Positions 1 through 53,182 of a DNA stretch of 53,182 nucleotides are shown here, piece after piece. Numbering within the stretch: position 1 is the stretch's first letter; every line of letters starts with the position of its first letter. Position numbers and translations under genes: made by a program. The notes beneath the pieces were generated by a model, which did not search any database, was not told the origin of the DNA, and saw only the letters and a list, made by a program, of their open reading frames with translations. This DNA comes from Candidatus Gastranaerophilales bacterium (GTDB lineage: Bacteria; Cyanobacteriota; Vampirovibrionia; Gastranaerophilales; Gastranaerophilaceae), in assembly GCA_944322615.1 (NCBI GenBank), contig CALUPH010000013.1:1-53182 (forward strand). Direction: 5' to 3'.

Positions 1-146
1 AATTATTATAATTGTAACAAATCCCCAAATCTCCTCCCAAGATTATTAAGTATTAGCTGCAGTGCAGCTTTTTTTTTGCATATTTTATTAATAGAAAATT
101 TACTTGATAATATAAATTTATGATGTAATATAATAATTAAGACCTT
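1..146. other. Intergenic edge with terminator, no gene seen
   Basis: No convincing coding frame is visible here. The stretch holds a hairpin terminator (55-77), probably for a gene left of the window, and AT-rich sequence that must contain the promoter of the tRNA gene. The minus-strand reading frame running through it is the antisense of the tRNA and is not a gene. Confidence 0.6.
55..77 (+). terminator. Rho-independent terminator at window edge
   Basis: The inverted repeat AGCTGC-AGT-GCAGCT is followed by an unbroken run of nine T. It would end transcription of a plus-strand gene lying to the left of the window. Confidence 0.75.
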
Positions 147-223
147 GTGCCTGTAGCTCAGCTGGATAGAGTGTTTGGCTACGAACCAAAAGGTCGGGGG
201 TTCGAATCCCTCCAGGCACGCCA
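147..223 (+). tRNA. tRNA-Arg (anticodon ACG)
   Basis: The 77-nt sequence folds into a cloverleaf. The acceptor stem is GTGCCTG/CAGGCAC with discriminator G and an encoded CCA end. The D-arm is GCTC...GAGT. The anticodon arm is TTTGG-CTACGAA-CCAAA with ACG in the loop. The T-arm is GGGGG-TTCGAAT-CCCTC. The anticodon ACG (inosine after deamination) reads CGN arginine codons. A hairpin terminator follows four bases after the CCA. Confidence 0.97.
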
Positions 224-226
224 TTT

Positions 227-249
227 ACTTCCGAAAGGAAGTTTTTTTG
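227..249 (+). terminator. Terminator of tRNA-Arg
   Basis: The stem ACTTCC-GAAA-GGAAGT carries a stable GAAA tetraloop and is followed by eight T. It lies immediately 3' of the tRNA and 20 bases before the end of the converging ABC-exporter gene. Confidence 0.85.
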
Positions 250-268
250 TTTGTCCTCTTTCTAATTC

Positions 269-2056
269 CTATGCAGATGGAACTGATTGCTTTTTAAACT
301 GCATTTCATATAAAGCTTTATATTTTCCGTTTGGTATTTTCATTAACTGTTCATGATTTCCAATTTCAGCTAAAACACCTTCGTTTATCACGGCAATTCT
401 GTCTGCATTTTGAATTGTAGATAATCTGTGAGCAATTACAAAAACTGTTTTATCTTTCATCAAATTATCAATAGCTTTTTGAACTATTGCTTCTGATTTA
501 TTATCCAGAGCTGAAGTTGCTTCGTCTAAAATTACTATTGGTGCATTTTTAATAAAAGCTCTTGCTATTGCAACACGCTGTTTTTGACCTCCGGACAATA
601 GAATACCGCGTTCTCCAATTTGTGTATCTATACCATCTTTCAAGGTAACAAGGAATTCATCCAAATATGCCATTTTTGTTGCTTGTTGAATTTCTTCATC
701 CGTTGCATTTAATTTTCCAAATAAAATATTTTCTCTTATTGTACCTGAGAATAAGAAGTTATCTTGAAATACAACAGAAATATTACCTCTTAAACTTTCT
801 AATGTATAATCTCGAATATCTATATCATCTATTAAGATATTACCGCTAACTACATCATAAAAACGTGGAAGCAAATTAACAATAGTTGTTTTACCACCAC
901 CTGAATTGCCCACGAGTGCAATTGTTTCACCTTTTTTTATTTCTAAATTTATATTTTTTAAGACTGGAACATTTGGAACATAATGAAAATTAACATTTTT
1001 AAAGGTTATTTTTGAATAATTAGGAGAAAGAATTCTTGCATTTTCTTTATTCCTTATTGAAGGAATTATAGCTAATTTATCAAATATTTGTTCTATTGCA
1101 AAAAATGACATTTGAACAGCATTTAAGTTATTACCAATATTCTTCACTGGTGTATATAAAAGAATTAAAGCAGTAATAAATGAAACAAAGTTGCCTGCCG
1201 TAATTTGTTCAGTTAAAATCAAATGACTGCCATAACCGATTGCAGCAGCTATTCCGATTGAAACTATTACATGCATAAATGGTGACAACCATTGTGTTTT
1301 TTGAACCATTTTTATTCGTAATTTAAATATATTCTTTAAAATCCAATCAAACTTATTTATTTCAGTATTTTCTAAGTTATAAGAAATTATTGTTTTATTT
1401 CCGGCATAAGTTTCATTATATGCTGTAATTATAGAAGCATCCGCAACAACTGTTTTTTCCAAAACTTCTTTTATGAGTTTTTGTAATTTAGCAACAGGCG
1501 CAAAAGCACTACCTAGAACGATTATTGCAATTAATGCTAATTGCCAAGAATTATAGAATAATACTGCTACTAATGAAATTGATGAAAAAATTCTTTGTAT
1601 AAATATACTTAAATTTGATAACAATCCTGAACAAGCATTATCTGCCATATTATTAAACTGGAATACTATATCTCCAGAGTTAAACTTATCATAATATGAT
1701 GTTGGAAGTGTTAATAGTTTTTTATACAAATCAAATTTTAAACCGTTAGTAATTTTCATACCTACCCAAGTGGATAAGTATGATGACAAATACTTTAAAA
1801 CACCTTGAATTGAAGTAAACGCAACAATTCCTAAAGGTATATACCAAGGTGAATAAAGGTTTTTCTCAACCATTACTAAATCCATATATGGTTTTAATGC
1901 CAACGCTATAACGGCATCTAATGAACCGATTGGTATACAAATCAACATTGATAATAAAGCCCTAAACCAAACCGGTTTGACATATGGCCACATTCTCATG
2001 TAATTTATATAAACTCGACTTTCTTTTATTAACCCTAAAAATTGCTTTATTTTCAT
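269..2056 (-). CDS. MsbA-type ABC exporter (fused membrane and ATPase domains)
   Basis: A 595-residue half-transporter with an N-terminal six-helix exporter domain (about residues 30-320) and a C-terminal ATPase domain. The ATPase shows Walker A GNSGGGKTT near residue 385, signature LSGGQKQR, Walker B IVILDEATSALD and the H-loop in VIAHRLST. The layout and length fit the MsbA/lipid-exporter family, which works as a homodimer flipping lipid-linked molecules across the inner membrane. It is the last gene of the minus-strand glycan run and starts directly after the stop codon of the preceding glycosyltransferase gene, so coupled translation is likely. From context I infer that it flips a glycolipid made by this locus; a drug-exporter role cannot be excluded. 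Confidence 0.92.
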   Translation of the reverse strand: MKIKQFLGLIKESRVYINYMRMWPYVKPVWFRALLSMLICIPIGSLDAVIALALKPYMDLVMVEKNLYSPWYIPLGIVAFTSIQGVLKYLSSYLSTWVGMKITNGLKFDLYKKLLTLPTSYYDKFNSGDIVFQFNNMADNACSGLLSNLSIFIQRIFSSISLVAVLFYNSWQLALIAIIVLGSAFAPVAKLQKLIKEVLEKTVVADASIITAYNETYAGNKTIISYNLENTEINKFDWILKNIFKLRIKMVQKTQWLSPFMHVIVSIGIAAAIGYGSHLILTEQITAGNFVSFITALILLYTPVKNIGNNLNAVQMSFFAIEQIFDKLAIIPSIRNKENARILSPNYSKITFKNVNFHYVPNVPVLKNINLEIKKGETIALVGNSGGGKTTIVNLLPRFYDVVSGNILIDDIDIRDYTLESLRGNISVVFQDNFLFSGTIRENILFGKLNATDEEIQQATKMAYLDEFLVTLKDGIDTQIGERGILLSGGQKQRVAIARAFIKNAPIVILDEATSALDNKSEAIVQKAIDNLMKDKTVFVIAHRLSTIQNADRIAVINEGVLAEIGNHEQLMKIPNGKYKALYEMQFKKQSVPSA

Positions 2057-3943
2057 TTATTTGTTATTAATCCCCATTAATTTCTTGACTGCTACTAACT
2101 TTTCTTTGTATATATTTTTTTTAATTATACACTTTTTACGAGCATTACCCCATAAAATGTTTCGTAATACTTTATATTTAAGAAATCTAAACTTATATTT
2201 TTTATAGAGCTTTATATTTTTTGTTTGACTTTGATTTTTATAATCAATCATATTTGAGATGATTAATTCATAAAATGGTGATTTTTTTGCATAATACCAC
2301 CAAATTTCGGCATATTCTTCTTCAGGATTATACCATGGTTTTATATTTCCCTGATAATGTATTATATATGGATGTTTCTTTGCTTCAATATACTTCTGCA
2401 GTATATTTAATGGCATCATTTCTCTATATTGAAATGTACGGATATCACTATTTTCATATTCATAGTTCCAATTCATTTCAATATATTTTACATCATCTTT
2501 ATAGTAAACATTTAAAACATCTTGATCTACAAATATCCATTTTTTTGAACAAGCTAATTTTATTAGATTTTCTTCATCTTTGTTCGCCCTCATCTTCTCT
2601 AAATTTAGAAGAAGAACCCCAGCTTGAAAATATTTAAATTCTGCATTATATCCTACTTCATTATCAATATAATTTTTCATGTTTGAATCAAGGTTTACCC
2701 AACCAGACATTACTGCACATATTGACGCACCAATAGTTTTACCGTTCAAAGATATATCATACAAATTTGCCAAATCTTCTTTAACTATGACATCTGCGTC
2801 TAAATATATACATTTATCATAACAACCTATTATTTCAGGAATAAAAAATCTTGCATATGTATCTATAGAAATATGTTCCAACTTATGAGGCACAGAAAAT
2901 TTTGATAATAATTTTTCTGTATTATGAAATTTTATAATAAATTTTTCATCAGATAAACTATTCCTTAAAATTTCCTTATTTTGAAGCGTAATATTTCTGC
3001 CTAAAATATGGATTTCGTATATATTTTCAGTCTTTATATTATCTTTTATAGACTGCAAACATACCTGTAAATACGGAATATAATCATTACTTGTTGCAAG
3101 CACTATTGGTATAATTTTTTTATCATATTCTATGTTTTTACAAATTTTATTTTCTTCAACATTTTCTATAAAACTTACTGGTAATTCTTTTATATTATAT
3201 TTTTCTGCATATAGCTTTCTAAAAAAGATATCTGTTAATCTTTCTGAAATAAAACCAATTGCCCTGTTTTGATATTTATCTTTTGAAGGTGAAATAACTA
3301 AACGTAATTCTAATAATATTGGAAATATCCAATTACAATATTCAAAGAATATATCTTTTTTCATAATAAACATATCCAAGAAATATGCATAACTGCTATT
3401 TTTATATTCTTCAACATATATTCTATAATCAGGATGTTTATTGATAAGTAAGCTTAATGCCTTATCTAAATCATCAACATTATGAGAATTTTTATATAAT
3501 TCATAATTATTCTTTGAGCCATTAACAGATTTATTTTCTATACGATTTGGAATAATAACATCGTATTGTTCAACCAGTTTTTTTATTTCCTCATCATTCA
3601 AATTATTTTTTAAATAATCCTCACTTAAGTCATTATATTTAACCAACCCCATAAAATCAGGCTTATAGTCTGCTCTGTCAAATAAAAAATGTCGGCGATA
3701 ATGCATAAAACCTATATAATCGGGATTCCCAATTTCCTCATAATTCTTCCAAGCCCAATATATTGCAGTTGTTTCACAAAATCTATTATTCAGTACTGAT
3801 ATGTTTTCACCTGTATCATCCCCAATCATTTCTTCAAAAGTTTCACCAGCTATTGCACGGCCTGTTTGTATTGGGATTATAATATCCGATCTAATTATTT
3901 TATGTTTATCCTTATATGAAACAAGCAATTTTATATTCTGCAT
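2057..3943 (-). CDS. Two-domain glycosyltransferase: DUF4422 + GT8
   Basis: A 628-residue protein. The N-terminal ~250 residues resemble DUF4422, a glycosyltransferase-like domain common in capsule loci, with the typical block YIGFMHYRRHFLF near residues 73-85. From about residue 277 a GT8 domain follows: the opening IVLATSNDYIPYL, the metal-binding YLDADVIV near 379, VDQDVLNVYY near 472 and HYQGNIKPW near the end. GT8 enzymes are retaining and use UDP-hexoses. The last ~50 residues are Lys/Tyr-rich and resemble the tail of the GT8 protein at 5194-6315, suggesting membrane attachment. The ATG has a good ribosome site (AGGAAAG). It lies between the aldolase and ABC-exporter genes. The sugar added is unknown. 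Confidence 0.88.
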   Translation of the reverse strand: MQNIKLLVSYKDKHKIIRSDIIIPIQTGRAIAGETFEEMIGDDTGENISVLNNRFCETTAIYWAWKNYEEIGNPDYIGFMHYRRHFLFDRADYKPDFMGLVKYNDLSEDYLKNNLNDEEIKKLVEQYDVIIPNRIENKSVNGSKNNYELYKNSHNVDDLDKALSLLINKHPDYRIYVEEYKNSSYAYFLDMFIMKKDIFFEYCNWIFPILLELRLVISPSKDKYQNRAIGFISERLTDIFFRKLYAEKYNIKELPVSFIENVEENKICKNIEYDKKIIPIVLATSNDYIPYLQVCLQSIKDNIKTENIYEIHILGRNITLQNKEILRNSLSDEKFIIKFHNTEKLLSKFSVPHKLEHISIDTYARFFIPEIIGCYDKCIYLDADVIVKEDLANLYDISLNGKTIGASICAVMSGWVNLDSNMKNYIDNEVGYNAEFKYFQAGVLLLNLEKMRANKDEENLIKLACSKKWIFVDQDVLNVYYKDDVKYIEMNWNYEYENSDIRTFQYREMMPLNILQKYIEAKKHPYIIHYQGNIKPWYNPEEEYAEIWWYYAKKSPFYELIISNMIDYKNQSQTKNIKLYKKYKFRFLKYKVLRNILWGNARKKCIIKKNIYKEKLVAVKKLMGINNK

Positions 3944-4093
3944 TATATACTTTCCTAGAACAATATTTAAAAAGTTTTATATAATCAATATTTATATATG
4001 AATTAAATTTTAGTATTAATTAGATTGTATAATAAACTTTTTGTATTTCAAAGTAACCAACGAAGCTAATTTTATAGTATACAATATCTAAAA

Positions 4094-5083
4094 TTATATA
4101 GAAGAATAAACTTTCTCTATAAGAGTTTTATCATATATGCCTCGTTTATCAGACGGAATTTTACTTAAAATTTTAAGAATTTTGTCATTTGTAATATTCT
4201 TTTTATCAATCAAATATTTCGCATAGTTAGGATGACAATGCAAAGAAGCAGAAATATAATATGGAATAGAATAGCCCCAAGGGAAAACTTTAAAAATTTT
4301 CAATATCTTTTCATCTATTAATTTTAATATATGTATTAATTCATAATGACCGTCTTTATTATCGTTAAGATATTTCATTAAAAGTTCTGTGCATAAATTC
4401 CCGGCACCTCGCCCCATCCCATAAGCCGTTGAATCAATAACAATAGTTCTTGATGTATTTTGCTCAATTAAAACTTGTGCATTTGAAAAAGATAACTGTA
4501 AATTATTATGAGAATGAAAACAAAGTATTATATTTTTATTTAACGTTTTATCAATTGTAGAAAATAAATTTAAAGTATCGTTATTATTCATTTCTCCTGT
4601 CGTATCAACAATAGAGAAACCTAACGGATTAATTCCATTAACTTCTTTTAATAAATCCATCAACTCTATTTTTGAATAAGAAATAGTGTTCATTGGATTT
4701 ATAAAGACTTTATATCCATTACTTATTAGTATTTTAGAATATTCCAAAGCCTCTTTAACTTGGTTCTTCTTAAATGTTACTTTTATAATTATATCTTTAT
4801 TTTTAAAATTAATCTTTTCAATTGGAACTTCGCCATAATTAATTAATAGAACTAACTGGGAGTTGAAACTTTTAGGAATAAATTTTTCTAACTGATTAAA
4901 ATCGGAAAACAAAGTTTTATCAACATCATAATCAGAATCTTTTATAATTCCGCATTCTATATAATCACAACCTGCTAAAACTAATTTTTCTATTATCGAT
5001 TTTATATTTTGTTGACCAAAATTCCAGTTATTTATATAACCGCCATCACGCAATGTACAATCAAGTATTTTGATATTTGACAT
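4094..5083 (-). CDS. HMGL-like aldolase-domain protein in glycan locus
   Basis: The 329-residue protein starts with ILDCTLRDGGY, the hallmark of the HMG-CoA lyase/DmpG/isopropylmalate synthase TIM-barrel family, where the Arg and Asp bind substrate and metal. The second metal motif is present as CFHSHNN, and DSTAYGMGRGAGN matches the conserved C-terminal loop. It is about the length of the barrel alone, without the communication domain of DmpG or the regulatory domain of LeuA. Family members appear in polysaccharide loci, where the substrate is generally unknown. The context suggests an aldol addition to or cleavage of a keto-acid or sugar-acid building block. The start is backed by AAGGAAG seven bases upstream. 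Confidence 0.82.
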   Translation of the reverse strand: MSNIKILDCTLRDGGYINNWNFGQQNIKSIIEKLVLAGCDYIECGIIKDSDYDVDKTLFSDFNQLEKFIPKSFNSQLVLLINYGEVPIEKINFKNKDIIIKVTFKKNQVKEALEYSKILISNGYKVFINPMNTISYSKIELMDLLKEVNGINPLGFSIVDTTGEMNNNDTLNLFSTIDKTLNKNIILCFHSHNNLQLSFSNAQVLIEQNTSRTIVIDSTAYGMGRGAGNLCTELLMKYLNDNKDGHYELIHILKLIDEKILKIFKVFPWGYSIPYYISASLHCHPNYAKYLIDKKNITNDKILKILSKIPSDKRGIYDKTLIEKVYSSI

Positions 5084-5193
5084 AACTTCCTTAACCTTTA
5101 AGTTAATATTACATCAAATTTAACTGTAAAAAAATATTTTGTATTTTCTAATAAAAAAAGAAAAAGCTAAATTAATTATAAATAAAATTTATA

Positions 5194-6315
5194 TTAAACA
5201 CTCTTAAAAGCTTGTTTAACCTGAAGTATTCTTCCCTTATATAAATTTTTCTTATAAATATAGTGTTCTTTTTTATGCTTGTTTATTGTAATAAGTTCCA
5301 GAAATTTAAATTTCCAATATTTTAAGCAATACAACTTATAATTTTTAACATTTTTAATGAAATATATGTTTGAATTATTATATTTTTCCAATTTTTTATC
5401 CATCATATTGGAAAGAATATATTCATAATATGGAGTCGTTTTGGCAACTTTCCACCAAACAGTAGCATAATCTTCACTAGCATCAATCCATGGCTTTGAG
5501 CGATCAGCAAAATGCAAAATTTTTGGATTTTTAACTGATAAATATTTATTCCTTATAAAGTCTGACATATTTTCAATATAGTTTTTAAGTTTCATATGTT
5601 TTTGCAATGGTGGATAATTCCATTCATTAGGTAGCCAATAACATTTATCATTTAGTAATTCATTCATAGCATCTTGATCAACAATATTGTAATTAAAATT
5701 ACATACCATATCCATCAACTTAGAGCTGCAATCGTGTAAATTAAAATAATCAATATTTATTAGCATTACTCCTGCTTGAAAATATCTATCAACATCTTTT
5801 AATTTCAATCTTTCATACATATAGTCAACTACTTTTTTACCATATATTCCTAACAATGCTGACATCAAACATTCTTCTGTTGCGGCTAATGCATAATCGG
5901 AGATATCATATTTGAATAAATTTTTGACATCTTCACATATTATTAAATCAGAATCTAAAAACAATATTTTTTTATAATTACTCATATATTTCGGAATAAT
6001 TAATCTAAAATAAGTTTCTATTGTTATATGAGCTGGTGTATACAAATTCAACTTATCAAAAAATTCTTTTACATTTACAAAGCGAATAGAAAAATTATCT
6101 TTATTACACATTTGTGTCAGAATTTTTTTATTATAGTCTGACATATCTTTTGTAAATACAACTAAATCATAATTATAAGAATCATCACTTTTATCTATAA
6201 TACTTTTTATTGTTACAGCAAGATATGGTGCAAATGAATCTGAAGAAGAAAATGTTATTGGTATAACATTTTCTTCAAATATTTTTTCTATTGGTTTAAT
6301 TGTTTCTAAATTCAT
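5194..6315 (-). CDS. GT8 family glycosyltransferase
   Basis: A single GT8 domain opens with VIPITFSSSDSFAPYLAV. It has the DxD-type metal motif FLDSDLII near residue 118, VDQDAMNELL and ILHFADRSKPW. I place the start at the ATG at 6315 rather than the in-frame TTG at 6342, because AGAAG lies at a proper distance before the ATG and family similarity begins just after it. The C-terminal ~55 residues are basic and aromatic (KYWKFKFLE, YIYKKNLYKGR), like the tail of the GT8 protein at 2057-3943. It is co-directional with the MBOAT gene 43 bases upstream. It probably adds a hexose to the repeat unit. Confidence 0.88.
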   Translation of the reverse strand: MNLETIKPIEKIFEENVIPITFSSSDSFAPYLAVTIKSIIDKSDDSYNYDLVVFTKDMSDYNKKILTQMCNKDNFSIRFVNVKEFFDKLNLYTPAHITIETYFRLIIPKYMSNYKKILFLDSDLIICEDVKNLFKYDISDYALAATEECLMSALLGIYGKKVVDYMYERLKLKDVDRYFQAGVMLINIDYFNLHDCSSKLMDMVCNFNYNIVDQDAMNELLNDKCYWLPNEWNYPPLQKHMKLKNYIENMSDFIRNKYLSVKNPKILHFADRSKPWIDASEDYATVWWKVAKTTPYYEYILSNMMDKKLEKYNNSNIYFIKNVKNYKLYCLKYWKFKFLELITINKHKKEHYIYKKNLYKGRILQVKQAFKSV

Positions 6316-6358
6316 ATATCTTCTGATTTCAATACATATCAAATACTAACATATAAAC

Positions 6359-7768
6359 TTAAAATCTAAAATAGATAAATGGATTATATGTATTTGATGC
6401 AATCATTGCAGCAGATAAAATAAATAACAATAATAAACCGACATTTATTGCTGATTTTGCAATTTTGTTTTCAACATTTTTTATTCTGCTGAATATTGGC
6501 GTTGCACATAAAATAGCAATTATTATAATCAAAATTTCATATGTTTGAGCATAATAACTAAATCCATATGCAATGTCTTCATTATTAATATTCATTAAAC
6601 CAAACATGTTTCTGATATATTCAAAAGCATATTTCATATCTTTGGCTCTGAATATTACCCAACCAATTATAAATATTAAAATACAATAAATATGTTGAAT
6701 AACTTTAAATTGTATATCTGTATATTTAGCTTCTATTTCTTTAATATTGACAATTTTTTCAATAATAATGAAAAGTCCTTGCCAAATACCCCAAATAACA
6801 AAGTTCCAAGCTGCTCCGTGCCAAATACCTGTCAAAAGAAATACTATTGCTAAATTTCTAATTGTTTGTTGTTTTGTGCCTCTGTTACCGCCAAGGGTAA
6901 TATAAACGTATTGTTTAAACCATGTTGATAACGAGATATGCCATCTTCTCCAAAATTCTGTGATTGATTTTGAAATATATGGATAATTAAAGTTTTCCAT
7001 AAACCTAAAGCCAAATATAAGCCCTAAACCAATTGCCATATCTGAATATCCTGAAAAATCAAAATATAGTTGGAGAGAATATGCAATAGAACCAAGCCAA
7101 GCTATAGAATGTGAAAACGTATGCGGATCTTGTGCAAAAATCTTATCAACAACTAATGCCAAAGTATTAGCAATAATTACTTTTTTTGAAAGTCCTACAA
7201 TAAAACGCTTTACACCTTCATTTACTTTATCAAAATTAACTTCTCTTGATTCAATTTGTTCTGATACATCATGATATTTAACGATAGGACCAGCAATAAG
7301 TTGTGGGAATAAACAAATATATAACGCTAACTTATATATATCTTTTTGTACCTTACATTCACCTCTATATACATCTATAACATATGATAATGCTTGGAAA
7401 GTATAGAATGAAATACCAATTGGCATTACTATATCAAGAAGTTGAAAATTTGAATGGAATATATTATTTATATTTTCAGTCAGAAAATTAAAATATTTGA
7501 AATAAAATAAAAATCCCAAATTTACAACTATCGTTGAAATTAAAGCCAACTTTTTATGACTGTTATATTTATCAATAGCAATTGCTCCAAAATAATTTAC
7601 TAAAATGGAAATTAGCATGATTGCTAAATATTTAGGTTCACCCCAAGCATAAAAAACAATACTTGCCAATAATAAAATCGGATTATGCAATTCCTTTTTC
7701 GTAACTAAATATAGAAACAAAACTATTGGAAGAAATACAAATAAAAAGGTCATTGAACTAAATAACAT
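6359..7768 (-). CDS. MBOAT family O-acyltransferase (AlgI/DltB-like)
   Basis: A 469-residue polytopic membrane protein with the AlgI-type start LFSSMTFLFVFLPIV, the block YPYISKSITEFWRRWHISLS, and the membrane-embedded catalytic His in GIWHGAAWNF near residue 315. MBOAT proteins of this branch pass acyl (usually acetyl) groups across the membrane to a periplasmic partner. Its ATG overlaps the stop codon of the upstream AlgX/J-like gene as TAATG and has a strong GGAGG ribosome site. The pair therefore forms a translationally coupled O-acylation module, probably acetylating the glycan made by this locus. Confidence 0.93.
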   Translation of the reverse strand: MLFSSMTFLFVFLPIVLFLYLVTKKELHNPILLLASIVFYAWGEPKYLAIMLISILVNYFGAIAIDKYNSHKKLALISTIVVNLGFLFYFKYFNFLTENINNIFHSNFQLLDIVMPIGISFYTFQALSYVIDVYRGECKVQKDIYKLALYICLFPQLIAGPIVKYHDVSEQIESREVNFDKVNEGVKRFIVGLSKKVIIANTLALVVDKIFAQDPHTFSHSIAWLGSIAYSLQLYFDFSGYSDMAIGLGLIFGFRFMENFNYPYISKSITEFWRRWHISLSTWFKQYVYITLGGNRGTKQQTIRNLAIVFLLTGIWHGAAWNFVIWGIWQGLFIIIEKIVNIKEIEAKYTDIQFKVIQHIYCILIFIIGWVIFRAKDMKYAFEYIRNMFGLMNINNEDIAYGFSYYAQTYEILIIIIAILCATPIFSRIKNVENKIAKSAINVGLLLLFILSAAMIASNTYNPFIYFRF

Positions 7769-9525
7769 TATTTTTCCTCCATAAATGAATTATTAATATT
7801 ATCTAAATTATCCATAGTCAAACATAAAATTAATATTTGTGGGTTATAGTCTAAAATATCTTTTTTATAATATTTTATTACTTTATACTGTTCTAAATTA
7901 GAAAGTTTTCCACTATTTAATCTATAATATTTTAAATTTTTAAATGAATAAGGAAGAAATCCGTTTAAATTTTCATGCATACTTGTACCCATTGATAATA
8001 CTTTAATATCCGGAGCTTCATTATAGCTATAATTTCTTCCTACTCTGTATGATGAATTGATATATTGGACAGTAAAATTTTGATTATCTTTATGGTCGTA
8101 GTATTTATATTCAACATCTAATATATTATTTATATTCCAGGTATATGGCTTCAATTGAGATTCTAAGAACCAACCGTCACGATATAGTCTTGCTATTTCA
8201 CTACGAATTTTATTACTAAAAGTTAGTTTATAATCATCCAAAGGAACTATATGAGTTTCCGGAAAATCTTTTATAATTTGTCTCATTAAAGCTTTATAAC
8301 CTATATAAGCACCAAAATCAGTCCAATGAGGGTCTGCTTTAAAGTATGTATAACCGTTTACAGTTGTATCTCTTAACTCTTCATAAGGAAATATTATATT
8401 AGCTTGTGCTTTTTTTCTAACTTCTTTTACTCTGTCAATATAATTTGAATAACTCTTTTTATTAAAATAAGACTCTAACTTAGAGTAATATATATCCGTA
8501 CTATCAGGTACAATTAATATGTATAATTTTATATTATTTTCTAAACAGAATTTATTGAAATTAGTAAACACTTGAGCTAATGTATTTACTTGTGATTTTC
8601 TTAGTTTCAAATCGGGATTTCTCTTTACAAACATATAGTTTGAATGTTTATCAAAAAGAACCTTCGGCGTTTCTATAACACTTTTACATATATAGATATA
8701 ATTCATATATGTATTAAATAGACAGTCTCTAAGATAAAATCTATCGTTAAAATAAGCTTCATAATCTTTGCCAAATGTATAGTTTATTGTTCCTTCCTTT
8801 GTTATTAAAGGTTTAAACTTTGCTAAGAAACGATTTTCTGTTTTAGATTTGTCACTATCATCAATATGACTCATAGGTAAAAACAAGAAAACAAAGAATG
8901 CCAATAAAAAGAATATCTCTATTCTTGATTGATTTTTTATATCCTTAAAATCTGCAATATAATTTGCTATTTTTAGTGATATTAAAAAAGATAGAACTAA
9001 AATAATTATTAAAGTATAAAAATCAACATTTATAGGTGAATGCAAACCTTGAAGTTCTTTATCATATAAAATTATACAAACAGGTTTTTTAGGAGTAAAT
9101 CTTACTTTTCCATCAACGATTGAAATATTCGCATCTGTTGATGTATAAGCTTTTAAATCTTTCAACTTATAATTTTTTCCAAAAACTATTGGAGAAAATT
9201 CATATATATTATTTGTGTCTAGATTAGCAAAAACAAGTCTTGCAAACTTTATATTTTTTATATCATTATATTTGAAATTATAAATACAAGGTTTATTTAT
9301 TTCTAACTTATGACGCTCACTATATCTCTTAACCTCTTTATAATGAGAAACATTACTAACAGCAAGTGTTATATTTGCAAAACTTTCTTGTGTAAGATTT
9401 GTTAAATTTACTTTTGCTTGTATTATTCCTTCTGAAGTATAAAAACTTCTGGTTACAAACAAAACAAAAATAGTTATTATTAAACTAACAACATATCTCT
9501 TTTTAATTACTAATTTTTCTTTCAT
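7768..9525 (-). CDS. AlgJ/AlgX-like SGNH acyltransferase partner of MBOAT
   Basis: A 585-residue protein with a membrane segment near residues 12-30 and two more near 170-222, then a soluble domain. The catalytic motif ADPHWTDFGAY (about residues 395-405) is the Asp-His motif of the AlgX/AlgJ/DHHW branch of SGNH hydrolases. A candidate nucleophile lies in SMGTSMHEN near residue 508, and DSTDIYYSK resembles the family's conserved block. Such proteins take acetyl groups from the MBOAT partner and put them on extracellular polysaccharide. The N-terminal ~165 residues form an unassigned β-rich extracytoplasmic part between the first two membrane segments, longer than in AlgJ. The gene overlaps the MBOAT gene by one base. 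Confidence 0.85.
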   Translation of the reverse strand: MKEKLVIKKRYVVSLIITIFVLFVTRSFYTSEGIIQAKVNLTNLTQESFANITLAVSNVSHYKEVKRYSERHKLEINKPCIYNFKYNDIKNIKFARLVFANLDTNNIYEFSPIVFGKNYKLKDLKAYTSTDANISIVDGKVRFTPKKPVCIILYDKELQGLHSPINVDFYTLIIILVLSFLISLKIANYIADFKDIKNQSRIEIFFLLAFFVFLFLPMSHIDDSDKSKTENRFLAKFKPLITKEGTINYTFGKDYEAYFNDRFYLRDCLFNTYMNYIYICKSVIETPKVLFDKHSNYMFVKRNPDLKLRKSQVNTLAQVFTNFNKFCLENNIKLYILIVPDSTDIYYSKLESYFNKKSYSNYIDRVKEVRKKAQANIIFPYEELRDTTVNGYTYFKADPHWTDFGAYIGYKALMRQIIKDFPETHIVPLDDYKLTFSNKIRSEIARLYRDGWFLESQLKPYTWNINNILDVEYKYYDHKDNQNFTVQYINSSYRVGRNYSYNEAPDIKVLSMGTSMHENLNGFLPYSFKNLKYYRLNSGKLSNLEQYKVIKYYKKDILDYNPQILILCLTMDNLDNINNSFMEEK

Positions 9526-9566
9526 TTTATTTTTCTTTCTTCTTAATATAACATTAGTCTTTTTTA

Positions 9567-10865
9567 TTATCGACCGATTTGATAGTACTCTATTCCTTTT
9601 TCTTGCAATCTATATTTATCATACTGATTTCTACCATCGAAGATTATAGGTTTATTCATCAATTCAAGAATTTTCTCAAAATCAGGACGTCTAAACTCAT
9701 TCCATTCCGTTAAAAGTAACAAACAATCAGCATTATCAATCGCATCATATGAATTATTACAATACTCTATTTTATTGCCGAAAATTGTTTGTGCTAATGG
9801 CATGGCTTTGGGATCAAAAGCTTTGATTTTTGCCCCTTTTAACAATAATTCATTAATTATTGTTATAGCTGGTGCTTCTCTCATATCATTTGTTTTTGGT
9901 TTAAAAGCCAATCCCCAAACAGCAAAAGTTAAACCGCTTAAATCTAGCCCAAACCTATCTATTATTTTTTGAACAAATATTTTCCTTTGTTCTTTATTAA
10001 CTTTATCAGCAGCCTTTATTATAGACATTTCACAATTATTTTCAGAACCTGTTTTTATAAGAGCTTTGACATCTTTCGGGAAACAACTTCCGCCATATCC
10101 TAAACCGGGGAATAAGAATTTATTTCCTATTCTTGAATCCGTTGACATTCCAACTCTTACCATTTCTGCATCAGCACCTAACTTTTCACATAAATTAGCT
10201 ATTTCATTCATAAATGATATCTTCGTAGCTAAGAATGAATTAGAGGCATATTTTGTCATTTCTGCAGATCTTACATCCATTACAATAACTCTGTTTCCTG
10301 TTCTAAAAAACGGCGAGTATATTTCTTGCATAATTGCGGTAGCTTTATCAGAATTAGAACCGATTACAACTCTATCCGGTTTTAAGAAGTCATCAACAGC
10401 ATTTCCCTGTTTTAAAAACTCAGGATTTGATACAACATCAAACGGATGGTTTGTATTTGTTTTTATAATTTCTGCGACTTTGTCTGCAGTTCCTACAGGA
10501 ACAGTCGATTTATCAACGATAACCTTATATCCGTTCATTGATTTTGCAATTGATTCCGCAACATTAAAAACATATTGTAAATCAGCACTTCCATCTTCAC
10601 CTTGAGGTGTCCCTACTGCTATAAAACAAACTAAGGATTTCTTTACTGAAGAATCCAAGTCTGTTGAAAATAACAATCTGTTTTCTTTTACATTAGCATT
10701 TACTAATTCCTCAAGTCCGGGTTCATATATAGGTATAATTCCATTTTTTAACTGTTCAATTTTCTCTTCATTATTATCTACACATATGACGGTATTACCC
10801 ATATCAGCAAGACAAGCTCCTGCTACCAAACCTACATACCCAGTCCCTACTACTGTTATATTCAT
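9567..10865 (-). CDS. ugd: UDP-glucose 6-dehydrogenase
   Basis: The 432-residue protein has the N-terminal NAD-binding fold VGTGYVGLVAG, the central helix segment, and the catalytic Cys in GYGGSCFPKD (about residue 260). The C-terminal UDP-binding part has GLAFKPKTNDMREAPA. Length and motifs match Ugd/TuaD, which oxidises UDP-glucose twice to UDP-glucuronate using NAD. It lies in the same run as a UDP-glucuronate-4-epimerase-like gene (13021-13968), so UDP-GlcA and UDP-GalA are likely precursors here. The start has AAGGAG at a good distance. Its codon usage and higher conservation make it one of the surest calls. Confidence 0.97.
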   Translation of the reverse strand: MNITVVGTGYVGLVAGACLADMGNTVICVDNNEEKIEQLKNGIIPIYEPGLEELVNANVKENRLLFSTDLDSSVKKSLVCFIAVGTPQGEDGSADLQYVFNVAESIAKSMNGYKVIVDKSTVPVGTADKVAEIIKTNTNHPFDVVSNPEFLKQGNAVDDFLKPDRVVIGSNSDKATAIMQEIYSPFFRTGNRVIVMDVRSAEMTKYASNSFLATKISFMNEIANLCEKLGADAEMVRVGMSTDSRIGNKFLFPGLGYGGSCFPKDVKALIKTGSENNCEMSIIKAADKVNKEQRKIFVQKIIDRFGLDLSGLTFAVWGLAFKPKTNDMREAPAITIINELLLKGAKIKAFDPKAMPLAQTIFGNKIEYCNNSYDAIDNADCLLLLTEWNEFRRPDFEKILELMNKPIIFDGRNQYDKYRLQEKGIEYYQIGR

Positions 10866-10910
10866 TATTGCTCCTTATTTTTATTATTAAAATCCGTCGT
10901 ATTTTAATAT

Positions 10911-13016
10911 CTAGTTTAAATATTTATAACAATCTTTTAGTTTTTTCAAGTCACTATATTTTGCTTTATATTTTTGTTTCATTTTACCAAAAGATAACTT
11001 TGAAAGTATTTTGTATTTGTAATACTTTTTCTTATTTCTATTAAATTTTGCTATATTTTTTAGATTTTGTACAAGATATTGATTCTCTTCCAACGCTCTT
11101 CTAAGTTCACTATTCTCTTTCTGAAGCTGGTTTATTTTTCCGTCTGTACATCTATGTCTGTCAACAGTTATCATTTTATTTATTATTTCTGCCGAAAATG
11201 GAGATTCAAGAGCATATTGGAAATACATAGGAGAAAATTCATAATGCGGAAATTCATCAGGTTTACCACCCGGCATATGGAATATTTTCATTTTACTTTT
11301 TGCGTCCAATATCTCATCTTGAAACTCTTCCGATATATTATGTATATTTAACTGCCTATAGAACATTAAATAATTATAATCAGGCGTCAAATAATAAATT
11401 TTATCTTCTGAAACCTTATTTATAACATCTTGGTCAACATAATACGGATTTTTTAAATATTGAAGAAGTCTGATTGCTTTATTTGAAAAATCGTCTTTCT
11501 TCATCTGTTTTATATTTAAAACCAATACACCGCATTGTATATATTTTCTATAATCGAAAGCAATAAAGTTATCAAAATAATCCTTTATATCAACATTGTT
11601 TATAAATACTTTGTTTTTATATCTTGACTGTACTACATAATCCTTAACACCTGCAACATAATTATCCTTTAAATTTATGTTATACAAATCCTTTAAATCG
11701 GATAATATTAAAGTATCTGCATCAACATATATCATCTTGTCATAATTTTTGAAAATTCTATCCGCAAACAATCTGAAATATGTTTCCTTTGATAAGGTTC
11801 CATGTACATAAAAAATTTCACTATATCCAGCTAATTCTTTTTGTAAGTTCAAAAATCTGATTGAACAATTAGGATATTTTTGAACTAAAGCTTTTATCTT
11901 ATCTTTTATTGCATTATCGATTGATGTTTCCATTACAATCAAGTCATAATTGGTATTTTTATCCATATGCTTTAATAAAGAATATATAGTTATTCCTAAA
12001 TATGGAGCATATGTATTAGAGGAAGAAAATAGAACAGGTATTTGTTCTTTAAAACTTGGTTTTATTTCTTCCATATTGTCAAAAATTTTATCAGAAACAC
12101 CTAATAACCTTGTTTTTTCACCAAATGCTTGCTTTAAGAAATGAGCATAAAACTTTGTATACATAGCATACTTCCAAAATTGCCAAGCCAAAGGTTTTGC
12201 TTTTTCTTTTATTGGTTTAGGACCTGCAAAATGATATACATAAGCATTTTTTCTTGAATTATCATATTCTTTATATAATGCTTTCGGTGTATGTTTTTTT
12301 AAGAAATCATATGTCCAAAAATACCAAACATGATTCCATTTTAATGGTAATAATTTAATTTTTTTCTGACATACCGAATTAATAATATCTTGGTCATAAA
12401 AAACCGGAGTTTTTACTTCTTTTAACTTTTCCAAACACTTCTTTGTAAAATCAAACTTACGCATTTCATTAAGATTAAATAAAGAAATTCCAGCTTGTAT
12501 GTATCCGTTTACATCTTTTAGATTCAATATATTATCAAAATAAAACTTATATTTTTGACCATTTGGTAAATCTGCATCCCTATTATAATTATATATAGCT
12601 GAAATATTTGGAGCCGCAGCTAATAAATAATTTTTTATAGACATAGAATAAAGATTAACTATATCTGTATTAAAAACAACATCTACGTCTGAATATATAA
12701 CTTTTTCTAAATCAGGAAGAATCTGCGGAATATAAAATCGATAATAGGTTTCTTTTGTTACATATCCGCTTTCAAAAAAAGTTGAACGATCTTCTTTGGG
12801 TAAATATTCATCTACATTTATAAATATGATTTTTATATTTTTATATGTCTCACATTCACTTTTGATTAACTCTTGATTTCTTTCCGCTAAATTAGAATGC
12901 AATACATAGATATTATATATGTTATTTTTGGAAGAATTAAACGCAACAGATTTTAAAGCCACAGAAAATAAAGGTGTATACTCATTTGAAACAGAAAAAA
13001 CAATATCAACTTTCAT
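10911..13016 (-). CDS. Tandem GT8-GT8 glycosyltransferase
   Basis: A 701-residue protein made of two consecutive GT8 domains. The first opens with VDIVFSVSNEYTPLF and has YSDVDVVF near residue 105. The second opens near residue 325 with IPVLFSSSNTYAPYL and has YVDADTLIL near 428. Each has its own VFYDQDII/YVDQDVIN block and an HFAG/HMPGG-type ending, so both look catalytically complete. A short heptad-like stretch and a Lys/Tyr-rich tail (KYYKYKILSKL) close the protein. It may add two sugars in sequence or build an alternating repeat. It sits between the epimerase and ugd genes. The ATG has GGAG about eleven bases upstream. Confidence 0.9.
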   Translation of the reverse strand: MKVDIVFSVSNEYTPLFSVALKSVAFNSSKNNIYNIYVLHSNLAERNQELIKSECETYKNIKIIFINVDEYLPKEDRSTFFESGYVTKETYYRFYIPQILPDLEKVIYSDVDVVFNTDIVNLYSMSIKNYLLAAAPNISAIYNYNRDADLPNGQKYKFYFDNILNLKDVNGYIQAGISLFNLNEMRKFDFTKKCLEKLKEVKTPVFYDQDIINSVCQKKIKLLPLKWNHVWYFWTYDFLKKHTPKALYKEYDNSRKNAYVYHFAGPKPIKEKAKPLAWQFWKYAMYTKFYAHFLKQAFGEKTRLLGVSDKIFDNMEEIKPSFKEQIPVLFSSSNTYAPYLGITIYSLLKHMDKNTNYDLIVMETSIDNAIKDKIKALVQKYPNCSIRFLNLQKELAGYSEIFYVHGTLSKETYFRLFADRIFKNYDKMIYVDADTLILSDLKDLYNINLKDNYVAGVKDYVVQSRYKNKVFINNVDIKDYFDNFIAFDYRKYIQCGVLVLNIKQMKKDDFSNKAIRLLQYLKNPYYVDQDVINKVSEDKIYYLTPDYNYLMFYRQLNIHNISEEFQDEILDAKSKMKIFHMPGGKPDEFPHYEFSPMYFQYALESPFSAEIINKMITVDRHRCTDGKINQLQKENSELRRALEENQYLVQNLKNIAKFNRNKKKYYKYKILSKLSFGKMKQKYKAKYSDLKKLKDCYKYLN

Positions 13017-13020
13017 ACAA

Positions 13021-13968
13021 TTAATTACTCCAATTTATAAAATTTTTAACGCCGTCATAAAAAGATGTTTCAGGCTTATAATTCAATAGCTTCATACTTT
13101 TAGAAATGTCACAAACTGTTCTGTCTACATCTCCGGGTTGCATAGGCATTTTATTAATTATTGCTTTTTTCCCCAATATATTCTCTATAGTAGAAATCAT
13201 ATCTACTAATGAAATAGGATTACCTCCGCCTAAATTAAAGATTTCATAACCGGTTTTATCATATTTCATAGCAGATATTGTACCTGATACAATGTCATCA
13301 ATATATGTATAATCACGTATTGATGTACCATCCCCATACATATTTATAGGTTGATTATTTCTTATTAAATTCACAAACTTATTTATTGCTAAATCAGGAC
13401 GTTGACGAGGTCCAAATACGGTGAAATATCTTAGCATTACAATATTTAAATCGTATAAATGATGATATGTATAACAAATTTGCTCACAAGCTGATTTTGA
13501 TGCAGCATATGGAGAAATTGGTCTTCTTACATTCAAATCTTCTGAAAATTTTTCTGCTTTACAATTTCCATAAACAGATGACGAAGATGCCATACACATT
13601 TTCTTCACGCCATACTTTTTCATCAATTCCAATATATTAACAGTGCCCATTACATTCGTTTGCATATATTCAACAGGCTTTTCTATTGATGGTCGAACTC
13701 CTGCTCTTGCTGCTAAATGAACAATTATGTCTATTTTATTCTCAGAAAAAATTTTTTCTAATTCTTCTAAATTTTCTATATCTGCTTCATATAACTTGTA
13801 ATTACTATTTAATAATGCATTTGAAATATTTTTCCTTTTTAATTCAGGAGAATAATAATCACAAAAATTATCTACACAAATAACCTTGCAATTCTCTTTT
13901 AGTAAAGTATCTGCCAATGTGGATCCTATAAAACCCGCACCACCTGTTATTAATACATTATTTAACAT
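13021..13968 (-). CDS. NAD-dependent UDP-sugar epimerase, UDP-glucuronate 4-epimerase-like
   Basis: A 315-residue extended short-chain dehydrogenase/reductase. It has the NAD-binding motif ITGGAGFIGS at residues 7-16, the catalytic Ser in ASSSSVYG, and the YAASK pair (Tyr and Lys near 152 and 156). The block DNFCDYYSPELKRKNI resembles bacterial UDP-glucuronate 4-epimerases, and ugd lies two genes downstream, so UDP-GlcA to UDP-GalA conversion is the best guess. UDP-glucose/galactose epimerisation remains possible. Its start overlaps the preceding DUF616 gene by 11 bases and has AAGGAG five bases before the ATG. Confidence 0.85.
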   Translation of the reverse strand: MLNNVLITGGAGFIGSTLADTLLKENCKVICVDNFCDYYSPELKRKNISNALLNSNYKLYEADIENLEELEKIFSENKIDIIVHLAARAGVRPSIEKPVEYMQTNVMGTVNILELMKKYGVKKMCMASSSSVYGNCKAEKFSEDLNVRRPISPYAASKSACEQICYTYHHLYDLNIVMLRYFTVFGPRQRPDLAINKFVNLIRNNQPINMYGDGTSIRDYTYIDDIVSGTISAMKYDKTGYEIFNLGGGNPISLVDMISTIENILGKKAIINKMPMQPGDVDRTVCDISKSMKLLNYKPETSFYDGVKNFINWSN

Positions 13969-15379
13969 CCGGTCTCCTTTTTTGATGTTTTAGAAGCATA
14001 AAGTTTTCAATATCTGAACGAGCATTCGGAAACGAAATATCATCAACTGAGATTCCATTCTTCCATAATACAAAAGAAAAACTTAATTGATCTCGCTTGC
14101 AATAATCTCTAATATAAGACCACCACTCATCCATCATATTAATAACCGAAGGTTCATGATGTTTTCTATAAATAATATTATTTTCTGTCATACCATAATT
14201 AATAGGGAACCCTGCTTTCTTCATAAGGTCTATAAAAGCATTAACTAATTCAGGATAATCAACATTATCTCTTAATATCCATTTTGAATGAGCATATGGA
14301 CATACTTCAAGAAAATGACGAGGTAATAACAAATTAAGATTTCTTGCTTTGACTAAATCAAATAAAAATGGAGTTAAAATATTTACATTTGAATCTATAT
14401 AGATACTTTCTTCATATTCAGACAATACAATATGCGGATTAATTTTATGATATCTGTTTATTCTGGTTGTATCTAAATCGGAAATTACTAACGGTCTTAT
14501 TTTCCATATTCCGATTTGACCTTTTTTCAACCACTCTTTATTATCAGAAAAACATATATAATCATATTCTTCATCAACATATGCTTGTTGAACCAATGCG
14601 TCATAATCTCCGACAATACAAGTATATACAACTTTATTTTTTTTCTTATCAGGTTCTTTTAATGAATCTTCCGGGAAAGGATTTGAAACGTATCCATAAA
14701 CAGCAACATAACGACCTTCTCTTAAGAAGTGAATTAAAGGACATTCATCCAATTTGGGACGCATCGACAAATAAAATTTCGTATCAAATGATTCGGAAGG
14801 ATTATAATGCATCTTCCATCCTAACTTAATATAGTGATCTAATGGTGATAATCCGTATTTTTTATACTCAGGATAACGTGATACATAATAATCTTCATCA
14901 AAAAGTTTCAAAGCCTTAATTTGCTCGACATATTCATCCATCAACAATGAAGTTACCATTTTTTTACTTGAATCTTGATTGATTAAATATGGAATTCTAT
15001 GTTTTAGTTGATGTTCTATATCTAACTGCTTTTGAGAAAATGTACCCATTTGGTATTGAATAGAATCAATCTTTTTACCCATAGTCGTTAAATCATTAAG
15101 CAATTTTTGATTTATACTTTCAAATTTTTTCAACATTTCTTGCTGTTTATTTAACAATTGGGTGTTATTAACTTCCGATTTTTCTTCGGTTTTATTATGC
15201 AACTCTGCATTATTAACTTCGGATTTTTCTTCAGGTATAGTTTGTTTTTCTGTCAATGTTTTAGAATTATTTTCTAATTTTGTCTGTTCTATTACCCCTA
15301 GCTTATACTTATAATGTTCTCTTATTTCTTTTCTTCCAAAACGCGATAAAAACTTATACCTTAACTCTCTTAAACTCAT
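13958..15379 (-). CDS. DUF616-type glycosyltransferase-like protein with N-terminal coiled coil
   Basis: A 473-residue protein. Residues 1-30 are basic, and residues 40-130 are charged and predicted coiled coil, containing a 15-residue tandem repeat (EEKSEVNNxxLxNKx twice). Residues ~165-225 carry two copies of a polysaccharide-locus motif, DYYVSRYPEYKKYGLSPLDHY and FYLSMRPKLDECPLIHFLREG. From about residue 245 a DUF616 domain follows (VVYTCIVGDYD, YDYICFSDN, IYIDSNVNIL), a putative nucleotide-sugar transferase fold. It is the first gene of the ten-gene minus-strand run, so expression of the locus should begin upstream of it, in the region holding the recombination site at 15659-15685. The upstream AAAGAA is a weak ribosome site. 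The substrate is unknown. Confidence 0.8.
   Translation of the reverse strand: MSLRELRYKFLSRFGRKEIREHYKYKLGVIEQTKLENNSKTLTEKQTIPEEKSEVNNAELHNKTEEKSEVNNTQLLNKQQEMLKKFESINQKLLNDLTTMGKKIDSIQYQMGTFSQKQLDIEHQLKHRIPYLINQDSSKKMVTSLLMDEYVEQIKALKLFDEDYYVSRYPEYKKYGLSPLDHYIKLGWKMHYNPSESFDTKFYLSMRPKLDECPLIHFLREGRYVAVYGYVSNPFPEDSLKEPDKKKNKVVYTCIVGDYDALVQQAYVDEEYDYICFSDNKEWLKKGQIGIWKIRPLVISDLDTTRINRYHKINPHIVLSEYEESIYIDSNVNILTPFLFDLVKARNLNLLLPRHFLEVCPYAHSKWILRDNVDYPELVNAFIDLMKKAGFPINYGMTENNIIYRKHHEPSVINMMDEWWSYIRDYCKRDQLSFSFVLWKNGISVDDISFPNARSDIENFMLLKHQKRRPDVK
15143..15232 (-). repeat. In-frame tandem repeat, two 45-bp units
   Basis: Two adjacent 45-bp units encode EEKSEVNNAELHNKT and EEKSEVNNTQLLNKQ inside the coiled-coil part of the DUF616 protein. 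The first 24 bases of each unit differ at only one position, while the rest has drifted. The unit length is a multiple of three, so gain or loss would keep the frame and change the length of the stalk. Confidence 0.8.
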
Positions 15380-15658
15380 TTCTTTACACCAAATTCTTTT
15401 TTTGTTTAAACTTTAATTGTCAAAATATAAAAAACATATTCCTTGTATTTTTTTAACTATTCACAATATTTAAATAAAAAATAAAAATAACTTAATTTTT
15501 AGAACTCTCTTTTAAAATAATTTATATAAATAATTTAGATAATTAAAAAAAATGATTATTAAGTAAGCACAAAATATAAAAAAATGAAAACTCTCTCAAA
15601 AACTTTTTATCTTTTAGAATATTCAATACTACTTAACCTTCGAAACATGATTAATCAT

Positions 15659-15685
15659 ATACAACATTTTGTATATTTTGTTGCA
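15659..15685 (-). repeat. Left inverted site of putative invertible element
   Basis: Read on the minus strand, this 27-bp site begins TGCAACAAAATATACA and ends TGTTGTAT. It matches the site at 16279-16305 at 24 of 27 positions, in opposite orientation. The site is itself an imperfect dyad with TGCAACA and TGTTGTA arms around a central spacer, as expected of a tyrosine-recombinase core site. The identity stops abruptly on both sides. Confidence 0.75.
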
Positions 15686-15690
15686 GAAAA

Positions 15691-15719
15691 AGTATACTAT
15701 AAACTTACCATGCTTACAA
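15691..15719 (-). promoter_or_regulatory. Candidate outward promoter inside the invertible element
   Basis: On the minus strand, TTGTAA (-35, at 15714-15719) is separated by exactly 17 bases from TATACT (-10, at 15691-15696). Transcription would start within the left site and run into the DUF616-epimerase-GT8-ugd operon. If the segment inverted, the same promoter would face the GT2 gene at 16431. In sequence this A+T-rich such matches occur by chance, so the call is tentative. Confidence 0.4.
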
Positions 15720-16262
15720 TTATAAAATAAACTTTTCGCAACAATTCCAAATTTCCTCATCATTTATACCTATATAAGTCATTGTAATTCGTGGTGTTGA
15801 GTGATTTAAGATTTTCTGTAACATTGCAACATCTTTATATTTCTTGTAAAAGTGGTAACCAAAGGTTTTTCTAAGTGTATGAGTTCCGATATTTATATCT
15901 AAATTTATTTCCTTGCAAGCATTATTTATAATCCTATACGCTGTTATCCGATCCATACGATTTTTATATTTAGTCAAAAATAAGGGTTCGTCTAACGCTC
16001 TATTTTTTGTATAAAAATCTAAAATGTTTTTTAACTTTTGGTTTAATGGAAAAATTTTATTTTTTCCTGTCTTCTTTTCTTTTAAACTTAAATAATTTTT
16101 ATCTTTTACATCAGCAACATCTAAGTTTAAAATATCTGATATTCTAAGCCCTGAATTAACTCCCATACAGAATAAGACGTAATCTCTTGGTTTTGTTTTT
16201 TTTAAAGAATCTTCTATTTTTTCAATTAATTTCTTATCTCTGATAGGTTCAACAATTGCCAT
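15720..16262 (-). CDS. Small tyrosine recombinase (invertase-like, catalytic domain only)
   Basis: A 180-residue tyrosine recombinase with the full catalytic set: Arg40 in SGLRISD, a β-hairpin Lys in KEKKTGK (61-67), His128 and Arg131 in HTLRKTF, His154 in LNHSTPR and Tyr163 in MTYIG. It lacks the N-terminal core-binding domain of phage integrases and is in the size range of FimB/FimE-type invertases. I chose the ATG at 16262 over the upstream TTG because AAAGGA lies seven bases before it. No other phage gene is near. Inverted 27-bp sites lie just outside both ends of the gene, and its promoter overlaps the right one. I infer that it inverts its own segment. Confidence 0.9.
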   Translation of the reverse strand: MAIVEPIRDKKLIEKIEDSLKKTKPRDYVLFCMGVNSGLRISDILNLDVADVKDKNYLSLKEKKTGKNKIFPLNQKLKNILDFYTKNRALDEPLFLTKYKNRMDRITAYRIINNACKEINLDINIGTHTLRKTFGYHFYKKYKDVAMLQKILNHSTPRITMTYIGINDEEIWNCCEKFIL

Positions 16263-16278
16263 ATTAACATCCTTTCTT

Positions 16279-16305
16279 TGCAACAAAATATACAGTATGT
16301 TGCAT
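16279..16305 (+). repeat. Right inverted site of putative invertible element
   Basis: This site begins TGCAACAAAATATACA and ends TGTTGCAT, with 7-base arms TGCAACA/TGTTGCA in perfect dyad symmetry. It matches the reverse complement of 15659-15685 at 24 of 27 positions. It lies 17 bases upstream of the recombinase start codon and covers the probable -10 element of the recombinase promoter. The gene may therefore be autoregulated by its own product, and inversion would separate it from its -35 box. Confidence 0.75.
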
Positions 16306-16312
16306 TTGTCAA
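16285..16312 (-). promoter_or_regulatory. Recombinase promoter straddling the right site
   Basis: On the minus strand a perfect TTGACA (-35, at 16307-16312) lies two bases outside the right 27-bp site. A TATTTT (-10, at 16285-16290) lies inside it, 16 bases away. AAAGGA and the recombinase ATG follow. The arrangement puts the crossover region between or on the promoter elements. Confidence 0.5.
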
Positions 16313-16430
16313 ATAACTCTTTATATAAAAATATAAAAAATCATCATTCTAAATGAATAGAAACAGCAATCGAAAAAATGACGATATTAGAAAAAATAAT
16401 CAGGAAAGATTTTAGATTGGTCTAAATAAA

Positions 16431-17456
16431 ATGAATAATAACAAGGTAAAAGTTTCAGTAATTATTCCTGTATGGAATATGGAAAAATACTTAAAAAAAT
16501 GTTTATTTAGTATAGAACGTCAAACATTAAAAGATATAGAGATTATATGCATTAATAATGGTTCAATCGATACATCACTGGATATAATAAATGAATTTAT
16601 AAAAAAAGACAAAAGATTTAAAGTAATAAATATTGAACATTGTTATCTTTCAGATGCTAGAAATATTGGTACGGAATATGCTTCAGGAGAATATTTATAT
16701 TTCTGTGACGCTGACGACTTTTTAGAAATAAGTGCATTAGAAAAACTATATTCAAAATCAAAAAAACACAATGCCGACTTATGTATCCTTCAAGAAAAAA
16801 GATGGAATGAACAAACTAAGAAGTTCATGAATATTGAACATAGACTTTTAAAACTATATGGATGCCTTGAAGATAGAACATATAATTATAATGAAATGAA
16901 AAATATTTTTTTACCTCGGTTTGAAGCTTGGTTACATTTTTATAAAAGAGATTTTTTTATATCTAATAAGTTATATTATCCATCAAAAACCTTCTACGAA
17001 GATGTAATTATTCACTTTAAATCCATTTTTTTAGCGAAAAGAATAGTTTTTTATTTTGAACCCTTATATACTTGGAGATACAGAGTCAATTCAACGTCCT
17101 CAACATCTTATAATAGCAAACTAAAACTTGATTCTATCGTTTATTTAAAGGCAATATATTATTTCCTAAAAGAACAAAATCTATTACAGGAAAAAGTCAA
17201 TGATTTTATACCATTCTTACTATCCCAAATAGAATATCACATTAAGACGGCACCAGAAGATTTAAAAGATATTCTTATAAACTCTTTCTTTAATTTTATA
17301 GAAAAAGAAAAATGCTTGAAAAGAAATATATACAAAGATAAAAAGCTAAAAACAACCTATAAAAATATCGTCAATAATAGATTGAGATTTAATTTATTAT
17401 GCTTTAATCTTGCATTTGATTTTTCAATATTTAACAAAAAGAAAAATAAATTATAG
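16431..17456 (+). CDS. GT2 family glycosyltransferase
   Basis: A 341-residue protein with an N-terminal GT-A fold: VSVIIPVWNMEKYLKKCL at residues 8-25, ICINNGSIDTS, and the metal-binding YFCDADDFL near 92. The acceptor region contains FYEDVIIHFKS, equivalent to the ED motif of the family. The C-terminal part is Lys-rich. Such inverting enzymes add single sugars to lipid-linked glycans at the inner membrane. This is the first gene of a plus-strand set and lies just right of the putative invertible element, about 125 bases from the right site. No strong ribosome site is visible. Confidence 0.88.
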   Translation: MNNNKVKVSVIIPVWNMEKYLKKCLFSIERQTLKDIEIICINNGSIDTSLDIINEFIKKDKRFKVINIEHCYLSDARNIGTEYASGEYLYFCDADDFLEISALEKLYSKSKKHNADLCILQEKRWNEQTKKFMNIEHRLLKLYGCLEDRTYNYNEMKNIFLPRFEAWLHFYKRDFFISNKLYYPSKTFYEDVIIHFKSIFLAKRIVFYFEPLYTWRYRVNSTSSTSYNSKLKLDSIVYLKAIYYFLKEQNLLQEKVNDFIPFLLSQIEYHIKTAPEDLKDILINSFFNFIEKEKCLKRNIYKDKKLKTTYKNIVNNRLRFNLLCFNLAFDFSIFNKKKNKL

Positions 17457-17514
17457 ATTCTTTCAAATTTAGGAACTCAAATACTATAGAGAATAGATAA
17501 AACAGGAAATTAAA

Positions 17515-19605
17515 ATGAAAAAATTAGAACAAAATAATGCAGACAAAAAGATATCTATTATTATCCCCGTATACAATGCAGAAAAATATCTGGAAAAATG
17601 TTTAACAAGTGTAATAAAACAAACTTATAGAAATTTACAAATAATATGTATTAATGATGGCTCAACAGACAATTCATTAAATATATTAAAAAAATTTGAG
17701 GAAATGGATAAAAGGATAACAGTTATCTCGCAAAAAAATTTGGGAGTTTCTGCGGCTAGAAATAATGGCTTGAATATTGCTAAAGGAGAATATATTACAT
17801 TCTTGGATTCTGATGATTGGCTTGAAACAGATTGCTATACATTAGCCATTGAGGCATTTTCTTCTGATAGTTCAATTGATATTATAAGTTGGGGTGCAAA
17901 TGTTATTGATCAAAGAAACTCAACAAATTCGGAGATACAGGGTGTTCAGAATTTTTATAAATTTAATAATCTCGGGAAAACAAAATTAAATGAAACTTTA
18001 ACTAAAACACTTTCTGGTGCCGTTTGGAAATATTTATTTAAAAAAGAAATAATTAATAAGTTAAATTTGAGATTTGATAACGACTTAAAATTAGGTGAAG
18101 ATGTTTTATTTACATTCTCGTATTTTAGTCTTGTTAATTATATTTACTACTTACCATATAATACATATAATTATGTTTTATCTCAAAACTCTGCAACGCT
18201 GAAAATTGGAGAACGACATAACCCGAAATACGCATTACATAACAATATAAATCTTTTACTAAAATTAAAAAAATTCTATATTTTACAAAATAATTATGCC
18301 CTATTCAACAATATTCTTGCAAAAAAAATATTAAATACTATATTTTGGCAAATACAATATTTACAAAGTAATGATTATAAATTTTGTATTAAAGAATTAT
18401 CTAGACTAAGAAATATTCTTGATAGAAATTTTTATTATTTACAAGAAGTTAATTACATATTTAAAGGACAATTTTATAAAATTCAACAAATTAAACTTCC
18501 TTATTTCTATATTGGAAACAACATTTTAGGTTTAACTATATATAGAACAAATAACCCTTGTTTAATAATATTCTTTTTAGGTATAAGAATAAAAATACAT
18601 TATCAAAAAATTTTTTATTTGAAAAATGATTTTAATAAAGTTCATAAAATTATTAACATCTTTGGTTTAAAATTTAAGTTTAATATTAAAACAAACTCAA
18701 AAACAAAATTTAAGAAATTTTGTTCTAAATTATTTTCTATTAATAAGATTAATAAACATAAAATTATTAATTTCTTAGGAATAAAATTTAAGTTTAAAAT
18801 ACCGGAAGAAGTTAAGATTGCATGTCAATGTAAACCTTTAACCAAAAGAGAAATATCAGATTTAATTCAAAAGAATATTAATACTCTATATCTTCATTCT
18901 AAATATTTTTCAAAATATAAGAATTATTATGAAGGAAAAACAATTGTAATTTGTGGAGCAGGTCCAACTCTAAAATTCTACAAACCAATTACAGATGCCA
19001 TCCATATAGCTTTAAATAGGTCATTTTTATTTGATAAAGTCAAGTTTGATTACATTTTTGCTCAAGACTGGCGTAGTATTAAAAATATAAAAGATAAATT
19101 TATTTCTTATAATACAAATTATTGTACAAAGATTCTTGGTACACAAAACAATACCATTGAATGTGAAATACCTGAAGAAGTAGCAATTATTTGTAATGCG
19201 CTAAGGTATAATACTGACAATGAATGCTGGCCAAACTGTAAATTCGCGTTAGATATTTCTACAAATCCTTTTGGAAACTTTCATACTGTTGCTTTAGTAG
19301 CTTTGCAATTTGCATTATACACCAATCCACAAAAAATATATATTGTAGGATGTGATAGTGTTCCAACAGGGCATTTCACATCTAACTACGAAAATGAAAA
19401 TGAAATTCAAACACATATAAAAAACCAAGAAATTTTTAGTCCTCAGATGCAAAAGGAATGGAGATTAGCTAAACAGTTTATAAATATGCACTATCCAAGT
19501 ATAGAGATAGTTTCTATAAATCCGGTAGGATTAAAAGGTATTTTTAAAGACTTTTATACTGCCGAATATATAGAAGCACATCCAGACTGCAAATCTAATT
19601 CATAA
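17515..19605 (+). CDS. GT2 glycosyltransferase fused to a DUF115-like C-terminal domain
   Basis: A 696-residue protein with two ends of different type. Residues 10-230 form a GT2 domain (ISIIIPVYNAEKYLEKCL, TFLDSDDWLE, LGEDVLFTF). Residues ~470-690 resemble the DUF115/MptE-like Rossmann domain (IVICGAGPTLKFY, FDYIFAQDW, IYIVGCDSVPTGHF) found in some glycosylation proteins. Between them, residues ~340-430 hold three copies of a short pattern, IIFFLGIRIKI, IINIFGLKFKF and IINFLGIKFKF. The ATG has AGGA seven bases upstream. It lies 58 bases after the first GT2 gene. The fusion suggests that one protein adds a sugar and modifies or joins it to a second group. Confidence 0.8.
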   Translation: MKKLEQNNADKKISIIIPVYNAEKYLEKCLTSVIKQTYRNLQIICINDGSTDNSLNILKKFEEMDKRITVISQKNLGVSAARNNGLNIAKGEYITFLDSDDWLETDCYTLAIEAFSSDSSIDIISWGANVIDQRNSTNSEIQGVQNFYKFNNLGKTKLNETLTKTLSGAVWKYLFKKEIINKLNLRFDNDLKLGEDVLFTFSYFSLVNYIYYLPYNTYNYVLSQNSATLKIGERHNPKYALHNNINLLLKLKKFYILQNNYALFNNILAKKILNTIFWQIQYLQSNDYKFCIKELSRLRNILDRNFYYLQEVNYIFKGQFYKIQQIKLPYFYIGNNILGLTIYRTNNPCLIIFFLGIRIKIHYQKIFYLKNDFNKVHKIINIFGLKFKFNIKTNSKTKFKKFCSKLFSINKINKHKIINFLGIKFKFKIPEEVKIACQCKPLTKREISDLIQKNINTLYLHSKYFSKYKNYYEGKTIVICGAGPTLKFYKPITDAIHIALNRSFLFDKVKFDYIFAQDWRSIKNIKDKFISYNTNYCTKILGTQNNTIECEIPEEVAIICNALRYNTDNECWPNCKFALDISTNPFGNFHTVALVALQFALYTNPQKIYIVGCDSVPTGHFTSNYENENEIQTHIKNQEIFSPQMQKEWRLAKQFINMHYPSIEIVSINPVGLKGIFKDFYTAEYIEAHPDCKSNS

Positions 19606-19625
19606 TTTATAAAAGGAGAAATATT

Positions 19626-20303
19626 TTGTATAATAAAAAAGAAATATCTGCAATCATTGTTTGTAGAAAAGGTTCAGTAAGAATACCATCAAAAAATTTA
19701 TTACCATTAGGAAATGAAACTATTTTATCAAGAAAAATAAAACAACTTAAAAATTCAGAATTTATTGATAGAATTATTGTCGGTTCTGATGATGAAAGAA
19801 TGTTGATTATTGCAAAACAAAATGGTGCAGAACCAATTCTTCGACCCAATTTTTATTGTGATGAAAAAGTTGCTTCTGCAAATGACATGATTTCTAATAT
19901 GATGACTTTGATAAAAACAGATATTGTTGTTTGGGCTCACTGTACAAATCCTCTAATATCTTCAAAAACGTATGATATAGCAATAAAAACTTATTTTCAA
20001 AATTTGGACAAATATGATTCTTTATTATCTGTTGTTGAATTAAAAGAACATTTGTGGAAGGATGGACAGCCATTCAACTATAATCCTTACGCTATTAAAC
20101 ATACCCCAGCAAGAGAATTACCACCACTATATATGCAAGATGGGGGGATTTTTATTCAGGAATGGAAACAAATGAAAGAAAACTGTTATTTTTTTGGAAA
20201 GAAACCATACTTATTTACTATTAATAATGATGAATTTTTAGATATTAATAACAAAAGAGACTATCTTTTAGCAAAAACAATTATAGAAACAAATGAAAAA
20301 TAG
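19626..20303 (+). CDS. CMP-sugar synthetase (acylneuraminate cytidylyltransferase family)
   Basis: A 225-residue cytidylyltransferase of the NeuA/KdsB family. The nucleotide-binding loop is AIIVCRKGSVRIPSKNLLPLG, somewhat altered from the usual xRxGSKxxxxKN. The later blocks RIIVGSDDERMLIIA and VVWAHCTNPLIS follow the family pattern. It activates a keto-sugar acid to its CMP form; the acid itself cannot be told, and no sialic, legionaminic or pseudaminic acid synthase gene lies in this window. The start is a TTG with AAAGGAG eight bases upstream; no nearby ATG fits. It follows the GT2-DUF115 gene by 20 bases. Confidence 0.82.
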   Translation: MYNKKEISAIIVCRKGSVRIPSKNLLPLGNETILSRKIKQLKNSEFIDRIIVGSDDERMLIIAKQNGAEPILRPNFYCDEKVASANDMISNMMTLIKTDIVVWAHCTNPLISSKTYDIAIKTYFQNLDKYDSLLSVVELKEHLWKDGQPFNYNPYAIKHTPARELPPLYMQDGGIFIQEWKQMKENCYFFGKKPYLFTINNDEFLDINNKRDYLLAKTIIETNEK

Positions 20304-20306
20304 AAT

Positions 20307-20330
20307 TTATTGTCATTTGCAAGACAATAA
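20307..20330. terminator. Hairpin between convergent genes, weak terminator
   Basis: The stem TTATTGTC-ATTTGCAA-GACAATAA lies between the convergent cytidylyltransferase and flavoprotein genes. It is followed by a run of A on the plus strand rather than T, so as an intrinsic terminator it is weak for either direction. Confidence 0.4.
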
Positions 20331-20338
20331 AAAAATCT

Positions 20339-21604
20339 TTATTTTGCGCAGTCCATCCCACTTTTAAATGCCTGATGGGTCCAATAATATTCCCATCTGC
20401 CAAATCTACCAATACTTTCTATATTTTGACTTTGTAAATAGTCTAAAACAACTTTTCTATTCTTATAAATATCCTTATCAAAGGTTATATTTGCATATTT
20501 TTCAAATCGTATATCTTTTACTAGAATTTCATCTTCTTTAAATAAATTCATAGACACCAATTTGCAAATAGTATTTTGCATTACCTCTTCTTTACTTGGA
20601 ATTTCAGCTTTACAATCAAAGAAAATTTCAGCTTGCAAAGAACTGCAACCATTCGGAACATTATCTAAAGATTCTCTGCTTGGTGAATATACTCTAGAAG
20701 CTATAATTTCTTCATCATAAATATAGAACCACAAATATTTTGGAACATCCGGATTATTAAAGCCCAATGATACCATATATCCGCACGTATTATGCAAGTT
20801 ATTTGCACAATTTTGGACTTCCACAGGACAGTTCTTCACCATTTTTACAATTTCAGGAAGAGGAAGCGATGAAATCAATCTTGTATAATTTGCACTTGTT
20901 CCATCTTTAAAGGTAACTGTTTTAGATATAGTATCTATTTGCACAACTTCTTTATTAAACCTTATATCTAAACCTTCTCTGCATTTATTTAAAATACTTC
21001 TGAAACCGCCTTTTTGCGGATATTTCATATTTGATGTATAATAGAAGTTTTTATTTTGAGTTTCATATGAACCTCTTAAAACATCTTCTATATCAGGAGA
21101 GTGCATTCTATTTCCAACCCATTTTGTTTCCAAATATTTTGCCTCCAATCCCCAATATTTTTTTGTATAAACCATTGGAAACTTTTCTGCAAAATAATCA
21201 CCATACTGAACTCTTAGCCATTCTTCATAATTTTCTATTTCTTCAACTGTTTTTGAGGCTCTATTTATAAATCCTTTTACTATCTTGACCTTCTCTTCTA
21301 CAGGTAATGGAGCAATATTATCTTGTGCAGGATGCTTTAACCAATATCCTTTATAATAATTACTAGATACACTTGGGTGAGCATATGTTGGAGATGATTC
21401 TTCAAATATTTTATTTATATATTCATCATCCGAAAAAGTAAAATGCACAAACTTATCAAATCTAAAGCCATCAATTGAGAAATAAGCGCAAAGCCCACCC
21501 CAGTCATTATCTTTTTCATAGATAATAACATCTTCTCCTGTTTTTTTTAAATGATATCCTGCAGATATTCCTGAAATACCACTGCCAAGAATTATTGTTC
21601 CCAT
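20339..21604 (-). CDS. FAD-dependent oxidoreductase, amine-oxidase/UGM-like
   Basis: A 421-residue flavoprotein with the FAD-binding start IILGSGISGISAGYHLKK, then YEKDNDWGGLCAYF and GFRFDKFVHFTF. This layout is shared by amine-oxidase/protoporphyrinogen-oxidase-like proteins and UDP-galactopyranose mutases. A second FAD contact appears near the C-terminus (SIGRFGRWEYYWTHQ, similar to the ending of mutases). Its start overlaps rfbG by 13 bases, with AAAGG before the ATG, so it is coupled to the CDP-sugar genes. From context it may act on a CDP-activated deoxysugar, for example as a pyranose-furanose mutase. This is a hypothesis; an oxidase role is also possible. Confidence 0.75.
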   Translation of the reverse strand: MGTIILGSGISGISAGYHLKKTGEDVIIYEKDNDWGGLCAYFSIDGFRFDKFVHFTFSDDEYINKIFEESSPTYAHPSVSSNYYKGYWLKHPAQDNIAPLPVEEKVKIVKGFINRASKTVEEIENYEEWLRVQYGDYFAEKFPMVYTKKYWGLEAKYLETKWVGNRMHSPDIEDVLRGSYETQNKNFYYTSNMKYPQKGGFRSILNKCREGLDIRFNKEVVQIDTISKTVTFKDGTSANYTRLISSLPLPEIVKMVKNCPVEVQNCANNLHNTCGYMVSLGFNNPDVPKYLWFYIYDEEIIASRVYSPSRESLDNVPNGCSSLQAEIFFDCKAEIPSKEEVMQNTICKLVSMNLFKEDEILVKDIRFEKYANITFDKDIYKNRKVVLDYLQSQNIESIGRFGRWEYYWTHQAFKSGMDCAK

Positions 21605-22686
21605 AAATAACCTTTGTCCATGTGATTTTGAATTTGTTTTTTACAGTATTCAAACATATCATCATTGTGAAGTGCTTCTTTATACCAATCTACAGTATAT
21701 TCAATTGCCTCATAGAAATTCAACATTGCTTTCCAATTAAGCATTCTGTATGCTTTTGTTACGTCCAAACTTAAAAGAGTATTTTCATGTACCATATTTG
21801 GAGAAGATACATCAACTACATTACCTTTTCCATAGTATTTTACTAAATACTCAACAACATCCCATACAGTTTTATTACATTCAATTGGAGGACCAAAATT
21901 AAAACCTTCAGAATATTTTACAGGTTCTTCCATTAATTTTTGACCTACTCTTAAATATCCGCTTAATGGTTCTAATACATGTTCCCAAGGTCTTGTTGCT
22001 TTTGGACTGCGAATTTCAATATCCTTACCTTCTTCAATAAATCTTATACAATCAGGAACTAATCTGTTGTCAGACCAATCACCGCCACCTATTACATTTC
22101 CTGCTCTTACTGAAGCAATAGCTTTTCCATGTTTTGCATAATCTTTCGGATTAAAATATGAATTTCTATATGAAGAAATCATTAATTCAGCACAACCTTT
22201 AGATGAAGAATAAGGATCATATCCGCCCATTCTGTCTGTTTCTTTATAACCCCATATCTGTTCAACATTTTCATAACATTTATCTGAAGTTATCATTATT
22301 ACTGTTTTTATGAAATCAAACTTTCTAACGGCCTCTAATATATTTAACGAGCCAATTACATTTGTCTCATATGTATATTTAGGGCTATCATATGCTGTTC
22401 TGACTAATGCTTGAGCTGCTAAGTGGAATATAATTTCAGGTTTATATTTTGCTATAGTAGCTTCTAATTTTTCGCTATCTCTTATGTCACCTTTTACATC
22501 AGCATATAGATGTTTTTCTAAATGAGATGCTTTATAGTTACCTCTTTGAGAATATGGTTCAAGTGCATAACCAACAACATTCGCACCTAACATAGTTAAC
22601 CATATTGAAAGCCAGCTTCCTTTAAAACCGGTATGACCTGTAACTAAAACTGTTTTACCTCTATATACATTATTAAAATTTGACAT
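21592..22686 (-). CDS. rfbG: CDP-glucose 4,6-dehydratase
   Basis: A 364-residue extended short-chain dehydratase with NAD-binding VTGHTGFKGSWLSIWL at residues 15-30, a motif specific to the CDP-glucose branch. It also has the catalytic block ITSDKCYEN and YDPYSSSKGCAE (Tyr/Lys near 157). It converts CDP-glucose to CDP-4-keto-6-deoxyglucose. The gene for CDP-glucose synthesis (23596-24411) lies two genes upstream in the same run. The ATG directly follows the stop codon of the preceding gene and has GGGAG eight bases upstream. Confidence 0.95.
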   Translation of the reverse strand: MSNFNNVYRGKTVLVTGHTGFKGSWLSIWLTMLGANVVGYALEPYSQRGNYKASHLEKHLYADVKGDIRDSEKLEATIAKYKPEIIFHLAAQALVRTAYDSPKYTYETNVIGSLNILEAVRKFDFIKTVIMITSDKCYENVEQIWGYKETDRMGGYDPYSSSKGCAELMISSYRNSYFNPKDYAKHGKAIASVRAGNVIGGGDWSDNRLVPDCIRFIEEGKDIEIRSPKATRPWEHVLEPLSGYLRVGQKLMEEPVKYSEGFNFGPPIECNKTVWDVVEYLVKYYGKGNVVDVSSPNMVHENTLLSLDVTKAYRMLNWKAMLNFYEAIEYTVDWYKEALHNDDMFEYCKKQIQNHMDKGYLWEQ

Positions 22687-23595
22687 TTATATATCTCCCT
22701 TAATTTGTCCTTTCCACCAGTCTATTGTTTGTTTTAGACCCATCTCTAGCGTATATTTGGGTTCCCAGCCTATAGATTTCAGTTTTTGGTTATTTCCGAC
22801 TACAACTTCATCTCCAAATGCAGCAGGAATTGCGCCCCATAATATATTACCTTTAAAATTAGTATACTCTGCAATTTTATTAACAATTTCTCTTAATTGC
22901 ACAGGTTTTCCGGAGCATATATTTACAGCACCTTCTATATCACTTTCAAATACCTCGACAATTCCTCTTGCGGTATCTTCTACGTGTAAATAATCCTGAA
23001 ATTTTAAACAATCACTTACTTTTACATCTTCACCTTTTAAACAAGAATTTATTACAGAAGGCATTAATCTTTGAGGTTTCTCATTCGGGCCATACAAATT
23101 GAAAATCCTCGGCCATTTAAACTTTATATTATTTCCTTTGCAATATACTTTAGCTATGTTGTACAATGCATTTTTACTATTCCCGTACAATGTTTGAGGA
23201 TCTGTTGGTGTTTCATCTTCTAATAAATATCCGTATTTATATTCATATTCAGATATTGTCCCGGCACCTACAAAACACTTACCTCCGTTTTCTGCAAATG
23301 CTTTTAGTAAATTCAATGTTGCTATTGTCCAATCCATATTAAGATTATGTATATGACATTTCGGTCCTACATACCATGCCAGATGAATCAAATTTTCAAA
23401 ATTATTTTCTTTTAAGAAATCTGAAACTGCTTTTGAATCCATTAAATTCATTTCATACTGAAATAAATTTTCTTGTTCAGGTGCAAAAGGAGGATAAACT
23501 AAAGAATGAACTTCATAGCCTCTTTTTAACAATTCATTAACTATATTTCTACCAATAAAACCGGTAGCGCCTGTAATTAAAACTTTCTTACTCAT
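22687..23595 (-). CDS. NAD(P)-dependent sugar epimerase/reductase of the CDP-sugar branch
   Basis: A 302-residue extended short-chain reductase with ITGATGFIGRNIV at residues 7-19 and a YGNSK catalytic pair near 137-141. It lies exactly between the CDP-glucose cytidylyltransferase and 4,6-dehydratase genes, with no spacing on either side. It most likely reduces or epimerises CDP-4-keto-6-deoxyglucose at C4, like CDP-abequose/paratose synthases. The RfbH-type C3-dehydrase needed for 3,6-dideoxy sugars is not seen in this window, so the product may instead be a CDP-6-deoxyhexose. The ribosome site is AGGA inside the end of rfbF. Confidence 0.8.
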   Translation of the reverse strand: MSKKVLITGATGFIGRNIVNELLKRGYEVHSLVYPPFAPEQENLFQYEMNLMDSKAVSDFLKENNFENLIHLAWYVGPKCHIHNLNMDWTIATLNLLKAFAENGGKCFVGAGTISEYEYKYGYLLEDETPTDPQTLYGNSKNALYNIAKVYCKGNNIKFKWPRIFNLYGPNEKPQRLMPSVINSCLKGEDVKVSDCLKFQDYLHVEDTARGIVEVFESDIEGAVNICSGKPVQLREIVNKIAEYTNFKGNILWGAIPAAFGDEVVVGNNQKLKSIGWEPKYTLEMGLKQTIDWWKGQIKGDI

Positions 23596-24411
23596 TTACA
23601 CTCTTCCTGCTGTACTTTCATATGCATTTTGTTTATCCCAAACTTTCCAAGGTGCTTTATTTGATTCCCACATACCTTCTAAGTCAAGTTTATCTCTCAA
23701 TGTATCCATTGGTCTCCAGAATCCTGAATGTTTATAAGCATTTAATTGACCATGTGTTGCAATACTTTCAAGTGGCTTGCGTTCAAATGTAACATCCGGA
23801 TTATTTGCTTCTATAAAATCAAAGACTTCGGGTTCACAAACAAAGAAGCCTCCATTAATCCAAGCTCCATCTCCTTGCGGTTTTTCTTTAAATGATGTTA
23901 TCATATTATTTTCATTTATATTCAATGCTCCAAATCTTCCTGATGGTTGAACTGCTGTCATTGTCATCAATTTCCCTGATTTTTTATGTGAATCTAACAA
24001 TTCTGATATATTTACATCACTAACACCATCACCATAGGTTAACATAAATGGTTCATTACCTACATAATCTTGTGCTTTTTTTATTCTGCCCCCTGTCATT
24101 GTGTTTTGACCGGTATACAACATTGTTACTTTCCAAGGTTCTGTACGCATTTTATGAAGTTCAACAGTATTTGTTCTCAAATCCACCGTAATATCAGAAT
24201 ATCTCTGATAATAATGAACAAAATAATCCTTTATCATATGAGATTTATAACCTGTCAATATAACAAAATCATTAAATCCATAATGGGAATATATTTTCAT
24301 TATATGCCATAAAATAGGATATCCTCCTATTTCAACCATTGGTTTCGGCTTAGAGACAGTTTCTTCCCCAAGTCTTGTACCTAAACCACCTGCCAGAATT
24401 AAGACCTTCAT
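23596..24411 (-). CDS. rfbF: Glucose-1-phosphate cytidylyltransferase
   Basis: A 271-residue nucleotidyltransferase with the N-terminal signature ILAGGLGTRLGEETVSKPKP and the RfbF-specific blocks ILWHIMKIYSHYG and GYKSHMIKDYF. It makes CDP-glucose from CTP and glucose 1-phosphate, the entry step of CDP-linked deoxysugars. Length and motifs match RfbF across the whole protein. It follows a GT2 gene by one base and has AAGGA six bases before the ATG, consistent with one operon running from 28688 to 20339. Confidence 0.95.
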   Translation of the reverse strand: MKVLILAGGLGTRLGEETVSKPKPMVEIGGYPILWHIMKIYSHYGFNDFVILTGYKSHMIKDYFVHYYQRYSDITVDLRTNTVELHKMRTEPWKVTMLYTGQNTMTGGRIKKAQDYVGNEPFMLTYGDGVSDVNISELLDSHKKSGKLMTMTAVQPSGRFGALNINENNMITSFKEKPQGDGAWINGGFFVCEPEVFDFIEANNPDVTFERKPLESIATHGQLNAYKHSGFWRPMDTLRDKLDLEGMWESNKAPWKVWDKQNAYESTAGRV

Positions 24412-24412
24412 A

Positions 24413-25462
24413 TTATTTCCTTCCTCGTCTAACTAACAATCTATTACTTAATAAATATTTTGTTAGACTACCATATCTAATTTTCATATAAAACATTTTT
24501 TTTATAAAGCTTTTTAAATCCCTTTTTAACAATAAATAATATATTGATTTTTTATATATCCTTTTTTTTAATTTTATAAATTTTTTATTGTCTTTTAATG
24601 AATCACCTATCAAATCAAAAAGATTATTAATAACATCTTGAGCATAACCAATATTAGAATATGAAGATTTATTAATAATATCTTTAATATAAGCCCATTC
24701 TCTTATAGCCAAATTTTTATATATACCTTTATTTTCTATTTTTTGTTCATTTAAAAAATTATGAACTTGTAAAGAAGCTTTATATGGCAAAACAAGCCCT
24801 TCTCTTAATGTTGAACTGGAATTTGGCTGATCAACTCTATAGTGATAAAAAGCATCTTTTACATATTGAATTTTTTTTGCCAGAACCAAAGATTTTACTG
24901 AAAAATGATTATCTACCCACCCTGTATCTTTAGCCTCAATAAAGAATATATTATTTTCTATGAGGAAGCTGCGTTTATACAAACAAGTCCATATACTTGG
25001 ATGTTTGGAAAAAAACTCAGGATACTCATTGATTTTAAATACTTTATTTTCATCTATATTTAGGTCATTTAGATATAATTTCTCGGAATATTCATTAAAA
25101 GCTATATATGCAGATTTTATTATATCTACATCATTTTCTTTTGCCTTATTATATAGAATTTCAATCATATTGGAATCAATATAATCATCACTTTCCAATA
25201 TTGAAATATATTCACCTTGTGCAGATTTTATACCTTCATTTACAGCTTTCCCATAGCCTTGATTAATCTCAAAATTGATAATTTTTATTTCCGGATTTTT
25301 TATTGAATATTCTTTTAATATATTTTTCTCAATCTCAGATGCACCATTATTAATGCATATAACTTCAATTTCTTTTAATGTTTGATTAATAGCACTTTGT
25401 AAACATTTTTCTATATATTTTTGAGCATTATATATTGGTATTATTATTGAAACTTTACACAT
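24413..25462 (-). CDS. GT2 family glycosyltransferase
   Basis: A 349-residue GT2 enzyme with VSIIIPIYNAQKYIEKCL, ICINNGASEIEK, the donor-site variant ISILESDDYID (Glu-Ser-Asp in place of DxD) and a C-terminal basic region rich in Lys/Arg. The ESDD form of the metal motif is common in this subfamily. A late RVDQPNSS block resembles the DNENSS element of the next GT2 protein. It lies directly upstream of rfbF and so probably uses a sugar made by the same operon, though the donor cannot be read from sequence. Confidence 0.86.
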   Translation of the reverse strand: MCKVSIIIPIYNAQKYIEKCLQSAINQTLKEIEVICINNGASEIEKNILKEYSIKNPEIKIINFEINQGYGKAVNEGIKSAQGEYISILESDDYIDSNMIEILYNKAKENDVDIIKSAYIAFNEYSEKLYLNDLNIDENKVFKINEYPEFFSKHPSIWTCLYKRSFLIENNIFFIEAKDTGWVDNHFSVKSLVLAKKIQYVKDAFYHYRVDQPNSSSTLREGLVLPYKASLQVHNFLNEQKIENKGIYKNLAIREWAYIKDIINKSSYSNIGYAQDVINNLFDLIGDSLKDNKKFIKLKKRIYKKSIYYLLLKRDLKSFIKKMFYMKIRYGSLTKYLLSNRLLVRRGRK

Positions 25463-25510
25463 TTTAATTCTTTCTTTAAAACAAAATCCTAAACTCTAAT
25501 ATTTCAAATA

Positions 25511-26584
25511 TCATATTTCAATAATCTGCCTTCCAAAAAGAACAATACTTACTCTTGAAGGATTTATTCTTATTGAGAATAATTTTCTTCTTTTTTGTTT
25601 TAAAGTTTCTTTATCTAATTTTGATTGGATTTTTGAAATAAAATTTTTCTTATCTTTTATTAAACAGACAAACTCACTTTTTTTTATTTTCTTATAAAAA
25701 TTTTCTTCTATTTCACCATTTTCATAATATGTTTTAAATGTATCTGAAAATTTCTCTATAAACTCTTCTCTTAAAGAAGGATCTATTCTTTTCAAATTCC
25801 AAAAGTAAGTTTGGTATTGTCTAATTAATTTTATGCCATTCACACTATTTTTTATTTCTATATTTGAATTTAAAAAATCAGTTATTTCATCAAACTCTTT
25901 GCATATCGCAAAAACTTTTGATTTTGAGTTAACAGAAGAATTTTCATTATCCAAACGATAATATAAATAAGCATTTGTAGTAAAATAGAGTCTTTGTGCC
26001 AAAGATAAACATTTAAAAGCAAAAGAAGTATCTTGATAACTGGCTCCGGGTGTTTCCAAAAACTTAATTTTATGTTTATCTATAAGTTCTTTTTTGTATA
26101 TTGCACTCCATATAGATGGCTGAATTTTCAATAATTCAGGATATTTTTTTACACTTGTTACTCTATTTGCAAAATAACGACTGATTTTTCCTGTTTTACG
26201 AGCCTGATTTCTTTCCCCTAAATAATAATAAAAATCAGATTTCACTATATCTGCGGAATTTTTTTCAGCCAAATTATATAGTTCTTCAAACATATTTTCT
26301 TTAATATAGTCATCAGGCTCAACTATGCCTATATACTGACCTTCTGCAACAGAAAGTCCAATGTTCATTGTTGCACCATAACCACTGTTTGATTTATTTA
26401 TTATTCTTATACGTTTATCTTTTTCGGAAAACGAATTTAAAATATCTAATGATGTATCAGTAGAACCATCATTTATACATATAATTTCTATTTCTTTTAA
26501 TGTTTGATTAAGAATACTTTCAATGCAAGTTTTTAAATATTTTTCTACGTTATAGATTGGAACTATTATTGAAACTTTTATCAT
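25511..26584 (-). CDS. GT2 family glycosyltransferase
   Basis: The protein has about 357 residues from the ATG at 26584, which I prefer to the in-frame TTG at 26602: family similarity starts with KVSIIVPIYNVEKYL directly after the ATG, and GAGG lies upstream. GT-A blocks are ICINDGSTDTS, GIVEPDDYIKE (EPDD in the metal position) and YQDTSFAFKCL. The C-terminal part ends with a short SIRINPSRVSIVLFGRQI pattern like that seen in other glycan proteins of this window. It overlaps the end of the mutase gene by 35 bases. Confidence 0.86.
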   Translation of the reverse strand: MIKVSIIVPIYNVEKYLKTCIESILNQTLKEIEIICINDGSTDTSLDILNSFSEKDKRIRIINKSNSGYGATMNIGLSVAEGQYIGIVEPDDYIKENMFEELYNLAEKNSADIVKSDFYYYLGERNQARKTGKISRYFANRVTSVKKYPELLKIQPSIWSAIYKKELIDKHKIKFLETPGASYQDTSFAFKCLSLAQRLYFTTNAYLYYRLDNENSSVNSKSKVFAICKEFDEITDFLNSNIEIKNSVNGIKLIRQYQTYFWNLKRIDPSLREEFIEKFSDTFKTYYENGEIEENFYKKIKKSEFVCLIKDKKNFISKIQSKLDKETLKQKRRKLFSIRINPSRVSIVLFGRQIIEI

Positions 26585-27707
26585 TTTCTTGAATTTCCTC
26601 AATTAGACTAATTGCCCTAATAATTGCTTTGTCTATATCGTAATATTTATAATCCCCTAACCTGCCTAAGAACCAAAGATTTTTCATCTTTTTTGCGTCC
26701 TCTAAGTACATATTATACAACAAAATATTTTTTTCGTTAACTATCGGATAATATCTCTCGTTTTTTCCCTCTTCAAAATATTCAGAATATTCTTTTACAA
26801 TTACTGTTTTATCAGACTTATCATTCAAATAATGTTTATATTCATGAATTCTTGTAAAATCTTCACTCGTTGTATAATTAACAACCGCTGTTTTTTGGTA
26901 GTAGGCTTTACTATACTCTTCAAATTCAAATTTTAAACTTCTATATGGCAATTTCCCGTACTTATAATCAAAAAATTCGTCAATTGAACCTGTATAAAAT
27001 AATCTTTTATATTTCAATTTTATATTCTTATAATCTGTATTTAACATTACAGTTATATTAGGATGAGTAATCATTTTCTTTATTAATTCTGTATACCCAT
27101 CTATTGGTATTCCTTGATATTTATCATGAAAATATCGGTTATCTTCACCGATATATATTGGGACTCTGGCTGTAACTGTAGAATCAATTTCTTCAGGCAA
27201 TATTCCCCATTGTTTTTTTGTATATTCCAAAAATACTTTTTTATATATAAAATCAGCAAGGAAATTTAAATCATTATCTTTTACTTTTTTCAACTCCAAA
27301 ATCGGAACTTTGGAATTCTTTCCATAATTTTCTATTAATTTACTTTGTAAATTTAATGCCAAATTTTCGGGAAAAACTTGGTACAGTGAATTAAAATTAA
27401 ATGGAATATTTGTTTCTATCCCATCAATTAAAGCAATAACGTTATGTTTATAGTCATTAAACTTAGAGAATTTTAATAAATAATCCCAAACAATATCACT
27501 ATTTGTATGAAAAATATGAGAGCCATATTTATGTATACAAATTCCGTTATCATCTCTATAATCAAAACAACTACCGGCTATATGGTTTTTCTTTTCAATT
27601 ATTATGACTTTTTCGTTGAACTTTGCGGCAAGCAAATTTGCAACAACTGCACCTGAAATACCGCAACCCACTACAACATTACAATCATTATATAAAGACT
27701 CAACCAT
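26550..27707 (-). CDS. glf: UDP-galactopyranose mutase
   Basis: A 385-residue flavoenzyme with VVGCGISGAVVANLLA at residues 12-27, IIEKKNHIAGSCFDY, and KYGSHIFHTN, the conserved His loop of the family. The late blocks GRLGDYKYYDIDKAI and RIHEYKHY match Glf. It interconverts UDP-galactopyranose and UDP-galactofuranose, so the glycan probably contains galactofuranose. The ATG has GAGG six bases upstream. It sits between GT2 genes, one or more of which may be galactofuranosyltransferases. Confidence 0.95.
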   Translation of the reverse strand: MVESLYNDCNVVVGCGISGAVVANLLAAKFNEKVIIIEKKNHIAGSCFDYRDDNGICIHKYGSHIFHTNSDIVWDYLLKFSKFNDYKHNVIALIDGIETNIPFNFNSLYQVFPENLALNLQSKLIENYGKNSKVPILELKKVKDNDLNFLADFIYKKVFLEYTKKQWGILPEEIDSTVTARVPIYIGEDNRYFHDKYQGIPIDGYTELIKKMITHPNITVMLNTDYKNIKLKYKRLFYTGSIDEFFDYKYGKLPYRSLKFEFEEYSKAYYQKTAVVNYTTSEDFTRIHEYKHYLNDKSDKTVIVKEYSEYFEEGKNERYYPIVNEKNILLYNMYLEDAKKMKNLWFLGRLGDYKYYDIDKAIIRAISLIEEIQENDKSFNNSSNL

Positions 27708-27755
27708 AAGCTTCCTCTATTACTTTATTAAATGATATAATAAACATTATATTTT

Positions 27756-28688
27756 TTATTTTACGAACTTTTTTTCATATATACAAAATAAGCCAAATAA
27801 AAAAACTTTTTCTGACTCTGTGCTTTCTTGTATTACAAAAAGAGGAAAATGATAAAACCCAATTCGTTTTTTCTCTGCTTTAAAATACCAATTTTCCACA
27901 GGAATTTTCTTATCTTTTACAAAATCAAGTACTGCTTTTTTCGCAATACATCTATCTGTTATATGTTTTTTTGTCTTTTTAGAATTAACTGTAGAATTTG
28001 GATTTTCCCAGTAGTAATAATGTACATTAGGTACAGTTATTATCTTATTTGCATAATATACTGACTGAACAGAAAAAAGTTTATCCTCACAATAAACTCC
28101 CTCAGGAAATAAAATATTATTTTCAAGTAAATATGATGTTCTATATATTTTATTAGTTGGACATTCATTCTTTTTTTGATTACAAGCATTAAATTTATCA
28201 AGAATATCAACAAAGACCAATTCTTGCTTTATATTTAAACGAGGTTTATATTTCGTATTACTAACTCTGACATTTTCAGCTAAAGCAATATCAGCATCAT
28301 ATTTTTTAGCAGCTTTATATAATTTTTCATAATATTCATAGTCTATATAATCGTCGGCATCACAAAAACCAATATATTCTCCTTTTGCAATTGAGAGCCC
28401 TTTATTTCTCGCAGATCCTTGAAGTTTATTTTCTTGTTCTAAAATTTTAATACGACCATCCTTCTTTGCGATTTTTTCTACTATGTTCATTGTATTATCA
28501 GTAGAGCCGTCGTTTACAATTATTATCTCTATATCTTTTATAGTTTGTGATATTAAATAATACAAACATCTTTCTATATATTTCTCCCCATTATATACAG
28601 GGACAATGACAGAAACTCTTGGATTATCTACTTTTGCTATATATTTTAATTCATCTATCTTTGCTAATAAAGAAACCTGTTTTCGCAT
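27756..28688 (-). CDS. GT2 family glycosyltransferase
   Basis: A 310-residue GT2 enzyme with a ~25-residue N-terminal extension before VSVIVPVYNGEKYIERCL, then IVNDGSTDNTM, SARNKGLSIAKGEYIGF and the canonical CDADDYID metal motif. PEGVYCEDKLFSVQ is the ED acceptor element. It is the first gene of the minus-strand set that ends at 20339. The intergenic space to the next gene upstream (28689-28793) is A+T-rich and probably holds the operon promoter. The donor sugar is unknown. Confidence 0.88.
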   Translation of the reverse strand: MRKQVSLLAKIDELKYIAKVDNPRVSVIVPVYNGEKYIERCLYYLISQTIKDIEIIIVNDGSTDNTMNIVEKIAKKDGRIKILEQENKLQGSARNKGLSIAKGEYIGFCDADDYIDYEYYEKLYKAAKKYDADIALAENVRVSNTKYKPRLNIKQELVFVDILDKFNACNQKKNECPTNKIYRTSYLLENNILFPEGVYCEDKLFSVQSVYYANKIITVPNVHYYYWENPNSTVNSKKTKKHITDRCIAKKAVLDFVKDKKIPVENWYFKAEKKRIGFYHFPLFVIQESTESEKVFLFGLFCIYEKKFVK

Positions 28689-28793
28689 AAACTATAAATT
28701 TTCTGATTGCCAATTATAATCGTTAGATATATTTATTAATTTAATAATTATCTAACAAAAACAAGAATAAAACAATAAACTATATGATTAATA

Positions 28794-30524
28794 CTACTTG
28801 TCTGTATCTGAAATTTTTGTTAACTCTTCAAAAGCTTTTTTCTGTAATAATTCTTCGTCATAATCATCCGGAGTATCAACAATTGATTTAAAACTAAAAC
28901 CATACTGAAAAGCTGATGGAACTTGTGCAACTATATGTTCATATTCACCTAATATTGAGTTAACACAATGTGCAACACCTGGACCTACAACTGCAAGTTC
29001 TCCTTCTTTTAAAATTTTAACGCAGCTTTTACCTTCCTTTACAACATTTAAAGCCGCAGCACCACTCGTAATAACATATATCTCTGTTTGACGTTTTTCT
29101 TCCAAATTTGGATGTGCATGTAATTTTTCTTCTCTGCGAAGTTCAGACATTTTTATAGGTCTTTTTTCATCAGTTTGCACCATTGATACTCCAATAAAAG
29201 GAGTTTTTCCTTCTGTTGAAGCTATTGCTGTTGAATTGGTAACCCAATTTGTCTTTTCATGCGTCCAATTATTGAGCTTATCATTAAGGTTATAAACAGC
29301 AACATTTTCATCTATAAATTTAAGTCCACTTATATCAAAACCTGTATTATTTGCCGAATGCCAATTTCTGACAACTTGCTCTTGTTCCTCAGCAGTGAAG
29401 CCATCTTGAGAAAGTCTTTTTCTCAAAGATTCTTCATTTCCAAAACATTCACGCCAATATATCCATTTATCAGAATCTTTTTTGTTTGAATATAAGATTC
29501 CTTTCTCTTTCATTTTTTCAACAAGTTCAGAACTATAATCTTTAACAGGATTTCTATGTGAGAACTTTGCATCCATATGAACCTGCCTTGCCTGATCATA
29601 TATTGGCAATAATAAGTTTATTTCTTCTTCACTAAAACCATTATCTTGCAAATAAGATTTCATATAATCTACATTGTAAAGAGCTACAAATCTTACATAA
29701 CCATCCTCTTTTGAAGAGATCATCTGCTTTTGATAAAGTTTATCCATCAAACCTTTTGTATACTCAACCGTTTTTCTATCTTGTTCATTCAATGAATCTT
29801 TTTTAGCATATAGTTCATTTACTAAATTATTTCTTACGGCCCATTTATCTATAGAAATAGTTTTTAAAAAGTCCTCGTCTCTTAATTTTTCAGGTAATAA
29901 AACATTCGGAGTAAATTCACCATTATACAAATGTGAATTATAATACATAAGTTCTAAGAATTTATTTCTTATGTTTGTATCTTGTGCATTTCTACCATAA
30001 CGTTCATACCAATCATAATCTTTTTTAGAGATTACCATCATCGGAAACCCTTTTGTTACTTCAACACTTGCTTCCGTATCAGCATTAATCATTACTGCAG
30101 AGTTTTCACTCAATGGTATTTCTTTTTCACCAATATGCAATATACCTTCTGACTTTTTTGGGAAAATAACCTGCGTATCATAATGAAAGCTTTCTGCTTC
30201 ATCAAGATATTTAACAGCATCTATTCCGTATATAATTTCTGTTTGAGAGTCAAAATCTATTACATATGATTCATTTTTTTTCGTTACCAATAACGGCAAA
30301 TCTTCTTTTTCTCCTGTAATTATGTAAGCATTTGTAATTCTTGGCGCATTACCTTTAAATGATACAGGAGCATAATTGGCTTTTAAATTTTCAACACTAT
30401 ATGTACTTAGGTTCTTTTCTGCTATTGGATTACTGATTTCACTATAATTATTTTTCTTTTGTAATCCATAATTACCACGAATACCTACATTTTCTATTGA
30501 AGATTTTATACCATTAAGATTCAT
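28794..30524 (-). CDS. Cupin-domain protein with SFKG motif near its N-terminus
   Basis: A 576-residue protein of unknown role. Residues 1-50 are low-complexity, followed by APVSFKGNAP (SFKG at 55-58), a short pattern I associate with Gastranaerophilales proteins. A β-rich N-terminal part (~60-170) looks like a degenerate cupin, and a helical middle follows. A canonical cupin lies at ~455-545 with metal ligands in LHAHPNLEE (His near 467 and 469, then Glu) and GPGVAHCVN. Cupins bind metals and sugars or small acids; sugar isomerases and lyases are possible given the neighbouring glycan genes. AAGGA precedes the ATG by six bases. No signal peptide is visible. Confidence 0.75.
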   Translation of the reverse strand: MNLNGIKSSIENVGIRGNYGLQKKNNYSEISNPIAEKNLSTYSVENLKANYAPVSFKGNAPRITNAYIITGEKEDLPLLVTKKNESYVIDFDSQTEIIYGIDAVKYLDEAESFHYDTQVIFPKKSEGILHIGEKEIPLSENSAVMINADTEASVEVTKGFPMMVISKKDYDWYERYGRNAQDTNIRNKFLELMYYNSHLYNGEFTPNVLLPEKLRDEDFLKTISIDKWAVRNNLVNELYAKKDSLNEQDRKTVEYTKGLMDKLYQKQMISSKEDGYVRFVALYNVDYMKSYLQDNGFSEEEINLLLPIYDQARQVHMDAKFSHRNPVKDYSSELVEKMKEKGILYSNKKDSDKWIYWRECFGNEESLRKRLSQDGFTAEEQEQVVRNWHSANNTGFDISGLKFIDENVAVYNLNDKLNNWTHEKTNWVTNSTAIASTEGKTPFIGVSMVQTDEKRPIKMSELRREEKLHAHPNLEEKRQTEIYVITSGAAALNVVKEGKSCVKILKEGELAVVGPGVAHCVNSILGEYEHIVAQVPSAFQYGFSFKSIVDTPDDYDEELLQKKAFEELTKISDTDK

Positions 30525-30671
30525 AATAATTCCTTACTCATTAATATTAAATACAAAAAAGATACAAAATTGATTTTAAAAAACAATGTGTAAACTTTTG
30601 TAAATAAAACTAAAGTATAGAAAAACGATGTCGATATATACATTATATATACCCATACGCGAGGAAATAAT

Positions 30672-31157
30672 ATGTCTTTTGTTTATTCAGTATCGTCATT
30701 AAATACAAATAGCAGTTCAATAAATAAAAAAGAAGAACTTTCTGAAGCTACAAAAAAGAAACTGAAAGCACTAAATATTGATGTATCAAGTGTAACTTCC
30801 GAAACTGAAGCTAAACGAATAATTGCAGAAGAGGAAGCAAAAAAATCAGAAAAAACAGATACAAAACAAGCAGAAGCAGGCAGCCAAGAAGAAAAACTTT
30901 ATAATCGAATAAAGAATCTTGCCAGAAAAATTGGTATAGATGTAAGTAAAAACGAGAATATAGAAACTATATTTACTAAAATAGATGAAAAACTGAAAGC
31001 ATTAGAAGAAAATAATAACAATTCAAATATTAATGTTTTAAGGTCAGAACTTGAAATATTAGAAAATGAATTTAAAAATATAACAACAGGAGAATCATCA
31101 CTATTAAGTGCAATGGACTTGCTTTCAAAAACAAATAGAGCCGATTTGGGAATATGA
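30672..31157 (+). CDS. Hypothetical Ser/Lys/Glu-rich coiled-coil protein (lineage type)
   Basis: A 161-residue protein with no recognised family. It opens with MSFVYSVSSLNTNSSS, followed by two similar modules (LKALNIDVSSVTSETEAKRI and LARKIGIDVSKNENIETIFT) of the pattern helix-G/N-IDVS-helix, then a Glu/Lys coiled coil. It is real judging by a clear ribosome site (GAGG seven bases before the ATG), full-length coding bias and its isolation as a single gene between a divergent cupin gene and the biotin operon. The N-terminal pattern recurs, in my recollection, in Gastranaerophilales hypothetical proteins. Confidence 0.7.
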   Translation: MSFVYSVSSLNTNSSSINKKEELSEATKKKLKALNIDVSSVTSETEAKRIIAEEEAKKSEKTDTKQAEAGSQEEKLYNRIKNLARKIGIDVSKNENIETIFTKIDEKLKALEENNNNSNINVLRSELEILENEFKNITTGESSLLSAMDLLSKTNRADLGI

Positions 31158-31226
31158 TAAATTAATTTATTTGAACTTTTTTCTTCGTACTATAATTAAA
31201 ATGGTATGAAGAAAGGGTGTTTCAAA

Positions 31227-32591
31227 ATGAATAAACAGCAGCTCTTAGAAGATGATTTCAAGTATATATGGCGACCTTTTACGCAAATGAAGTCATTAGA
31301 AGATGTTAATAATAAGCCGATTATCATAAAAAGGGGTAAAGGTATATATTTAGAAGATATTGACGGAAATAAATACATTGATGCTGTTTCTTCTTGGTGG
31401 GTAAATACACTCGGACACTCAAATAAAAGAATCAATAAGACAATATATAAACAATCAAAGAAAATAGAACACGTTATCTTTGGAGGATTTTCACATGAAC
31501 CTGTAATAAAATTTTCCAAGAAATTAATTTCAATGTTAAATAATAAATTGAAACATGTTTTTTATTCGGATAATGGTTCAACAGCAGTTGAAGTAGCCTT
31601 AAAAATGGCATATCAATACCAAGTTTTAAAAGGGCATCCGGAGAAGAAAAAATTCATCGCATTAAAGAATTCATACCACGGTGACACTCTTGGAGCTATT
31701 TCTGTTGGCGGTATTGACATGTATCATAAATTATATAAGCCACTGCTTTTTGAAATAAGACAAGCTGAAAGCCCTTACTGTTACAGATGCCCTATGAATT
31801 GCAATAAAGAGACTTGCATTTGTGAATGTTTAAGTTCTGTAGAAAATATATTAAAAGAAGAAGCAGATAAAATTGCAGGTATTATAATTGAACCATTAGT
31901 TCAAGCTGCAGGCGGAATGATTATGTATCCGCCCAAATACATTACAAAACTAAGAGATATATGCGATAAATATAACATTCTTTTAATTGATGACGAAGTT
32001 GCAATGGGCTTTTACAGAACAGGGAAATTATTTGCATATGAACATGCCGGTATTGTACCTGATATCATATGTGCTGCAAAAGGTATAACAGCAGGCTATA
32101 TGCCTTTATCCGTAACAGTTACAACGGATGAAATATATAAAGCCTTTTATGATGATGATTTAGACGGTTATAAAACTTTCTATCACGGTCACAGTTATAC
32201 TGCATATCCTCTAGCACTCGCCGTTGCTCTTGAAAACCTTAAAATTCTTGAAGAAATGAACATTGAAGAGTATTTGAAACCCAAAATTGCAAAATTTTCA
32301 AAAGAACTTGAAAAATTCAGGAATCATCCAAATGTTGGTGATATAAGACAAACAGGTATGATATGCGCAGTTGAACTTGTAAAAAACAAAGAGACAAAAG
32401 AACCTTTTAAATATGAAGAGGGCATTGGCAAAAAGATTTATAATGAAGGATTAAAACTTGGTGCAATTCTAAGACCGATGTGGAACTGTATCTATTTTAT
32501 AACACCTTATATTATTACTGAAAAAGAAATAGAAAAGCTAACAGATATTGCCTACAAAGCATTAAACAAGGTTCTACCTTATAAGGAGTAA
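31227..32591 (+). CDS. bioA: Adenosylmethionine-8-amino-7-oxononanoate aminotransferase
   Basis: A 454-residue class III PLP aminotransferase of biotin synthesis, making 7,8-diaminopelargonate from KAPA using S-adenosylmethionine. Family features are the N-terminal IWRPFTQMK, SSWWVNTLGH, IDDEVAMGFYRTG and the PLP-binding Lys in CAAKGITAGYMPLS (about residue 285). I place the start at the ATG at 31227, which has AAAGGG nine bases upstream. The earlier ATG at 31206 has no ribosome site and lies only ten bases after a TATAAT element (31191-31196). bioD follows two bases after its stop. Confidence 0.95.
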   Translation: MNKQQLLEDDFKYIWRPFTQMKSLEDVNNKPIIIKRGKGIYLEDIDGNKYIDAVSSWWVNTLGHSNKRINKTIYKQSKKIEHVIFGGFSHEPVIKFSKKLISMLNNKLKHVFYSDNGSTAVEVALKMAYQYQVLKGHPEKKKFIALKNSYHGDTLGAISVGGIDMYHKLYKPLLFEIRQAESPYCYRCPMNCNKETCICECLSSVENILKEEADKIAGIIIEPLVQAAGGMIMYPPKYITKLRDICDKYNILLIDDEVAMGFYRTGKLFAYEHAGIVPDIICAAKGITAGYMPLSVTVTTDEIYKAFYDDDLDGYKTFYHGHSYTAYPLALAVALENLKILEEMNIEEYLKPKIAKFSKELEKFRNHPNVGDIRQTGMICAVELVKNKETKEPFKYEEGIGKKIYNEGLKLGAILRPMWNCIYFITPYIITEKEIEKLTDIAYKALNKVLPYKE

Positions 32592-32593
32592 AA

Positions 32594-33256
32594 ATGGAAT
32601 ATTTTATAACCGGAATTGACACAGATATAGGAAAAACTTTTATTACTAAAGGATTAGCGTTAGCATTTGAAAACTGCGGTAAAAAAGTCGGAGTTTTCAA
32701 GCCTTTGCAATCAGGTGCGATAGAATCTGATAAAGGATTATTAGCTCCTGACTTAGAAGCAATAAAAGAACTTTCACAGAATATAAAAACAAAATGTTCC
32801 TATCTGTTGAAAGGAGAAGTTTCTCCGGCGTTAGCGGCAAGATTATCGGGCGTTAGAATTGATATAGATAAAATCAAAGAAGATTTTAAATCTTTTTCAA
32901 AAGAAAATGATATAACTTTTGTTGAAGGTGCAGGTGGACTATTGGCTCCAGCTACGGATGATTTTCTTTGTGCGGATTTGATAAAAGAATTAAACATACC
33001 TATTATTATAGTCACAGTACCATTTTTAGGAAGGTTAAATCATACACTATTAACTATACATTATGCAAAAACTAATAACATACCAATTAAAGGTATTATT
33101 GTAAATAAAATTCCAAACAAAACTGAAGATTTAGCAACAAAAAATTTCATTGACGAACTAAAAAGATACACAGATGTAAATATAATAGGTACTATAAAAG
33201 AAATAGATAATAAGAATATTTTAGAAGCATTTAAACCTATAACGGATTCTTTTTAA
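32594..33256 (+). CDS. bioD: Dethiobiotin synthetase
   Basis: A 220-residue P-loop enzyme forming the ureido ring of dethiobiotin from diaminopelargonate, CO2 and ATP. The Walker A is FITGIDTDIGKTF at residues 4-16, followed by KPLQSG and VEGAGGLLAP, all typical of BioD. AAGGAG stands before the ATG. It is translated with bioA. Its 3' end overlaps the convergent rsmG gene by 20 bases. bioB and bioF are not in this window, so the pathway is split across the genome or depends on outside precursors. Confidence 0.95.
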   Translation: MEYFITGIDTDIGKTFITKGLALAFENCGKKVGVFKPLQSGAIESDKGLLAPDLEAIKELSQNIKTKCSYLLKGEVSPALAARLSGVRIDIDKIKEDFKSFSKENDITFVEGAGGLLAPATDDFLCADLIKELNIPIIIVTVPFLGRLNHTLLTIHYAKTNNIPIKGIIVNKIPNKTEDLATKNFIDELKRYTDVNIIGTIKEIDNKNILEAFKPITDSF

Positions 33257-33941
33257 TTTGCCCGTTTTTTCGCGGATAAACAGAAGAAATATCTTTTTCT
33301 TTTTTTATAACAAGCAGAACTCGTTTATTTTCCTCGTCAATCGGAAGAGAATATTCTAACCTGTCAATAACAACAGAATTAAGCTTTAACAAAGCATTTT
33401 TCGCATTACAAATTTCTTCTTCTGCTTTTTGAGACTTATAAGCGACAAAGAAACCGCCTGTTTTCAAGTATGGAATAGCATATTCTAAAATAATTCTCAA
33501 ATCAGCCATTGCTCTTGAAACAATAACATCAAAAGAATTTTTCATCGATACAGGTAACTCTTCGGCTCTTGAACATATCGGATTTATATTTTTTATATTT
33601 AATTTATCTGCAGCTGTTTTTATAAAATTAATCTTTTTATTTATTGAATCTAATGCTGTTACTTCAATATTTTCATATAACAATGAAATAGGAATAGATG
33701 GAAATCCGCCACCTGTTCCTATATCCATTACTTTTATGAATGTTTCATCAATATATTTTTTATAAAATAAATTAAATGCAAGACTATCAAATATATGTTT
33801 CTGAAATAAAAAATTGATATCATTCTTACTTATCAAATTAACCTTTGAATTATATTCAATAAACAAATCAGAAAAAGAAGAAAATAATATCTTCTGTTTT
33901 TCATCAATATTTATTCCTAATTGTTGAAGTTTATCGTACAT
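33237..33941 (-). CDS. rsmG: 16S rRNA m7G527 methyltransferase
   Basis: A 234-residue RsmG (GidB) protein that methylates G527 of 16S rRNA with S-adenosylmethionine. It has LISKNDINFLFQKHIFDSL, the SAM-binding VMDIGTGGGFPSIPIS (about residues 69-84), EVTALDSINKKINFI and DVIVSRAMADL, which match the family closely. Its ATG overlaps the stop codon of the upstream ATPase-TPR gene as TAATG, so the two are translated together. The C-terminus is slightly extended and basic. The overlap with bioD leaves no room for a terminator between the two operons. Confidence 0.95.
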   Translation of the reverse strand: MYDKLQQLGINIDEKQKILFSSFSDLFIEYNSKVNLISKNDINFLFQKHIFDSLAFNLFYKKYIDETFIKVMDIGTGGGFPSIPISLLYENIEVTALDSINKKINFIKTAADKLNIKNINPICSRAEELPVSMKNSFDVIVSRAMADLRIILEYAIPYLKTGGFFVAYKSQKAEEEICNAKNALLKLNSVVIDRLEYSLPIDEENKRVLLVIKKEKDISSVYPRKNGQIKKNPL

Positions 33942-36502
33942 TATTTTTTCTTTTTTATTTCATCCATCAATATATAAAATTCTGATTCACCAATTCTAAG
34001 CTTTATTTTATTTATTTTAGCATTTATTTTGGAATATATATCTTCAGCACCGTGCTGAGGAAGCAAAGATTGTGCCAAAATATAAGATTTTAAAGACTGT
34101 TTATAATCATCTGTATCAAAATAATAATCACCAATTTCGATATATACTGATACTGAATAGGCTATATCATCAAGTTTTTTAGCAGCAGATAAAGCATTAA
34201 CCAAATATTCATACATTTTTTCAGTATTTTCATTTTTATATATTCCTGCTAATTTAGAGTAAGAATAATAAAGCCCTTCAAAATTATTTTGTTTTTTATC
34301 TGCATCTATAGATAATTCATAATACATTTTGGCAGCAGATAAATTTTTACTATCTGTTGAAATTTCAGCCAAATTAGAATACGCAGATGCAAGATACAAA
34401 TTAACATCAACATCTGCTGATGTTTGTACACATCTTAAATAATATTTCAATGCCAAATCCGTATTATTTGTATCATCAAGCAATAATGCGTACTTAAAGT
34501 AACATTCACACAATAATGAAATATCATTCATCTTTTCTGACATAGATAAAGCCTTTTGTACATACTTTAGTGCAGACTCAATATCAGAATTATTATCTTC
34601 CAGTTCAGATAAATCCAAGTATACTCTTACAACCATTTCATTTGAAATACCTGCAGAAGAATATAAAATTCTTTTATATACGTCCTTCGCTTTATCAAAT
34701 TTATAAACTTCCGAATATATTTGGGCAATACTTAAAAGAATTTCATTTGCTTTATCCGGATAATTTTCAACATATAACTGATAAACTTTTTCATAAAGTT
34801 TTATTGCTTCATCAATATCTTGAATTCTTTTATAACATATTGCTAATTTAGTATATATAATAGGTTCTTTTACTGAAAACATTTCATCATCTGTATAAGT
34901 AAGAGCTTTTTTGTAATACATTATTGCTGACGAAAAATTATAAGCATCCTCATACGTTTGGGCAATTTCAATATAATCATCTAAACAATCAGGAACATCA
35001 TTAAATTCGTTTGGCTTTATATCTTCATTATTTCTATTAATTTGAATATTTGAAATATCTTCAAAATTTTTTTCAATAATATCAACCGGTTTTGAAGCAT
35101 TTAAAAGCAATGAATCTTCGTTAGAAAGTTCAAATCTTCTATTTTTATCTTTTCTTGGTTTTATATTTTTTATATAGCGTTTTGCCGAAGATGGTTTATT
35201 TTCCATACCGGCTTCATATCCGCTTGTTCTAACATAACTTAAATAAGTAAGGCCTTGCGTTTCTGCTAACTTTGGCTTTCCTGATTTTTCCAGTTCTTCT
35301 TCTAAATTTTCTATTCTTTTTGTATGGAATGCAATTTCCTGTCTCATTGTTATACGCGATAAAAATAATTCACGTTCAAAAGGTTTTAACGGCAATTCGG
35401 CTTCATAAATATCAAGAAGATATTTATGAACTTTTATTTTTGTTCTTGTATTTATAGTTTTTATAAATTCCGATTTCACATAGTCTTTTAAATAGTATTT
35501 ACCGAATTTTTCGGAAATAACATGTTTTTGAAGTAAGAAATCTATATCTTCTACAGAGGAAAGTTTCTGATTAATAAGGAAATCAATATCAACACCATGT
35601 CTTATTACTGCTAAAAATAAAAGTAATTTTATAAATTTATCAGATGAAATATATAAAATCTTTGATATAAGAAATTCTAAAAAATTCTTTGATGATTTCT
35701 TATATTCCGATAAAAATATTGTTAAAGAAATATCTAAAATCTGCATTATTAATACAGATAGTTCAAGTAACAAATAATGCCCTCTTGTAACTTTATAAAG
35801 TTCTTCACATTCATATTTATTACCGTTTATATTATTTTCTTCCAAATATAAATACATTTCGTCATTAGATAAGGAAGTTAATGAACAACTAACAGAAGAA
35901 TCAGCAGATATTAAATCATTCTGTTTGAAAGATCGTGAACAAATAATAATTTTAACCTTCGCAAAGTGAGAAAGATAATTTATAAAATCTAAAATATCCT
36001 TTTGTGTGTCCTTACTTCTCATATTTATTTCAAAAGAATCAAACACAAAAAGCATAGGTGCATTGCAGTATTTTATATAGGCATTTATTTTTTCTGAAAA
36101 AATATTAGATTCAATTTTGGGGAGTATAATCTTTTTTTCATTATGATATATAGAGAAATCTCTAAACATAGAAAGTAAAACATCATCAAGATTTATAGCT
36201 TCTTGATATGAATTTCTGAATATTAAAACATCTTCATCAACAAAATCAAGAAAACAATCAGCAACATATGTTTTACCGGACCCCATAAATCCGTTAAGTA
36301 TAAAAATATTATCCGAAGAATTTAAGAACCTTAAAATTTGAGAAAGCGCAACAATATTATGCTTTAAAATAAAGCTGTTTTCTCTATCAGAAATAAAACT
36401 TTCCAATATAGAATTATCAACTTTTAGCCCGTCAATAACTGTCTTATATATATCTTTTATGAAATTATAATCCATACCTATCATATTATAATATAATTCC
36501 AC
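33941..36502 (-). CDS. AAA/STAND-type ATPase with C-terminal TPR repeats
   Basis: An 853-residue protein. The Walker A is LNGFMGSGKTYVAD (about residues 67-80). A Walker B-like MLFVFDSFE and a sensor-like KIIICSRSF follow, then a helical winged region to ~400, a linker with a Glu-rich coiled coil, and about eight TPR units from ~500 to 835 (for example YEDAYNFSSAIMYYKKAL). This order is that of STAND signalling ATPases, where the TPRs sense a ligand or partner. No effector or DNA-binding domain is visible. The longest frame starts with GTG at 36502; ATGs at 36484 and 36475 are also possible, and no site has a clear ribosome-binding sequence. Coupling with rsmG is odd and suggests simple co-expression. 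Confidence 0.72.
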   Translation of the reverse strand: MELYYNMIGMDYNFIKDIYKTVIDGLKVDNSILESFISDRENSFILKHNIVALSQILRFLNSSDNIFILNGFMGSGKTYVADCFLDFVDEDVLIFRNSYQEAINLDDVLLSMFRDFSIYHNEKKIILPKIESNIFSEKINAYIKYCNAPMLFVFDSFEINMRSKDTQKDILDFINYLSHFAKVKIIICSRSFKQNDLISADSSVSCSLTSLSNDEMYLYLEENNINGNKYECEELYKVTRGHYLLLELSVLIMQILDISLTIFLSEYKKSSKNFLEFLISKILYISSDKFIKLLLFLAVIRHGVDIDFLINQKLSSVEDIDFLLQKHVISEKFGKYYLKDYVKSEFIKTINTRTKIKVHKYLLDIYEAELPLKPFERELFLSRITMRQEIAFHTKRIENLEEELEKSGKPKLAETQGLTYLSYVRTSGYEAGMENKPSSAKRYIKNIKPRKDKNRRFELSNEDSLLLNASKPVDIIEKNFEDISNIQINRNNEDIKPNEFNDVPDCLDDYIEIAQTYEDAYNFSSAIMYYKKALTYTDDEMFSVKEPIIYTKLAICYKRIQDIDEAIKLYEKVYQLYVENYPDKANEILLSIAQIYSEVYKFDKAKDVYKRILYSSAGISNEMVVRVYLDLSELEDNNSDIESALKYVQKALSMSEKMNDISLLCECYFKYALLLDDTNNTDLALKYYLRCVQTSADVDVNLYLASAYSNLAEISTDSKNLSAAKMYYELSIDADKKQNNFEGLYYSYSKLAGIYKNENTEKMYEYLVNALSAAKKLDDIAYSVSVYIEIGDYYFDTDDYKQSLKSYILAQSLLPQHGAEDIYSKINAKINKIKLRIGESEFYILMDEIKKKK

Positions 36503-36530
36503 AACAACAATCTGTTAAACAGTTGATTTA

Positions 36531-36872
36531 TTACCACTTCTTAAAAATAAAGAACACAGCCAAAATTATAAAGGCAAAACCAACTAAATAGTTCCACCTA
36601 AAGTCTTCTTTAAGATATAAAATAGAGAAAACACTAAAAACAACTAAAGTAATAACTTCTTGTATTGTTTTTAACTGGGCTGCAGAATAAAACTCATGCC
36701 CGATTCTATTTGCAGGGACTTGAAAACAATACTCAAACAAAGCGATACCCCAGCTAACAAGAATCACAATCCACAATGCTGTACCTTTAAACTTTAAATG
36801 CCCATACCAAGCAAAAGTCATAAATACATTTGATATTGTTAAAAGTATTATTGGTAAAAATTGTCTGTACAT
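36531..36872 (-). CDS. DUF486 (DMT-fold) small membrane protein
   Basis: A 113-residue protein with four hydrophobic segments. The stretches LTISNVFMTFAWYGHLKFK, WGIALFEYCFQVPANRIGH and LKTIQEVITLVVFSVFS are diagnostic of the DUF486/DMT family of small inner-membrane proteins. The function is unknown; by relation to small multidrug-resistance folds it may form dimers. Its stop codon lies 28 bases before the start of the ATPase-TPR gene, in the same direction. Confidence 0.9.
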   Translation of the reverse strand: MYRQFLPIILLTISNVFMTFAWYGHLKFKGTALWIVILVSWGIALFEYCFQVPANRIGHEFYSAAQLKTIQEVITLVVFSVFSILYLKEDFRWNYLVGFAFIILAVFFIFKKW

Positions 36873-37120
36873 AAAAAAATTATATTACAAAAAAGAACGT
36901 AAATATTCTTTTTTTATAAATAATACTATATTATGATTTTAAATAGTAATATAACTCAATAGTCTAATTTTAATAAATATATATTCACGGTATAATTGTA
37001 ATATTGGTTAAGTTAAGATAAAAAGATACAAATAAAATAATCAAATAGATTTTTAATTGATTTTTGTAATACTATATAATTGTAATCTATTTGTACATAA
37101 AGTTTTTTATTGAGGGAAGA
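36873..37120. promoter_or_regulatory. 248-bp divergent intergenic region
   Basis: This very A+T-rich region separates the DUF486 gene (leftward) from the GT9 operon (rightward). A TATAAT at 37075-37080 is a likely -10 element for the GT9 gene, but its -35 match (TTTAAT) is poor. GAGGGAAGA ends the region as the ribosome site. No small open frame or structured RNA is evident. Confidence 0.45.
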
Positions 37121-38119
37121 ATGGAAAAACAGAACAAAATATTTGCTATAATATCGCTTGGTTTTCTTGGAGATACAATATTAACCGAACCAATATATAA
37201 AAATCTAAGAAAAAAATATAATGATTGCAAAATAATAACAATAACAAATAAATTGTTTGAAGAAGTACCGCTCGGATTTGAAGATAATGATGAAATCTTT
37301 GCTTATGATAAAAATAACATACATAAAGGATTAAAAGGATATTATAAATTTCGTAAAGAGTTTAAATATACTAATAAAATCGATTATGCAATAATCACAC
37401 ATCCGCATGAAAGAAGTGTAATACTTGCAAAATTCATTGGAGCAAAAAATATTATTTCATTAGACAAATGCGGGATTTTTAATTTTTTTATTAACAAAAA
37501 AATAAAATATATTGAAGATGAAATAAGAAAAACATACAAAGCAGAATACAACTTAAATTATCTAAAACATATATGTGACGAAATAAAATATAAAGAAGTT
37601 ACATATAAAAGAAATGATATAAATTATTCGCTAATAAAAAATAAATTTAGTTTACCTGAAAAATACATAGTTCTTGCACCAACTTCAAAAGATTTAATAA
37701 AAGATTGGGATTATCAAAACATTAAAGAATTTATAACCAAAATTCCAAGTAAAGTTGTTCTTGTAGGAACAGAGAAAGCAGAAAAAATTGCAAAAGAATT
37801 AGAAAAAGAATCTGTTAAATTTATTAATCTTTGTAATAAAACAACAATATCAGAACTTGGAGCAATAATACACGAAGCAGAATATTGTATATCAGTGGAC
37901 TCAGGCCCATTTCATTTTGCATATTCACAAGGAATAAAAACAATCGGACTGTTTTTCAATAAAGACTTTGAGAAAGAATGGGCACCAAAAAATCTAGCTT
38001 ATGTAAAAACTTTAATCGGAGAGAAATTGGAAGAAGGTAAAGAAATAAAATACGTAAAAAATATTTCTGCAAAAGATGTTATAATTGAAATTGAGAGTAT
38101 GGAATTATGTGCGAAATAA
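37121..38119 (+). CDS. GT9 (heptosyltransferase-type) glycosyltransferase
   Basis: The protein has 332 residues from the ATG at 37121. I prefer this to the TTG at 37091 because GAGGG lies directly before it and the family block IISLGFLGDTILTEPIYKNLR follows. The second half carries VLAPTSKDLIKDW and the donor-binding SVDSGPFHFAYSQGIKTIGLF. GT9 enzymes add ADP-heptoses or related sugars to a lipid core. It opens the plus-strand operon ending at 44670. The operon's GT9, GT8 and RgpF-like members suggest a lipid-anchored oligosaccharide. Confidence 0.92.
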   Translation: MEKQNKIFAIISLGFLGDTILTEPIYKNLRKKYNDCKIITITNKLFEEVPLGFEDNDEIFAYDKNNIHKGLKGYYKFRKEFKYTNKIDYAIITHPHERSVILAKFIGAKNIISLDKCGIFNFFINKKIKYIEDEIRKTYKAEYNLNYLKHICDEIKYKEVTYKRNDINYSLIKNKFSLPEKYIVLAPTSKDLIKDWDYQNIKEFITKIPSKVVLVGTEKAEKIAKELEKESVKFINLCNKTTISELGAIIHEAEYCISVDSGPFHFAYSQGIKTIGLFFNKDFEKEWAPKNLAYVKTLIGEKLEEGKEIKYVKNISAKDVIIEIESMELCAK

Positions 38120-39009
38120 ATGTTTGTATTTCTTGTGATGATAACTATGCAAAATATGCAGGAGTTACAATTGCATCAATTTTATACAACAAGAAAGATG
38201 ATGATAAATTAGTTTTTTATATACTTGATGGTGGAATAACTAAAGATAATAAAGAGAAACTTGTTTCACTAAATAATATAAAAAATTGTACTATTAACTT
38301 TATAAAGGTAGATGAAAATTTATTTGAAGAATACAAAAAAGTCAGAACACATTATTATATAACATTACCAGCCTTTTACCGTTTAAAATTACCAAGCATT
38401 CTTCCGAATATTGATAAAATAATATATTTAGATTGTGATGTAGTTGTTTGTACAAGCTTATCAGAATTATATAATACTAATTTTGGAAATAATTTGATAG
38501 CCGGAGTAAAAGACACAGATAAAAATAAATTAAAAAAGAATCCTACATATATAAATTCAGGAGTTGTCGTTTTTGATTTAAAGAAAATGAGACAACATAA
38601 TACTGAAAATGAGTTTTTAAAATGGACACTTAATAATATTTCAACAATAAAACTTGGCGATCAAGAAATAATAAATGAGGTATTAAAAGGGAAAATAAAA
38701 ATAGTAGATGATAAGTGGAATGTACAATCAAGCAACTTTATAAATCGTTCAAGTTATACAAATCATCCCAAAATAATTCATATGCTTGCAAAACCTTGGA
38801 AATATGCCAGTGCTTGCATACATAAACAAGAATATTTTAAATATCTGCAAGAGACACCTTGGGCAATAACACAGGAAGAGCTTAAACATTGGACAATAGA
38901 CAATGAACGAGATTCAATAATTGCATATATCAAAAGAAGACCTTTTTTCTGGCTTCGTCCGAATTTTTATGTTGCACTATTTTATAAATACATATTAAAA
39001 GGGAAATAA
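38107..39009 (+). CDS. GT8 family glycosyltransferase
   Basis: A 300-residue GT8 enzyme of the LgtC/WaaJ size class. It has INVCISCDDNYAKYAGVTI at the start, YLDCDVVV near residue 108, LGDQEIINEVL and IHMLAKPWKYAS toward the end. The metal motif is DCD. The C-terminus is short (WLRPNFYVALFYKYILKGK) and probably touches the membrane. It overlaps the GT9 gene by 13 bases, showing co-translation. It is the fifth GT8 domain in the window, and lacks the long basic tail of those on the minus strand. Confidence 0.9.
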   Translation: MCEINVCISCDDNYAKYAGVTIASILYNKKDDDKLVFYILDGGITKDNKEKLVSLNNIKNCTINFIKVDENLFEEYKKVRTHYYITLPAFYRLKLPSILPNIDKIIYLDCDVVVCTSLSELYNTNFGNNLIAGVKDTDKNKLKKNPTYINSGVVVFDLKKMRQHNTENEFLKWTLNNISTIKLGDQEIINEVLKGKIKIVDDKWNVQSSNFINRSSYTNHPKIIHMLAKPWKYASACIHKQEYFKYLQETPWAITQEELKHWTIDNERDSIIAYIKRRPFFWLRPNFYVALFYKYILKGK

Positions 39010-39014
39010 CAATA

Positions 39015-39908
39015 ATGAAAAGAATTGCCATATTTGCACATTATTCTAAAGATAATAAAATCGACGACTATGTTATTTTTTATTTAAAAGAATTAAAAGA
39101 AGTTGCAGAAAGTATTATTTTTGTTTCTGATTCTAATATAGAAGCAAAAGAACTTGATAAAATAAAAGAATATACTATAACATCAATAGCAAAACACCAT
39201 GGGGAATATGATTTTGGCTCATATAAACGAGGTTTTATATATGCACTTGAAAATAATTTATTATCTGATTATGACGAACTAATATTTGCAAACGATTCTT
39301 GTTACGCGCCTTTATTTCCATTTACGGAAATGTTTAATACTATGTCATACAAACCATTAGACTTTTGGGGGGCTTCACAAAATGGATGGAAAAATAAATA
39401 CAGTAACATTCCACCGCATATACAAAGTTTTTTCATTGTTTTCAAAAATAATGTCTTTAATTCTGATTATTTTATGGATTTTATCAACTCAATAAAAAAA
39501 CAAGATACAAAACATCAAATTGTATTAAAATATGAAATTGGATTAACTACCTTTTTAGAAAAACATAACTTATCTTGGGATGTATACTCCCAAATTAGTA
39601 AAAAAATTGAATCTGCATTTTTATTAAAATACAAAAAGATAATATTAGCAGAACATTTTCCTTTTCTAAAAAGAAGCCTTGTTTTATTAAGAGAACAAAA
39701 AGTTAATTATCCTTTTATGCTAAAAAAATTAATAACCCAAAACACAAAATATGATTATAAACTAATAGAACAAGATATAATTAAAAACTTAAATAAATTT
39801 AACATATTTCATTTTCTTGTCCATATTAGAAAAAAAATATTAAAATTTCATCCTTCAGAAAAAAGAGTCTGTATATTAGGGAAATGGCATTATTTAAAAA
39901 ATGAATAA
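39015..39908 (+). CDS. RgpF-like rhamnan-synthesis family glycosyltransferase
   Basis: A 297-residue protein matching the rhamnan synthesis F family: the start RIAIFAHYSKDNKIDDYVIFYL, GEYDFGSYKRGF, ELIFANDSCYAPLFP, DFWGASQNG and IQSFFIVFKNNVF. These proteins add rhamnose or related sugars in cell-wall and O-chain polymers. The C-terminal ~100 residues are Lys-rich. It follows the GT8 gene after five bases. Dedicated dTDP-rhamnose genes are not in this window, so the donor may be another sugar or be made elsewhere. Confidence 0.88.
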   Translation: MKRIAIFAHYSKDNKIDDYVIFYLKELKEVAESIIFVSDSNIEAKELDKIKEYTITSIAKHHGEYDFGSYKRGFIYALENNLLSDYDELIFANDSCYAPLFPFTEMFNTMSYKPLDFWGASQNGWKNKYSNIPPHIQSFFIVFKNNVFNSDYFMDFINSIKKQDTKHQIVLKYEIGLTTFLEKHNLSWDVYSQISKKIESAFLLKYKKIILAEHFPFLKRSLVLLREQKVNYPFMLKKLITQNTKYDYKLIEQDIIKNLNKFNIFHFLVHIRKKILKFHPSEKRVCILGKWHYLKNE

Positions 39909-40024
39909 AAATTATTATATTAAATTTTTCTTATTAAAGATATGATATTTTTATAGTACAAACATAGTGTTTATGCAAAAATAATTTTATATATGAATTT
40001 TGTATAAAAGAAAAATTAATAATT

Positions 40025-41155
40025 ATGATAAATTTTAATGTTCCAACATTTACAGATAAAACCACTGAATACATTTTAGATGTCTTCAAAGTAAAGCACG
40101 CTTCTGGAGATGGCAAATATACAAAACTTTGCAATCAATGGTTTAAGCAAAATTATAATTTAAAGCAGTCTTTACTTGTTCACTCTGGGACTGCAGCATT
40201 AGAAATAGCGGCTATACTCTCTGATTTAGAAGTCGGAGATGAAGTAATTATGCCTTCTTATACATTCTGTTCTACTGCAAATGCTTTTCTGTTAGCGGGT
40301 GCCACACCTGTTTTTGTCGATATTCGTCCTGACACGTTAAATATTGATGAGACATTAATAGAACAAGCTATTACCAAAAAAACAAAAGCGATTGTTCCGG
40401 TGCACTATGCCGGTGTTGCTTGTGAAATGGATAAAATACTAGAAATTGCAGAAAAATATAATTTGTTAGTAATTGAAGATGCCGCACAAGCTTTTGATAG
40501 TCTATATAAAGGTAAAAGACTCGGAACTATAGGCGATATGGGATGTTTCAGCTTTCATGAAACAAAAAATATTATGTCAGGTGAAGGTGGTCTTTTTGTA
40601 ACCAATAATGAAAAATTCATAGAAAGAGCTGAAATTATAAGAGAAAAAGGTACAAACAGAAGTAAATTTTTTAGAGGTCAAGTAGATAAATATACCTGGG
40701 TTGACAAAGGCTCTTCTTACCTTCCTAGTGATATTATTGCAGCATATTTATATTCTATTCTTGAAATTGAACAAGATATTCAAGAAAAAAGAAAATATGT
40801 GTGGAATTTATATAACAATGCCTTTGAAAATCTGGAAAAAGAAGGAAAAGTAAGACGTCCTATAATTTCTGAATACTGCACAAATAACGCACATATGTTT
40901 TATCTTTTATTTAATGATTTAAAAACAAGAACAAAGTTTATTTCATACTTGAAAGAAAATGACATTTATGCTCCTTTCCATTATATTCCACTCCATAGTT
41001 CTCCCGCCGGTAAAAAATATTGTAAAACAGGATCAAAAATGGATATAACAAATACTATTTCTGATACATTAGTTAGACTACCGCTATATTATGATATAAG
41101 AAAAGAAGACATTAACAAAATTATATCTACCGTTCTGGACTTTTGGAGACATTAA
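40025..41155 (+). CDS. wecE: WecE/RffA-type sugar aminotransferase
   Basis: A 376-residue DegT/DnrJ/EryC1/StrS PLP enzyme. It has the start FNVPTFTDKTTEYILD, GDGKYTKLC, VHSGTAALEIAAI and IEDAAQAFDS, and the PLP Lys in SFHETKNIMSGEGG (Lys180). The HETKN variant is the WecE/RffA form, which makes dTDP-4-amino-4,6-dideoxygalactose from dTDP-4-keto-6-deoxyglucose. The gene is followed, in TAATG overlap, by a protein carrying an amino-sugar N-acetyltransferase domain, which supports production of a 4-acetamido-4,6-dideoxyhexose. The 116-base gap before it is A+T-rich and may hold a secondary promoter. Confidence 0.88.
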   Translation: MINFNVPTFTDKTTEYILDVFKVKHASGDGKYTKLCNQWFKQNYNLKQSLLVHSGTAALEIAAILSDLEVGDEVIMPSYTFCSTANAFLLAGATPVFVDIRPDTLNIDETLIEQAITKKTKAIVPVHYAGVACEMDKILEIAEKYNLLVIEDAAQAFDSLYKGKRLGTIGDMGCFSFHETKNIMSGEGGLFVTNNEKFIERAEIIREKGTNRSKFFRGQVDKYTWVDKGSSYLPSDIIAAYLYSILEIEQDIQEKRKYVWNLYNNAFENLEKEGKVRRPIISEYCTNNAHMFYLLFNDLKTRTKFISYLKENDIYAPFHYIPLHSSPAGKKYCKTGSKMDITNTISDTLVRLPLYYDIRKEDINKIISTVLDFWRH

Positions 41156-42990
41156 TGAAAATTTTTAGATGGAAAAATAATAAATTAAAATTCTTCAATA
41201 TTACTTTATTTAAAATTTCAAAGAATAAAAAAGGTGTTGGAATTTATATATTAGGAATTTGTACTTGGCTAATAAGAAACAATATTACAAGATTAGCAGA
41301 AAGAATCAATAATAATTCAGATTTTGATATGAAAAATTTTGATGATGATATTTCTAAGCTAATAGATGCACCAACAACGAAGTTAAATGATTTTTCAGAA
41401 AATAAAATAGCATATCTTGCAACAGAATTATATGATGTAGGTGGTCATACAAAATGTATAAAGTCATTAATTGAATCATTCGCCGAGGATTATAAACAAT
41501 CTCTATTTCTTACAAGATTAGATAGCACAAATAATATTGCAAAAGAAACAATAAAAGTCATTGGAAAATATTCAACAATAGACGGGCTAAATGAAAATTA
41601 TTTATTTTTTTATAAACAAGTTCTTCTTTTATACAATAAAATAGTTCTTTTTGGAGCAAAAACATTATTTGTTTTTATTCATCCCGATGACATAACAGCA
41701 ACAGCAGTTCTATCCTTAATTAAAAGAACTACAAATATAAAAATAATATTTTTCAATCACGCCTCACATTATCCTTGCTTAGGAATGACCTTTGCCGACT
41801 TAATTTTGGAAGGGATGCCATCAACATTAAAAATAACGAAGGAGAAAAGACATTTATATAATACTAAAATTATTGGATTACAATCATTAAAAGAAGGCGA
41901 AACAAAATATTATTCTAAAGAAGAATTAACTAAAGTAAGAGAAAATTTTGGAATAAAAGAGAATGAACTGATGACTATATCTGGAGGTGCTGCCTATAAA
42001 TTTTTTGAAGAAAGCTCATCAGAATACTTTGAAATGATAAAAGAACTCTTACAAAATAAACAAAATTTAAAACATATTATTATGATTAATCTAGATAAAA
42101 GACATGAAAAAATCATAGACAATATATTTTCAGACTCAGAAGAAGAAAGAAAAAGACTAATAATAAAACCTTTATCAAAGGATTACGAAAAATTTTTCCA
42201 AGCAGCAGATTTATACATTGATAGCTTTCCAGTATCAAGTGCACTTACACAAATAGATTTAATGAGATTAAAGGTAGCTAGTATTGTAAAAATAAACAAA
42301 GAAAAACCTGAATGGTCTTTTCATGAATATATGCCACCTAATTATCCGTATATGTTTGAATCTGTTGAAGATTTTAAAAACGGAATTATAGATTTACTTG
42401 ATAATCCACAAAAACGTGAAGCTTTAATAAATGAAAATTATAATTATTGGCTAAATACTTATGAAAGTAATTGTGTAAAACAGAAATATATCAAATATAT
42501 GAATGAAATTCTTGATGATATTAAACTCGAAAATTTTCTAAATCTTGATTATGAATTGCAAATGGAAACAAGGAACTGGAGAAATTCGGAAAATGTTGCA
42601 AAATACTTTAAAATTCCTTATATAGAAGAAAATGTTCATAAACAATGGCTGGATAGCTTGCAAAAAACACAGCCAGTCAATATTGCTTATATTATAAAAT
42701 ACAAAAATAGTCCCATTGGAGTGACATACTTCCACTCTATAGATTATGAGAAAAAAACTTGCGACTGGGGCATATATATTTATAATGAAAGTTATAGAGG
42801 AATGGGTATTGGAGATAAAACATTAAAAAGATGCATAAATATTGCAAAAGAGCTTGAAATGAAATATATCTTTTTAGAAGTTTTATCAACAAATACAAAA
42901 GCAAAAATATTATATGAAAATAATGGCTTTAAATTATTTAAAACTTTAAAAAATGATAAATTTTTAAGGTATGAAAAAGAATTATTATAA
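41155..42990 (+). CDS. GT-B glycosyltransferase fused to PseH-like N-acetyltransferase
   Basis: The protein has 611 residues from the ATG at 41155, which overlaps the wecE stop (TAATG) and has GGAG six bases upstream; the longer frame from TTG at 41143 is unlikely. The N-terminal ~450 residues look like a GT-B enzyme (YLATELYDVGGHTKCIKSLIE near 88-108, a second-half Rossmann region with AADLYIDSFPVSS). From about residue 463 a GNAT domain of PseH type follows: NWRNSENVAKYF, DWGIYIYNESYRGMGIGDK (acetyl-CoA loop near 547), ILYENNGFKLF. PseH-like domains acetylate the 4-amino group of nucleotide-linked amino sugars. I infer that the fused protein acetylates the WecE product and transfers it. Confidence 0.82.
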   Translation: MKIFRWKNNKLKFFNITLFKISKNKKGVGIYILGICTWLIRNNITRLAERINNNSDFDMKNFDDDISKLIDAPTTKLNDFSENKIAYLATELYDVGGHTKCIKSLIESFAEDYKQSLFLTRLDSTNNIAKETIKVIGKYSTIDGLNENYLFFYKQVLLLYNKIVLFGAKTLFVFIHPDDITATAVLSLIKRTTNIKIIFFNHASHYPCLGMTFADLILEGMPSTLKITKEKRHLYNTKIIGLQSLKEGETKYYSKEELTKVRENFGIKENELMTISGGAAYKFFEESSSEYFEMIKELLQNKQNLKHIIMINLDKRHEKIIDNIFSDSEEERKRLIIKPLSKDYEKFFQAADLYIDSFPVSSALTQIDLMRLKVASIVKINKEKPEWSFHEYMPPNYPYMFESVEDFKNGIIDLLDNPQKREALINENYNYWLNTYESNCVKQKYIKYMNEILDDIKLENFLNLDYELQMETRNWRNSENVAKYFKIPYIEENVHKQWLDSLQKTQPVNIAYIIKYKNSPIGVTYFHSIDYEKKTCDWGIYIYNESYRGMGIGDKTLKRCINIAKELEMKYIFLEVLSTNTKAKILYENNGFKLFKTLKNDKFLRYEKELL

Positions 42991-43004
42991 AAATGGAGCA
43001 TTTA

Positions 43005-43877
43005 ATGAAATTTTATTTATTTAGAAATTTAAAGTATCTTTGTGTAAATTATTTAAAAAGAGAAATGAATAACAAAGGAAAACTATTATCAGAAGAATTT
43101 ATCGATAATTTTCTATATGACTTAGAATTGAGCAATCAATTAAAAAATCCCAAAATTGAAAATATTGAAAATACGATAGAAGAAATAATTAATACAAATA
43201 AAAGCTGTATTCGTTTTGGAGACGGGGAATTTCAACTGTTATTCGGCAATTCAATTCCTTTTCAAAAAGTCTCTGAGAAACTAAAAAATCACTTATATAC
43301 TGTTCTAACAAATCAAAATAATAACATGATTACTTGTATCCCCTCCTGTCTATTTTATCCAAAAACAGAATATACTGAATTTTCTTTAACTTTTTGGAGA
43401 AATAACGGATATAAATGGCGTAAATTTTTAAGAGAATCATTAGATTTAAATAAAATATACTATAGCGCTGAAATAACAATAGTAACAGGACTATATAAAA
43501 AATATAACTATGATAAATACTTTGAAAGAATTAAAAAGATTTGGGATAAAAAAAATATCGCAATAATCTGTGGAGAAAATGTTTTTAAAGATATCCAACA
43601 TAATATATTTGATAATTCAGAAAGCATAGAATATTTATATATTCCATCACAAAATGCATATAACAATTATGAAAATATTTTAGAAAAAGCAAAACAAATT
43701 GATAAAAATAAATTAATATTAGCAATATGTGGTCCAACTGCAACTGTACTATGTTTTGATTTAGACAAAGAAGGCTATAGAGCCATAGACATAGGACATA
43801 TTGCAAAGACATACGATTGGTTTATAAAAAATATTGATTCAAAAAAAAATACGGAAGAATTTTTTGCAGCTGATTAA
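43005..43877 (+). CDS. GT-D (DUF1792) glycosyltransferase
   Basis: The protein has 290 residues from the ATG at 43005, chosen over the ATG at 42993 because GGAG lies six bases before it, in the same arrangement as in the preceding gene. The central motif CIRFGDGEFQLL (near residue 69) is the signature of the DUF1792/GT-D family first described in streptococcal serine-rich-repeat glycosylation, where the DGE acts in place of the usual DxD. KKNIAIICGENVF and LAICGPTATVLCFDL give the Rossmann core. It adds a hexose to a glycan already started on its acceptor. Confidence 0.88.
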   Translation: MKFYLFRNLKYLCVNYLKREMNNKGKLLSEEFIDNFLYDLELSNQLKNPKIENIENTIEEIINTNKSCIRFGDGEFQLLFGNSIPFQKVSEKLKNHLYTVLTNQNNNMITCIPSCLFYPKTEYTEFSLTFWRNNGYKWRKFLRESLDLNKIYYSAEITIVTGLYKKYNYDKYFERIKKIWDKKNIAIICGENVFKDIQHNIFDNSESIEYLYIPSQNAYNNYENILEKAKQIDKNKLILAICGPTATVLCFDLDKEGYRAIDIGHIAKTYDWFIKNIDSKKNTEEFFAAD

Positions 43878-43902
43878 TTTAAAAAGAAAGGAAACATAAG
43901 CA

Positions 43903-44670
43903 ATGAAGAAAAAATATAATATCATATACTCTATAGGACAAGACTGTGCTTGTGGATTATATATGAAAAAAGCTCGAATCAGATGCTGTTCTGGACCTTT
44001 TGATTGGCTTACTAATACAAGTTTTGAAAATCGAATTAGTATAATATTAAATGATTTTGAAGACTTTTTTAACAAAGAAGATTTTAGAATAATGCAAAAA
44101 CCAACAAACTTCCCTTATGATAAAGAAAATGAGTATTATGAAAATACAAGAACAGGGTTATATTTCTGGCATGATTTTCCTACAAATATTGATTTTGAAA
44201 CAATTTTTCCTTCAGTAAAAGGGAAATATAAAAGGAGAATAAAACGATTTTACGACAATATAATAAATAATGAAAAAGTATTACTTATATATTTTTCACA
44301 TTTTCCTTTATGTGATAATTACATAATTCAAGAATTATGTAATAAAGTCTGTGAAAAATTTAATAAAAATATAGATTTTCTAATTATTGGATATGATAAA
44401 ACAAAAAAAGATACCGAGATAAACTGCTATAAATTAGATGAAAACATAACTATATATAAATTAAATACTCGTGATTTTGATAAAAATGGGCAAATTACCA
44501 CTCTAGGCAAAACTAATCTATGTCAGCCTATATTTGACCAATTAGAAGTTATTATGCCTTTTCATAAAATGATATTAAGGCACTTTTTATATATTCTATC
44601 ATACATTATTTGTATATTTATTTTTTCTAAACCGTTAAGAAAAAAAATAAGAGATTATTTAAGAAGGTAA
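43903..44670 (+). CDS. DUF1796 family protein (putative papain-like fold)
   Basis: A 255-residue protein with the family pattern YSIGQDCACGLYMKKARIR and RCCSGPFDWLTN near the N-terminus, and DFPTNIDFE and YFSHFPL later. DUF1796 proteins are annotated as putative cysteine peptidases, but the activity is unproven and they occur mainly in glycan loci. The Cys and His of the motifs are present. A C-terminal hydrophobic segment (HFLYILSYIICIFIFS, ~225-240) and basic end suggest membrane attachment. It ends the plus-strand glycan operon, followed by a terminator. Confidence 0.72.
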   Translation: MKKKYNIIYSIGQDCACGLYMKKARIRCCSGPFDWLTNTSFENRISIILNDFEDFFNKEDFRIMQKPTNFPYDKENEYYENTRTGLYFWHDFPTNIDFETIFPSVKGKYKRRIKRFYDNIINNEKVLLIYFSHFPLCDNYIIQELCNKVCEKFNKNIDFLIIGYDKTKKDTEINCYKLDENITIYKLNTRDFDKNGQITTLGKTNLCQPIFDQLEVIMPFHKMILRHFLYILSYIICIFIFSKPLRKKIRDYLRR

Positions 44671-44730
44671 AAATTAAAAATTTAAAAGTCAATTAATAAT
44701 ATATTTAATTTAAATAAAGAAGAGAAGAGG

Positions 44731-44762
44731 AGAGGAGAGTTAATTAAACTCTCCTCTCTTTT
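44731..44762 (+). terminator. Terminator of the 37121-44670 glycan operon
   Basis: An 11-bp perfect stem (AGAGGAGAGTT/AACTCTCCTCT, 44731-44741 and 44747-44757) with a five-base loop is followed by CTTTT. It lies 60 bases after the DUF1796 stop. The T-run is short, but the stem is unusually strong for this A+T-rich region. Confidence 0.7.
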
Positions 44763-44899
44763 GGGTATATAATTACCGAATTTCATTCGTACGTAATTTC
44801 GCTGTCTTGAAATTACTTTTCGCTCGTTGCTGTCGTTTCCTTCACTTCGTTGTCGGTAACTTCGCACTCGCTTAACGAATTCATTCGTACGTAATTTCG

Positions 44900-44902
<3 letters not shown>
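44763..44902. repeat. Repeat-bearing intergenic block against the groEL stop codon
   Basis: A 22-bp direct repeat (TTCATTCGTACGTAATTTCG plus CT) occurs at 44782-44803 and 44880-44901. With one inserted base the likeness extends leftward by CGAA. Between the copies lie CG-rich, TCG-repeating sequence unlike its surroundings and a hairpin GTAATTTC...GAAATTAC (44793-44816). The right copy runs into the groEL stop codon. The minus-strand reading frame across it (Arg/Ser/Glu-rich) is low-complexity and not convincing as a gene. The block looks like a small non-coding repeat element. Confidence 0.6.
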
Positions 44903-46561
<1,659 letters not shown>

Positions 46562-46574
46562 TTAATAAAATTTA

Positions 46575-46862
46575 CTACTCAATAACACCTAAAACATCAG
46601 AAACTGACATTATTTTTAATGTTTCATCAGAAACTTTTACATCAGTACCTGCATATTTTGCAAAAAGAACAATCTCTCCAACTTTTACATCCATTGGTTC
46701 ACGTTCGCCTTTTTCTGTCATTTTACCTGTTCCTACTGCAATAACTTCTCCTTTTTGAGATTTTTCTTTTGCACTGTCAGGTATAAATATACCGCCTGAT
46801 GTTTGTTCTGCATCTTCAATAACTTTAATAACAATTTTGTCACCTAATGGTCTTATTGTCAT
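46575..46862 (-). CDS. groES: 10-kDa co-chaperonin GroES
   Basis: A 95-residue GroES with IRPLGDKIVIKVIEDAEQTSGGIFIPDSAKEK around the mobile loop (QTSGGIFIPD) and GEIVLFAKYAGTDVK. It caps GroEL rings. It has a near-perfect ribosome site (AGGAGG eight bases before the ATG), fitting high expression. No CIRCE operator (TTAGCACTC/GAGTGCTAA) is visible upstream, so HrcA control is not supported by this sequence. Confidence 0.99.
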   Translation of the reverse strand: MTIRPLGDKIVIKVIEDAEQTSGGIFIPDSAKEKSQKGEVIAVGTGKMTEKGEREPMDVKVGEIVLFAKYAGTDVKVSDETLKIMSVSDVLGVIE

Positions 46863-46909
46863 AATTATTTCCTCCTTTTATAATTACTTATCTCCCTTAT
46901 CACTATTTA

Positions 46910-46939
46910 TTTATACAACCGATTTCCCATTTTCGTTAA
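46910..46939 (-). promoter_or_regulatory. groES-groEL promoter
   Basis: On the minus strand TTAACG (-35, at 46934-46939) and TATAAA (-10, at 46910-46915) are separated by 18 bases, giving a leader of about 40 bases with AGGAGG. The boxes resemble a housekeeping promoter; no inverted repeat of CIRCE type overlaps them. Confidence 0.5.
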
Positions 46940-46962
46940 AATATTAATGAAAAATTAATTAT

Positions 46963-53182: not shown

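Follow-up and report, generated by a model that had tools for sequence, protein, structure and literature searches.

The element at positions 15659 to 16305 of the window, in which a small tyrosine recombinase gene is tightly enclosed by two inverted sites, raises the question of whether it works as a genetic switch that carries its own enzyme, and of what such a switch would control. The window, meaning the whole stretch of DNA analysed (53,182 nucleotides), is the complete contig C13 of a 1.96-Mb draft genome (G000) belonging to the Gastranaerophilales, uncultured non-photosynthetic relatives of the cyanobacteria that live in animal guts.

Anatomy of the element and its recombinase

The 647-bp unit consists of a left site, the recombinase gene and a right site, and it lies exactly between two divergent glycan operons, both of which read away from it, as the earlier note on this DNA had described. 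The features to which the text refers are the following, with strand where one applies.

269-15379, minus strand: left glycan operon, reading away from the element
15659-15685: left recombination site, arms TACAACATTT / TTTTGTTGCA with spacer TGTATA, at the downstream end of the recombinase gene
15691-15719, minus strand: candidate outward promoter, -35 TTGTAA (15714-15719), 17 nt, -10 TATACT (15691-15696)
15720-16262, minus strand: tyrosine recombinase of 180 aa, catalytic domain only (PF00589; phrog_216)
16270-16275, minus strand: putative ribosome-binding site AAAGGA, 7 nt before the ATG at 16262, as read from the sequence
16279-16305: right recombination site, a copy of the left one in inverted orientation (24/27) that immediately precedes the ribosome-binding site
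16285-16312, minus strand: candidate promoter of the recombinase gene, with its -35 (TTGACA, 16307-16312) beyond the element and its -10 (TATTTT) within the right site
16431-20303, plus strand: right glycan operon (GT2, GT2, cytidylyltransferase), reading away from the element
20327-35745: conserved block outside the element, used as the anchor for the comparison of orientation

The left operon encodes an ABC transporter, a DUF4422/GT8 protein and a further GT8 protein, an MBOAT protein, an AlgX-like protein, a UDP-sugar dehydrogenase, an epimerase and a TOD1/MUCI70-type glycosyltransferase.

The sites had been described as an inverted pair of 27 bp, identical at 24 positions, dyad-symmetric, and with a likeness that ends sharply. 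The pairing is confirmed by an inverted-repeat score of 19 for the best alignment, where the best of 300 dinucleotide shuffles of 15600-16350 reached 14, meaning that inverted repeats bracket the segment beyond chance, as is expected of an inverton. All three mismatches fall in the outer arms; the two sites agree completely in their inner arms and in the spacer (TGTATA, inverted TATACA). The dyad symmetry is real but only partial (16/26 and 20/26 columns), and the likeness does end sharply, apart from a few inner bases (GAAAAAG/AAGAAAG). When the dyad pattern was searched genome-wide, the two sites matched with 0 and 1 mismatch and all other matches had at least 2, so that no site of equal quality was found elsewhere in the genome; the use of the same sites as plain operators at many unrelated promoters, which the earlier note had named as one observation that would count against a switch, is thus not what we see. 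Asymmetric spacers in inverted sites lead tyrosine recombinases to inversion, not deletion, and because the spacer is asymmetric and the sites are inverted here, inversion is the expected outcome. The recombinase gene itself (15720-16262) lies inside the segment, between 15685 and 16279, which is a Hin-like layout, and an enzyme, both sites and a promoter within about 650 bp would make a very small autonomous inversion switch.

The predicted fold of the recombinase is not in doubt: the Pfam match to PF00589 (E 1.3e-26) spans profile positions 11-171 of 172 and residues 12-169, and scores 93.8 bits with a gathering threshold of 27.1, which places the protein among the tyrosine recombinases. The full catalytic set is found where it had been reported, with R40, a lysine in the 61-69 hairpin, H128, R131, H154 and Y163, and all of these residues other than the lysine are invariant in ten homologues. 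The FimB-like size also holds, since the protein has 180 aa and no N-terminal core-binding domain, which fits the FimB/FimE type of about 180-200 aa. The Fim invertase models (NCBIfam PRK09870/PRK09871) gave 45 and 56.5 bits, below their cut-offs of 221 and 222, and the nearest named family is that of the small phage recombinases of phrog_216, with 46-49% identity over nearly the whole length. The closest relative in named records comes from Candidatus Avigastranaerophilus faecigallinarum (89% identity). Translation most likely starts at the ATG at 16262, preceded by AAAGGA, and not at the TTG at 16286. The gene is under strong purifying selection, with dN/dS of about 0.05 and about 0.07 in comparison with its counterparts at loci L095 and L097, respectively.

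Between the stop codon of the recombinase and the left site, a TTGTAA-17-TATACT motif reads outward (15719-15691, minus strand). Promoter-like matches in 15300-16500, where the DNA is very AT-rich, show no excess over shuffles, and the evidence for a promoter is therefore that of conservation. Among three species, this stretch has accumulated 1-3 changes in 38 nt where recombinase dS is 1.06-1.51 (1/38 changes against a dN of 0.055 and a dS of 1.06), that is, it is far more conserved than synonymous sites, and strong selection acts on it. A relic in genome G006, described below, keeps both hexamers and their 17-nt spacing even though part of the spacer has diverged. Across all ten enclosed elements presented below, a -10-like hexamer adjoins the site in 7 cases where 3.4 are expected, a weak excess of about twofold. 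The conserved stretch would likeliest be a promoter that serves the left operon in the present orientation and the right operon after inversion. As for the recombinase, the stretch of the element ahead of its start is too short to hold a promoter. The best candidate would reach across the border, with a -35 in the right flank and a -10 in the right site, although it was not seen conserved in the flanks of relatives. A promoter spanning flank and site would make expression of the recombinase dependent on orientation and open to self-repression.

Orientation at one locus across species

The earlier note had called for a comparison of orientation between related genomes, and we carried it out with the conserved right block (20327-35745) as the anchor. 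This block is colinear with the window in G011 (locus L095; 86-91% identity), where the recombinase lies on the plus strand and the element is reversed; the immediate flanks of L095 show no homology to the window or to L097 above shuffles, and its orientation is thus read from the right block only. G018 (L097) has the right block of the window and also a portion of the left one, both inverted as a whole in its contig; its element, read in the direction of the window, has the same orientation as that of the window. In G018, homology also covers the ~57 bp of flank next to the left site (score 49, shuffle maximum 35). The contig of G059 (L164) has a counterpart of the right site and ends inside the recombinase gene (7620-7707), with the element oriented as in the window; assemblies often break at segments that are present in two orientations. 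Finally, G006 (L163) conserves parts of both window 1-10868 and 20329-25226, at 79-89% identity, and has lost the recombinase. What is left is a 64-bp remnant of the downstream end, comprising one site and the promoter-like stretch. It matches 15662-15725 at 91% identity, is in the reverse orientation with respect to both flanks, and points at a 385-aa ORF with GT2-type similarity. The left site of the window has counterparts in the sites of L095 and L097 and in this relic.

On the basis of these four comparisons, both orientations occur at one locus between species, with the element pointing left in the window, G018 and the truncated copy of G059, and pointing right in G011 and the relic of G006. 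The presence of a segment in both orientations is what is expected of an inverton, here between species, and it supports the earlier proposal of a phase-variation switch with its own recombinase. The species compared differ in their nearest operon genes, which would also be compatible with a cassette that was replaced in the other direction rather than flipped, but the G006 relic makes such a replacement unlikely.

Sites beside related recombinases

We examined about 120 distinct homologous loci for inverted sites that tightly bracket the recombinase, and found this enclosed layout in ten of them: the window, L095, L097, L010, L011, L098, L105, L131, L132 and L079 (L031 is a 97% identical copy of L098). 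Among 400 mismatched pairs of upstream and downstream sequences, which served as the control for the bracketing score, the maximum was 14; nine of the ten elements are clear on score alone, and L097, whose score of 14 equals that maximum, was accepted because its sites align with those of the window. The two sites of one locus match perfectly or almost perfectly, the L097 pair being the most divergent, whereas most loci differ from one another in site sequence (L011 and L132 are alike). Site and enzyme therefore seem to change together, and this pattern of divergence between loci with matching within pairs also speaks against plain operators. Eight of the ten enclosed elements lie between divergent ORFs; at the two exceptions, L011 and L131, the flanks are not divergent and a switch would be of the on/off kind, not either/or. 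The neighbours are mostly glycosyltransferases (GT1, GT2, GT8/DUF4422), epimerases, LicD proteins or paired radical-SAM paralogues. On a tree of 118 recombinases, the genes with the enclosed layout tend to group together: 5 label changes are needed, as opposed to 8.8 in shuffles, and none of 500 shuffles was as low.

A few of these loci have peculiarities of their own. Genome G290 carries two enclosed cassettes with different sites, L131 and L132, and a further homologue at 11605-12147 of L131 that has no bracketing sites. At L079, a broken recombinase sits in a cassette between inverted radical-SAM paralogues, and 2.7 kb from this cassette there is a second, perfect 28-bp inverted pair (1871-2024) with 98 bp between its sites and no recombinase inside, which is perhaps a target switched in trans. 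The glycan gene block of L098 (1686-4711) is opposite, relative to the cassette, to that of L102 (3074-6097), and one breakpoint of this rearrangement is at the upstream edge of the L102 recombinase. We considered a simple flip for this pair and rejected it, as the rearrangement is large and the second site is degenerate in L102.

Related recombinases of high similarity are found in 181 of the 335 sampled genomes of the order, and many have a second type of arrangement. An inverted pair scoring at least 15 occurs within 450 bp downstream of the gene in 41 of 104 other homologues, while the same score was reached by 3/312 shuffles, 2/96 sequences taken 900 bp downstream and 4/97 upstream sequences. 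The adjacent segments are 100-370 bp long, their layout is Fim-like in that the recombinase is outside, and many of the pairs have AACA/TGTT arms like those of the window. One case is especially informative: at L124 and L126 (L165 and L166; genomes G178 and G075, of two genera), the recombinases are 99% identical and 2.77 kb is 94% identical, and the two differ by a clean 189-bp inversion of a segment that is itself 97% identical. The outer arms keep their places and the inner ones have been swapped, with the crossover mapping to a common 8-bp core, TTAGTATT. This is base-level evidence, drawn from aligned sequences, that such sites beside recombinases of the same family undergo inversion. No flips were found in the other close pairs (L137/L138, L060/L039, L122/L125, L145/L147), all of which have the same orientation. 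The near-identity of the L165/L166 switch region in two genera suggests recent horizontal transfer. It contains three copies of TCAACA..TTAGTATT..GTTGA beside the recombinase (L165 2978-3322, L166 4167-4511), which makes it a three-site switch, and precedes a gene that reads like a heptosyltransferase.

The genome of the window has a second recombinase of the family on contig C25 (L072, 9364-9879, minus strand; 50% identity). Downstream of it, an inverted pair with an end-to-end distance of about 195 bp overlaps the start region of a PLD/helicase-like ORF, possibly a phase-variable defence gene.

Explanations for the element and comparison with known systems

We consider the 647-bp element to be a self-contained invertible promoter cassette that toggles one promoter between two glycan operons, and give this reading a probability of about 0.85. 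Recombinase dimers would bind each of the inverted dyad sites and bring them into synapsis, strands would be exchanged within the 6-8 bp spacer or core, and the segment would flip, carrying with it the recombinase gene and the promoter. Located just inside the downstream site, the promoter would fire outward, into the left operon in the orientation of the window and into the right operon after inversion, and cells would alternate between two surface-glycan gene sets. The 180-aa recombinase is the probable catalyst of the flip, and the outcome would be phase variation of glycans.

The same sites might instead be operators only, at which a recombinase-like protein represses its own promoter and the outward one and no recombination takes place. 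Each site is indeed a partial dyad, the right one overlaps a good candidate for the recombinase promoter, and the left one is located where the outward transcript would be expected to begin; but the catalytic set is complete and conserved, the opposite orientation occurs at the same locus in other species, and the homologous L124/L126 system shows inversion with exchange in the core, so that we hold repression alone to be highly improbable, although autoregulation may accompany inversion. Another conceivable explanation is a switch that has degenerated or become locked, inversion having been lost in the G000 genome. The three outer-arm mismatches, together with decayed copies elsewhere (the L163 relic, the broken recombinase of L079 and the degenerate site of L102), would be in keeping with such a loss, yet L095 and L097 also have differences in their outer arms, the inner arms and spacer of the window are identical, and its gene is intact with a dN/dS of about 0.05, which together make a locked state very unlikely.

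To the idea of a minimal mobile element, that is, a recombinase with terminal inverted repeats that inserts at new places, we give hardly any credence. It would account for the occurrence of such units at unrelated loci in several genomes, for a likeness between loci that stops at the repeats, and for the two copies in G290. Against it, a single locus is kept in the window, G018, G011, G059 and the G006 relic, the repeats differ between most loci while matching within a pair, the placement between divergent sugar genes is too regular, and members of the family elsewhere adjoin invertible segments. Neither a target duplication nor an empty site was seen at the loci compared, and the copies at other loci have diverged.

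Extending the invertible-cassette reading to the whole order is possible but rather doubtful. Small tyrosine invertases might then form an order-wide family that is the main machinery of surface-glycan phase variation in Gastranaerophilales, one branch of which would consist of autonomous 0.65-kb flip cassettes. With a recombinase promoter split between site (-10) and flank (-35), each orientation might set its own flipping rate, and the enzyme might repress itself through the site.

Set beside known systems, the element combines the layout of Hin with a tyrosine recombinase of FimB size that falls outside the curated Fim family. It shares with Hin/hix, the flagellar switch of Salmonella, a recombinase gene and an outward promoter (in our element a candidate one) inside a segment bracketed by inverted sites, as well as, probably, a surface structure as the output. 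This likeness is one of layout and not of family membership, Hin being a serine recombinase and the enzyme of the window a tyrosine recombinase; Hin also needs a Fis enhancer, its segment is about 1 kb long, and it drives one operon (fljBA), whereas the element described here is flanked by an operon on each side. FimB/FimE-fimS, MrpI and the RecV switches of C. difficile have inverted sites and surface genes in common with it, and FimB and FimE are, like the protein of the window, tyrosine recombinases (~200 aa) without an N-terminal core-binding domain. Their recombinase lies outside the inverted segment, however, and here it lies inside; about 40 homologues, those with adjacent segments, share the Fim-type layout. 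The Bacteroides capsule promoters (Mpi) and other gut invertons control surface polysaccharide operons by promoter inversion, as our element probably does, but Mpi is one distant master serine recombinase acting on many promoters, and here each cassette has its own enzyme and sites.

Sekulovic et al. (2018; PMC5903667) note that recombinases lie 'occasionally within the invertible segment', with Hin as the example, and mention for Providencia stuartii an 844-bp segment, putatively invertible, with a recombinase inside it. Like our element, this segment is short and located next to surface genes, and it contains a recombinase ORF; it differs in belonging to a gammaproteobacterium, in being associated with fimbriae and in its 14-bp imperfect repeats (PMC5903667).

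The closest named protein relatives are the phrog_216 recombinases of Streptococcus, Terrisporobacter and Geobacillus phages; comparable inverted sites were not found near them in the three examples tested, and a search beside phage and Bacillota homologues (L167-L169, L012-L015, L019, L020) gave nothing convincing for switching. Our literature search found no work joining phase variation with Gastranaerophilales, including among the best-ranked matches. Since the recombinases are widespread in the order and many have inverted sites beside them, surface-sugar switching is testable from existing metagenome reads. Elsewhere in the window, a 497-aa ORF (50671-52164) shows a resemblance to RTX-type calcium-binding repeats in its C-terminal part (a partial NCBIfam match, far below the cut-off).
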